Source: Branchiostoma floridae
Lineage: Eukaryota > Chordata > Leptocardii > Amphioxiformes > Branchiostomatidae
DNA length: 64,000 nucleotides
Reading direction: 5' to 3'
NCBI RefSeq assembly: GCF_000003815.2
Contig: NW_023365773.1
Coordinates: 440,882 to 504,881, forward strand
The stretch's first letter is position 1. Each line of letters opens with the position of its first letter. A program made the position numbers and the translations under genes. The notes under the pieces are model-generated. The model saw only the letters and a list, made by a program, of their open reading frames with translations, did not search any database and was not told where the DNA came from. This document shows, in pieces, positions 1 through 64,000 of this stretch.

Positions 1-3000
1 TCCACCCGGCTCTGCGGAAGTTTGACCAATGCCTGAGAGACGTCCACCTGCGCTGCGCCATGCACCAGGCACCGTACGCCGGTCATCCTAACCCTGTCTT
101 TCGACACGGCATACAAGCACAGGTGGGTAGTGTTTGTTTGTTTATTAAAAGAGTTAGGCTGTTGACAGGCTCTGCGGAAGTTTGATCAGTGCCTGAGAGA
201 CGTCCACCTGCGCTGCGCCATGCACCAGGCGCCGTACGCTGGCCATCCTAACACTGTATTCCAACACGGCATCCAGGCACAGGTAGGTCTACGGCCATGG
301 CACGTTGATACACCTGATCCTCTTGATCTTGGAAGTTAAGGAATGTGCAGTTGGGACAGTATTTGGATGGGAGACCATTAAGGAAGACTGGATGCTGTTG
401 CCAGGTCATACCGAAGACTCTTAAAAAATGGCACATACTCCCTTTCTCTGCTATTAAAGAGGAAGAGCATGGAAACTAACCTACAATGTACACTAACTAC
501 CAATGGACTCCTTTCTCTGCTAAGAGGAAGAGTATGGAAACTAACCTGCAATGTACACTAACTACCAATGGACTCGCCTCCTGCTATAGTGACCTACATG
601 TATGTATGGCCCCAGGGCTACGAAATGGAGATGGACACTGGACCCGATGCATCACAATGATGTTGAGTAACTTGAGCTTAGCTGTGCAGGCTTTTAGCCA
701 GGTATGCGTCAAGGTGTCAATTGGATGCACTGTTCTGCAAGCCATGAGTTTGATCCTGACTGTGTCGCACACCCGACATGCACTCTACCAGAAAGGGCTG
801 CAGTTCTTAGGATGGGACGTTGGATAGAGCTAGGGGAATTTCCCCCTATAATGAGCCTGTTAAAACTGCACACGGCGTCTGTCCTCTCTGTCATGACTAG
901 TGGAAGACTATATAGCTCTTCAGTGAGCTAAACTGGATCAAGATCTCCTTTCTTTTTTCCACAGGAGGCGCGTAACATCGAGTGGGGCGACTATGACACC
1001 ATTCACAAGCTGAAGAGCCTGTATCTGATGTGGCAGCATCGAAGCGGGCAGGTCAACGTCCCGATTCCCGACGACCTTATCGACCTTATGAAGATGCAGT
1101 CCCGCCTGGTGCACTACTGCACCACGCCCCTACTGTACCATCCCTTCTGGCTCGACCAGGAGAACGGGAAGGTTGCTAGGAAGGCCGCGCCTAGCGACGA
1201 CTCGTGGCTGATGGACCTGTCTTCATCATTCCTTCAGGTAAGAATACGCAGATCGTCTCTGTATAAGACTTATAGTGATTCTCTGCTTTGCATTGTTTGT
1301 ATGACCTGATATGTAAAAACTTGATATAATACTGGAAGTTAAGCAACGTGCAGTCCGGTCAATACTTGGATGGGGGACCACCCAAGGACAACCGGGTGCT
1401 GTAGCCATACCAAGAATTTACGAATTCGTCTTTCGGAAGGGACATAAATCGGGTCCTGTGTTCGAGGAGGTGCCTCAATCATGCAAATCAGCCTCATTAC
1501 TAAAAAAAATTGGGTACCTACTGGCTGCAAATACACCCGATGATTATTTATTTATCAATACTCCATGTACATGTACATGTACATGTATCTGTAGATGAAT
1601 TGTGACCACTTGTACTGTTTATTGTATATTATACAGTTACCAGTGATGGTTTGTGATAGCACTGGCTGTATTTCTTTTTATATCATACCTGGTCCACATT
1701 TACATTTGATATCAGTGTTCGGCCGTCTGGCTATCCTACCGGCTGTACCAAGGCCTTGGGTGATATTAAATTCCCTGTGTTGTATTATGTATGTATACAG
1801 CAGAATAAAACAAATCAAATCGTTCCTGCAGCAATATATCCAGTACCTGCAGTCCCTTGGTTTCGTGCTCGTGCAAACCCGCCCGCCCTCACCGCGACGC
1901 ATGGCCCGCATGCAGCGCCACAGCAAGTACAACGCTCCGGCGAAAGGCAGCGCGGAAAAGACGACCACCCACCATCTACAGAGGACCATCCCGGGAGGTG
2001 TTTATGTTTATGTCTATTAGAAAAGCTTTATTCATGAAGCAACATCTGCATACTAATCTTCCTGGAGTCCATTACAGCATGCACAAAAATACAACACAAT
2101 GTCATACACATGTACCTAATAACTAAAAGCACATACTACAACAACTTGAATTGAAACCCGTTATCATGTACTGATATATGAAAGCCAACCAAAAAGACTA
2201 ATATAAATGAAGTGTAGTGCAGAGGTCAGAGGTACAGTAGAAGCCAGTTAATTGCACAATGGATCAAGACACACTTGTGTTAATTATACAGGATGCCAAA
2301 ATCCCAAGCCGGTGCGGTAATTACGCATGGTTGCACCACCCGGATAATTGTACGAAATATGCTGGCAAATGGGGTGTGCAATTAAACGGCTTCTTCTGTA
2401 TAAGTACTTGTTTACACCATACATGTGTAATTAAGCTGGAGACAGTCCATTTACACCATGTGTATTACCCAGGTGTACTGTTTATGGAACTGAGCCTCCA
2501 CTCCCAGTTCTTCACTGTGAGGCAGTTTGCTCTGGAGAGTCATCGGCTGGGTCTGCCGGTCAACTCACACCTCGCTGTGGTCTTCACAGACGAGTGTGAC
2601 AAGTACAAGGTGAGAAAATCTCACGATCAGTACTCGTGCAAATATAAAAATGTAATCAATGGATAAAGGCACCTCAGACTGCCTTGCTCTAGGTGGTGTA
2701 TTTACATTTTTTGTGCTGTATTTTCATGGTGACTTAGTGCTGATGTGTAAACAGTTTTCTCACAGGGTTTGTTAAACTTTAGAAAAGGATGTGTCGGCTT
2801 GTATTGACATACAGTCATCTTCTGTTCATCTCTTGAACTGATAACAAGCACCCAAATATATTTTCAATGCTTTACCTTTAGCAGTCTTTCATTTGTTCAT
2901 TCATTCATTCACTCTATCAATCACTCATCCATTCATTTATTCCCTTCTTCACAGGACCTGAAGCATCTGCACTCGTTCTCCCACGACTTCCACCTGCGCT

Positions 3001-6000
3001 GCGCGGCGCTGTACATGAGCGGACGTCAGCTCATCTTCCCACAGTGCTACGACCTCAGCACCTTCCTGGCCGGTGTCGTCAACTTCTTCAGCCGGCCGCC
3101 TCGTTTCTCTCAGAACCACATCCTCTCAGGTGAGTTTCTTAGGGAAAGTCTTAGGAAGTAACAGTAGGTGTCATCAACTTCTTCAGCCGGCCGCCTCGCT
3201 TCTCTCAGAACCACATCCTCTCAGGTGAGTTTCTTAGGGAAAGTCTTAGGAAGTAACAGTAGGTGTTGTCAACTTCTTCAGCCGGCCGCCTCGTTTCTCT
3301 CAGAACCACATCCTCTCAGGTGAGTTTCTTAGGGAAAGTCTTAGGAAGTAACAGTAGGTGTCATCAACTTCTTCAGCCGGCCGCCTCGCTTCTCTCAGAA
3401 CCACATCCTCTCAGGTGAGTTTCTTAGGGAAAGTCTTAGGAAGTAACAGTAGGTGTCATCAACTTCTTCAGCCGGCCGCCTCGCTTCTCTCAGAACCACA
3501 TCCTCTCAGGTGAGTTTCTTAGGGAAAGTCTTAGGAAGTAACAGTAGGTGTTGTCAACTTCTTCAGCCGGCCGCCTCGTTTCTCTCAGAACCACATCCTC
3601 TCAGGTGAGTTTCTTAGGGAAAGTCTTAGGAAGTAACAGTAGGTGTCACCAACTTCTTCAGCCGGCCGCCTCGCTTCTCTCAGAACCACATCCTCTCAGG
3701 TTAGTTTCTTAGGGAAAGTCTTAGGAAGTAACAGTAGGTGTCGTCAACTTCTTCAGCCGGCCGCCTCGCTTCTCTCAGAACCACATCCTCTCAGGTGAGT
3801 TTCTTAGGGAAAGTCTTAGGAAGTAACAGTAGGTGTCGTCAACTTCTTCAGCCGGCCGCCTCGTTTCTCTCAGAACCACATTCTCTCAGGTGAGATTCTT
3901 AGGGAAAGTCTTAGAAAGTAAAGGTAGATGTTGTCAACTTCTTCAGCCGGCCGCCTCGATTCTCACAGAACCACATCCTTTCAGGTGAGATTCTTAGGGA
4001 AAGTCTTAAGAAGTAAAGGTAAATATTATCAACTTCTTCAGCCGGCCGCCTCGATTCTCACAGAATCACATCCTCTCAGGTGAGTCTGGTTCATCTTTTC
4101 TTACATTTATTTTATTCAATGAAAGCCATTACACACCTGCCTTGAAAGTCAGTAATTTGAGATACATCCAGGATATGATAGTGCAATGATCTCAGGTAAA
4201 TGTCAACTTCTTCAGCCGGCCACCTCGCTTCTCACAGAATCACATTCTCTCAGGTGAGTTTCTCAGAAATAAAGGTACATGTAGATCCTCTCAGGTGAAA
4301 GGCTTCTCTCAAAACTACATCCTCTCAGGTGAGTTTCTTAGGAAGATTCTTAGGAAGTATAAAGGTACATTTTGTCAAGATCTTCAGTTGCCCCTGACAG
4401 TTCTCTCAGAACCACACCCTCTCAGGTGAGTTTCTTAGAAATAAAGGTACATTGTAGATCCTCTCAGGTGAAATTCTTAGGATTCGAAGTAACTTCTTCA
4501 GCCGGCCGTGACACTTCTCTCAGAACCACATGCTCTCAGGTGAGATTCTGAGAAATAAAGCATTCATAACCCTTCCTCTTCTAGCTAGTAGTGTTTGTGC
4601 ACCACAGTTACATGTGTATTAGGTAGGCCTACTGCATGGTCACATTTGTATGTTGTACAATTTCTAAGTCTTAGAATTGTGATAGAACACCCAATCTCTG
4701 ATAGCCAAGATGGCTGAATTTTGCAGAATGCATGATGGAGTCATTTTGTGATTGTGTGATGATTGTACAATTTATGTACTAGTAACTTGTATGTAACTGG
4801 GCACTTAGGCAGCAGGGCAAGTTTTTGGGGAATGATTTAAATTCTAATTTTTTAAGTTTAATGTAGCCTTGTTTTTCGGTCAGCTGCCAAGGTTTTCATC
4901 TAGTGAGTCATGGACATCTCCGAGTAGTCTTCGACATTTTACAGTATCTGATTTTTAAAAAAAAATCTGAATTGTTTCCCCCAGACACCATCACAGAGGA
5001 GTGTCCGAAGCTGGAGGCCAGTCAGCTGTTCAGCTACACCCTGGAGCATGCCGACAGTTACGGGTTCAAGTCCCTGGCAATGAGCGCACAACCGAGCCAG
5101 TCGGCCATGAGCGGCCAGATGGGCCAGGCTGTACAGCAGCAGGACTTTGCTCTTATCTCTCTCACCACAGGTATGGGTGGAACTTTTAGGTTCATGTTCA
5201 TCCAGTGTCGTTTGTCAGTGCCACTGGAGAGATCTTGTTGGAGAGAGTTTTAATTTATATCCTAGCCATGAATTGATATGCAAAAGAGATCTGGATTACT
5301 CTCTCCGACAAGATCCCTCCTGAGTCACTAACGAAAGACGATTGATGGTGTTTGAAATGTATGACCATTTCTAAAATGAGTAACTGCTTTTTGGCGTATC
5401 TTATTACCTGGGTGTCTCTTGAACATTTGTTTATTCATGAAAGCGCAAATCGGTCTGCAGGCTGCTTTTCATTGAGGTCATGAGGGAAGAGGTAAGGGTC
5501 AAACAACAAATATTACAGAGATACAGCTTACATGTATATCACAAGTCCTAATATAAAAAAAGTCTTATAAGTCTAACCTTCATTGACATTGTATACTTCA
5601 TTCCAACAGGTGCCACTCCCCATCCAGAAGTGACCACTACCCTCCCTATGAATGACTTTGATGTGAGCCTGTTCGTGGTGCGTAACGCGGACCCCCGACA
5701 GAGCAATGCCTCCGTGCTGACACTGCAGTACTACGTCATTCTCACCAGCAGGAGGGACATGTTCCCACGACTCACGGTTTGTTTGTTTGTTTATTGTTTG
5801 TTTATGTTTGTGGTGCGTAACAAGGACCCCCGACAGACCAACACCTCCGTGCTGACTCTCCAGTACTACGTCATCCTAACCAGCCGGAGGGACATGTTCC
5901 CACGACTCACGGTTTGTTTGTTTGTTTATTGTTTGTTTATGTTTGTGGTGCGTAACAAGGACCCCCGACAGACCAACACCTCCGTTCTGATGCTCCAGTA

Positions 6001-8296
6001 TTATGTCATCCTTACCAGCAGGAGGGACATGTTCCCGAGACTCACGGTTTGTTTATTTATTTATGTTTACTTTAAGCAGTACTGCACACTGCTTTATACA
6101 TGTAGGCATGCCGTGTATAAAATGACAGAAGCAGAATATTGTAAACAAAGACATAAACTACATGTAAACAATAAACAAAGTATAACCAAAAATTACAATA
6201 CATGCCAATCAGAATCATCTATCATAAGTCATAGTCATTTGCCCCTGTACTATAAAGACAGCGAGGCTACATACACAACAACCTAAATAATTGATATATT
6301 TGAATTGTGCCTTGTTGCACAGGTTGACGAGAAGATCGCGTTCCGTACGCTTGCGGGGCGTGGGAACCACCACGTGGGGCATCCCGAAGACGACATGCCG
6401 CCATGGCTGCAACTACTCCTCTCCGAGTCCGTCACCGCGCGCCAGAAAATCTCCGGGACGATTGACGATGCCCAGCTGCACTGCCGGCGCGACCAGCTCT
6501 GGAACCGCCTGCAGTTCGAGAAAACGGAAAGCGAGGACCGGAAGGGGCGGCGGAGTGAGAGCGATGAGAAGACGCGCCGGGAGTCCCTCGGGAATGCAAA
6601 GCTCAGCTTTGAGGAGTTTCAGGAGCTGATGGGTCTCGTCGTGTCACGTGCTCTCACAGGTACGATATGTAATATTTTTGGTCCTAAAAGATTTTTGGTT
6701 AAAATATTGTAAGGAACATGTGAATGACATGTACATCCATTTTTCAGCATACTTGCATCAATGTTTGTTGTTGTTTTTTTCTGCAAAATCAAGCTGCTTA
6801 AATAAGGTCCACTGAGTTTCTGAAACCATCTCAAACAATTGCTTTTAAAAAAGCTGGCATTTTGCCAATGTTTGCGTGTGTGAACGTTTTTTTCTAGTTA
6901 TTAGAATGTCATATAAATAGAACAGAGTAACTAAACCTGATATTGGCGCATGGAGAGATTCACATATGTGCCTGAACTGCAGCAGATCTAGACGCCACCT
7001 GTTAAAATTTGCGTGAACTGCAGCAAATTTCACTACACATTGCCTGTTTTTGAGTGAGCTCTGTTGCGGGGCATTTTTAAGTTTTTTTTTTAATTTTTAT
7101 TTCTATTCGGCAAAAAAACGAAGCGGTGAATCCGTTAACCAAAGAAATAAATTGGTGTGGCCAAATGGATGTAAAAATTAGTATTTTAATGGATGTAAAA
7201 AAGAAAAAAAAAAGTTGAAAAAAAATCTACCTCCCCGGATTCGAACCGGGTGCATTGGTTTAGAATGCGTAAACTTTACCACTGCGCTAGTGCGAACATG
7301 TTGAAGAAATGCCTGTTTTAACAGGTATACAAATGTTTGGCATGGATTGAACAGGTCCGTTCATCTCAACATCTCAACATCACAACATCACAACATCACA
7401 ACGGCGACTACACTGGCCAGAAGGCATTTTGCGACTGCAAGTCGCAAAATGCAAAAAGATACTCCTCTTGGTGTAAACAAAGGCATACTGTACACTGCAA
7501 GGTTTCCTAGTATAGAGTAATTGCACAGTCCAAGCAATTGTAAAGGTTTGGTCTAACTGAAAAGAAATTTACCTGTAGGAAAATCTACTTTACTATGTTG
7601 ACCTAGTTAATAGAATATTCTCCAATCAGTAACACTTTGAAAAGTGCAAACAGGTATAGTCAAACCTGTATTAGGGGCCACCTCTACAGAGGGGCCACCT
7701 GTCCATACTTGCCACTTTTTGTCGGTCCCTTGGGTATTTTATCTACAAGTTGCCACCTCTATACAGAGGCCACCTGTCTATAGTGGCCACATTTGTCCGG
7801 TCCCTTGAGTGGCGACTATAGACAGGTTTGACTGTAGCTCCAAATTTTGGCTGTTTTGCAATACATTTTGATCATGGAGTGTCATTGATTGAAGAATATT
7901 CTATTACCTCTACTTTGCCATATTTGTCCTGACATGACATAATGTTCCTTCCCAGACATGGACCCCTCGCTGACGACCCTACTGAGCATGGGAACGGCGT
8001 GGTACCAGGGTCTACTCCGCGTCCTACAGAGCCGTTTTCCCGCGAAGAGTCGCCACTTCACCAGCCCCGACACGCACCACCACTACCTGGCCGTGCTCAG
8101 TAACCATGACGACAATTTCATCCTCCTCCACATGAACACGCAGGCACGTTTTGCCGAGCTCAGCGCAGTTTTCCGCGTCGAGAACCAGCAAAGCCTGGTG
8201 ACCAATGGGGACGGGTCGCCCGCGGCGGACTTGCAGCGCCACCTAGAAGCAGTGGTGAACGCTGCAGCCTTTCATCTGTGGTCTAGCTTGTTGTAA
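1..8296 (+). CDS. SZT2: SZT2-like protein (KICSTOR scaffold), C-terminal part, nine exons, 5' partial
   Basis: Exons with GT-AG borders and matching phases: <1-122 (or its copy 169-282), 965-1237, 1832-1997, 2473-2609, 2955-3129, 4985-5170, 5610-5776, 6323-6659, 7956-8296 (stop TAA 8294-8296). Together they give roughly 630 residues of the C-terminus of a very large protein. I recognise the segments QYIQYLQSLGF, HSFSHDFHLRC and LQYYVILTSRRDMFP as SZT2-like from memory of the family. In vertebrates SZT2 is about 3400 residues and, with KPTN, ITFG2 and KICS2, tethers GATOR1 to lysosomes so that mTORC1 is switched off when amino acids are scarce. No catalytic motif or membrane segment is visible. 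Four exon ends are tandemly duplicated (separate entries), so splice choice is uncertain at these places. The family call is by eye; another giant scaffold protein cannot be excluded. Confidence 0.7.
8..282 (+). repeat. Tandem duplication of an exon end (2 copies, 160-bp period)
   Basis: Bases 8-122 recur at 168-282. Both copies stay open in the same frame and both end in CAG followed by a good donor (GTGGGT and GTAGGT). The second copy is preceded by an AG (bases 167-168), so it could be spliced as an alternative exon end. The copies differ at a few positions; one protein difference is PNPVF versus PNTVF. Confidence 0.85.
312..420 (+). mobile_element. 5S rRNA-derived SINE fragment
   Basis: The stretch GGAAGTTAAG ... 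TTTGGATGGGAGACC ... GGATGCTGTTG follows the 3' two thirds of 5S rRNA, including the internal promoter region. It lies in an SZT2-like intron and is degenerate, so it is a 5S-derived SINE or pseudogene, not a working 5S gene. Confidence 0.6.
440..574. repeat. Two-copy local tandem repeat in intron
   Basis: A unit of about 65-69 bp starting CCTTTCTCTGCTA and ending AACTACCAATGGACT occurs twice (from 441 and from 510). The second copy lacks a few bases near its start. Confidence 0.8.
1303..1545 (+). mobile_element. 5S rRNA-derived SINE, nearly full
   Basis: The 5' part again follows 5S rRNA (GGAAGTTAAGCAACGTG, TACTTGGATGGGGGACC, CCGGGTGCTGTAG). It continues into a tail with TCTTTCGGAAGGGACATAAA and ends near 1545. 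The layout of a 5S head with an unrelated tail is that of SINE3-type elements. It sits in the intron between exons 965-1237 and 1832-1997. Confidence 0.6.
2233..2400. mobile_element. MITE with 25-bp terminal inverted repeats, TA-flanked
   Basis: The left end TACAGTAGAAGCCAGTTAAT is mirrored by a right end reading TACAGAAGAAGCCGTTTAAT on the other strand. The element starts and ends at TA, as expected for Tc1/mariner/pogo-type insertions. A diverged second copy lies at 9032-9209. It ends about 70 bp before the exon at 2473. Confidence 0.75.
3081..4125 (+). repeat. 95-bp minisatellite made from an exon end plus its splice donor (11 copies)
   Basis: The start AACTTCTTCAGCCGGCCGCC recurs at 3081, 3176, 3271, 3366, 3461, 3556, 3651, 3746, 3841, 3936 and 4031, exactly every 95 bp. 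The first copy is the last 49 bases of the exon 2955-3129. Almost every unit carries the complete donor CTCTCAG|GTGAG and also a pyrimidine tract plus CAG that could act as an acceptor. Copies diverge toward the 3' end. Confidence 0.95.
4203..4550 (+). repeat. Degenerate outliers of the 95-bp array
   Basis: About four more copies or half-copies of the exon-end/donor motif (CTTCTTCAGCCGGCC, CTCTCAGGTGAG), with irregular spacing and many differences, follow the regular array. The remaining intron to 4984 shows nothing else I can support. Confidence 0.75.
5376..5560. repeat. Two adjoining dispersed-repeat fragments in intron
   Basis: Bases 5379-5418 match one end of the long-hairpin family seen at 8681-8911 and 52513-52896 (AACTGCTTTTTGGCGTATCT). 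Bases 5425-5560 match 14370-14500 (CAAATCGG.CTGCAGGC.GC, then TCATGAGGGAAGAGGTAAGG). Neither shows coding potential. Confidence 0.65.
5674..6064 (+). repeat. 135-bp in-frame tandem triplication of an exon end
   Basis: Three copies start at 5674, 5809 and 5944. Each holds about 103 bases of exon and about 32 bases of the following intron, ending with the same donor ACG|GTTTGT. The period is 45 codons and the intronic spacer stays open, so all three copies form one continuous frame from 5610 to beyond 6046. Splicing may end at 5776, 5911 or 6046 without changing phase. Confidence 0.9.
7226..7296 (-). other. tRNA-like pol III unit, probably pseudogene or SINE head
   Basis: On the minus strand there is an A box (TAGCGCAGTGG), a perfect B box (GGTTCGAATCC), a five-pair T stem, and a five-pair anticodon stem (GCATT/AATGC) whose loop reads CTAAACC, giving anticodon AAA. 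A run of eight T follows just downstream as a pol III stop. The acceptor stem does not pair well and the variable loop is about one base, so a working tRNA is unlikely. Confidence 0.5.
7424..7452. repeat. Perfect 13-bp hairpin with 3-base loop
   Basis: GCATTTTGCGACT is followed after GCA by its exact reverse complement. It lies in the last SZT2-like intron, just after a short (CAACATCA)n run. Confidence 0.8.
7655..7836. mobile_element. MITE with TACAGTCAAACCTGT-type ends
   Basis: The left end TATAGTCAAACCTGTA mirrors the right end (TACAGTCAAACCTGTC on the other strand). The interior has two similar GGCCACCT blocks. TA-flanked, in the last SZT2-like intron. Confidence 0.7.
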
Positions 8297-8490
8297 GAGC
8301 GCCATCTAGAGGCTGTGGTGAACACTGCAGCACTTCATCTGTGGTCCAGCTTGTTGTAACAGCGCCACCTAGAGGCTGTGGTGAACGCTGCAGCCTTCCA
8401 TCTATGGTCCAGCTTGTTGTAACAGCTCCACCTGGAGGCGGTGGTGAACACTGCAGCATTTCATCTAGGTGCTCCAGCTTGTTGTAATGC
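8237..8490 (+). repeat. 63-bp tandem repeat of the gene's last codons and stop
   Basis: Four copies with a 63-bp period (anchor positions 8240, 8303, 8366, 8429) repeat the coding end (residues EAVVNAAAFHLW) plus the TTGTAA stop. The first copy is genuine coding sequence and the others fall in the 3' UTR. A fifth, isolated copy starts near 8556. Confidence 0.9.
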
Positions 8491-8680
8491 TATGAGTATT
8501 ATTGAATTTATCACTCCGTGCATTTATAGGTATTACAGATCTTGTGCAATGGTGAGCTGGACTTGCAGCGCCTCCTAGAGGTGTTGGTGAATGCTGCAGC
8601 TCTCACTAAAACAAATGTAAAAATTCTGTGTATGGATTCATCCAAAACTATCAGAAAAAAACTATCAGACTGTTGATAAA

Positions 8681-8911
8681 GGTTAGACATCCAGGTAATA
8701 AGTAAGATATGCCAAGAGGCAGTTACACAGCAACTGGATATGATTTTGAAAACAGTGAGACATTTCAAATAGAATCCACTATCTTTGTTTCATATTGTAT
8801 CCACTATCAGTGTCACTGAAAGAAGATAGTGAATGCTATCAAAAATGTCTGACAGTTTCCAAAATCATATCCAGTTGCTTGTCAATGAGCAGCTGCTTTT
8901 TGGTGTTTTAG
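8681..8911. mobile_element. Long-hairpin MITE, copy 1
   Basis: The left arm (ACATCCAGGTAATAAGTAAG, CAACTGGATATGATTTTG) is mirrored by the right arm (CAAAATCATATCCAGTTG, CAGCTGCTTTTTGG). The family recurs at 52513-52896. Confidence 0.65.
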
Positions 8912-9031
8912 AAATCTGGACCCCGGGTGCATTGACCTGGCAGAAAAATGTAAAGCACCATTGATTGTTAGCAAAGATGTGTAAAGGGAAATCTCCATTG
9001 TAGTAATGTATAGTTACTAGTATTAAGTAAA

Positions 9032-9209
9032 TACAGTTTAAGCCAGTTAATCGCACAATGGATTAACGCACACTTCTGTTAACTGCACGGAATCCCAAGA
9101 TCCCAAACCGGTGCAGTCCAGCTAGATAACTTCGCATTATTGCACCAGCCGGATAATTGTACGAAATTTACTGGCAAATAGGCAGTGCAATTAAGCGGCT
9201 TCTACTGTA
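9032..9209. mobile_element. MITE, second copy of the 2233-2400 family
   Basis: The same terminal inverted repeat (TACAG..TAAGCCAGTTAAT / GCAATTAAGCGGCTTCTACT) and related interior, with TA at both ends. Confidence 0.7.
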
Positions 9210-9849
9210 CATGAATCATGCCATACCACTATAGCACATTACTGCTTTGTAAAGTACATGACATGTTGCAGGGGGTGTCCTACATGTTTTAGTGTAGAAA
9301 GATAAAGCCCATGCCAAAGCCTGTATAAATACATTATCCCACTTGTTTCCTCCTGCCTACAGCTGTGATGAGTTGGAAGAAACTTTCTTTTTTGCTCAAG
9401 TTTTGCTGAAGTTGTAAATAAGATATTGCTTTAAGCTGCTACCATATTCTATGTTGAACAGTTTATCTTGTAAAATACCATTTTGTGAGGTTAGATGCAA
9501 TATCTGTAATCATGACTGTAAATTCCGACACTGCAGCTAAGAAAGAAAAGTGAGTATGGTTCCTCAAAGTTTGTAATTATCTTTATTATATTGTTCTGTT
9601 TGTACAGATAGTGAACATGTATGTAACTGTGAGCAAATGCCATCAAAACTATGGGATTATACAGTACATTTCTTCAGTATACATGACATAGTGTATTTTT
9701 TTTGTGGTCATTTTGTTAGTAACAGCTGTAACGTTATAGTAAATTTGGACAACATCCATCTTAAAGCTAATAGAACAATATCTGCAATAGACTGTCTATC
9801 GCCAAGCCGGCCTAGGAGTGTGTATCCTCCAGTGCCTGTCTGACACCTT
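9210..9849. other. Spacer, nothing recognised
   Basis: AT-rich sequence downstream of the SZT2-like gene. No exon, RNA gene or repeat that I can support. Confidence 0.6.
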
Positions 9850-10062
9850 TTGGCCGGCTATATACTCCTTGGCCAGCTTTTATATCTTATGGCACCGTAG
9901 GATCTGCTTGGAACGTCTGGACTCCCTTTGGCCGGCTGTACTCCTCGCCCAGCTTTGATACTGTCTTATGGCACCGTAGTATCTGCTTGGAGATTACGTT
10001 TGACTCTCCTTGGCCAGCTTTGATACGATCTTATGGCACCGTAGGATCTGCTTGGAGATTAC
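9850..10062. mobile_element. Nested copies of a MITE end
   Basis: A block TTGGCC(G/A)GC ... CTTATGGCACCGTAG.ATCTGCTTGGA occurs three times in tandem. It is the same end sequence as the element at 13464-13599, read on the other strand, so this looks like nested or rearranged MITE copies. Confidence 0.6.
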
Positions 10063-10440
10063 CACCAGACTGGTGTTTCCCGCCATCTGGACCTGGTTTG
10101 TAAGTCACGAGCCCGCTGATTGGCTGACCCTGAGTTTGGCACATCTTCAGACGTTTCTGTCAGAAGACGCAGACCGAACCCGGCAGGTTGTCTCATGGGG
10201 AAAGTTAGTGCCAAATTCTGATGCAATAGCGGCCAGATTAACTCCCTGGCCCCTCGGCGCTGGAGGACTGGAGGTATGCGTGTAAGACTTGGCAAAGAGA
10301 AGGCAAATCTAGCCTCCACAGATGTGGTTTAAATGGTACAAAATGTGCATTTTGTATTCGTTGATTCGTGTTGATGTTGCAAAGAATGCTATTTAAATTA
10401 AAGGGGGCCCTGCATGACGTGAATATGAAGACAGCGCACG
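10063..10440. other. Spacer, nothing recognised
   Basis: An open frame runs through 10010-10285, but it begins inside the repeated MITE ends and resembles no family I know. No gene called. Confidence 0.5.
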
Positions 10441-10541
10441 TACTCTCCAAGCTAGCAGATGTACTGAAATTTTGACGATAAACACGCCTTAAAAAGTTAA
10501 GAAAGAAGAAAAGCCGGAGCCTAACCTCTGCTTGGAGAGTA
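10441..10541. mobile_element. Small MITE of the TACTCTCCAAGC family
   Basis: The left end TACTCTCCAAGCTAGCAGAT is mirrored by the right end CTAACCTCTGCTTGGAGAGT. Same family as 11598-11807 and 47583-47729. Confidence 0.65.
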
Positions 10542-10709
10542 CACTTTTCGTACATTCAGAGAAAAATACGTATTTCGGGAAACGAGAATTGCAATGAAAA
10601 CTGCCCACCTCATTTAGGGATTACAGGAAGAAGATAGCTTTTTCTATTAATAAATGATGAACTACGAGAAATCCGATTGCCTGCGCCTTACGGAAAAGGA
10701 CACGTAAGC

Positions 10710-10841
10710 TATTCTTCAAGCTTAGGTTTGGTCGCGGGGATTGGTGATGGCCGGGATTTTTTAATTCGGGCTCGCGCCCCTGTGACGGTAAAAATCCTAG
10801 CCACAACCAATCCCCTTGACCAAACCTCTACCTGGAGAATA
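10710..10841. mobile_element. MITE with near-perfect 8-bp target duplication
   Basis: Inverted ends (TATTCTTCAAGCTTAGGTTT / AAACCTCTACCTGGAGAATA) extend into a long inner inverted repeat around GGGGATTGGT. The flanks ACGTAAGC (10702-10709) and ACGTAGGC (10842-10849) match at 7 of 8 bases, as for hAT-type insertion. Confidence 0.7.
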
Positions 10842-11597
10842 ACGTAGGCCTCTATTAAAGAGCGGAAACATTGTCTGTTGATGTGAGAGGGGGACACTTT
10901 TAGTTCTATAATCGGAGGAAACGGTTGAAATGTTTCGGGCCGGAAGACAACAAGTCCGTACATACATGTGATACTAGAGATAACAGTCTGTGGGTTTATC
11001 TACAAGCAGATGTACGGATCTGGCCTTTCTTGGTGTTTTACGTTTGTTTGTACAGCATTTTTTAAATGGGTTACCCTTCCTGAGTACCGTTAGAAGCACT
11101 AGGAAATTATACCAAAATGCTACAAAACTAGCTATGAAACACCTAGAATGAGCCTGATACTTACTTGGAGAATACTTTTGATATCTCCAAGTAGATGTAG
11201 AGTGTAGCTGTATTCGCTTCTATTGTAGCTGTAGCTAAAATGGTGTTGCATGCGGTCTTTTTCTCCCTTTTTTTCTACAAATGAGTGTTCGGCATAAGTT
11301 TTTAAAAAGCAGCCCCGAAATGGCTTGTGCATATGCAAATGCGCATCAAGACCTATAAATGAAAAGCGAGCCGATGCCACACACATCTGCTCGATGATGA
11401 CGTCAGTACCGGGGTCACCTGAATTGGGCCTGGGATTGAGTAGAATTTGGCCCGTGTCTGGCCCCATGCCGGGCCGTATTAGTCCAGCACCCTTGGTTAC
11501 ACAGTCGCTGCCGGCTTAAGTCATCAAGATCGCAGTGAAAAGTAAGCAACACCTCCTGTATGTAGTGCCAAATCTGTGGCGACATGGGAAATAGCTT
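10842..11597. other. Spacer with one partial MITE end pair
   Basis: Around 11160-11200 lie two facing TACTTGGAGA / TCTCCAAGTA motifs related to the MITE ends. Otherwise no gene or structure supported. Confidence 0.5.
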
Positions 11598-11807
11598 TAC
11601 TCTCCAAGCAGAGGTTCGTCTCTTCCTGCTTTATGTCGTGTTTTAGGCGTTTTTATATGGCTTTCCATTTCTGTTTTGTCCTGTTCTCGTACGTCATTCT
11701 TTCAAAGCCAAAACGAAGAAAAAGGGACAAAATAGAAAGCCCAATACAAAAGTTTTCAAAAGTGAAACGTCAAAAACAACCGGAGCCGAACCACTGCTTG
11801 GAGGGTA
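11598..11807. mobile_element. MITE with long internal inverted repeat
   Basis: Ends TACTCTCCAAGCAGAGGTTC and GAACCACTGCTTGGAGGGTA. The interior folds back (e.g. CATTCTTTCAAAGCCAAAAC). The open frame crossing it is not a gene. Confidence 0.7.
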
Positions 11808-11815
11808 AAATATCG

Positions 11816-11877
11816 TCTCTATTCTATTCTATTCTATTCTATTCTATTCTATTCTATTCTATTCTATTCTATTCTAT
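11816..11877. repeat. (TATTC)n microsatellite
   Basis: About eleven to twelve pentanucleotide copies directly follow the MITE at 11598-11807. Confidence 0.95.
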
Positions 11878-13463
11878 CCTTAATACTTGAATATTTATTG
11901 CTTCCTTCAAATATTATGTAATGTCTACTGTATAGTATCTATCTATACGTGAACCTAGCCAAATTGTTGCCATTTTCATTTTTTTTTATCTGGCAAGGAA
12001 ATCTCTCAAACGTCCTTGTATCTGTCAACATACATGATTGTTTCTCGACACTTTTACGTGTCGTGCGTGACCCGACGTGACATTTGGTCCTGGGCTATGG
12101 AGGGGTTTTCCGTGCACTCGGGTGAAACCATATTCACCATTTATTAAAGCAGGTTGAAAATAACCTCCTTGTGTTCTACCTTAGTACCTACTTAGTCCCT
12201 TGATCTTCAGGTCGTTGGGGGGGACAAGGCTAAGCTATGAAGATACTCCATTATAGATAAACTTCTGCAAAATCATACGACTGGAAGAAAATGTCTCCAC
12301 GTGGTATATTCTTCTTCTTCTTATGTTGATAACGCTTTATTTGCAGCTACTGTATGAAATCACGCCACATCGCCATGCGTTTAAACCCAAACAGACCCTT
12401 CAACACAATTTGTCCCAGTGACCCCGAGGTCACAGACGAAGCCTGATACCCCCCGGCCATGACACACACTTCCCCAAGGCGAAGCCAGCCCGGAACGTAA
12501 GCGGTTTCTCCGCTATTATCGATCTTTTACGTGCTTGAGGAACAAGGGACTGCACGACTGTGTGTGCTGATGCCCTGGTGGGTAAGTTGGGTTTGTGTGA
12601 GACTTCGAACTGTTGGAGATGAGCGTCAAATGAGCATGGCAAAATCATGGTGTTTGTTTTGGGGACGGGGTGATCTCTCTCAACACATACTGTAATCTTT
12701 ATCTACTGGGGCTTACCAACTTAAACACATACTAGTACTTTGACTTTGCAGTTATTTACAACAGGGATTAGTCTATAACATTACGTTTTACTTATCATGT
12801 GCAGACACTTGTGCATATCTCCTCAAAATGATTTTAAAACCTTACCGGACTTTTGACACCCCCGTTACAGCCTATTACTAACACATATAGTCATAGTAAA
12901 GTAAGCGTGTAATGTGTAATGTTAGGTGCTTTGCGTTAAGCCTTCGATTTTGTACGGTCTTTGCTTTCTTTTGTTTCGATAACCATTTCAAGACCAATAT
13001 GTAACATATTGAAGCTGGACTTGAATCTAATCATATTGAGGCTAATTGAGACTATATTGAGATGTTATTTGCACCAAGCTGGAGTAAAAGGTACGCCAAC
13101 AAGCTGTTGATGTAGTCCAAATACCCACCGACATGATCGCAGGGATGATCAAATTATAATTACTGTGACGTTAGTGAAGACTACATTTCATTTTTTTAAC
13201 CATAACATTAGTTCTTTGCATGCCTAACGTTATCACCACACAATATGCCCATTTGAGTACGGCTGTACCAGTTAACAATTAGACTTGACACCCGACACCC
13301 TCCCTACGTAGGCGGTAGCTTCCCCACCGATTATCGAATGAAATGCCTTTCATGTAACTATATAACAGTACTTAACGTTACCCCATAGAAAGTGCCTCAA
13401 CCTTTCCCAGTTAATTCAGCAGACCGCTTGGGCAAGCGGCAGTGGAGGGTACGTAACTATGCA
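11878..13463. other. Spacer, nothing recognised
   Basis: No open frame resembles a known protein and no RNA gene was seen. Confidence 0.55.
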
Positions 13464-13599
13464 TTAATCTCCAAGCAGACCCTACGGTGCCATAAGATAG
13501 TAGCCAGGGAGTATAGCCGGCTAAGGGAGTCAAACGGGCACCGGACCTACGGTACGTTTAATACTATACATTACGCACCGTGGATCTGGTTGGAGATTA
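13464..13599. mobile_element. MITE with TAATCTCCAAGCAGA ends
   Basis: The left end TAATCTCCAAGCAGACCCTA, GGTGC mirrors the right end GCACC..GGATCTGGTTGGAG ATTA. The flanks (ACTATGCA/GGTATGCA) are weakly similar. The following 400 bp contain several degenerate CACGCTTAACGATAAATTA-type repeats and no gene. Confidence 0.6.
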
Positions 13600-14357
13600 G
13601 GTATGCATGGGGGATCCTGGTAAATGTAGGACGTCCCGCAACGCTTAACAGAAAATTAGGAGGCTCAGCAACGCTTAACGATAAATTCAGAAGCGATGGC
13701 ATCGCATATCGGTAAAAACACTTGTTCTTGCGACAAGTTTTTAGAGATCGTCTCTTTGTACGCAAGGGTTTCTGACAAAGCAGCAAAATGCCTGTTCATG
13801 AAAGCTCATTGGAAAAAGCTATAGTTTTCGAACACCTACACAGCAAACAGGACGTCGTTGGGCGACCTTACGTTCGCCTTCGGGATGCGAATGATTTGTC
13901 AATAAATCTCAACGAGGAATTCAGGAAAGAAATAACGCTTAGAAGGATTAAAGCGATCAGTCACGCTTCATGAATGATTTACCGGTCACGCTTAACGATG
14001 AATTAGAGCGGACCGGCTACGATTTACGGTAAATTGAAACAGCTCTCTGCGCCTCACGGAAAAAGGCATCATCATCATCAGCTGCAGAATCTCACGCTAG
14101 GGTTGTATTCTGATCCTGATTCCTGCTACCCGCTGTAGCACACAGGTCACGGAGGATACTCCTGACCCGTTCATTGTTTGGCTCTTGTTTTATATAAACA
14201 TTTTCAGTGGAGGTACGTATATCGTCTTAACACACATGAACTACATATGCTACATGTTCGCCGGGTTCCATGTGTCTATCCACCAGAGTGTGTTTAAGAA
14301 ATCTCTATTGTAGCATCCCCTGCTGTGCACAGTTTACATACATGGATGTAGGAGTGT

Positions 14358-14500
14358 ATTGTGTTTGTTTGTTTGAACCTTTACTTATTCACGAGAAGCT
14401 CAAATCGGCCTGCAGGCCGCTTTTCATTGAGTTCATGAGGGAAGAGGTAAGGGTTAGATAAAATATAACAGAGATACAGTTTACATCGAGTCCTAATAAA
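14358..14500. repeat. Dispersed repeat, copy of 5425-5560
   Basis: CAAATCGGCCTGCAGGCCGC and TTCATGAGGGAAGAGGTAAG match the SZT2-intron copy closely. A weaker trace (TTTGAACCTTTATTTAC) is at 26240. The intervening spacer 13974-14745 shows no gene. Confidence 0.6.
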
Positions 14501-14745
14501 TCTGGAGAACGTTGCATTGGAGATCCCTTTGCACTTACTTTTCCAGGTGGCGGATATATGTGACCTGGTGGCAAATACTGTTCGTCGGCTATAGTTAGTC
14601 AAAAGCTTGTGTATGTTTTATCAATACAGAAAACTTTTTTCACATTCCAGAGATGTCTTCACGGTAAAAAGCTCCAGATGCAATCACAAGCTCCAACCGC
14701 ACGGGGGCGCAGCTGAGTGGTGATAGTCTGTATGTCAAGACGAAG

Positions 14746-16785
14746 ATGGCAACACGGTGCAGCCGCAAGAGGGCGTTGTTGTCCATCGGCGCTCTTCTCC
14801 TGTCTGTCGCGTTACTGGCGCATTATCGATGGGATGTTCCATTATCAATCACAGGGAGGCAGGCTCAAGCCCAAGGCAACAGTAATAAGGAAAGGTAAGA
14901 CAACTTTCAGTAGCCTCCACCAGGCCTTCCTATGCGGGTGAGCGGATCGTAGAATTCGGCAAAAATCGGAAAATTTGCCAAGGGAGTCAGCCACGCTAAG
15001 GTTCAGGTCTCCCCTCCAAATCATTTGGTAGCAAAACACCCCTGGCAAACTATTCTCCCTATAATGGCCAACGTAGTCAGTCTCATAGAGACTAAACTTT
15101 CAGCCCGTTTATTTGAGAAAGTAAGATAGTGATCTAACACAGCTGACCTCTCACATTCTCCTATTTGTTCATTACTTTATCTATTTAATAGCAAATGTCA
15201 CAAAGTACATGACACAGACTCTCAGTCTCAGGCAGCGTTGCTAATATTAGAGAGTCTGCAAATACAGAGGAATGGTAATACAATGTGAAACATCACCGGC
15301 AATATCATTTCAAATTCATTAATTAGCCACTGTCGTTTCGTTGTAATAAAGTTTTCTATTTAACTGAAAGTTACATTTCATTGTAGGCACCAGTTCAAAG
15401 TTTCCGAAGAAGATGGCAGGAACGCAGACTTGCGGGAGAATGAGGAACTGCGTGGAGAAAAATACGGCATCAACAAGGACGTCAGTAGATTCCACAGCAC
15501 TTGTAGGCCAAAATCTAACATAGTTTTTCTAAAGAGCCACAAAACGGCGAGTTCCACCGTACAGAACATCCTGATGAGATACGGACTGGCCAACAACCTC
15601 ACCTTCGCCCTACCGAAAAGGGAGAACTTCCTCAACTGGCCAAAATTCTTCCACAAGTCGTCTGTTCTACAGGAACATCTCCATGGTAACCAGGAACATC
15701 TCCATGGCAACCAGGAGCGTCTCCTTGGTAACCGGGAACATCTCCATGGTAACCAGGAGCGTCTCCATGGTAACAAGGAACATCTCCATGGCAACCAGGA
15801 GCGTCTCCATGGTAACCAGGAACATCTCCATGGTAACCAGGATCGTCGCCATGGTAACCATACAGCCTACAACATCCTCTGCCATCACACGCGGTTTCAC
15901 TACGACAACATCCGGGACCTCATGCCAGACGACTCCGTGTACGTGACCATTGTTAGGAACCCGGTGGACATGTTTGAGTCGATTTTTACCTACAGAAGAC
16001 TTGACAAGAAGTACCACATTTCTCAACCAAACTCCTTAAAGGTGTTCCTCGACAGCCCCTCAGACTTCGTGAAGAAATATGGTCGGACAGAACATTCCCA
16101 GAATCCTTTGCTCTACGATCTGGGTTACGACAGCGATCAGCTGACGTCATCACAGACGATACAATCAGCTATTGATCGGATCGGTCAGATATTTTCCGTT
16201 GTCATGGTAGCAGACTATTTTGAAGAGTCATTGATATTGTTGAAGCATGTTTTATGCTGGTCGTTAGATGACGTCACCTTTTTCAAGGTTAACGTCAGAA
16301 GCGACAAGTCCGTGCGTCACGTGACCGCAGACATGGCGGGAAAAATCCGCCAATGGAACAAGGCGGACGCCATGTTGTTCGAACACTTCAACAGAACTTT
16401 GTGGGCGAAACTTTCCAAACTGCCCTTCAACTGGAGGCAGGAAGTCCAGCTCCTCAAGGAGAGAAACCAGCGTCTTAAAGACGCGTGTCTGAAGTCTGAC
16501 GACGCCTCCAACACGGAAATAAGAGAGCAGAAGTTCCGAGTCTGGGAGCCGGAGGGAGTTTCTGTGCGCGGGTTCCTCCTGAGAGACTCTGCCCGGGAGA
16601 ACAGGACTTGTGTCAACATGGCGAAACCGCCCAAACCGTTTACTTACGAGCTGCAGGACAGGGAGAGGCTTAGGCTCGGGACGGGACAGCTGCATGACAG
16701 GGAAAGGGCGGGACAGCTGCAGTACAGGGAAAGGGAAAGACTTAGACTCGGGACAGCTGCAGGACAGGGAAAGGGCGGGACTTAG
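14746..16785 (+). CDS. Galactose 3-O-sulfotransferase (GAL3ST family), two exons
   Basis: Exons 14746-14894 and 15387-16785, phase 2 at the intron, 515 residues. Exon 1 gives a type II signal anchor: basic MATRCSRKR followed by a hydrophobic stretch to about residue 27. This fits a Golgi-membrane enzyme with a lumenal catalytic domain. Exon 2 has the PAPS 5'-phosphosulfate motif FLKSHKTASSTVQNIL and the 3'-phosphate region VTIVRNPVDMFESIF, then a W.P.G motif near the C-terminus as in GAL3ST enzymes. Such enzymes move sulfate from PAPS to the 3-OH of galactose on glycolipids or glycoproteins. Two oddities: nine 7-residue repeats (EHLHGNQ type) sit between NWPKFFHKSSVL and NILCHHTRF, and the last about 45 residues come from a second minisatellite. 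ATG 14746 is chosen because it gives the anchor; the upstream ATG at 14732 is out of frame. Confidence 0.85.
15672..15860 (+). repeat. In-frame 21-bp minisatellite inside the sulfotransferase
   Basis: Nine units of GAACATCTCCATGGTAACCA(G), alternating EHLHGNQ and ERLHGNQ, all in frame with no stop. The same array, with different unit variants, is in the pseudogene at 26428-26828. Confidence 0.95.
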
Positions 16786-16975
16786 ATTCGGGACAGCTGC
16801 AGGACAGGGAAAGGGTGAGACTCGGGACAGCTGCAGGACAGGGAAAGGGTGAGACTCGGGACAGCTGCAGGACAGGGAAAGAGCGAGACTTAGACTCGGG
16901 GCAGCTGCAGGACAGGGAAAGGGCGAGACTTAGACTCAGGACAGCTGCAGGACAGGGAGGGGCTTAGACTCGAGA
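16650..16975 (+). repeat. Minisatellite spanning the sulfotransferase stop codon
   Basis: Units built on GACAGCTGCAGGACAGGGAA, (A)GGG and CGAGACTTAGACTCGG, about 33-45 bp, run from inside the coding end past the stop at 16785 into the 3' UTR. Unit length is not a multiple of three, so gain or loss of units would change the C-terminus. Confidence 0.9.
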
Positions 16976-17390
16976 CAGCCGGTTTGGGCTGAATTATGTG
17001 GAAGTTGTATCTAATAATATTGACGTTGACGCATTTACAAAATTTGGAGTACCAAAATCTCAGGGCAGAGAAGTCATCAGAGCAGAGGATGAGGCAAATT
17101 ATTTCTTCCTCCAACGACCTCATGTCTCATGCGAGACAGAGTCGTCTGGAGGGATTTCATGAACTGAACATGTACACTTCACCAAATTACCATTGACTTA
17201 TATACATGATACATGTAACGTTATATAGAATTTGTAAAGTTTATAACGTTTTTTGACGTGTGTGTGTGTGTGTGTGTGTGTATTGAGTCTTACCCTCCTT
17301 GGTCTTACATATTTGTAAAGCACTATGGAGCTTTATGAACTTTGAACACGTCGTAAATTCCACTTCAGTCCCTTTCGTTCTATTGATGCA

Positions 17391-17396
17391 AATAAA
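17391..17396 (+). terminator. Possible poly(A) signal of the sulfotransferase gene
   Basis: AATAAA about 600 bp after the stop. A (GT)n run lies at 17262-17281. No closer canonical signal was seen. Confidence 0.4.
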
Positions 17397-18007
17397 TTAC
17401 ACAGTCATTCATTCATCCATCCGTTCCATCAGGTCAGGTAATGTTACTGTCGGCCAGGCCGAAAAACATACAAATCTGATAAACTAGTCCGTCACTGGTC
17501 CTGAAGTACCTGAATATGAAGGACAACATGTACTGTGCCATTAACGCTGCCTTTCTTTCAGAGAAAAACAAGGTCACTATTAACATAAAAGTCAATTTAT
17601 TTGATACGCTGTTAAAAACGTTCACAACACCGTAGTATGAAACCGATATTAATATTACCTTAAAGACAATCCAGTGGTCCAATAGTGAATATATGTGATA
17701 GCGATTACGCTAATATTTACAATGTAGACAATCCACATACGTGGACACATCTACAAAATTTTCATATATCTAAATTTTACACATTTGCAGACTTTAAGTT
17801 TTCACTTCTTTAAAGTTCACATTTCAAACTTTCTATTCTCCTAGAAAAGTAACACATGTACAAAGTGTACGTATTTACAATGTATATACAATGTTTACAC
17901 ATTTACAGAGTAAATATTTACAAACTACACATTTAAAAAGTCAAGTCTACATAAAAATATGTACAAAGTTTACAACTTCACAAGATTTACATACTTACAA
18001 AGTGTAC

Positions 18008-18008
<1 letters not shown>

Positions 18009-18040
<32 letters not shown>

Positions 18041-18095
18041 TGTACACACATACATACTTACAAAGTATATATATATATATATATATATATAAATA
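18009..18095. repeat. (TA)n / (GTATA)n microsatellite
   Basis: Two long alternating TA tracts separated by a TGTACACACATACATACTTA spacer. The open frames here are low-complexity artefacts. Confidence 0.95.
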
Positions 18096-18199
18096 TAAAT
18101 ATAAATACATACTAGAAAGGTAACATTTGCAAGCAAATACAGAATGTTTACCTTCACATGATCTAGCCTAACATTTCTACTTGGAAATTGGGGAGAGAG

Positions 18200-21100
18200 C
18201 CATGGAGCCATTGGTTTCCTTCAACGATATGTAATCAAATGTTTAAAAAAAGCTTTGAAATCCATCAGGCCACAGCAAGTAAATTTCATGGATGACATCC
18301 TCTGCAGACTGCAAAAATAGTGAGATAGGGCGAAAAAAACAAGATGTGTGAAAAAAAGTTGGATACATTTTCAAAAATAGGCACCATAAAGTTGTGATGA
18401 CTGTTGTAAAAAAGAAATAAAGGGACAAAACATGGTATCAGAGCCAAGAAGGCATTCATTCCTGTATTTAAGACATGTACTGGTGTAGTAAAAGTGACAC
18501 TAGTGTGGTAGACTGGCATCACCAACAAAGTTGGTAGCCACACTCATAGCTTCCATATTGGTTTCACTTTTACAACTATCCAATAAGTTTCATTTCTACA
18601 ACTACAGTCTCGGGTACCTTGGAAGTGTCCCTTCTATAAGTACAACTATAAGGCTACAACACAACATATTTGCTCTTTTTGCTATTTCTTGGTATTTTAT
18701 CGTCATGTTGACCATCCCTGCAGAAGGAAAAATACCTTTTTTTCCTTAAATCAGGCGAAAATTAATGCGCACGCTGATGTCATCCATAAAATGTACTTGG
18801 TGTGGCCTTAGTCTCGTGCTCCGATTTGGTGCAGAGCGCGCGCGGCGAAGTTCAGTGGAAGTTGAATACACGTGTATAAGTTAGATTTTGTCCTTTCCGT
18901 CATGTCGGTGCCGTCAATATGGGTGCGTAAATGTAGACAATTATTTTGCAAAAATTCTACAGAAAATCAGCGGGTGTTTGCAGACGGTGCTGGTTTAGAT
19001 GATACATGTAGTTCCTAACGCCTGGCCGGCGGCTAGAGTGAAGCGACCGGTCGAACCCGCCAGCATATGTATGTAGGAAAATCCCCCTCCCCTACTGCTA
19101 TGGTCAGTCGCATATTGCTGACTTTTTTTGTTATTATCCCCCCCCCCCCCACGATTAACTGTCAGTTATTGCTACCACATACGTACAGAAGTCAAATTTA
19201 AAAAAGAAGATAAATATGTAAATTCAAATGCCAAAGATACTTTCAATATAGTTGACGACAAGGGCTCAGACCTCACCAGCTTGCAATCATGCGGCATTTT
19301 ATGTAAGGGCGGGGCCTTACATAAACCGTGAAAAATAAGTTTGCTTTTGATCATGATCTTTTTACTAACTGCTTGTAAGATTTTGACTGAGCAAGGAGGT
19401 TAAAAAAATCACTGAGTGTAAATTTCTGCACAGAGCTGTCGTCTGAATGAATCTCGGGATTCATGGGATTGTGTACAGTAGCCAAGTTTTGCGTCGCCAA
19501 GGAAATTTGAGCTTTAAAATGGTTAACACGTTACGTTCGAAGCATGGTCGCTACGTTGTGGCACATCTTACATTTAAGTTACTAAAAAATCGCCATGCAA
19601 ATTTAATTGTTTTACAGATGAGGCATAAAACCCCTTTGGTTTGAGGCACGACGTATAAATTTGAGCTTGGAAAATCCCCGGTCGCCGGCTAACGATACAC
19701 AAGCCGGCATGCGACGGATATTGATGTAGCAAACATGTCTGTATGAAACCTTAGATTCCCAGGAAGTTCGCAACTTGATTGACAGGCAGTGGTTCGATCT
19801 GAGAATATGTAAATCACTGAATGCATCATAACACGAACATCATTGAAAGTAATTTCTCCTTGCCTGTCCAAAAACAAACCGGGTAAAACACTAGCAACTA
19901 GCGGAGTAAAAAACAAATGTGGTTCAAAGTATATCATGACTTTGCACTGAACTGACTGGAATTACAAGGCATTTGCCGTGTACTTTGAGATCAAATGCGG
20001 TGCCGATCAGACGGCAAAGGTCATCATATTTAGTTTCCGGTGTTGCCATGGGCGGGAATTTTGTTCGTTGTTGTGACAAAGATGTAGAATTTTGCGCGTT
20101 CTTACTTCGGAGCCTTTGGCGTGAAATGAAGTTTTTACTGTCATTGAGGTACGAAGTAACAGATCGTGAACGTTGGCATGGCTTCACCGACCTTGGAATG
20201 CAACAAGCGGCGTAAACAGTCCCATTTTGTGCTTGTGCTGTGAAAGGCCACGAACTTGAAACTCTCCCGACGCGTATAAAGCTGTATGTAGGTGAAATGT
20301 ACTTAACCGTGACTCCGTTTCGTGCTTCACTTGTGAATCGGGATCAACCCAGCGCTGTGGTAACGTTACTGCATGATGAACATGGTGAACGGAAATTATG
20401 ACGACGTACGATGGGGATGGAGGGCGTTCCACGTTGCGGTTTATCTTGCTTGTTCAGGTCAGTTTATTTGCGAAATAAAATCCTCAAGTCCCTCGTTTGT
20501 GTTTTGCATACCTAATATGTCTCAAATGTAAATCTTTCAGTTTGGATGACGATCTTCGTGCGTAAAAGCCGCCAATACGCAGTGACCTTGCGTGTAACGC
20601 AGAGCATGTTTTTGTGCACAATTTTTCTTGTTTACTCAAAATTTGGTTAACTATAAACTATACACCAGTCCGTATTCTCTCTGTCGACGGTATGCGTTTG
20701 TTTACAAATTAGTGCGTGAGCATGCAACCTTGTAAAAACAGTTGAATCAAAAGACTAGTGCTGGCATACAATGTATGACACCGTGTGTGTTGTCGATTTG
20801 ACGTAACTCGATCGAATACAACATAGAATCATATCAATGTTTGGATAGCTTAGAGATAAGGTACAACTGGCTCGTTCAGGTTACTGAACTTAAACAAAAT
20901 CAAAAATAATATGCCCAACAGACACTTAATCTTGACTTGATATATATTCATACAATTAGTGACCTACCTCTCCACACATTTCGATACTTTTGGGGTATTA
21001 TATTTCCTTCTGCTGGCGCGGCGGCTTGTTCGATAGCTGCGGCGGTCGTTGACCTCGTTTCGAACAACGTTCCAAGATTCCAGAGGTGTTCTAAAGTTCG

Positions 21101-21289
21101 ATTTTGTGTTAAAATTGCTATTTTTTTCACCCTTTTTTGCTCCATAAAATCATTATTTTGGGTCCATGTGGGCCCGAATGACCACGGTGCAGTGCGTTAT
21201 GTACAGGCCTACCAGATAACTCTGGCTTTCAAGTTAATCCAAGCTCTACTTTCGGAGATATTCATGTTTTTGAGGTGCGCGGAAAAAAA
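18200..21289. other. Spacer, no gene recognised
   Basis: Several short open frames occur, but none has splice context or a recognisable motif. A GC-rich patch around 18820-18860 (GCGCGCGCGGCG) could be a promoter remnant; nothing supports a transcript. Confidence 0.5.
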
Positions 21290-21613
21290 GAACGTCTGAG
21301 CAAAAACAATATGTGTACCTTCTGTGAAGGTAAACATAATAAGCCTGTACTTTTGAATAGCTGGAAGACCATTGGAAACTATGTATAACATATACAGTTT
21401 CCAATGCATATGAGACTTGCGTTAAGATACAATCACTTCTAGTATGCAAACCATTTCATAAAGACAATGATTTTTTACTGACAAGTTATACGTTATTGAA
21501 TCCGGACAGTATGAGGACGGTGAACTTTTGCTGGTAATATTGAGAAGTCATGATATTGGAAGGACATAGACATTCATTTGCCAACGGAACACGAGCTGTG
21601 AGAATAAATTCAG
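21290..21613 (-). repeat. 3' flank shared with the 28.2-kb gene (copy A)
   Basis: Matches about 27960-28226 base for base over most of its length (CAAGTTATACGTTATTGAAT, GGACATAGACAT, GAACACGAGCTGTGAGAATA). It is therefore homologous 3' UTR or downstream sequence of the two LRR paralogues. Confidence 0.8.
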
Positions 21614-24600
21614 CTAAGGTGACATTGACTGTGGGTTATCTGATCTTGGTCCTCTGTGGTTGATCCTAACTGTCTGTTGTCTGAACTTCACATTAATCAT
21701 CCACTCTGTCTCCTCCCTTAACCTCTCCCACTGCTGTTCCTCCCTCCGTACATCCTCCCCACTTGATTCCACAGCCTCGCCCTCATCAGCCAGGCTGCCG
21801 TCATACAGGAGGTCATCAGAGAACCACCGGTAAGCCTTTCCCTTCATGGTTCTCACAAAATCTCTGACCCTCTCAGCACGGAACCTGTCCCCAAACAGGC
21901 TGACTCTCACCACATCTGTCCTAACCTTCAACCATGCAACTATGGTGGGGAGGGACTCGTCACTGAGGGAATTGAACCCGATATATATGTAGGTCAGTTT
22001 GGAGAGATTTATAAAAACCTCAACTAGCTCTTTAACGTCAGACAACTTGTTATGAGTAAGGTTCACATCCTTGAGATTCTGACATGATGCAAGACCTTCA
22101 GCAAGACCAAGTTTGGGAGGGGAGGTAAGAAGTCTCCTCTGTCAGACAACTTGTTAAAATTCAGATTTATCTTCTTCAGGTTTTGACATGAAGTAAGTCC
22201 TTTACGAAAACCTGGTACTGCCTCATCACTAATGGAATTGTGACTGAGATCTATCTCCTCCAAGTTGGGGAGGGGAGGTAAGAAATCTCCCCTGTCAGAC
22301 AACTGGTTATGACTAAGATCCACCTTCTTTAGACTCTGACATAAAATAAGACCTTCAGCAAGACCAGACACTGCCTCATCACTGATTGCATTCTGACTGA
22401 GGTCTAACTCCTCCAAAAGTGGCAGGGACGGTAACTCTGTCATGCACAGGAATCTAAATTTCAGAATATTCAAGTTTTTGCACGATCAAAGACAACGCTT
22501 TGACTGTAACTTTGCAGTTCTTGTCACATCACCTGTTGACGGAATCTTACTGCCAAAAACTGATAACGTTCTGAGAGACGGGGTGAACGGAAAATATGCA
22601 GCAATTTTAGAAAAAGCCTCAATATCAATCCCACCCTTTTGAATGCTGAATGTTTGCAGAGATGGACAGTGCAGAAAGTATTGTTGAATGAGGTCGACTT
22701 GTAAAGCACTATCCGTCCGTTTAAAGTTCAAGTCCTCAACAAACATTGGTGCAGTGTGGAACAAGGGCAGATAACTTAAGCAACGAATTTGCTTAGGATG
22801 ATTGGCATTTTTGGCAGATTTGGATTTGCTGAATGGATACATTTTGAGGAGGTTTTTACAAGCCAAGTTGCCGGGTAACTTTATCTCTGTAATTGCTGTG
22901 GTGTTGAGTTTTGTCAGACTGTGGAGCCCATGGAAGGAAATTTCTGGGAGAGAAACCAAGTCAAGAGTTTTCTCCGGGAACAAGGCTTCTATGACTGGAG
23001 TCAGTAAGTCTACCTGTTTTGATTCGACAGTGGAAGTTACAACATGTAATATGTGATTAAATGCTCCAAGTCCTGCATCTGACTGAATGAGCAAGTTCAC
23101 AAACGGAAGTAGGTGGACTCTATTGTTGTCGCATTTGCCCAGCAAATGGGCAACGATGTTACAACTGAGAGGAAGAGCAGCTGATTTTTCCACAAAATCT
23201 CTTAGCTGTTGCTCTCCCTCTGTACCTGCTAGAACCATGTGTACTAGCCATTTTGCAATGAGGAATTGCCGTATGGAGTCGTGAACAAACTTAAAAGAGC
23301 CATGTTCACCGGATGATGGTTGCAACAACCCAAAACTTGAGTGCTGAACATCATCCCACTCCAGCTGACCTTGATGCACAAGGCACGTCTTGTTGTTTGA
23401 TTCGTTTTCATAGGCTGTTTTTCCCAACAAAATGCAAAGAATTTCATAGGAAGACTCGAATTTTTTCTCACTCGTATCATTTTTGGAAGAAAACTTTCTT
23501 GCACACACTTTAGCTACATACACTACGAATTCTGATAAAGTGTCAGGAAAACTTTGACATTGTTTCCAGTATTCACACAAGTAAGAGTGGAAAAAACTGT
23601 CCCTGATGAGGTGCTTAGCTAGTAAGTTACTTGGCCAGCTCTCCTGGACGACCCTTGCTGTATCTTCATCAGTCTTGAAGAAGTCCTGGAGACAGTCATG
23701 CCAGGCCAAGGCGTCTTCACCGGTCGGATATAGGGAGGGGCTGGCCGGGATGCTATGTAATGCTGAAAGAAAATAGGGGCAACTTTTACAAAAAGTATAT
23801 TAAAGCAATGTCTCTAAAAATGCATAAAAGAACATTGTTACAACCACAATGTACAACGTGTAATTTTGTTAAAAACGGATCTATGATATTAGAATTGCAA
23901 CACGGTAACAAATAGCTGTGCCCCTGTGTGGTGCTGTAAGAAATATTTTTTTCAAATTTTATGAAATGTATATAAAGCCTCTAAAGATGCCCATAACAAA
24001 ATTGTTTCAACTACAATGTACAATGTACAATTAAAAAAAATCACAGCCAATTGATCGGATATGATAATATATGAAAAACAGTAAGGATTGTCCAGACTAA
24101 CTTATACATTAAGTACCAGAATCCAAAGATATGCTCCCATCATCCTCGGAAATGGACCCTCCCTCCTCGTTGCCATGGCTACTACCTGATTCTGATCCTG
24201 ATGTCTCGCTGTCAGTGCCATCTGATGACCTGTCATTGGAAGTCTCCTCATCTAGGGTCAAGAGGAATGTATGGGGTTATTATGGCTGCCATCTTATCCC
24301 AGTGATAAATACGTAATATCTTTCGAGATGATATAATTTCTCACAAGGTAGATAGATAACGATAAAGATCTGAGAGAGAGAGAACTGGTTTATTTAAGCA
24401 CACACACAATGCCAAGTACAAGATGATAGTCTGAAGACTAGATTGCTTCGTACAATGTACAAAAGAGACTGGCGCTTAAAAGTCTAATAAAATGTCCTGC
24501 CTAAGTGCATTAATATAATAATAATCGTCACTTAACTGTACAATTTGAAAGTGTGGATCTACACACACATATATGTATATAAAATAAGTAATAAAGCCGA

Positions 24601-25448
24601 GTATAATAAAATCTATGAATATTGAGTGAAACACATTTCACCGAGGCGTTGTTCATAGATGTACATTTACATTTATTGTCAATAAATGTAAATGTACATA
24701 TTTGTGAACTCCTTAGTGCCTGCATTTTTAAAACCATTTTAGAGTACTAGTATTTAGGTCCATAATTAACACGACACCACCTTATATAGTGTACAACGCT
24801 ATAGTACTAAATGGCGAAATAGTTATATTCAAATTAACTGGACAGTTTGTGTGAATGAATGATTACCTTCTATCGAAGACTCTCCATCTCCAGCATCAGA
24901 CTCGGTCCTGAGTTTCTTGGAGGCGTTTACAGGGTCCTGGTCGCTCCTCTCTCTTTTGTTTACGCCTTCTGATGGTTGTGACACACGCAACCCTGCATAT
25001 ATCAACAATAAAAGCATCATACCTTTTACTTCTTATAGGACAATATGTGACTGTGGCAATACTGGTGGAGACATTCAATACGTGGCCTCTACGCAAACTC
25101 GTTACCTAACCAATTATATCATATCATATTATAAAGCAGACAAGACAAGCAGTACTGGAGGACTAACTTCGTCTGCTCCACGTCACGAGGATGAATGATG
25201 ATGATGATATTATATTATATCATATTATGTGTATGTGCTTGCAAAGCCATGCAGTCATAATACCGAAGCACAAAACGTACTGTTCATATTGCCTCGTGTT
25301 GTTGTCACTAGTTAACACTTAGTCTAGTGTTTTGGCATCTCATTAAATTGTTAAATGGAGACTCCACACGAACATATCTACATAACGTTTTCCTGAGCAG
25401 TGCATAGTAAAGATTACCAGCAGGATTTGCCAGTCCGTCCTCAGCCAT
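21614..25448 (-). pseudogene. Decayed NACHT-C/LRR paralogue, four exons
   Basis: Exons 25448-25418 (MAEDGLANPA), 24992-24867 (basic KRER..KKLR), 24251-24117 (acidic, SDGTDSETSG) and 23762-21614 (NACHT C-terminal part plus LRRs), all introns phase 1. The start, the acidic exon (135 nt in both) and the large exon are paralogous to the gene at 28227-41835, but the Death, TRADD-N and ZZ/TAZ2 exons are absent. The large exon is broken twice. A TGA at 22486-22488 stands where the 59-kb paralogue has GCA and the 28-kb one also encodes Ala. Near 22110 about 49 bp of an LRR are missing, shifting the frame. The 150-residue C-terminal part stays open after the shift. It could still make a short protein ending at the TGA (about 515 residues, without LRRs). 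Confidence 0.8.
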
Positions 25449-25459
25449 AGTTAGTACAC

Positions 25460-26427
25460 AAGACGATGTCTCCTGGGAGTTAACAAAACCCTGAAACAGC
25501 AAGGTTTGGTCATCGTCACTACATAGTTCCAAGTCAGCACATCATGTTTGCGGATAACTTAACGTTACATATAATAGGAACATTATCAACATGATTATAC
25601 AAAAAATAGTAATTCCTTTCATTTCACAGGCATATGCTATTCATATCAATGTTCTTGATACGTTAATACAATGTTGGCTCTTCTACTTTCAAATTAAGTA
25701 TTGTACGAATTACGATCAACAAAGAACTGGACCCTATTTACGTAACCTGGAAGTAAGCCCCCCTCCCCACCCTCCATTTTGTTTGGACGTTAAAGTAGCA
25801 ACAATGACGCTTTTCTGCGTATTCTAAGCCGAATCGACAACGTCTTCATAAAAACCCGAAGATACGGTCACTGGCGAAAACTATGTAAGTTTTAAACGAC
25901 GACGAACTCTCCACATGCAGGTACCGCAGCAGTTAACGCTATGATAAACACTCAGTAAAATATCTGTAATATGCTGGCATGAAGACCCTTTATCGATCTA
26001 TGATTTCATGCTTATCATTTACAAGTAGAACTGTGTTGATGCCACAAATCTAAGCTCTGTGCAAGAACAGTGGGAGTTTACCTGGCCTGGTACCTCTATC
26101 CTTTCTTATCGTCATCTCGGATCCAGGACACTGTGACAAACTGACCTGGATACGAGATCAAAGCGCCCCTCGCGATTACATTGTGAACTACAGCGAAATG
26201 GATTTGACTGGTCACTGAGCTGTGTAATTTCATTGCTTTTGTTTGAACCTTTATTTACATTGTAAGATCCCAGGAAGTTGTTGATTTTGTTGAGAAGCTA
26301 TTCTATCAGTAGTCCACACAACCACAGCACACCCCATCACACAGCAGAACAGCAACAAAACACAAAACAACAAAATACACGCAGCACAGTACGTCACTTA
26401 ATATAAGATGATTCTCTCAACTTAGTC
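25460..26427. other. Spacer upstream of the decayed LRR gene
   Basis: Holds one copy of the GCCCCCCTCCCCAC motif (25757-25770), also found five times in the 44-50 kb spacer. No gene seen. Confidence 0.5.
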
Positions 26428-26828
26428 TTGTTACCAAATACCCTGAAAGGGACAACTTCCTCAACTGGCCGAGGTTCGTCCACAAGTCGTCTACTCTACA
26501 GGAACATCTCCATGGTAACCAGGAGCGTGTCCATGGTAACCAGGGGCGTCTCCATGGTAACCGGGACAATCTCTATGGTAACCAGGTGCATCCCCATGGT
26601 AACCAGGGGCGTCTCCATGATAACCAGCAGCGTCTCCATGGTAACCAGGAGCGTCTCCATGGTAACCAGCAGCACCACACGCGGTTTTACTACGCTAACA
26701 TCCGGCACATCATGCCAGACGACTCCGTGTACGTCACCATAGTGATAAACCCGGTAGACATGTTCGATTTTACCTACAGAAAACTACCTTTATACTATAA
26801 CCAACGCAATGCCAGCCATTGCTATTGA
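26428..26828 (+). pseudogene. Sulfotransferase (GAL3ST) gene fragment
   Basis: Starts at the RDNFLNWPRFVHKSS region, runs through a nine-unit HGNQ array and ends after DDSVYVTIVINPVDMFDFTYRK, with TGA at 26826-26828. The signal anchor, the PAPS 5' motif and the whole C-terminal half are missing. RNPVD has become INPVD and ESI is deleted. It lies upstream of copy B of the sulfotransferase 3' flank, so it is an internally deleted duplicate, not a retrocopy. Confidence 0.85.
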
Positions 26829-27572
26829 CCTATATACATGTAACGTTAAAGAGACTTTGTAAAGTTTAGAACGTTTTTTTTACACTGTATTGCGTTTAGA
26901 TAACTATCAAGCCTTACATATTTGTAAAGCACTATCAAGCTTTATCAAGATATAACGCACCGTTAGTTCCACTTTCAACCCATAACGGATGCTACTGTAT
27001 GCTTGCCTGGTCGATTGACAACATCTACAATGCCACCAATGCTGCCTGTCTTTCAGAGAAAAACAAGGAGGCCACGATTGAGGTAAAATCATCTTTATTT
27101 TATTTTGCTGTTAAAAACGTTCACAAACACGTTTTAATGAAACCAATATTAATATTACCTTAAAAACAATTCAGTGATCCAATGGTGAATATATGTGATA
27201 AATTTTACGGTAATATTTACAATGTAGACAATCCACGTGGCCACATGCACAGATTTTTCATATATCCAAATTTTACATATTTGCAAACTTCAAGTTTTAC
27301 GTCTTCAAAGTTCACATTTTCATAAAGAAATGTAATATATTTACACGGTGTACGTATTCACAAAGTTTACACATTAACAAAATACATATTTATAAACTTT
27401 ACTCATATAAAAAGTGTAGATAAAAATATTGACAATATTTACAAGGTTTACATATTTACTTTTATTTATTTATTTATTTATTGATCTTTAGGGTAGTCCC
27501 TTCAGTTAACGTAGTAACTGATTTCCAAGGGAGCCCTATAAATCAAAGTATATATAAGTACATATTTACAAA

Positions 27573-27600
<28 letters not shown>
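26820..27600. repeat. Duplicated 3' flank of the sulfotransferase (copy B)
   Basis: Counterpart of 17190-18100, same order of blocks, also ending in (TA)n. Confidence 0.75.

Positions 27601-27631
<31 letters not shown>
27573..27631. repeat. (TA)n microsatellite
   Basis: About 29 TA dinucleotides. The next 300 bp to about 27900 look like the end of a dispersed repeat (CGCACCCGGGGTAGTCACGA) without coding content that I can support. Confidence 0.9.
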
Positions 27632-27632
<1 letters not shown>

Positions 27633-27959
27633 TGAAGCCTGCCCAAGGGCGCACCCGGGGTAGTCACGACTTCAAATATCAACACATATTTGCACGCACC
27701 GATATCTACAAACATTCTTTTTTCCCACGCACAATTCCCGAGTGGAATGCCCTGCCTGGCACGGTTGTAAGCGCTCCCAACGTTGAGCACTTCCGTGCCA
27801 GGCAGGCGGCCTGCCCGCCCTAACCCGGGAGCCTCAGCTCCCCCCCCCTACTTTTGCCCCTCGCGGGGTCATTTGGGGGTATCCTATGTAGATGTAGATG
27901 ATATATGTTACTTGTAAGTGTGGCCGTGGTGTTATTTCAGTTTCACTTTCACAAACAAG

Positions 27960-28226
27960 TCTGTTCTTTTGAATAATAAATAAGACCAATGTATACATAG
28001 TTTCCAATGCTCATATGAGCAGGATACAAGATAAAATCACCTCTTGTATGCAAACCATGTAATGAAGACAATAATTTCTGACAAATTATACGTTATTGAA
28101 TTCGGACAGTATGCGAACGCTGAACTTTTGCTGGTAAGATTGAGAAGTCATGATATCTTAATGCATATTGGAAGGACATAGACATCAATTTGCCAAGGGA
28201 ACACGAGCTGTGAGAATAAATTCAGC
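27960..28226 (-). repeat. 3' flank shared with the 21.6-kb paralogue (copy B)
   Basis: Counterpart of 21290-21613; see that entry. Confidence 0.8.
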
Positions 28227-31200
28227 CTAAGGTGACATTGAGTGTGGGTTATTTGATCTGGGGCCCCTGTGGTTGATCCTAACTGTCTGTTGTCTGAACT
28301 TCACATTAATCATCCACTCTGTCTCCTTCCTTAACCTCCCCCACTGCTGTTCCTCCCTTCGTTCATCCTCCCCACCTGATTCTACAGCCCCACCCACATC
28401 AGCCTGGCTGCCGTCATACAGGAGTTTTCCCCACCTGTAAGCTTTCCCCTTCATAGTCCTCACAAAATCTCGGACTCCTTCAGCACTGAACATGTTGCCT
28501 TCCAGGTCGACTATCTCCACATCTGTCGTAACCTTCAGCCATGCAGCTATGGCAGGGAGGGACTCGTCACGGATGAGATTGTAATCAATATCCACACGTG
28601 TCAGGACGGGAAGCTTGATGAAGGCAGCTGTCAGTTCTCTAACATCAGACAACTTGTTATAACTAAGGTCCACATTCTTCAGGTTCTGACACGAACCAAG
28701 ACCCTCAGCAAGACCAGGCACTGCTCGATCACTAATGGCATTGTCACTGAGATCTATCTCCTCCAAGTTGGGGAGGGGAGGTAAGACGTCTCCCCTGTCA
28801 GACAACTTGTTAAATCTAAGGTTTACCTTCTTCAGGTTCTGACATGAACCAAGGCCTTTACCAAGACCAGGCACTGCCTCATCACTAATGGCATTGCGAC
28901 TGAGATCTATCTCCTCCAACAGAGGCAGATGTTGGAACATCTGAGTTGAGAGTCTTATCATGTTGTCCAATGACCAGTCCATCAGCTTCAGCTTCTTTAA
29001 CACATGTCGCACTCCATACAGCTGGTTGATGTGTTCAGCTTCCTCCTCTCCCTGACAGCTGACACAAAGTGCTAACTCCTGCAGGTTGGGCAGCTGTGGG
29101 AGGAACTGCAGTAGAAGGTGGACTGCAGTAACGGGTAGTGAAACATCCTGCCAAGAGGATTCGTTTTGTATGAGATCAAGTTTTGTTACCTGGCTGGCAT
29201 CTGTTCTGCGTGTGAGGAGAGACCAAAGGTCGTTAAATATGTCATTATTGTTTCTAATGTCCACCTGCAGCTGTTCGAGTTGTTCTAGCAACAGCATCAG
29301 TGCCCCTTTATTGGAGATGTTATTATCGGAGAGATTGACAGTCCTCATGTTCGGACATGAAGCAAGGCCAGCAGCAAGACCAGGCACTGCCTCATCATTA
29401 ATGGAATTGTAACTGAGATCTATCTCCTCCAAGTTGGGGAGGGAAGGTAAGAAGTCTCCCCTGTCAGACAACTTGTTATGACTAAGGTTCACCTTCTTGA
29501 GTTTCTTGCATGAGCCAAGACATTCAGGAAGACCAGGCGCTGCCTCATCACTAATGGCATTGTGACTGAGATCTATCTCCTCCAAGTTAGGGAGGGGAGG
29601 TAAGAAGTCTCCCCTGTCAGACAACTTGTTATGACTAAGGTTCACCTTCTTGAGTTTCTTGCATGAGCCAAGACATTCAGCAAGACCAGGCGCTGCCTCA
29701 TCACTAATGGCATTGTGACTGAGATCTATCTCCTCCAAGTTGGGGAGGGGAGGTAAGAAGTCTCCCCTGCCAGACAACCTGTTATGACTAAGGTTCACCT
29801 TCTTCAGGTTCTGACATGAACCAAAACCTTCGGCAAGACCAGACACTACCTCATCACTAATACTGTTATGACTGAGATCTATCTCCTCCAGGTTGGGGAG
29901 AGGAGGTAAATCTATAATATGAAAATAAGTAAGGTTTAAAATATTTAAGTCCCTACATAAAGCAAGGCATCTAGCTGAAACTAATTGTGCGTTCCTTTTC
30001 ACGTCTTCTAGTGATGAAGATGAAAACTTTGTGTTATGAAGGGTTAATGTGCTGAGAAATGGCGCGAATAGAAAATACGGCGCCATCTTAGATAAACCGT
30101 TTATATCAACCCCTTTCATTTGAACGGTAAGTGCTGCCAGTAAGGGACAGTGCAAAAGGTACTTCTGAATGTGATCTACTACCAAGGATTCATCAGTTCG
30201 TTTGAAGTACAAACTCTCAGCATGCCGTGATTCAGTCTGGAATAAAGGCAAGCAGCTTAAGCAGCGGATTTGTTGGTAATGACTGACACTTTTGGCAGAT
30301 TTTGATTTGCTAAATGGATACATTTTAAGTAGGTGTTTATATTTCAACTCGCTGGGTAACTTTATATCTCTAATGGCTCCGCTTTTGGACATGAAATTTG
30401 TCAGACTGTGGAGCCCATGGAAGGATATTTCCGGGAGGGAAAGCAAGTCAAGAGTTTCCTCTGGGAACAGGGACTTTACAGCTGATGTCAGTAAATCTAC
30501 CTGTTGTGATTCCACGGTTGTAGCTACAACATGTAACATGTGATCGAATGCCCCAAGTTCCGCATCTGACTGCATAAGCAAGTTCACAAACTGAAGCAGA
30601 TGGTCTCTATGGCTGTCTGATTGGCCGAGAAGATGGGCAACAAAGTAACAACTGAGAGGAAGAGCAGCTGATTTCTTAACGAAATCTCTCAACTGTTGCT
30701 CCCCCTCTGTATTTGTTGTAACCATGTGTACAACCCACTTTGCAATGAGAAATTGTCTTATGCTGTCATGTACAAACTGGAAAGAGCCAGTGTTATCATT
30801 ACCCTGAGATGCGGGCTGCAGCAGCCCTAAGCTAGACTGATGGATATCATTCCATTCCAGCTGGCTTTGATGCACAAGACACTGCTTGTTGGTTGATTCA
30901 TTCTCATAAGCTGTTTTTCCCAACACTAGGCAGAGACTTTTAAATGCAGTCCCGAATTCTTCCTCACTTACATTAATTGGGGAACACAGCTGTCTTGAAC
31001 AAGCTTTTGCTACAAAGTCCACAAATTCTGATAAAGTATCAGGACAGTTTTGATACTCTTTCCAGTATTCACATAAGTAAATGTGCAAAAACCTGTCCCT
31101 GATGAGGTGCTTAACCAGTAAGTTACTTGGCCAGCTCTCTTGGATAGACCTTGTCGTGTCTTCATCAGTCTTGAAGAAGTCTTGTATGCAGTCATTCCAG

Positions 31201-31630
31201 GCCAAGGCGTCTTCACCAGTCGGGTACATGGAAGGTCTGACTGTTCTGCTGTCTGATGCTGAAAAGAAAGAAGAGTAAATTTTTGTGTCCAAGATGACTT
31301 ATGAAAATAATCAAAGTATCTACGAAGCACGAAGTCTCTATGCACGCACGAATATATCACAACAATTAACAATGGAAAAAATATAATTGTAGCGAAACAA
31401 TGACATCTTAGCCGATGGATAGTAATATCTGCACTAACTTACAAAATTAAAGGAATGGTCAGACGAACGTGTACATCAAATATTGTTCCATTTACCGGTA
31501 TTCTCAGATGTGCTTTCATCTTCCCCCAAAATAGCTCCTCCCTCCTCGTTACCATGGCTACCACCTGACTTCGATCCTGATGTCTCACTGTCAGTGTCAT
31601 CTGGCGACCTGTTATTGGAACTCTCCTCGC
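28227..31630 (-). CDS. Module 4: exons 21-22, NACHT C-terminal part and LRRs
   Basis: Exons 31630-31496 (acidic DDTDSETSGS) and 31258-28227. The large exon starts YPTGEDALAWNDCIQDFF. It then shows features of the second half of an NLR NACHT module: a P-T-L-x-E-F/L helix (CPDTLSEFVDFV), LGKTAYE as in winged-helix domains, FVHDSIRQFLIAKWVV matching the FxHxxxQEFLAA signature, and CYFVAHLLG. No Walker A or B motif precedes it. LRRs follow, partly as 51-residue double units (LPNLEEIDLSHN plus LKKVNLSHNKLS) with a 153-bp DNA period. The C-terminal tail (DFVRTMKGKAYRW, then a charged region) is shared by all three paralogues here. Confidence 0.8.
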
Positions 31631-34600
31631 CTGGGATCAACAGGAAATATGCAGTTGAGTTGAGTTGATCTACCATATGACCCCAGCCTTCTGATCCCAG
31701 TACGATCCTTAGTTTTCATCTTAAAGACATATGCATTACGGATAGTAGTTACTCAAGTAACTGACTGTGATTTGGGAAATGTATTGTAAGTATATCACAT
31801 AACATACACATTATCATTTGCTCCAAATGTCACATATTCTAGATGAAAGTCTTTACAATTGTTGTAAACTATGACAAATGGAATTCTACTCGCATATTCA
31901 AAATTTAAAAAAAAATCCAGATAAGTATAAGTCGAAGAAGCAAGCAAGAAAACGCACGTGTCTTAATGTTAAATAGAATGTTCTTACCCGCGGTGTGGAA
32001 ATAGTTTGGCCGGGGAACCGGGATGGGAGAGACAGTCGAAGTCAGTCCGGGACTTGTTGGTGCGTTGCGTACTTGGACCGTGTTTGCCAGTGCTCCAGCT
32101 TGTGGGCTCAGCCTGGCTGTGGTGGTCAGCGTTGTGGAGTGCATCACTTTTCCGGTAGGTGTCGTCATCAGGAGGGTGTCCATGTTTTCTTTCGTGGCGG
32201 ATTCGTCAATGTCTATCGTTGCTGAGCGCGACAGCAACATTAGCTTGATGTCGAGACAGTATGGAGCTGGACATGTCTGCTCTTGGCACCGTTTGGCATG
32301 GTAACAACAAAGAGCGATCAACTGTTTGCAAATAGGGCAGCCACCATCGGTCTTTCTCATGCAACTCTTATAGTGCTGCGCCACACTTTTCATACTGGAA
32401 CAGTTAGGTTGGCTGCAGTCTGCATCTTGGCACTGGCAGGCATGGATTAGTGTCTGCATGCACCGCTGATTGGCTTCACGTTCGGCCTCTTCTTTACTAA
32501 TAGTAGGCTCTAACGTGTCTACATCGCTCGGAAGGCCCCACTGCATTTCGTGCGAGTGTCCTTTCTTCTTGTAGCACACTACACATAGGTTACAATTCTG
32601 TGAAAAGGAAATAGAGACATTGTTGTTGGAGATCAACACATAATCAATGACTTATTCTATTCTTTTGTCTACAAATATGACTCATCGATATCAGTAAATG
32701 ATGCCCTATCATCACTACCATCATTCTTCGATAGTAATGTTTTATTCACCTTGCCACCTGAACAAATGTAAGAATATTCTGGATTCATCGTCTGCTTGCA
32801 TGAGGTACAGGTCATGGTAGCGGCAATGGGCCCAAGATTCTGTAAGAGTAAGAGTAATAAGGTTACATAATGGTATCTTCAAATACATGTTCGATTCAAG
32901 AAAGATCTAGAATGCATTTTATATCACCAGGACAGTGCTACTTATTCACAATATACATGACACATTTACAGATTCAGATCATTTTCCCAGAAATTAATGA
33001 GACACGCTATTCAATGCATAACCAAAGCAGCATACAATGCATCAAACAGACTGGTAGTATAGCAATATGTATCAAAGACGTTTTTGTCAGAAGCAAATTA
33101 TGAATCGTACCTCATTTTCCGGTACTTCTGAAGTACTTCTTGTCACGAGAGCTAGACAAAATACAAATAGGTAGAATGGTCTTATTATCTCGTGAAAGGT
33201 CGTCGCCTTGCAAAACGGCCTGCCGTGCCCAGTGTGCGAAAAGCATTGTCTCTGCGTCCTTTCTTTATTCTAGCTATGGCATCTAAACAACCTGGAATTA
33301 TCCATCGGTTACATACCTTGTTTGAAACTCTTATTTACCTTTCAAAATCAGGCTTTACTTAATTCCGAACGACCACGTGAAATCACATCATTTCATATTG
33401 TGAAAAGCAAAAAGCTTATATAAGATATCAACAAAACGCTCTGACTTATTGGTCTTTTTTTAACGTTGTGAAAGCACATAATTCCATACTGTAAAAAGCA
33501 AAAGCTCACAAAAATATAAGAAAAAAATCTATGCCTCATTGGTCTTATTTAACAACATCTGATTGATCTAAAACTCAAAATCACGATTTACTTACAATGT
33601 AACTCCAAACAAAAACCACGTCAAAGCAGTTCATTCCATGTTGTAAAAAGAAAACGTTTTTCATAAACAATATTGGCAATAAGCTGGACATATTGATCTT
33701 CATTATAACATTCATAAAGCTTCCGAAACACCGTAAAAATCCGTGTGTACAAATTGCCGCCTATGACATGCAAGCAGTAGAGTCTTTCCCTGCTTTAAAA
33801 AAGACGGTTCCATAGGGAATTGCCAACCCCTGAGGGAATGCATTTGTGCAATTTTCTAAATACTTTCAAAGCAATCGTAATACTGTAAAAATGCCTCCGC
33901 TCCAAAGGCGTCGCCAAAAACCTTCGTCCTTTGGCGTGTGAGGGTAATGGCGATTTTTAAAGCTATATAACGCACGTTTGCTGGCGTCTTCAGCCGTTCT
34001 GAGTTTGGCTAAAGTTGGAAGAACGCAGCTGGTAGGCCAGCAAAAACAATATGTTTCCATTGGATACATTAATATTTAATCTTGTGATCTCACCATAATT
34101 TGTATCTCCATCTAAACTTGACCCGTCGACTTTATCATCCCGACCTTTCCCCTTTGACCCCCTTGAACCGTCATCCACATCCTTCTGGAACAGTGAACCG
34201 GTCTCTACTTCATCTGCGAATAAAATGTTGAAATAAAGGAAATATGAGTAACTGTCGCCACTTTATTTGTGAATAAAACAAGATATGCGCAGATTTAAAG
34301 GTATTGCGTTAACCTTAAAAACACAAAACATCACTCCATTAATGCACTACCTGCTATCTGGTGCAGACCAGCTGTCCTCAGTCCCATCGACAAAGTGGCA
34401 AGTGTTGCTCCCCACTGTTCCCTCTGTACCCACTCCCCCAGGCACTGTTTTGCCTGACGGTTTGGGGGGTAGGATCTGCTGATTCTGCCAACGTCAGTAC
34501 TGCTGAATCCCAGCTGTAAGGCTAGCCAGGTCCAGTTGTCCTCAAGTTTGTTGGCTATGAGCATCAGCTGGTCATCGAAATCTGGAAAAGTCAGAGTGGT

Positions 34601-37600
34601 TTTTATTTTGACCCTATACACTTGTAATCAAACAAACGCTGCCCCAAAATGTTTCGAGCATCGACGTTTTGGGACACACTACGTTGCTATGTGGTATCCT
34701 ATTTCATGTCAAACAAATTGCTTGCAACTTTATGTGAAGACTCGTGGTTTAAAAAGCTTAGCGATGTTACTTAGACTTAAGATCATCATTGGTGTACAAC
34801 ATAGCACATTACCTGGGTCAACTTCAAACTCTGGTTCTTCTTCTCCTGAACTGCTGTATACCGCTGAGATGGAACTTACACTGGCGTCAGACTGTTCATA
34901 CTTGTCAGAGAATGGCTTGCCTAGGGAAGGGCACACCAGTTCAATCAAAATTAAGGTACCACCATATTAGTGACCGTTTCATGTTAAGAAATGTACCTAT
35001 GCCAGGCATCTGTTGCATATGTTTAGTTCCTGTCATCTGTGCAAGAACTCAATGAGCACAATATATACAATTACAATATACTACGTATGTTGTTGTAACT
35101 GTAGTCAATGTTTATTCAAGTAAACTTACAAAGAACTCACCTTCTGGCACCAGATGTTCATCTCCCTCTGAGTCGGAACTTGCTGAGTCAGGAAGGTCCC
35201 TCTCGTCATCTACAAGACAATAAGCATGAATTGAATTCATGATGATGTTGATTTACCCTTTAAGGTTAGGCTAGTCTTTTATTAAACTACCTATTGTTTC
35301 AGTGCCTAATGCTTCCTTTTATCTATCTACCTGTCTGTAGGTCATAAAAAGACTATTGCTTTTCTCTGTAAATGTGACTAATTACCTCTGAACATATCGC
35401 TGAATAACATACCATCGTCCCTCTTGGCGTTCCTGTTGTCTGATTCCTCCTCAGAGCTGCTGGAACTTGCCGGTTTGGCTGGTGATGATTTTTGTGCGGA
35501 GGATGAAAGAACCATGAGATGACTTTACCATTCACACGTGCCGGGTATTATATGAAGAAAAAAACATTTTCATTGCAACATTGTACGGTTTATCTTACAA
35601 TCAACACATTTGTGTCTGAATGAAGTATTGACTTACGACCGGGACTGGTCACATCCCTGTCGTCATCTGGCTTCTCTTTTGCAGCCCCACAATGCTCTCC
35701 TGTCACAAACAGCTGGCCAGAAGCTGCTGCATCTGCACGGCAAGACGATACCATATAAATATGATATTTCACTATAAGAAATAAAACTGATGGTACTAAT
35801 AAAAGTGTTAGCAAATCTCGGTGTAGAGCTCTACTATTACTATCATGAACTCGTTTGAAAGTCAACTATTTCTGGAATGGCAACGGCAAATAACTTATAT
35901 CATGACTGCATGAATCTGCCTTAGATCATATATCTTTGTTGAATTTAAAGAAAATCACCTGCAACCTCGTGTATCCCAGCATCCCTCAGGGCCTGCACCA
36001 GCTGTTCCAGCGTGACGTCACCAACGTTCCTCTCCATCCAATCACAGATCAGCTGGTGAGGACGGAGGGAGGGGGGCAGTCTGGCTGTCAGGTCCCGGAT
36101 GTAGTCAGTGTTGAAGCCGAGAGATGAAGCCAGCCGCTCCCACATGGAACCCAGATGGTCAGCAATGGCGGCAAACTGTCTGTCTAGTTCTGTAAATCAT
36201 GTATGACAGTAGTTTATATGACCAATGTTCACAGGCTGGGAACGCTTAGATACCTGGTATCAGTGTCTAGGGATAAGGATGTTTCGAACAATATAACATT
36301 AAAGTTTATCATCATTTTGGATGCATTTTAATTATAACTATGTGTGTTTATTACTTTGGTAATAACAAAGTAATAAACAAATACAAACAGTTAGCTACTA
36401 TTCATGAAACTGTCCTATCATATCATTTTTGTTCGACTCAATTTAGACATGATTATATACCTGATTCCACCTTCACTTCCGGCTCATCGGTGTCCATTTC
36501 TGTATCGAGAATAGAGAAGGTAAAATAGCTAAATTTGATATCAAATATAAATACCTTATATACAAATCACAAATGTAGGAATATCATTAGACAAGACAAA
36601 CTGTATTATGAAGCACATTTTATAGCTTTAAAGCTCATCCTGAGATCATCAAAATAATTTCTATACACTGATTACCTGATTTTACTGTTCCCATCATGCA
36701 ACAGGACGGCACCTGTTCAGCTGGCTCCTGCTTCACCTGGATGACGTCATCACCACCTGACACCTGCTGCCCACCTGTGCCATCACCATGGTAACCAGGA
36801 GACGTGTCGTCACCATGGTTATTGCTGCCCGGTGCAGGAGGACCCTGTCCTGAATGTTCCCGAGATGGACCAGGATGTGGGGGGCCTCGGCCTGCTGTGC
36901 CACTCGGGTCTGAGGAAAGAGTGAAGAGACGGGGTCATTAAACACGTTAAAGACAATTTTCCTACAAGTCAGATGTTTTGTAAAGTTTTGATTATAAAAG
37001 GAAGGGGATAATTAGACCTTGGAATTGCTTTACGGTGTAAAGGCACCTGTTTGACTTAGCGTTTAAATGTCAATTTCGGATCTCTGTTCGTGTATATCAA
37101 AATAAAGTTTACTGTCCATCACTAATAGCAGTTCAGTTCTGTAGACCAGTTCTGAAGCAGGCTTAGGTTTCGCACTTGTGAAGTAGCGCTTGTGAAGTTC
37201 CTCTGTCAGTAGTCTGCACAGCTGTTCTCCTCGAGTTGGAGAGAGTTACTTAGACAGATGATGTTACATGAAAAGATGACTCACCCTGGCTTGGGAAGTC
37301 TCCGTCCTCTGTGGCAAAGTCCAAGACTCGGACATGTATGTACAAGTCTGCTCCTCCCTCTGCTGCCCTCATGTCGTCTGTGATCAGTTCCTGGGTCAGG
37401 GTGTCGGACAAGCTTCCGTCACCGTAGCCTCGCCAAAATGTGTCGTAGCAGCCGATATCGGAGAAGTCAAGATGGCAGAGAACACACCCTAGCTCTGCTT
37501 TTCTAAGGGCAGCCTCGAATCTTTCAAAGCACCTCATCATTTTGTGCAACGTGTATCTGTGTTTCTTGTCAAAAAGCTGTCTTTCCAAGATTTTGTTGGC

Positions 37601-40600
37601 AACTTCTGCAATTTTGTCATTTACACGCTTCTTAATTTCTGATTTTACTTGGATGGAAAGTTTTGCTTTTTTGTTCTCTGTTTTGATAACAATAGAAGTG
37701 AACGACTCCAAGTCTTGGACAGTTTGAGTAAATTCCTCTAAATTTGTATAAGCCTTATCATCAAAGGCTTCTTCACCCATTTTAACAATGGCATGATATA
37801 TGCTGTCTTTATTTGGGGTCTTATTTTCCACCTTTGTATTTACCGCATTTTTAGGAGGCTTTCTCCATCTAGTAGAGTCTGTGGGGAAATAATTCTTGTT
37901 AGACATGCCCTCTACCTCAAAACCACTTGCATTCACGCCAAATTATCTTTTAAATCATTATACAGTACATTAAAACATGCTTTAAAATAACATAACGAGA
38001 ATAGGGCGACTTAACTTCTGAGACAGTAAAACAAAGTGTTTTGAGCCGTTTCCACATGCTTTTGGTTAAGTCATAGACAACTGCTCAGGGACATGCTGAA
38101 TTGATATACTCTTGCAGAATAAAGGGCACAACGATGCAATGTGTGGTTGGTAACTTATGGGATAAATCAATGGATTATTTTCAAATGATTTTAAGTTAAG
38201 CATCGCAACTACCATACCTTTGTCAGAATCTGCTTCTGCGGCACTTGTTAAACTCGATGATTCATGGTGCTGACTTGACCATGACGTTGTCGAGTTCGTT
38301 TCATAGCCATTGTCATTCGATCCATTCATATATGGGGTTCCGTTGCCGCTTACTCCCTTTCCCTTCACCACTTTGACCATGCCATTTGATTCTATTCAGA
38401 CAAAATGAAACAACCGGCCCGTTAGGGCAAAACATTTCTCCAAATTTAATATTAAATGTCTTATATTGCCGCTAACATGTTCCTCTTATGGAATCAGAAC
38501 AATAGTCATAGCTGATGTCTTATCATGGGGATGCACAGCAGCTCAGTACAGAACTGCCCAACGTGTGTATTTGCAGAATACGTAAAACAAAAGTAAAGCT
38601 TATGACTCACCTGCACATGGTACATGGTTGGACTGTTTTGTTTCCTGTTTTAACTGAATCGAACATCCGCATGGATCTTGGGTCTTCCTCATCTTATGAG
38701 GGTGCCCTGTTACAAGAAAAGGAGCATTACTGAGATGCAACAAACACAACGATACTTATATCATATAACGTAAAAGTTAATGTGATACATGTGACATTAC
38801 ATTGATATCGAAAATCACTCTTAAAGTACTTGATTCCCACAACAGTGGCATTTATAGTACAGTAACTTTAATCTTCTGTGACTCTTAGAACAACGGGAAA
38901 TGGTACTAAAGGGGAATAACATACCTTTCCAGTGTAGGTTGTGCTTAGGAATGCATGCAGGCTTCTCTGTGTTGTCAGGATCAATGAATCTGTCCAGCTC
39001 ATCTGTTGATAGTAACAACAACATATTAGGTTCACTCTCAATTTCCTTTTTGACTGAAGGAAGTATCATATAATAGGGATGATAACTATACCATTCAGAG
39101 GTACTTTTATACATAGGTACGAGGTTCGTGTACAAAGTTTCTAACAAGCCTTATAGGTTAGTACCCTTGGCTTGTTATCAAAGTTTAAAAAAAGTTTGAG
39201 TCTACTTCTTATCATTTTGCTCACCTGCAGTATTCTGAAACCCTCCCCCCCTGAGAGCTTGTGCCAGCTTGACCCTACAGGCCTTCCTGCCGCGCCTGTC
39301 CCTCCACAGCTCCAGTGCCTGTAACGCCTGCTGCTGTTTGCTGTGGGGCTGTCTGAGTTGTATGGCGTGTATGTCCTGTGCTGTCAGACCCAGCTGATCT
39401 TGTGCAAACTTCACCCAACTGGACGCAACAGCTTTGGCAACAGGTGGGAAATACGTGTGGCTGGGGGCAGGTCCTGGTTCTGGAAAAGTGGTAATCCGCA
39501 ACTTATATGTTAAAAAAAGGTCTCAATTTTAAGAGTTTGAATCAATCATGCTTTCATTTAAAGAGTCACAGTGTTTATATCAATGCATTTATTGAAATGA
39601 TGAAGTAATCCACGTATGAATCAAACAAAAAGTAAAATATGTCCTGCGGGCCCGGTTATATAACCGGATGCACATGCTGTGCCTGTGTACGGGTCCGGTT
39701 ATTTAACCGGTTGGGGGTATTCCCCACAGGAACCTTTGTGGCTTCTGTATGGTAACCAGGAACAGCTGGGAAGAAGATGGGGGCTGCATGAATGGGGTCA
39801 AGGGTCAATATCCTGGTTGCGCAATCAATCCCAGAGCTCTTTGCGGGCATAAATTATGTTAATGAACCAAGATGGCCGACTGTCGTCTGCAGATATGTTT
39901 TTTCATGTTTTTTTCGTGTTTTGGGGCATAAATTCTTAGTTAAGTCGCTAAAATGTCAAAGTTAACTTGGTAACAAGTGCATAAGGAGCCTTTCCCCACT
40001 GATTCCGAGGCAGAACATCCAATTTTGGGCAAGAATGGTGAAGAAATGCTGCCGAACATGAGAAAAGAAGATATGCACGTGAACTTTACCATTTTTATGG
40101 AAAATTACCCCCCACGCAACAGGAAACGAATTAGGACAGTCTGTCAAGCTGCAAATTCGACCTTGGTTACTTTTGTGGAGGTCATTGAGTACCTTGATGT
40201 GGCAAATAATTAGTGACAGATGGAGCTGATCATATGTTACATTATTCTATTTGACAGCCTTTTCAGCACCCAGGGCAATACCTAGCCATAAACTTAACTG
40301 CAGTGATACCTGGGTAATTTTTTTTGCTGCATGTGTGGCTCTGATGTTGTCAGCATGTCATAGGGATGTCGCAGTGTTGATACTAAGATTATTTATGAAA
40401 TTCAGGTATTATTGATACAAAAGTTTATGAAAATAACTTGTTTTATTGATTTATTACCCTTGCATATCATTTTATGACTCAGGGTCAAACTTTCAAGACA
40501 TTACTTAAAAGTAGAGACTCTCAGCTTTCTATTGATGTATAACATTATAGGGTTACTTAAATGCAAAGTAAGTAAAAAATAGCAAATTAAAAGCATTTCC

Positions 40601-41835
40601 CATACTTTGAAGAGAGTCAAAAATGCCCAGCACAGGGAGGGTATATGGGTAAAAAATTGCCAGCAGGACAAGGGTTAGAATGTCCGACTTACCAACATGA
40701 CGATCACTCCCCATCGACGACGAGTTCTCGGATGAATCTTCCTCCTGGGATTGCTCTCCTTCCCTTTGTCTTTTTCTTTTTCTCTTCCTCTTCGTTCTGG
40801 CTTTCTTGCCTAAGAGACGAGCAAAATGCTACGAAGTGATCTTTATCTATATTTGCATAATGTATCACAGGGATGGAAAGGCAAGTAATGAATGAACCGG
40901 TACATGATGCATTGAACCAAGTAACTTGAGTTTCCTGTTATGATCACTTTTATTGGCAAAGTTGGGCAAAAACAGTTGATTGTTTTCTGAAAACCTGAAC
41001 CAAATTATCAGCTGTGGTTGCAGAGATGACAAACACACCTTCTAATCTCTCGGCTGTCAACCGTTCTTCAATGCTGATAAGTGCCTGCTTCAGAACCCGT
41101 AGAGTAGCGCCACTTCCCTCCCTGTTTCTCCATCTGTCCAGCATCTCCCTGCATCTATGGTCAGGGCTGGGTTCTGTGGTCGCGATTCCTTTGATCTCGT
41201 TCCTGTCGAACCCCAGCTCACGGGCCAGGTCATCCCACTTGTGACTGACCTTCTTGATTACTTTGTCGAAACATTCCTTCACGTCACCTGGAATGCATTG
41301 GGTCTGTCATGAATCCATAACTGAATGTTTCATAATTGCATGTATTTTATAATTTAATGTTTCATAGTTAAATGTATCATGAAACAAAATTATGTCATGT
41401 TTATATAACTTTATGTCATAATGGTTATTTTGGAATTGTTTTTTCATACTTTGTTGTCTGCATTAACGACAAGTAAATGTCTGCATAACCACACATTCAA
41501 GGATGCACTGTACACTTTTTGACAGCCATGTCTGTGCATTGACAGCAAGTAAATGTGTTTAAACATGTTTTGCCATCCTACCTAGTCTCTACCAGACTTC
41601 AGCCAGGCCTAATAGGGGACTTTGGCCAAGTTATAGGAATAAAAGCCTAGTAGGAGTAAAAGTTGCCTAGGAGTGTTGGCCAGCGACCTGTAAAGCCTGG
41701 TAGAGGCTACACCGCACCAACGCTAGATAGTAAATTTAAATAATCAATAGAGATATGTCTTCCTGAGCAATATCATTGTATAATGTTGTAAAGATTACCA
41801 GCAGGACTGCGCATGTCCGGTCCTTCCTCTGCCAT
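28227..41835 (-). CDS. Composite Death/TRADD-N/ZZ-TAZ2/NACHT-C/LRR protein, 22 exons
   Basis: The exons listed in the next four entries join into one frame of 6702 nt, 2233 residues, from ATG 41835 (context TCACCATGG, a strong Kozak) to the stop at 28227. Domain order by approximate residue: Death 13-95, Death 140-219, TRADD-N-like 395-520, Death 625-701, Death 815-891, ZZ finger 955-1000, TAZ2 1010-1110, NACHT C-terminal helices 1240-1480, LRRs from about 1660 to 2130, conserved tail. Twenty introns whose phase I could determine in the Death/linker/LRR part are phase 1 or border the ZZ block; two are phase 0. Death and TRADD-N domains bind like domains in TNF/NF-kappaB-type signalling, TAZ2 of CBP/p300 binds transactivation domains, and LRRs sense ligands. 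The combined role is unknown. I know of no described protein with this order. Confidence 0.8.
31988..33151 (-). CDS. Module 3: exons 18-20, ZZ and TAZ2 zinc fingers of CBP/p300 type
   Basis: Exons 33151-33111, 32839-32750 and 32597-31988. Exon 19 starts the ZZ finger (CTSCKQTMNPEYSY), exon 20 continues it (NLCVVCYKKKGHSHEMQWG) and enters TAZ2 (RCMQTLIHACQCQDADC, GGCPICKQLIALCCYHAKRC). The three TAZ2 HCCC zinc sites are present. In the ZZ finger the fourth cysteine is lost (CSGGK here, CSTCE in the 59-kb paralogue), while a new Cys appears at NCNLC. After TAZ2 comes a Thr/Pro-rich stretch to FHTAG. Intron phases entering, inside and leaving the block are 1, 0, 0, 1. Known role of CBP/p300 TAZ2: docking of transactivation domains; ZZ: peptide or SUMO/histone binding. 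Confidence 0.85.
34094..36909 (-). CDS. Module 2: exons 9-17, linkers and two further Death domains
   Basis: Exons 36909-36676 (Gly/Pro/His-rich, ending near VKQEP), 36499-36461 (EPEVKVES), 36189-35959 (Death: MWERLASSLGFNTDYIRDL), 35732-35637, 35478-35413, 35209-35141, 34920-34813 (Ser/Glu-rich, SSSGEEEPEF), 34581-34351 (Death: WTWLALQLGFSSTDVGRI) and 34213-34094. Every exon is symmetric 1-1. VKQE and VKVE both fit the SUMO consensus (hydrophobic-K-x-E). The short acidic exons between Death domains look like flexible spacers. Confidence 0.75.
37285..41835 (-). CDS. Module 1: exons 1-8, two Death domains and TRADD-N-like domain
   Basis: Exons 41835-41799, 41287-41039 (Death: KWDDLARELGFDRNEIKGI), 40809-40693 (basic KRKRKRKR then acidic), 39479-39225 (Death: QLGLTAQDIHAIQL), 39002-38925, 38706-38611, 38391-38218 (Ser/Asn-rich) and 37878-37285. 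Exon 8 has a charged helix (KKRVNDKIAEVANKILERQL) and then a region resembling the TRADD N-terminal domain: strand GCVLCHLDF, helix FWRGYGDGSLSDTLTQEL, strand LYIHVRVL, parallel to the strand-helix-strand of TRADD-N. All introns are phase 1. The same exon order and similar lengths occur in the divergent gene at 51384-55077. The basic exon is a likely nuclear localisation signal. Confidence 0.75.
39640..40640. other. Intron 3 repeat-like block with paired palindromes
   Basis: CCGGTTATATAACCGG (39652-39667) and CCGGTTATTTAACCGG (39695-39710) lie 43 bp apart, followed by about 900 bp of unfamiliar sequence with one 78-residue open frame (39977-40213). It may be a relic DNA transposon; I cannot name it. 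Confidence 0.35.
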
Positions 41836-43940
41836 GGTGACCTCACAGGTCACTCGGTGTCAAGGTTCATCGGACAAAAACTTTCTGAAACATCAAAATA
41901 CATTTACTATGACCACATGTTCAAACCTAATTCATCGTTTGTGTGAGGATATGACTACGATTTAGCGACACCATGTTTTAAAGTTAACAGGACTCTTCGT
42001 AAGACGCATTTTTTTTTTGAAAAAAAAAAACAGGTATCACACGAACCTGAGTCCATGAGACATAGGCATGCTTTACATAAACTTTTGACCCTCCAACGGG
42101 CTGAAATGACAAATGTGCCAAGTGACTTATCTTTGTTTGCAAACAGGGGTCTGGGGACCACAAAGGTCGATGCACAGCAAACAACCCATGACGGAGATGT
42201 TGACAAAGAAACAAAAGACATATTTGCCAAAATCTACCACAGGCAGTCTTATCATTTAAGGTCTAGCACAAGGAAACATTGTCAACTTTTCGTATGGAAA
42301 ACGTGTTGAGCACTCGGACATTGAAATACCTTAAAGAGCAAACAGACGCTTCCTTCCACACGTGTTCCAGTATAGGCACTTAGTTCGAACGTGCGTTCTG
42401 TGCGTTCTATGCCTTCGTCACTGAACACCTGACTTAGATAAGTTGTCTCGATCTTTTGAAGAATTTATAGAGTTTTTGGTGTGTCCAAATGCAATACAAC
42501 AGCTAGACGGAATGTTGTAGAGTGCGTGTTTAATTTCAGAATTTTTTTCAAGACGTTTTTTTCTCAGTTGAGGAGTACTTCAACTAGTAAATGATCGAAT
42601 TCAAGGCTTTTGAAACACCCATGCTCCCTATACGTACCAGTTTTTATAGCGATAATTTGACACATTGATTGCCTGGTGATACTGTTTTAGTCGATTCTAA
42701 ATTATCTAATCCATAACCTGTGCATAACCACCCCAGCTCAGTCAACCGATCGATAATTCAAGTGGACCATTGTGCAAACATGAATACCCCCCACCTTCTA
42801 CATTCAAATATTATCCTTCAAGCCAAGCCCAAACAAGTGACCGTAGGTAACAAACTCTGTGACGTAATAATGGTTTGTTAATGATGAGGTTGGTATGTTA
42901 TTGTGTTTGCTCTTCATATATACAATGGCTTTGGTTATAATTCAGATTTTGATATGGTTTTACATTTCTATTCATAAAAACTACCCTTCAATCCCTGGTG
43001 TAAAATATAATTTCCCTCCAAGATCATACCCCTTCTGTCCCTGCTATTTCCCTCTACTTTCGATGTTCCGGTCACAAAAGACACGTTCCTACCCGACAGA
43101 TTAAGAGCATGGCCACCCCACCTATATAGTAGTGAATCGCATACAAGACACATCACATCAGCTAATACAAAAAAACCTACTTAAAAGCTACGATACCTAT
43201 CACTGCCAAATTTAAAACACAGCTAAGTCAGCGTCTCAATCGAACGACACAAATGAAACAACAACAGCGCTTCACAATGGATACTTGAGACGCACACCAC
43301 GTTAAAAAGTGGATCAATCACAGCTGTGGAAATAACCCCATATCTGCTTCGAGATAAGTAATTGCCAGACCCCAGCGTCTATAAGCCAGCTGGTCTACAA
43401 TACCAGGGAAATAGGGGTGACATCTCAAATTATTACATCGATAATGAAAATAGCTACCGCGAAAAAAAGGTTCCCAAAGATCAAACACGTTTTAACCATA
43501 ACATGCATATGACTATCAACCGCGCAAAATGTTGACAGTATGCTATGTCAAACCAACCTAAATATTGGAAACGCAAAGCCCGAACGAGATGGCATATTCC
43601 GACGAGGCCAACATCTGCTTGACGGTATCAAATTACTACAAGGCTTAAGGCACAATCATAAGGAAGACCTGAACCACTATACCGGACGGCGTAGGGGTAA
43701 AAACTGAAATTATTACATCCATAATAAAAACAGCTATGGCGAAAAAAAAACAACGTGCATCATTTCGCAACTGATTACAGACGACATGCCAATCCACATG
43801 CGATTGCGGCATACGGAACATAGAGATATAGGTGCGAACACTCAACGATCAAAGTGATTACAATACTCTGTTACTGGAGGTTACCCTCCAGCGTCACAGA
43901 GTAACAAGTATAACATTGCCTATCTTTCATTACGGTAAAG
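41836..43940. promoter_or_regulatory. Upstream region of the composite gene
   Basis: Directly upstream of ATG 41835. No TATA box clearly placed and no second gene seen. The open frame at 42055-42309 has no recognisable features. Confidence 0.3.
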
Positions 43941-43950
43941 TAAACTTTGA

Positions 43951-44020
43951 GCATGGGGATGACGTCATTTAGAACTGCCCGGATGTAGGTAATTGCAGAC
44001 TGAAACTTTTCTTACCATGA
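43951..44020. promoter_or_regulatory. CRE module (TGACGTCA)
   Basis: Perfect CRE at 43960-43967, followed by CATTTAGAACTGCCCGGATG, which is the same context as the kappaB/CRE module at 44340. Confidence 0.5.
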
Positions 44021-44339
44021 CACACGCCAATTTTTAACGATGAATTCATTGATTTTCAATCCACAGACTGCGCATGAAGTTTTTACCAGTTCAAAATAAT
44101 CTATACACAAACATCGCCAGGAGCTGCCTCAATACTTTCAACTTTTCACTTCAGAGGGACCCTTGTGCAAACAACTTGGTTTGAGGGCAGCGGCGTTCGC
44201 ATGAAACTCCAGCCCCCAACCAACCTCAAAACAATCCTGTATGTAGAGCAAATATTATTTTCTCAAACACCCACATTTCTTGACTCCACAGGGTTCACTA
44301 ATGATTAACGCACAGCTAGTGAAAACTCTACTATAGAGA

Positions 44340-44377
44340 AGACGTCATTTATAAATGCCCGGATGTGGGGAATCCCC
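44340..44377. promoter_or_regulatory. kappaB palindrome with near-CRE
   Basis: GGGGAATCCCC at 44367-44377 and AGACGTCA at 44340-44347. Read on the minus strand, it matches the order in the 50.67-kb module (kappaB, then CRE). Confidence 0.55.
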
Positions 44378-44379
44378 TT

Positions 44380-46030
44380 TTCACAAGTTAGCGGTGCGTA
44401 ACTTTCCTCAGACCCCAAAATTACGTCACATGTCACATTGCAACCAAATCTACTTTCTCCGTATTCCAAGCTGGATTAGAAAATTTCTGGATGTCTAACG
44501 TATCATAAGAAACCAAAGACACATTTGATAAGAAAAATTTCTGTGTTCACAGCCCTGTTTCGAACGTCCCTATACGCTGGTATAGAGGAGCTTTTGTCTT
44601 TTGCTAGTGCCCAAACCAATATCAATCATAAGTCTTTAATCCTATAAGTAAAAGTAAATGATGAAGCTAACAAGAAAACCATGTAATAGATACTACATGT
44701 CTCTGCTTTGAACATATTTAAAATGTATAGTTTATTTACCTTAACATTGACGTTTTCAACGTGGATTCTAACAGTTAAATATAAACACTTAATCAAACTG
44801 GCCACATTCTGACCACACCAATAAACTTTGCCACAAGTTACATCAAGGAGTACATACTGTACTATCAAAGCATGTTATCGTCGCTATAAAACACAATGAG
44901 GACTCTTATCAATAACTATTACTATACATAAAAGCTTAATATGTTATCATCATGCAATTTGCCCCCCCCTCCCCACCCCTCGCGACATGTGTAGTTAAAA
45001 TGTTCCAATCTTCCTTACAGAGCAGTGATGTTTGAAGTACAGGGATATCTCATGATCTAAATACCTATTCTAGCCATCATTTGTCCACTTAGGCCTGGTC
45101 TCTCCGGAAGAAAAGACGACTTACCTGAAGGAAACTTTTATTTCCTGTTGGAACGCAGGTTGGCGGGGCGGGTACTCAGGCCAACATCAGGTAAAAAGAC
45201 GCAGTTGGCAAAGTCTCACGGCCACGACATTACTACATATACACCAACTGTTGTCTGCAAACTTAAGTAGACTTACTAAACAGGGATTTTGTACGTTGAA
45301 GTCCGTTCATATGTAGAAAAAGACGCGAAGAAACGGCGTACAGGCAAAAGTCAGTTTTGAAATGGCGTCATTGGAAATCACCTCGACTAGGACTTTGGTC
45401 GATCACCTGCCTCAAGTAAACATTAGAAAGTGCCCCCCTCCCCACGCACTCACAAACACGTATGACACACGAACTATAAATATATCGTAGAGTGGCGTTA
45501 CCCCTGAAAAGATTTGAACATTGAACATACTATTAGTCAGCGGTGGTGTTACTCAGGTAGTATGGCAGGACACATTGCATGGAATCTTTATTGACACGAC
45601 AAAAATACAGCGACTTTCCTAAGGTAACAACTACTTACAGTACAACTAAACAGACATATATGGATACCTATAGGTATGAATGAGTCAACATATTGGGCCT
45701 AGCATGTCATTTACACTATTGGTTCTACGGTATAAGCATTCGTGGATATATTTGCCTACTTGTATGTACATGCTGGTTAAAGACAGCATATTAAGTCCTA
45801 CGTTGTTTAACAGTTGACAATGTAGCAGATCGATATGAGAATAATTATGAAAGTTGAATCGATGCAATTTCGAATTCAGCCAGCAGACAGCTGGTTTGAA
45901 ATGTTACCGATGAATTCTAACAATATCTTTTTTCATAAAGGCCCCCCAAAACATCGAGGGTATTCAATAGCTCTTCCAAGAAAACTCAGCAAGGTCACCT
46001 CTAATGAAAGCTAAAGGCTTTTTAACGATG
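44380..46030. other. Spacer, nothing further recognised
   Basis: AT-rich; holds two of the C-rich motifs but no gene. Confidence 0.5.
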
Positions 46031-46039
46031 GGTAAGAAA

Positions 46040-46315
46040 ACTTGTTCAGAAGCACAAGATGCGTTGGTGCCTGGTACTATGGCCGATATCAATCAGCTTC
46101 CAATGTTTCAAATATTATGTTTCTTTTATGATTTGCTCTAAGATAATGTGGCAAGGCACTCAAGTGAGTAACTTATTTCAACATTGGCTTTATGGTAAGA
46201 ATCGTTGCCAGGGGCACAAGACGTGTTTGTGCCTGATACTATGGCCGATGTTGTTTATTTTTTTATCTATTTGTTCTAAGATAATGATATGGCAAGGCAC
46301 TCAAGTGAGTAACTT
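46040..46315. repeat. Two-copy tandem repeat, about 150 bp
   Basis: GCACAAGA.G.GTTGGTGCCTG, ACTATGGCCGAT and GGCAAGGCACTCAAGTGAGT occur in the same order twice (46050 and 46205 onward). Confidence 0.8.
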
Positions 46316-46559
46316 TGAAATCTTTATACAGTGCACCACTTAGCATACTTGAAACAACAAAGTCTGAATTATCATTATTATTATTATTGTTAATATTATT
46401 GGTATTATTATCATCACAACAGTGCCACAGGCAGAAGGTAAACTATTGCTTAAGGCCGTATTCGAGGCCAGAGCGTTGTTGCTATCCACTGTGTATCACA
46501 TGATAAGGTGGGGCCCAATCCTCTCCTTCCGCTGCCTTCTATTTCTCCAACCGAAGTCT

Positions 46560-46660
46560 AAGTGCCTTTCCAAAAAGAACACAATCAGAAGCATGACAGG
46601 ACTCGAACTCAGGACCTCTGGGTTCTGGGCCAAATGTTACGCACCACAAATATGGCGGGG
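46560..46660 (-). mobile_element. tRNA-derived SINE remnant
   Basis: On the minus strand CAGAGGTCCTGAGTTCGAGT and CCTG form a B box with T-arm, preceded by GTGCGTAACATTTGGCCCAG. No proper cloverleaf was found. Confidence 0.4.
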
Positions 46661-47038
46661 GGGGGGGGCGTAGATTGTAGTGGTTGCCAGAAAAAATACC
46701 CGTCACAATCATTTACCCCTATGACCTTGTGACACAAAGACGGGAAGTCTTACTAGCCCCCACACCTTCGTGGGCGAGAAAAAATAATCTGTGGCTGCTT
46801 CTTGAGGGGATAGAATGGGATACTGTAGTCCCCTCCCTTTACGTATTTTGCTGTAACCTGCTGAAGATGTTAAAACAACAATCTGACGTTTCGAAGTTAT
46901 GTGATAGTATACTGTTGATATTTATATTATCTTTCTATCACAATCACGTTTCGGTGATATATGGTGATAATAGTATATTGTTGGTTTCTAGCTGCTTCTG
47001 TTCCCATCTTTTTATCACCAGCGTTCTAAATATAGCGA

Positions 47039-47040
<2 letters not shown>

Positions 47041-47093
<53 letters not shown>
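47041..47093. repeat. (GT)n microsatellite
   Basis: About 26 GT dinucleotides followed by a G-rich run. Confidence 0.95.
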
Positions 47094-47095
<2 letters not shown>

Positions 47096-47390
47096 GGGGG
47101 GGAGGGGGGGCATTGTTCAGACACAAAGTCAGAGCTGGGGATTAACCCACAAAAGGACACGGGGGCTGGCAGGTCTTTACTGTCACTAGTCTGCTGTGGA
47201 CTCACTTCGGCAACAAGAGCTAAATAAGGCAGAGTCAAGTCTGCGCAGTGAAATAACGTTCACTCAACTCATAATGTAGAAAAATGACCAAATATGGTGA
47301 CTTTATCATTTGCAATATATCCCTGTAAGGACAGCCAGACAAAATGTTCGGCTACAATACGTAATGACACTAGTTAACTTATTACACAGC

Positions 47391-47490
47391 NNNNNNNNNN
47401 NNNNNNNNNNNNNNNNNNNNNNNNNNNNNNNNNNNNNNNNNNNNNNNNNNNNNNNNNNNNNNNNNNNNNNNNNNNNNNNNNNNNNNNNNN
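47391..47490. other. Assembly gap (100 N)
   Basis: Exactly 100 N, so the true length is unknown. Confidence 1.
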
Positions 47491-47582
47491 CTAGTCTTCT
47501 TGCCTCATTACCTCCCTGGTCAACAATGCGATTAGATATTGCAGATTTCACCCTTGCAGCTTTGCGAGTAGGTTGAAAACAC

Positions 47583-47729
47583 TACTTTCCAAGCAGAGGT
47601 TTAGTCGCGAAGATATACTGTAGTAGTCGGTAAATTTACTAGTAAGAGGAGCAGGAGCGGACCAGTTAATTTTCCGACTACAGTACTGTACTACTATATC
47701 TTCACGACTCAACCTCTGCTTGGAGAGTA
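47583..47729. mobile_element. Intact MITE with perfect 8-bp target duplication
   Basis: Ends TACTTTCCAAGCAGAGGTTT and CAACCTCTGCTTGGAGAGTA, with inner arms (GTCG.GAAGATATA.TGTAGTA) also pairing. GAAAACAC flanks it on both sides (47575-47582 and 47730-47737), as expected for hAT-type insertion. Confidence 0.85.
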
Positions 47730-47790
47730 GAAAACACCCCAACATAAACATTACCGCCTTTGGGGTGACTAACCATGTTGATACGATGTC

Positions 47791-48620
47791 ACGGCAATAC
47801 CGCCTTGAATAGGCGGGCTGCTGGCTGACTGACAGAATTGTAAAGAGCTTTTGTTTTCTGAAGCCTGAAGGGGTCATGTTTATTGTTCACCTGGACGAGG
47901 TCAACTGAGTCAGCGGTGGGGACTTTCCACCAAGCGGTGATCTTAGGGAAGTAGTTCGGAGCACCTGTTACTGTAACGAGTCTTTTAAAGGATTAATTAC
48001 GACCAAACGGATCAACAACGTAAGTTGACCCTTAATTCACTGTCGTAGATAAGTTTTGAGGCGTCTCTGGACGAACATTTAAAGATGTAGCAGTCGTAAG
48101 GCTCGTCTCGTGCCCTCTAGTTGTCTCGTTTAACTTTGCGTTCTGTGTTCGAACTGGCCACCTTATGTTCGTTTTAATGACACCCCTACCCATAACAACA
48201 GAGTCTATACCTCGAAAAATGAAATTGTTGTAGAAATTGCAGTTTGTCCTTGTAATGTAGATAGATATGTTCCAGATGAATCTGATTTATGTAAATGTTT
48301 AGTAGTGCCCCCCTCCCCACCTGTTCACATTTCTGTACCGTTATCAGACCAGATCGGCCGTTGTTGTTCACCACAGTACAGATTGTGCGTTTTGATTATT
48401 GACGAAATATACAGAAGTCACCAACAAACGTCTGTTGTAAGCTTAACTGTAATATGTAATATAATATGAGAGATTTTGTCTTACCGTTTTTACGAATCTA
48501 TAGCCATAATAAAAGGAACTGTTGGTACCCTTTATACGCTGCATGAAACGTGGATGTAAACTTTTATGGCTCACTATGAGTAGCCGTATCTGTTGTGCCG
48601 TAGTTGACACGTCTTTGTAC
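47791..48620. repeat. Diverged duplication in the kappaB spacer, copy 1
   Basis: Matches 49535-50350 in order: GATGTCACGGCAATA, GGCGGGCTGCTGGC, GGGACTTTCCACCA, GACCAAACGGATCAAC, GGATGAACATT-like, the C-rich motif and GAC(C)AGA.CGG.CG. Contains kappaB site GGGGACTTTCC (47918-47928). Confidence 0.7.
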
Positions 48621-48668
48621 AGCCAAAATAAACGGTTTCCTACTTTGCGTAATTGCTAACAAGACTTG

Positions 48669-48705
48669 GTTGCTAAGGAAATTAAGGTTTGGTTGCTAAG
48701 GAAAC
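48669..48705 (+). promoter_or_regulatory. Two RFX X-box-like sites
   Basis: GTTGCTAAGGAAAC (48692-48705) fits the X-box consensus RYYNYY-N2-RRNRRC; a one-base variant is at 48669-48682. Both lie just upstream of the double kappaB palindrome. Confidence 0.4.
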
Positions 48706-48748
48706 TGTACCAACATACGGGGCCTGAGAGAACAGCTCATCGTACTGA

Positions 48749-48798
48749 GGGGATTCCCCTCGGGGATTCCCCCATGCTGGGTAAAGTTTGTGACATCA
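48749..48798. promoter_or_regulatory. Double kappaB palindrome with CRE-like site
   Basis: GGGGATTCCCC at 48749-48759 and again at 48762-48772, then TGACATCA at 48791-48798. Confidence 0.65.
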
Positions 48799-49534
48799 TT
48801 TCTATAAACACACTAGTGCTGGTTTGACTGCAGTACAAGTCACCTCTATGATAGCCTATGGTATAGAGGTCTTGCCTGAACAGGTGATAATTACAGACAA
48901 TTGTAGCCAAAAAGGTTCCTTTCCTTGAAAAACCGATAGATATGTTCAAGATGAAGATTGAGTTACATTTTGGTAGTGCCCCCCTCCCCACTTGTTCTTG
49001 GGAGTTTGTGTCATGTGTTACATCCTATATCACTGATGAAACTTACAACACCTCAAAGAGTCTAATATACTAATGTATGTGAGTGTCCGTTTGTACGTTT
49101 CTACGTGACTATGGTCGTTCACACATTTCCGTGAAATGTGAACTGAAGTTTATTCTGTTTTTGAGACGTTTGTGTCTAGAAAAAATATTTTTCTTTGTCC
49201 TGCTTGTTCCCTAAGTACTATGGAGACTTTAACTGTTGTTTTGATTCACGCAAAAGCTGACTTTCCCTTGTGTTTGTCATCGGAAGCAAAATTGTTGAAA
49301 CATGGAAATATTTCACATAGTTGGTGCGAAAATGATCAGCTCGGTGGGTCAGCTTTGTCAGATAGGTGAAATTGAACGTCTGGGCGATAGTGAGCCAATG
49401 TCATTCTTGTCGGAGCAACGCAAAGAGGATGGCAGACTTCACCCCTTCATCCTTATAGCCTTGCTAGTAGGGGAAGTAGGTAAAGACAGGAACGATGTAC
49501 TAACTACTTCAGTACTTCACTACCACTAAACCAC

Positions 49535-50350
49535 GTTGACACGATGTCACGGCAATATCTGTGAAAGAGGCGGGCTGCTGGCAGACTGCCAGAATTGTGC
49601 ACTCAGGTGTTTGTCGCTAGAGGGGTCAAAGGTATTGTTGTTCCACCTGGTAAGGTCAGGTCAACAAAATTGGGACTTTCCACCAGGAACCAAAATGGCG
49701 GAGAACCACAGTGTACAGTAGGTCCTCAGTAACTGCTGCCGTACTTTTGAAGGATGTATGACCACCAAACGGACCAAAAACGTACGTTGAACCTTCTTGA
49801 GTATCTTAGATTAGTCCAGTGGGGTTGTCTTTGGATGAACATTGAAAGTAATAGCGCCTCGTTTCGTATCCTGCAGCTGCCACGTCAATTTTCGACATGT
49901 TTTTATCGATCTTATATTTGTAAGTGGGTGACACCCCTGATCTGTCCACAGTAGTTTTATGCCTAAAAAATGGATGATTACAGATAGTCATGTTTTTACT
50001 GAAAAATTGATAGATATGTGTTATGAGAAAAATCGATAAATATGTAAAAGTAGATTTTAGAAATGCCCCCTCCCCACCTTTTCAACTTTCTGCACCGTTG
50101 TATGAGACAAGACGGTCGGTTGTTTGTGCTGATCAGAGTTAGGGTTTGCGTACATATCATTGATAAAAAGGTCACCTCAAACGACCTCTGTAATATGAAG
50201 GTCGAGGGAGCAGGTCTTTTCGTTTCAAGGAGGTGGCTACGGCCGTAACAACGGAAGATATAGTTTACACCCTACATGAAACTGTTGCCGCTCATGATTA
50301 TCTCTTGCACCGGTACCGTCGTCGTTGGCCAATTTGTGTTCTGTTATTCT
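49535..50350. repeat. Diverged duplication in the kappaB spacer, copy 2
   Basis: Counterpart of 47791-48620. Contains TGGGACTTTCC (49671-49681) and, 14 bp on, a possible start ATGGCGGAGAACCACA (49695-49710). Confidence 0.7.
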
Positions 50351-50673
50351 ATGTTGATGAGGACAAATAGTGCATGATTTATTAATAAAAAGACAGGATC
50401 TGGTATTGGCAAGTGCCACAAAGAACGATTCGGTGTTGACTAGTATCGGCTTTTTTATGTATTTTTCGTATTGTATTTTTTAAATCTTTATATCGTTTTC
50501 TTAATAGTCATGTCCTTGGGTTCTGCCTAAGTTGCCATTTAAGGTCTGTGCATCTGTGGTTCGGCTTGGATTTCGCAGCAAAACATCCTTCACTAAAACT
50601 TTAATAAAAGTCAGCAAACAAAACAAGAAGGCGGCTGGGGAGGGGGGCTTAATTACTTCCGGGTTACCAGAAA

Positions 50674-50709
50674 GGGGATTCCCCATGCTGGGGACTTCCA
50701 GTGACGTCA
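50674..50709 (+). promoter_or_regulatory. kappaB-kappaB-CRE composite module
   Basis: GGGGATTCCCC (50674-50684), GGGGACTTCC (50690-50699) and a perfect CRE TGACGTCA (50702-50709), within 36 bp and 0.7 kb before the first identified exon of the divergent gene. Confidence 0.7.
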
Positions 50710-51383
50710 TCCTGATATAAAAAGATGTTGCTTTGTGGGGTGGTAAGTGGGAAGGGCAACCTGTAAAGGTGTTTACATACCAAGGATCCGGGCAAACAAC
50801 GTTGACATAAATTTTGTAACTATGTTAACTGAAGCAAAATATTTTTTCACCTAGATAGATATTCTGTATCACGTGCATTCCTCATTCAGAGATACATATT
50901 GGTGTAGGGTGATGTGTCAAAAAAAAACTTTTCCAGGTGAACTATGTTGTAGGTCATGTTTTTTTCAGGTCCTGTTGACACCGTGCGGCCTGCTATCTCA
51001 TCATGGGTGAGGAAGGACAAGGAAGTGATGCAGGTCATGATCTTTGCAATGTTCATAACAACGTTATCTATATTATTCATTTTCAATGTGACATTAATTG
51101 GTGGCAAGACAAGAAGTACTAACGCATTTTACTAGTGAGAGGCTGCAGACAAGTAGTATTGATTGGTTGGCAATCTCTAGCATTTCGCAGCTGTTTAAAC
51201 ATGCTGAATTTCATACTTGTTATTAAAACCTTTGAACATAATAAACAAATAAAACTAACACAATACAGATCGATCAAATTACATACTCGGCAATAAGAAA
51301 TCATTGCCTGAATCCCAGACTATGCTGCAAATATGAAACAATAGATAATCGATTCATGACAGACTTTCAATTCAACATTCCAG

Positions 51384-54300
51384 TTGACGTCGAGAAATAT
51401 TTCGACAAAGTTATGAAGAAAGTAAGCCACAAGTGGGACGACCTGGCCCGGGAGCTGGGGTTCGACCGAAACGAGATCAAAGGAATCGCGACCACAGAAC
51501 CCAGCCCTGACCACAGGTGCCGAGAGGTGCTGGATCGGTGGAGAAACAGGGAGGGAAGTGGAGCTACTCTACAGGTTCTGATGCAGGCTCTCATCAACAT
51601 TGGTGAACGGCTGACTGCGGAGAGCTTAGAAGGTGTGTTAAACTGTGTTATCTTTGTTTAAATACAGTGTTATCACAACGTCCTGGTCTTAGACAGATTG
51701 CACTGCTATTGTCATGATATCCACCCGTGCCAAATACGTCCTGTTTTGCGAATAGTGATAACAAAATCATAGACATCTTTTTCGTGGCACTGGCATCTTC
51801 GTTCATTCATTACTTGATTGTCCCCTGCCCTGTGCCGCATTATAAAGATATGGGTAAAATTGCTGAGGAGTCTTTGTCTCATCTCAACATTTCTTAGGCA
51901 ACAAACCCAGAAAGAAAAGGAAAAGAAAACGGAAAAAGAAAGCAGAGCAGATCCAGGAAGAAGACTCATCAGAGGAGTCATCTCTGGTGGGGAGTGACGC
52001 TCACGCTGGTAAGGTTGGCGTTATGAGATTTGTCATCTTTGTTAACTGGGAACTCAGTGTTTATTTTGATAAATGCATCTATATATATTCTGTGACTGCT
52101 GAAGTCATCGTATGTCGCATAACGTAAGGTACTGATTCCCACTTTTCCAGGACCTGTCCCCAGCCGCACGTATTTCCCACCTGTTGTCAAAGCTGTTGGG
52201 TCTTCATGGGTGAAGTTTTCAGAAGATCAACTGGGCCTGACAGCACAGGACATACACGCCATCCAACTCAGACAGCCTTACAGTAAACAGCAGCAGGCGC
52301 TCCAGGCCCTGGAGCTGTGGAGGGACAGGCGCGGCAGGAAGGCCTGTAGGGTCAAGCTGGCACAAGCTCTCAGGAGGGGAGGATTTCAGGACACTGCAGG
52401 TGGGCAAACTTATATGTAGTAGTCTCAAACTTCTACCCCTGTTTTTGAGTGTTGATAACAAGCCAAGACATCTATATGTAAACTAGTACCTTTGTACACT
52501 AACCTTGTGCTTATGCCAAAAAGCAACTGGATATGATTTTGGAAACGGTCAGACGTTTCAACTAGCATCCACTAGTTTTCCTCAATGACACTGAAGTGAT
52601 CTGGAAGAAACAGGTCTTTTATACCCTTACTATGATATAGTATGAATGAAGACAATAGGAAACATGTAAGACAAATTCAGGCTAAAAGACAGTTTGGATT
52701 CAACTAGAAAACAAAGGTAAGGCAAAGTCAAGCTGAAGACAATTTGGGATTTCAGGGTATAAACGACCTGTTTCTTCCAGATCACTTCAGTGTCACTGAC
52801 GAAACTAGTGGATGCTAGTTGAATGTCTGACCGTTTCCAATATCCAGTTGCTTTAGTAACTGCTTTTTGGCGTATCTTGTTACCTGGATGTCTAACCTTC
52901 ATCGACCATAACCTCGTGCTTATTTATCCAACCGGCTACGAAGGGAATAGTTCGGCATCACTTGTATTTGCTAGTTTCTTAAGTCAAAATGGAAATGAGA
53001 TCGAGAGTGAACCCAATTTTGCTGTTTCTACCATCAGACGAGCTAGACAGATACATAGGTCAAGACATCACTACCAATGGGATCAGCACAGAGGAGCCTG
53101 CGTGCATTCCTGACCACAGCCTACAATGGAAAGGTATTTTTTCGACGACGATACTCTTTGTAGGAATTATTGAAAGACATTACAGCAATATATCACAGTT
53201 ATTGGAAATTAGGCAAATTTAGAATGATTTTCAAACCAATGCAACAGGACGCATGTGCAACCAATTTCGTTTCATGTCATTTTTTTTCAAAAGTGACATT
53301 GTGTTTGTTAGCATTTTCAAAAATGATGCCCTTTTCCTGTACCAGTGCACCCTCAGAAGAAGAGGAAGACACAAGATTCATGCGGATGTTCAGTTCAGTT
53401 AAAACAGGAATCAAAACAGCTCGACCATGACAAACGTACTGGTAAGTCATACTCTTGACTTTTGCTCGACATACTCCTGTAAATACACACTTTGTAATAT
53501 GCTATGTAATGGCATCAACTATGACATCAACTAAACAATAATCTATTGTGTTTTTTTCCAGTAGAGAAACATGTAAAAGGCAATTTGAGAAATGTCAGGA
53601 AAGGATTAATGCCCCATTTTGTCATAGAATCAAATGGCACGAACACAGTGGTCCAGGGAAAAGAAGTCAACGGCGACGGAACACCGTATCCAAATGGGTG
53701 GAATGGCAATGGCTGTGACACAAACTCGACAAGTCAGCACTATGGAGCATCGAGTTCAACTAGTGGGGAAGAAACAGAGTCTGACAAAGGTGCAGTTACT
53801 AGTACTACAGTTTAGATGGTTGTAAAAAAAGATAACCTGTCATCCATTACTAAGCCTCCCTTCATTGTTGCATAAGTCATGCTTCATTCCTCCTCCGAGG
53901 AAGATTCTGGGTTATCTGTTTACCTTCATGCAAGACCATATCTCTGTGTGTGCAGATTACTCCTTGTTATACATGATTTTCCTCTGGTGAGGTAGACAAG
54001 AAACGGTGTTGGCAGCAGCTAAGATCTGTACATACGAGACTATGATTCTCCAGGTAACCACGATGTTAAATCTAGAATGTTGTTTATTTTCTGTAGTACT
54101 TTCTTCCACACAACAAGCAAATGTCGGACTGGAACGAAGACGGAAACAACAGGATAGAAAGAGGAAACAAAAGAGAAAGCCGGGTAAACTGAGTATGGCT
54201 GCAGGACAACAAAAAAGGATAAAGCTGGACCCTGAGACAAGGAGGACATCTGAGTCCATAAAAGGTGCACCTCTGATTAATCTAGATACACTGGAAATAT

Positions 54301-55077
54301 GCCAAAATAGTTACATGTAAAATAGTTCAAGTTAAAACAGTTATGCTGCAAAGTCACAAAAGCTTGTAATATCTACTGTTAAAAGTCTATGAATAACATA
54401 CAATGTGTGTAACGATACTTATTGTTGTGTCATTTCACATTTTAATACATGATTTTCTCACTTTACAGATGAAGCGGAGAAGAATGGTTCATCGGCTGCC
54501 AAACATGGCTGCCATCCTGATCAGACTGTGCCAAATTTTTTACTTGATGACAAAAACACCATTTATCACACTGTTGTTGAGAATGCTGAGAAAGTTTTTG
54601 ACAAAAAAACTGTTCAGGATTATCGTGAATTTCAGAAATGCGTAAAATCACTGAAGGAAATTGCTTCAGCTGTACCTGATGATGATAGGTATAAACCAAA
54701 GCTTACGTCTGGGGCAAAATTGAAAATAAAGAAAAGAGTTAATGATAAGATTGCAGAAGTAGCTCAGGTAATTTTCAGAGGTAAAATACTTGATCGGAAA
54801 AACAGACAATCATATCACAAAATGGCGAAGTGCTTCAAACGATTCAAAGCCGCACTGAGAAAAGCAGAGGCAGGATGTGTGTTTTGCCATCTTGACTTCC
54901 CTGATGTCGGCTGCTATGACACATTTTGGCGAGGCTACAGTGACGGGAGCCTGTCTGACACCCTGACCCGGGAACTGATCACAGACGACATGAGGGCAGC
55001 AGAGGGAGGAGCAGACTTGTACATACATGTCCGAGTCTTGGACTCTGCTACAGAGGACGGAGACTTCTCGGACCAGG
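51384..55077 (+). CDS. Divergent Death/Death/TRADD-N paralogue, 3' end missing
   Basis: Exons 51384-51632 (Death), 51898-52008 (basic RKKRKRKRK-like, then acidic), 52151-52399 (Death), 53038-53133, 53346-53441, 53562-53789, 54097-54264 (RRRKQQDRKRKQKRKP) and 54469-55077 (TRADD-N-like). All are bounded by AG/GT and all introns are phase 1. Exon order mirrors exons 2-8 of the 41.8-kb gene, with identical lengths for the first (249) and for 53346-53441 (96). The lysine/arginine-rich exon 54097-54264 has no counterpart there. No exons for the later Death domains, ZZ/TAZ2 or LRRs follow before the gap at 55346 and the LINE relic, so the gene is truncated, or continues in unassembled sequence. If the 55078 donor is not used, the frame ends at 55142. 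The first exon is unsure; 49695-49710 is a weak candidate (MAENH, phase 1). Confidence 0.75.
52513..52896. mobile_element. Long-hairpin MITE, copy 2, in an intron
   Basis: Arms of about 110-130 bp (GCAACTGGATATGATTTTGG to GAAGAAACAGGTC, mirrored from GACCTGTTTCTTC) around a 140-bp centre. Same family as 8681-8911. Confidence 0.8.
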
Positions 55078-55345
55078 GTAAGTCATCTTTAGACATGACA
55101 TCATCTCTCTACCTTGATATTTCAGGGTATGTCATCTCCTGATAGTCCTGAGAGTACTGTTGTAAAGCAGGGACGATTGTATACGATGGTTACGCTTTAG
55201 AACGAAGTAAGTGTAGCTTTCTGATGTTTTCACCCTCTACACATAAAACACACATGTATAGCAATGTGCTTTCAATATGCATGATGATGCATGATATAAA
55301 TATTAAATCTATTTACAGACAAAGAGTGCTGAAAAATGTTGGACC

Positions 55346-55445
55346 NNNNNNNNNNNNNNNNNNNNNNNNNNNNNNNNNNNNNNNNNNNNNNNNNNNNNNN
55401 NNNNNNNNNNNNNNNNNNNNNNNNNNNNNNNNNNNNNNNNNNNNN
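55346..55445. other. Assembly gap (100 N)
   Basis: Exactly 100 N. It falls where the next exons of the 51.4-kb gene would be expected. Confidence 1.
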
Positions 55446-55710
55446 AATGATAAACCCAAGAAATGTCATACCTGAAGAATGCAGTATCTCTCTAAGCGTT
55501 CTCTAACGTGGAGAGTTTTGTCTGTGGTCTGATATCGTGCAACATCAGTTGCATTTCGGCAGCACAAGTCACAGAACTACCATGATAAAATATTACTATG
55601 GTACCACTAAATAATAAGATAGTTAATACAAGTAATCACATATGAAGGTGTGAGATGAGGTGTTATAGAATTTTGCTAAATGTAACCTACCCTGACCACA
55701 TCACCACAAC

Positions 55711-56044
55711 ACAGAAGTCAGGAACACTATCAGACAAGCTATGGGAACAGACCACCTGGGGAACCTTCTGAGTATTGTCATAAAAAGGAAACTAAGGTGG
55801 TGCGGTCACGTGACAAGAAGCAAAGGCCTCTCAAAGGTCATACTGCAAGGAACAGTTAAAGGGGAAAGAAGACGAGGCAGACAGAGAAAGAAATGGGACG
55901 ACAACATTAAAGAATGGACCGGCCTCCCCCTTGCCAGCACCCAAGCTCTGGCCCACGACAGGGAGTGATGGAGGGAGGCAGTGTGCTCAGCAGCAAAGCG
56001 CCCCCGGCCCCCGACCACACCCAGTCAAAGGATCGGCAAGCGGT
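55711..56044 (+). mobile_element. 3' end of a non-LTR retrotransposon (reverse transcriptase tail)
   Basis: The translation shows the familiar C-terminal tail of LINE reverse transcriptases: KLRWCGHVTR, RRRGRQRKKWDDNIKEWTGL. TGA replaces the expected Trp codon after HDRE, so it is dead. 5' truncated. Confidence 0.75.
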
Positions 56045-56194
56045 ATCACATATGAAATACATTTCCCCTACAGCATAACTAAATGGAAATGCATTAGCAC
56101 TATCTAATAACCTAAACACATTACAGCATTTTGAAAGGAAATTGATTCTGTTGGTTGATAAACGGACATTAACACCATTGCATTTGTTTAAAGT

Positions 56195-58010
56195 CTGCTT
56201 CTATGATACATTGCCTTTGAAATTATGATACAACCGCTTTTTATAAAACGATAATTTACAGGATTTGAACAGCTGACCACTTGTATTGGTGAATTGTAAG
56301 AAAACATGTGATATATAACCTAATATGCGATTATGTTTTAAGTGAAAGGTCTTAAGATATCGTAATAATTGGTTTTCCATTATTACAGTTTTGAGTTCAA
56401 GGTCAAATAAGCTTCAGAACTTCAAACCCCTTTGCGAGTCTTTCGCTGTTTCCCCATTCACGAAAAGGCCGAAATTTAGCAATTTGACGGTCTTCTTCGC
56501 CACTTTTCGTGATACGGCCGGGAGCGGTACTGCAGATTAGGCTCTCATAGAGTATGTACTCTTATCTTCCAAAAAGCGAGAATACCCAATGAATTAGACT
56601 TAAAATCAACGAATTTTCGACCAAACAGGTCTAGGACCCTTCACGTACATTTATGTTGACCTAAAAGGCTTTTCATATCACGCTTTGGCACAGAAAGAAC
56701 CGATGTTTAAGTGCGGGGTAGAGCTCAGGTCACATCCGTCGAAGCGCCGCCTACATTCTCGTACACATCAAGTCTTGTCCGTAATTAGTAAGTTAAGGAT
56801 AAATGCGGACATCTTTGGCTTCCCGTGGAGAACATGAGCCTTAGACACAACTTTCCGTCCGCTTATATGGGATAAGGGACTGTCAGGTAAGCCCGAACGT
56901 CACTCAGAAAACAGCACGATGTTTCATCCCTAACATCTGCTTGGAGACCTTATGTAATTCCATACATTTCATTTGCTAACCTGTCCTTCCGTGAACATGT
57001 AACGTAATAACAAATATCTGGACACTACTAGACTACAGAATTCTACACGAAGGACATACCTGCAAATTGTATGCAATTTATATGGACTGGTTAACTAAGA
57101 ATACTATACTGTATCACTATGCCTAACAACGTTGTGTTGCATGAAATCGCGCGCCTGGTAAGAGAAGAAAAGACATTTAAAGTACAATTAATTTACCGTT
57201 CCAGACTGATACAAACATATGCAGCGTTTTCAGTGAGCCAATCTGTACAACTAGTCTATTTTGTTCAGGTACATGTATGACACGCTAGCATATGGTACAT
57301 GTATGGGCTTGTGATATCATATTGTGGTCTATTTTCAAGTTATTTATTGTGACAGCGGATTAATTCGAGTGTTAAAAAGTCCAAAGAAAAACAAATATGA
57401 CGAAATATATCCTTAGATTACTCATCACGGACAACACGTTGTGCTAACACGAATGTAGGCGGCGCTTCGACGGATGTGACATGAGCTCCACCCCGCACTT
57501 AAACATCGGTACTTTCTATGCCAACGCGTGTTGTGGAAACTCTTGAAAGTACTTCTACATGCACTGGAACATTTTCAGACCGGTTAGGGCTATTGTTCAC
57601 TTTCGTTAAGTGTAATGCCTGGAATATTATCGCATTTTAGAAGGTGGGAGTACATACCCTATGAGAGCCTAATCTGCAGTACCGCTCCCGGCCGTATCAT
57701 AAAAAGTGGCGAAGGAGACCGTCAAATTGCCATATTTTGGTCTTTTCGGGAATGGGGAAACGGCGAAAGGCTCGCAAGGGGGTTTGAGATTTTGAGGCTT
57801 ATCTACCTTGAACTTGAAACTGTGACAATGTTGAACCACTTATAACAAGATCTTAACACATTTCGCTTAATATAATTGAATGTTAGTTTATATATTACAC
57901 GTTTTTCTCGCAATTCACCAATAAAAGTGTATGCGTGTACATTTCCTGTAAAGTATTGTTTTCTAAAGAGCGGCCATATCATAATTTCAATCGTAATATA
58001 TGAAACATGT
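56195..58010. mobile_element. Fold-back element with arms of about 590 bp
   Basis: The left arm (about 56200-56805) is the diverged reverse complement of the right arm (about 57400-58000). Paired blocks include GCGCCGCCTACATTC, GGGAGCGGTACTGCAGATTA and TATTGGTGAATTG. The centre of about 600 bp has no open frame of note; frames in the arms are not genes. Confidence 0.8.
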
Positions 58011-59362
58011 AGATATTGATGTAATAATGTTTATATGTCTGTTTATCGATGAATAGAACCAATTTTCAAAATGCTGTAAGGTGTTTGGGTAACTAACCTG
58101 TGCAAAGGTGGGTCTACCGGAAGCTATATTGTCATAATCTATCCATTTTCTTATTTTTCCACAATTTTATTTCTTCACTTCAGCTATAGGGCTTTTTTCC
58201 ACGGTTATTACTGTTTGAAGGAGGCCATGTATATATATATATGTATATATATATCAAAGAAAAAAACAGACTAGTTCATTTATTTTATTAAAATCGCACA
58301 CGCACATGTCGTTTCAAAAATATTTTATTTTCATTCCTGTACAAAACATAAACACTATGGTAATTGAGCAAATAAGTACATTTAATTTAATAGATCTTTA
58401 ACTCAGGTAACGTAAAACATATAAGTCACGAATAACACTGTAATAGCGAATAACAATGTTATGCTTTACGCTAACATTACATGGATGATACTATACATTT
58501 ATAATAACAACGTTAACGTTGGCAATGAAAGAATTCATGTAGTTCAATGATAATGAACATTGTTACGTACAGCTTATATACAGTATACAGTAAAAGATTA
58601 TACATTCTGTTGCAGTATGTTTCAGCTCTGTCAAGCACACATCTAAAACTTTGACAAAGTTACAAATGATACTGGGTTTTCAACTTAACATTACATAGAT
58701 GCTATAGTTATAAGGAGATTTACTTGGCACCGAACGACTTGGTGACATTAGCTTGTTGGAGATGGGGATTGAGAGGGGAAAGCTAAAAAAATCGACCTAA
58801 CAATACACAGCAATCATCTGTACAGTGTTAAACAGTCCCCATCAGAATAGTACTTGTTCCGGGTTTCCCTAACTTATATGAAGTCTATTTGCAAGTTCAT
58901 GCCCGAGGGCTGATTGCAAGTGCTAGTATAAACATAGGAGATATACAAGTGACAATAAACAGTTATAAACAATATTCTACTCTAATACTAGTGTTGGCTA
59001 TTTCTAAACAGGTTGGGTTTGACTATATGATACATTTATGACAGGAAGGAACGAAAAATAGGTACATTTGTGTCGGTGGACTCAATCCCTGATTATCAAT
59101 CCCCGTTTACGCGTATTTTATGTGCAGAACATTACAGGGCAGATGATATATAGGAGACACTTGATGTTTGGATGACTTGCTAAGTGTCTTGAAGTTGATA
59201 TTACTCATGGCCACTAATTAATGTGTCAAAAGTAAGAAATGCTTGGTTCAATGTCAGAAGCCACCGAGGTGCGTGATGTCAAGCGCTTTTGTTTCGTCAG
59301 AATGGATGATAGATAATTTTTACGAAAAATATCAGCTGTAAAGTTTATACATGTGTATTATA
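58011..59362. other. Spacer, nothing recognised
   Basis: AT-rich, with a short (TA)n tract at 58228-58252. No gene seen. It would hold the 3' UTR of the gene at 59363. Confidence 0.5.
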
Positions 59363-62300
59363 TTAGGGAACAAACGGAACACGAGTGTCAGGAGAGAGAG
59401 CCAACCTAGAGCGCAAATTTTTTGATCTGCGACCTTCGTGGTCAATCAAAACCCGCAGCTGACCGACCTTCACGCGTATCCAACTTTCCTCCCTCCTCAG
59501 CCTCTCCCACTGCTCTTCCTCCCTCCGTACATCCTCCCCACCTGATTCTAAAGACTCGCACACATCAGTCTGGCTGCCGTCATACAGGAGGTCATCTGAC
59601 CACGTGTACGTGTAAGCCTTCCCCTTCATTGTTCTCACAAAATCTCTGACCCCTTCAGCACTGAACCTGTTAAAACGCAGCCAGACTCTTTTCACATCTG
59701 TCCTAACCTTCAGCCATGCAGCTATGGTGGGGAGGGACTCGTCATTGATGGAATTGTACTGAATATCTACACGTGTCAGGCAGGGAAGTTTGATAAATGC
59801 ATATATCAGTTGTCCAACATTAGACAACTTGTTATGACCCAGACCCACCTTCTTCAGCTTCTGCCATGAACCAAGACATTTAGCAAGACCAGGCACTGCC
59901 TCATTACCCATGTTATTGTGACTGAGATCTATCTCTTCCAAGTTGGGGAGGCGAGGTAAGAGGTTTCTCCAGTTAGACAACTTGTTATCACTAAGGTTTA
60001 CCTTTTTCAGGTTCAGGCATGAACCAAGACTTTCAGCAAGACTAGGCACAGTCTCATCACTAATACCATTCTGACTGAGATTTATCTCCTCCAAGTTTAG
60101 GAGTGGAGGTAAGAAGTCTCCCCTGTCAGACAACTTGTTATGACTAAGGTTCACCTTCTTCAGGTTCTGACATGAACCAAGACCTTCGGCAAGACCAGGC
60201 ACTGCCTCATCACTAATGGCATTCTGACTGAGATCTATCTCCTCCAAGAGTGGCAGGGAAGGCAACTCTAGGATGTTGATACATCTAAGCTTCAAAATTT
60301 TCATGTTTTTGCATGATGCAAGGCAACGCCTGGACAGTGACTTTGCATTACTTTCCTTATCCTTATTTAACCAACAGTGTTCTCCACGTACATCTAAGGT
60401 GGTGAGCGATGGGGTAAAAAGACAATATGGTGCGATCCTAGAAAAAGTGAGAATATGAGTCCCTTCCTTTTGAATGCTGAGTGTTTGCAGGGACGGACAG
60501 TGCAAAAGGTACATCTGTATGTGGTCAATTTTCAAGGCTTTGTCATTCCTTTTGAAACACAAGGTACTAACAACCCTACTAGTCTGGAATAATGGCAGAT
60601 AACTTAAACAGCGTATTTGTTCGTTGTGAGTGGGGTCGTTGACGTCTTTTGATTCACTAAATGGGTACATTTTGAGTAAATCGTTATCTTCTGACTTTCT
60701 GGGTGCCTTTATTTCTGTAATCACTCTGGTCTTGGACATGAAATCTGATAGGCTTTGGAGCCCATGGAATGAAATGTTTGGGAGGGAAAGTAAATCAAGA
60801 GTTTTCTCTGGGAACAGGAACTTTACAGCTGAAGTCAGTAAATGTATTTGTTGTGATTCTACGGTTGTAGTTACGACATGTAATATATGATCGAATGTCT
60901 CAAGTGCTGCATCTGTCTGAATGAGGAAGTGCACAAACTGAAGCAGGTGGTCTCTATGGCTTTCTGATTGGCCGAGCAAATGGGCAACACAGTAACAACT
61001 GAGAGGAAGAGCAGCTGATTTCTTCACAAAATCTCTCAGCGGTTGCTCCCCCTCAGTATTTGTTGTAATCATGTGTACAACCCACTTTGCAATGAGAAAT
61101 TGTCGTATGCTGTCATGTACAAACTGGAAAGAGCCAGTGTCGTCATGATCCTCAGATATGGGCTCTAACAGCCCTAAGCTAGACTGATGGAAATCATCCC
61201 ATTGAAGCTGGCTTGGATGCACATGACACTGCTTGTTCTTTGATTCATTCTCATAGGCTTTTTTCCCTAACACTAGGCAGGTAGTGTCACAGGCGGACTC
61301 AAATTCTCCATCACTCACATTATTTGGGGAAGAAAACATTCTCACCCGCCACATAGCTACAAACTCAACAAAGTTTGATAATGTATGAGGAAAGTGTTTA
61401 TACTGATTCCAGTATTCACACAAGTAAGAGTGGAAAAACCTATCCCTGATGACGTGTTTAACTAGTAAGTTACTTGGCCAGCTCTGCTGGATGGACCTTG
61501 TCGTGAATTCATCTGTCTTGAAGAAGTCTTCGATGCAGTCATTCCAGGCCAAGGCGTCTTCACCAGTTGGGTATAAGGTCGAGGTGAAGGTACACTGTGG
61601 CATGTTGACTTGTACATGTGTTCCTGCAAACAAAATCGCAATTGAAATGGGCGTAAATCTGTATGATATTCTGTACATTTTCGTCAGCGTCCTCTGTCAT
61701 AGAATTTTCACAATACTGTTAGGAAGGATAAGAAGAAAACTCTCTTGAAAAAATATGTGGATACACCTTTGGAGATACAAACGTTTACACCATACGAGGC
61801 AAACAAAATAACGCACAGTCCACAAACTTATACAACACAACGTAATGCACAGAATATGATACAACGAAGGAGGTTAACACATTTTAGAACACAAATCAAG
61901 CAACTGGATAAAGTCAATGATGAGTGACGTTTCCTATCGCATTTACTGCGATCGTTCATGAGGATTCTGAAACACATGACTTGTTAGAGAATTTATCATA
62001 TTGCTGAATCTATTTTATAATCTAACTTGAATCGATGCAAATTACATATTGTTATGTACCCAGGGTTGTTCTTCATTTGTTTGGCATTCAGTCTGGGGCA
62101 TGCTATTAGGTAAATAGGATGACTGACAAGGAGACTAACCCTTTACGTTCTCTTCGTGTAGCGCCTTATCTATGGTTGCCATTCGTTGACGCAACATCTG
62201 TGCTTGCTGTAACCTTTGCTGTAGCTGCTGCTGCTGTAATTTGTGCTTGATGTTGACACAGAATGGTACAGGGCACTTCTGCTGTTGGCAGTGTTTGGCA

Positions 62301-63755
62301 TGGTAACAACAAAGAGCGATCAACTGCTTGCAGATCGGGCAACCGCCGTTGGCCTTTCTCTTGCAGCTCTTAGTGTGCAGTACCAGGCGTTTCATCTTCT
62401 GACATCTGGGCTGGCTGCAGCTTGTATCTCGGCACTGACAGGCGTGGACTAGCGACTGGATGCACCGCTCGATGGACTGACGCCGAGCCTCGTGATAACT
62501 CAGACTGGGCTGTAACGTGTCTACATCGCTCGGCTGGAGGCCCCACTGCATTTTGTGTGAGTGCCCTTTCTTCTTGTAGCACACCACACACAAGTTATAG
62601 TTCTGCAAAAAAAGAAAGAGGCACCTCATTTTAGCTGCTGGGTGATAATCAGTTATAGAAATGCAGTGATCGTATTGGTGCAACCAATTGTTGTCCAATT
62701 AACGTCTTTTTACGCAACAACACTATAAAGTATGACGAAATCACGCATTCGGCTTTAATGGAGCTGTTAAAATATCCCAATATAGTTTCATTGGTAATTT
62801 CATTGCAACCTATTATTGTTGAATTAATATCTGATCAGTTTCCGCTATGAATCAAGACAGACTGACACATTCAGTTACAACATCCTAATATAGTAATCTA
62901 TACATCGGTGACTTGATATTTGCAACCAATCATTGTGAAATTGATGTCAGATTTTACTGTGAATTAAGACAGACTATTGATATCTCGTATAGAGACAGGC
63001 CCCCAGCATATCTACCTACCTCACAAGTTGAACAAGTGTAGCGATATTCGGGCTGCATAGTTTGCTTGCAGGAGGTACAGATGCCCGTTGCCGTGCTGGA
63101 CTCGGGTATCTGTCATGTGTAACAGTGCTATTATAACTCTGGTACAAATGTAAACATTCATCATGTATTAGTCACCATTGGCAAAGGGCTCTCTGATAGA
63201 AGTATTCAATATCGATAAGACGTCGAGTGATCGGTTTCACATTAGTCACCAACAAATTTCTATTGTAAACGTTGTATGAAAGAATCATACCTGATTTTTA
63301 TGTGCATCCACTGGCGTACCGGCAACGGTTTCTAAAAAAATAACAATAACGATTGATTAATGCCATTACGACAAAAATGTTTGTATTTCTCGGTATGAAC
63401 CTTTGAAAGATCGTAAAAGCCCTAATATAAAATTGTGTACATATTATGGATCGCATGTATCCGATAATGACATTGATATTGTACAAATATCAATCTCAGT
63501 TGTCTAATAAAAACACTACATAACACTTTATAACAGTTTGTATATCACCTTTACACGTACTTTGTACTTTGTCTGGCTGGCCAGGTTCGGCTTGACCATG
63601 GTCCTGGGTATGTTTCTCTGCAGAAACCTCGGCCTCTGCTGGATCTTCAACGTCCCCAGCCGCAGGTCTGCTGCCAGAGGCCTCACTGGTGTGGCAGTCT
63701 TTAAACGTGTCATCTCCCAAGAGCACATTGTCGTCTGGTAGATTTGTCTCAATAC
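59363..63755 (-). CDS. ZZ-TAZ2/NACHT-C/LRR paralogue, 5' end beyond the window
   Basis: Exons <63755-63549 (Glu/Asp/Ala-rich linker), 63331-63291, 63109-63020, 62602-62140 and 61623-59363 (stop), with phases 1,1,0,0,1 as in the 28-kb gene. In-window coding is 1020 codons including stop, uninterrupted. The ZZ finger has all eight ligands (CTSC, CSTC, LCVVC, HSH). TAZ2 is very close to CBP/p300, including SIERCIQSLVHACQC, CPICKQLIALCCYHAKHCQ and the following Gln-rich helix KHKLQQQQLQQRLQQAQ. The large exon repeats the NACHT C-terminal region (LGKKAYE, FVHDSIRQFLIAKWVV) and the LRRs. The acidic 135-nt exon that precedes the large exon in the two paralogues is absent. Death-domain exons, if any, lie right of the window. 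Confidence 0.85.
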
Positions 63756-64000
63756 CTAGTAATGTGATAGAAGTTTGACAGACAAATCTAGGTCTATCTG
63801 CTGTCTTTATGTATTATCATTATGGCTCACAAAAGCCTCACACCCTTTTTATCTCATAAACAGTGAATTAACAAACCCTTAGCTTGTCTAACAGTCTCAT
63901 TAATCATATCAATTACAGCCACTAAAAGTTCTTTTATGAATGCTTTATACTCCACATTGATGGTCCTTCATTTGGTTCCTTTAAGGAGACATCTTATATG
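63756..64000. other. Right edge, intron of the preceding gene
   Basis: No further exon recognised in the last 245 bases. Confidence 0.4.

Follow-up and report, generated by a model that had tools for sequence, protein, structure and literature searches.

A lancelet gene of a Death/TRADD-N/LRR tandem array appears to carry a ZZ-TAZ2 module derived from CBP/p300

The window analyzed here, a stretch of 64,000 nucleotides from Branchiostoma floridae, raises the question of whether Death domains, a TRADD-N domain, zinc fingers of the CBP/p300 type and LRRs are joined in one gene, and what use its product would make of a piece of CBP/p300. The original prediction was that of an immune sensor, nuclear or shuttling, that could bind transactivation domains directly and compares with CIITA, an NLR-type protein. 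CIITA is an LRR protein that binds CBP/p300.

Exon organization of gene B

The exon model of gene B, rebuilt from the sequence, comprises 22 exons on the minus strand, from 41835 to 28227. AG/GT borders are found at all internal junctions, and the coding sequence (6753 nt) reads as one frame closed by its only stop codon, in agreement with the original prediction, except that the protein has 2250 residues instead of 2233. The introns are of phase 1 throughout, except on either side of exon 19, where they are of phase 0. The phases do match as anticipated, but this agreement is weak evidence alone because exons of phase 1 can be combined at will without loss of the frame. For 18 of the 22 exons, one or more paralogues within the 200-kb tile contain a homologous exon, and no convincing paralogous exon was found there for exons 13, 14, 15 and 18.

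41799..41835, minus: exon 1, start codon (MAEEGPDMRSPAG); matching start exon in genes D and H only, among the paralogues of the 200-kb tile
41039..41287, minus: exon 2, Death domain 1; 62.3 bits (Pfam, open frame), 7 paralogous exons, dN/dS 0.09-0.28
40693..40809, minus: exon 3, basic (NLS-like) and acidic stretch; the basic stretch recurs in paralogues
39225..39479, minus: exon 4, Death domain 2; Pfam 37.1 bits, 5 paralogous exons
38611..39053, minus: exons 5 (38925-39053) and 6 (38611-38706), linkers with psiKxE motifs
38218..38391, minus: exon 7, low-complexity linker
37285..37878, minus: exon 8, TRADD-N-like domain; Pfam TRADD-like_N 20.6 bits, under the cut-off, with paralogous exons over it
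36676..36909, minus: exon 9, Gly/Pro-rich, with a VKQEP motif
36461..36499, minus: exon 10, short, with a VKVE motif; genes D, E, F and H have a comparable short exon in this position (relaxed threshold)
35959..36189, minus: exon 11, Death domain 3; Pfam 40.2 bits, 95-99% identity in genes D, E, F and H
35637..35732, minus: exon 12, linker
34813..35478, minus: exons 13 (35413-35478), 14 (35141-35209) and 15 (34813-34920), acidic linkers
34351..34581, minus: exon 16, Death domain 4; Pfam 39.7 bits, 62% identity in gene G
34094..34213, minus: exon 17, acidic linker, common to gene G
33111..33151, minus: exon 18, short phase 1-to-0 exon, without a paralogue sequence match
32750..32839, minus: exon 19, first half of ZZ, which has lost its fourth cysteine
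31988..32597, minus: exon 20, second half of ZZ and TAZ2 from CBP/p300; PDB match to CBP (E 1.1e-40), zf-TAZ 42.9 bits
31496..31630, minus: exon 21, acidic linker
28227..31258, minus: exon 22, region of ~400 residues (no ATPase detected), LRRs and stop codon
29372..29909, no strand: 3.5 copies of a 153-bp unit within the LRRs of exon 22 (92% matches)

The four Death domains (exons 2, 4, 11 and 16) all exceed the Pfam cut-off, as do zf-TAZ and the C-terminal LRR families of exon 22, so that the Death and LRR assignments hold; TRADD-N and ZZ of gene B stay below their cut-offs, and NACHT returns no match. TRADD-N is nevertheless retained by homology: exon 8 falls short of the cut-off of 23.7 bits, but two paralogous exons on C215, with which it shares 34-36% identity over 169-174 codons, pass it (E 2e-30 and 3e-32).

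The first 1240 residues contain seven [VILMF]KxE motifs, a number reached by 2 of 2000 shuffles, with the region and the pattern picked after the motifs had been seen. Four paralogues were found for each of exons 6, 9 and 10, and in these the motifs of the three exons recur. Because of the conserved basic stretch and these SUMO-type motifs, a nuclear location of the gene B protein is suggested as probable, which leaves the nuclear or shuttling protein originally proposed as a suggestion.

A ZZ-TAZ2 module derived from CBP/p300

TAZ2 of p300/CBP binds activation domains and E1A (PMC10475075, PMC12547938), and it is a known dock for transcription factors and for this adenoviral protein. In gene B, exon 20 matches the solved CBP structure, the ZZ-TAZ2 order and the TAZ2 zinc-ligand pattern are those of the CBP/p300 CH3 region, and the intron inside ZZ has an identical position and phase (phase 0) in gene B, in the neighbouring gene D, which carries the same module, and in the genome's own CBP. 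Identity of ZZ-TAZ2 to this CBP reaches 63% for gene B and 77% for gene D. On these comparisons, the derivation of the ZZ-TAZ2 exons of gene B from the genome's own CBP/p300 is clear and, since the phase-0 intron of CBP was kept inside ZZ, the module was captured at the DNA level. Pfam scans of residues 1-1718 and of exon 22 match none of the acetyltransferase, bromodomain, KIX and TAZ1 domains of CBP/p300 in gene B.

The two copies have diverged to different extents. The ZZ of gene B lacks one zinc ligand, the fourth cysteine, and scores 17.6 bits against a Pfam cut-off of 21.4, whereas that of gene D is complete and scores 34.5 bits. Similarly, the gene B TAZ2 has lost 3 of the 10 published p300 contact residues (I1735, K1760 and R1763) and its net charge has dropped from the +12 of CBP to +4, while gene D retains 9 of the 10 together with the CBP net charge; the respective branch lengths are 0.36 and 0.11. 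The TAZ2 zinc-ligand pattern and the open frame are kept in gene B. The original ZZ-TAZ2 label consequently stands for the CBP origin and for a TAZ2 with its zinc ligands, less so for the incomplete ZZ, and the direct binding of transactivation domains that was predicted for gene B would fit gene D better.

Pairwise dN/dS values (Nei-Gojobori) for the TAZ2 exon are 0.25 between genes B and D, 0.16 between gene D and CBP, and 0.12 between gene B and CBP (dS 1.88). dN/dS lies below 1 in the pairs compared, as calculated without a significance test and omitting hits identical to gene B, query spans below 41 residues, Death exons below 50% identity and exon-22 hits starting after residue 20.

A whole-genome search with the ZZ family reports 12 matches, none at the gene B and D loci or at the CBP locus on C7, probably because the intron splits ZZ. 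Further TAZ2 copies lie on C2, with no Death or LRR neighbour detected; in the DNA compared there with the array exons (L003, L008 and 5 kb beside L003), exon 20 alone matches well. One 28-residue match to exon 16 (E 0.034) is also present there. Structure prediction of ZZ/TAZ2 from two window sequences was too poor for use (pLDDT 40.3).

The last exon and the NACHT question

Gene B has the C-terminal LRRs of an NLR, but the NACHT/NB-ARC ATPase with its P-loop was not found. No P-loop pattern occurs in the exon-22 frame or in frames of at least 150 residues of the 200-kb tile, nine family members return no NACHT-type Pfam match at E<=5, and the first part of exon 22 returns no PDB match, either as one sequence (E<=1) or as a nine-member family profile (E<=5). 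Its structure prediction from three window sequences was likewise too poor for use (pLDDT 46.7). The genome-wide NACHT search, for which 103 of 152 candidates were scored, places a single one of the matches listed on C215, at 712 kb. In favour of a true NLR, whose NACHT ATPase would drive assembly, hhalign reports one weak match (probability 19%, E 0.0012), which covers part of a true NACHT-LRR frame of this contig. Such an NLR is contradicted so far at the sequence level and appears very improbable; the partial NACHT of the original prediction is not supported, and the NLR/CIITA comparison is weakened because the ATPase was not detected in the related exons examined.

A tandem array and the integrity of gene B

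By its sequence, gene B is a member of a tandem array of Death/TRADD-N/LRR genes, the ground plan of which is Death-Death-TRADD-N-Death, a region without a PDB match, and LRR. Its neighbours in the window are the following.

21617..24249, minus: gene A, interrupted frame, matching only exons 21 and 22
51386..55076, plus: gene C, inverted partial copy with Death, Death, linkers and TRADD-N-like domain
59408..61591, minus: gene D, terminal LRR exon
62140..63109, minus: gene D, ZZ exon (63020-63109) and ZZ/TAZ2 exon (62140-62602), borders read by eye

An assembly gap (55346-55445) lies just past gene C. A possible exon of the same phase, also read by eye, occupies the place of exon 18 in gene D. 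The possibility that C215 is a second haplotype of a placed cluster was rejected, the best exon 22 match off C215 having 59% identity.

Whether the Death part and the ZZ-TAZ2-LRR part belong together was addressed through the pairing of Death and last exons. At 14 of the 18 genomic places resembling the first part of exon 22, a homologous Death exon lies 1.0-5.1 kb upstream on the same strand and, among the matches listed, none lies within 6 kb downstream or on the opposite strand. These 18 places include genes B and D themselves, C11 and C204 sharing the same score, and were kept from 26 by a cut set after the pairing had been seen: 17 have 46-100% identity, and C4 (28%) is paired. The eight places left out (20-34% identity) have no paired Death exon, which gives 14 of 26 over all places compared; with C4 excluded, the pairing is 13 of 17. 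The exon-22 search yielded at least 27 matches, of which 632030-632701, the second piece of an already counted gene, was not entered; both match lists are lower bounds, and the place counts are to be read as "at least". Moreover, TRADD-N has 7 matches on C215 and C3, 6 of them located 2.7-6.5 kb upstream of a last-exon-like place.

The upstream Death exons therefore support the single-gene reading. The alternative is a pair of adjacent genes, a Death/TRADD-N gene (exons 1-17) followed by a separate ZZ-TAZ2-LRR gene (exons 18-22). All joins being of phase 1 or 0, they would fit even by chance; exon 18 lacks a paralogue, and Met codons are present inside exons 19 and 22. The order of parts is also interrupted in gene D, where the Death part is separated from the ZZ-TAZ2 part by a fragment in antisense orientation, with a weak match to QRICH1, and by a remnant similar to the beginning of exon 22, so that the junction of this gene is not clean. 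Against two genes, a gene made of exons 1-17 would require its own terminal exon, and none of exons 18, 19, 20 and 22 of gene B is directly preceded by an in-frame ATG. The start exon and its flanking DNA are similar in genes D (74%) and H (92%), but no further copy of this flank occurs in the 200-kb tile, hence none ahead of the ZZ-TAZ2 exons. We consider two genes improbable; the locus appears to be one gene, presumably with one transcript, joining the Death/TRADD-N/LRR parts with the CBP-derived module.

Possible function of the CBP-derived module

The architecture, the CBP origin and the module in gene D being legible in the DNA itself, our preferred reading, held tentatively, is that the gene B product is a TRADD-N/Death/LRR protein, probably nuclear, into which a bait derived from CBP has been integrated. 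Genes B and D carry the ZZ-TAZ2 module on top of the array plan, gained by DNA-level exon capture. The protein would sit in or enter the nucleus, where the LRRs and/or the CBP-derived module may serve as bait: a protein of foreign origin or induced by stress, whose normal dock is the TAZ2 of CBP, would bind the copy instead, and the Death and TRADD-N domains would then form a signalling complex of the death or NF-kappaB type. The CBP-like contact residues are retained in gene D; gene B has diverged at them, and its specificity would be altered or lost. A bolder version is possible but doubtful: an animal counterpart of the plant integrated-decoy receptors, in which ZZ-TAZ2 baits viral or parasite proteins that seize CBP/p300, with gene D as a bait still true to the CBP original and gene B as a copy remodelled in an arms race.

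The eroded contact surface and the lost ZZ ligand of gene B also fit decay. The CBP exons may have been captured, spread by duplication and now be drifting as a passenger, gene B working through its Death, TRADD-N and LRR parts alone. The longer branch of gene B, its loss of 8 units of positive charge and the isolated TAZ2 copies on C2 agree with this, whereas the preserved TAZ2 zinc-ligand pattern and open frame, dN/dS values well below 1 (without a significance test) and the nearly unchanged contact set of gene D speak against it, and we regard a passenger as unlikely. Somewhat less probable is a CIITA-like transcription adaptor, the TAZ2 of which would bind the animal's own transactivation domains (p53, STAT and C/EBP types) and redirect or sequester transcription factors in an immune response. 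The contact residues and charge of the gene D TAZ2, as well as the basic stretch and SUMO-type motifs, are consistent with it, yet gene B has lost the basic contacts K1760 and R1763, and a NACHT like that of CIITA was not detected.

Comparison with known systems

Gene B resembles CIITA as an LRR protein linked to CBP/p300 biology, but carries a piece of CBP/p300 itself and has no detectable NACHT. The likeness to plant NLRs with integrated domains (PMC9528084, PMC4759852) is one of logic only: a host-derived domain lies in an LRR immune-type gene, much as the immune receptors of plants take 'bait' domains from the plant's own cells. A domain derived from a host hub is thus found in what would be a receptor-type gene, although here the gene is animal, signalling would proceed through Death/TRADD-N, and a nucleotide-binding ATPase was not detected. 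With a CBP/p300 hub transplanted, intron included, into Death-domain/LRR genes of an immune-type array, a host-hub bait in an animal becomes directly testable.

By domain content, the array genes resemble the lineage-specific TRADD-N expansions (DEDD2 clade; 46-71 copies in cephalochordates) described by Kaur et al. 2021 (PMC8195603), with a constant Death-like and TRADD-N part, variable flanking domains including LRRs, and many copies. The main text of that article contains no mention of CBP, CREB or p300, its sole 'taz' being a YAP/Taz reference, and none of the titles and abstract openings covered by our literature search reports the architecture of gene B. Lancelet exon shuffling, as described in PMC4284660, moved phase 1-1 exons between genes with a very high rate of new domain pairs, and gene B differs from it only in the captured module and the kind of recipient gene. 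Kaur et al. propose that domains were captured at least partly via reverse transcription; unlike in that scheme, the piece captured by the array gene keeps its intron, and gene B would represent a case of domain capture by a TRADD-N gene through DNA, not reverse-transcribed RNA.

Gene model and domain composition

The gene under study (gene B) was rebuilt from its splice sites. In the genome (513 Mb, 431 contigs), the window lies at 440882-504881 of contig NW_023365773.1, hereafter C215. The features of the window considered here are as follows.

28227-41835, minus strand: gene B, 22 exons
21617-24249: gene A, matching exons 21-22 of B only
51386-55445: gene C, an inverted partial copy related to B and D
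59408-63759 and on to C215:512.7 kb, minus strand: gene D, a second Death/TRADD-N gene, with ZZ-TAZ2 and an LRR exon following
15364-16782, plus strand: a Galactose-3-O-sulfotransferase-like frame (Pfam, 282 bits)

Gene B runs from 41835 to 28227 and comprises 6753 nt encoding 2250 residues (not 2233, as predicted originally) with a single terminal stop, AG preceding and GT following each internal exon border. No run of N is found at 28-42 kb of the window, whose N runs lie at 47.4 and 55.3 kb. All introns are in phase 1, except for the two flanking exon 19, which are in phase 0. The exons thus join into one stop-free frame, as had been proposed, but as any two phase-1 exons can be joined, an uninterrupted frame is not in itself proof of a single gene.

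Pfam reports Death (exons 2, 4, 11 and 16), zf-TAZ (exon 20) and LRRs (exon 22) above cut-off, the latter containing a 153-bp unit in 3.5 copies (92% matches), whereas TRADD-N and ZZ, also predicted for B, fall below. Exon 8 scores 20.6 bits with TRADD-like_N (cut-off 23.7) and shares 34-36% identity with two exons, at C215:594 kb and 556 kb, that exceed this cut-off. The ZZ, divided over exons 19 and 20 and devoid of its fourth cysteine, scores 17.6 bits once joined (cut-off 21.4). The predicted partial NACHT was not recovered: the first ~400 residues of exon 22 are devoid of a P-loop pattern, and no NACHT-type match was returned by Pfam for nine family members at E<=5, nor by the PDB. One profile comparison with the frame at C215:709.7-712.7 kb, a true NACHT-LRR with a P-loop, aligned 120 columns (19% probability, E 0.0012), and a "NACHT tail" is to be taken as a lead and not as a result. 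The latter frame (C215:709700-712700, stretch L051), located on the same strand as Death matches ~2 kb away and a TRADD-N match 5 kb away, is a candidate for a full-length NLR related to the C215 array.

A tandem array and the probable unity of gene B

C215 holds a tandem array of gene B relatives, of which A and C to H lie in the tile C215:400,001-600,000. The exon order Death-Death-linkers-TRADD-N-linker-Death-linker-LRR is repeated on the minus strand in D and E; F follows it minus the TRADD-N exon, which was not found, an N gap lying at that spot, and H and G possess fewer of these exons. In gene C, the TRADD-N-like exon is followed by an assembly gap. Gene A, located just past the 3' end of B, has an interrupted frame, and the 10 kb around it yielded no Death exon; it may be a copy that has decayed, or else an alternative 3' cassette. 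On contig C17, a separate expansion gathers 50 of 69 TRADD-like_N matches within ~600 kb (18.30-18.90 Mb).

The Death part and the ZZ/TAZ2-LRR part could belong to one gene, as predicted, or to two. Pairing was assessed genome-wide on 18 of 26 places resembling the first part of exon 22, a subset picked after viewing all 26 that includes B, D and one place on C4 at 28% identity, and on 22 matches to Death exon 11, both lists being lower bounds (at least 26 and at least 22). In 14/18, a same-strand Death exon lies less than 6 kb upstream (distance 1.0-5.1 kb; 14/26 over the full listing), against 0/18 within 6 kb downstream and 0/18 on the opposite strand. Four places are unpaired: gene A, those at 582 kb and 588 kb, the latter with a TRADD-N match located 3.9 kb upstream, and one on C11; a place on C204 with a score equal to that of C11 is nevertheless paired. 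On C215 and C3, six of seven TRADD-N matches sit 2.7-6.5 kb upstream of an exon-22-like exon. Among the genome's zf-TAZ matches, the only two on C215 are those of B and D, and hence no TAZ exon was found between the Death and LRR parts of the other paired C215 genes. The B-like start exon is present in D and H, with flanking DNA 74% and 92% identical, respectively, and was not found in the tile's other paralogues; as its flank has no further copy in C215:400,001-600,000, none precedes the ZZ-TAZ2 exons. None of exons 18, 19, 20 and 22 of B is immediately preceded by an in-frame ATG. Met codons occur within exons 19 and 22, but D has no Met at either position, its last exon containing a different one close to its start. 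A paralogous exon was found for 18 of the 22 exons, exons 13, 14, 15 and 18 returning no convincing one. Judged from genomic DNA, the pairing, the start-exon flank, the missing ATGs and the paralogous exons together make a single gene the better reading.

Origin of the ZZ-TAZ2 module

The genome's CBP-like gene (contig C7, stretch L001) encodes ZZ-TAZ2 followed by a Q-rich tail. The assignment of the B fingers to the CBP/p300 type is borne out by the match of exon 20 with solved CBP (E 1.1e-40) and by a shared phase-0 intron that splits the ZZ after TVCE in CBP, STCE in D and SGGK in B, at the identical place. Gene D, in which the CBP ZZ-TAZ2 is better preserved than in B, also retains 25 more aligned residues of the CBP exon past TAZ2 (22/25 identical). 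This remainder and the shared intron indicate that the piece was transferred as DNA, intron included. As in B, the ZZ and TAZ2 of D are located between the Death exons and the LRR exon; its parts are separated by a remnant (~C215:505.3 kb) similar to the beginning of exon 22, and by an antisense fragment that weakly matches QRICH1. In a TAZ2 tree of seven sequences, B, D and two copies on contig C2 separate from CBP (support 0.955), the pairing of B with D is weak (0.24), and the B branch is the longest (0.36, versus 0.11 for D). Both C2 copies (C2:30519349-30519567 and 30527699-30527914, stretches L003 and L008) derive from CBP and each have a partial TAZ2-like copy nearby; the DNA examined around them yielded no convincing exon of Death or LRR type.

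Selection and the TAZ2 binding surface

Nei-Gojobori dN/dS is below 1 in 44/44 B-paralogue exon comparisons passing filters (0.05-0.82), these being interdependent and reported with no significance test. For the TAZ2 exon, it reaches 0.25 for B-D (118 codons), 0.16 for D-CBP (144 codons) and 0.12 for B-CBP (116 codons), the last at a near-saturated dS of 1.88. Eleven zinc-ligand Cys/His positions are kept in B and D, together with a twelfth, a His present in all alignment rows. Ten p300 TAZ2 residues touch an activation domain: I1735, A1738, K1760, M1761, R1763, V1764, I1781, Q1784, L1785 and L1788 (PMC9870903), position 1738 being scored as Cys, as in the matched solved CBP chain. Identity to p300 is 10/10 in the genome's CBP, 9/10 in D and human CBP, 8/10 in each C2 copy and 7/10 in B, which has N at 1735 and S at 1760 and 1763. 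The net charge over 77 TAZ2 residues is +12 in CBP and D, and +4 in B. Therefore, the direct binding of transactivation domains originally suggested for B is disfavoured by its contact residues and charge, while those of D would be compatible with a p300-like mode.

Possible function

Death and TRADD-N domains assemble signalling complexes in known proteins. The copy of the CBP protein-docking hub that entered this Death/TRADD-N/LRR design could act there as bait, a role we hold to be less likely than not and that is drawn by analogy with plant NLRs bearing integrated domains (PMC9528084, PMC4759852). The TAZ2 partners include E1A, p53 and STAT1, among others (PMC10475075, PMC12547938). DEDD2-clade TRADD-N expansions of cephalochordates combine a constant Death-like/TRADD-N part with variable flanks, including, as in B, LRRs after TRADD-N (Kaur et al., PMC8195603). 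Lancelets exhibit phase 1-1 exon shuffling and a very high rate of domain-pair gain (PMC4284660), and unusual domain combinations in amphioxus immune genes were described in 2008 (PMC2575513), so that a new join falls within an established class of events. No description of Death/TRADD-N/LRR joined to ZZ-TAZ2 was found in the literature searched, whose full texts or supplementary tables may record it; being directly testable, the join is of real interest.

The B protein may also be nuclear and SUMO-modified. Residues 1-1240 contain seven [VILMF]KxE SUMO consensus motifs, a count reached in 2/2000 shuffles (mean 1.26), region and pattern having been picked after the motifs were spotted. SUMO-1 is reportedly bound by the ZZ of CBP (PMC12547938). 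Recurrence was compared for three of the seven sites: the exon 6 motif is shared by C, D, E and F, the four paralogues recovered for it, and those of exons 9 and 10 each by D, E, F and H. The Lys/Arg run of exon 3 likewise recurs in paralogues.
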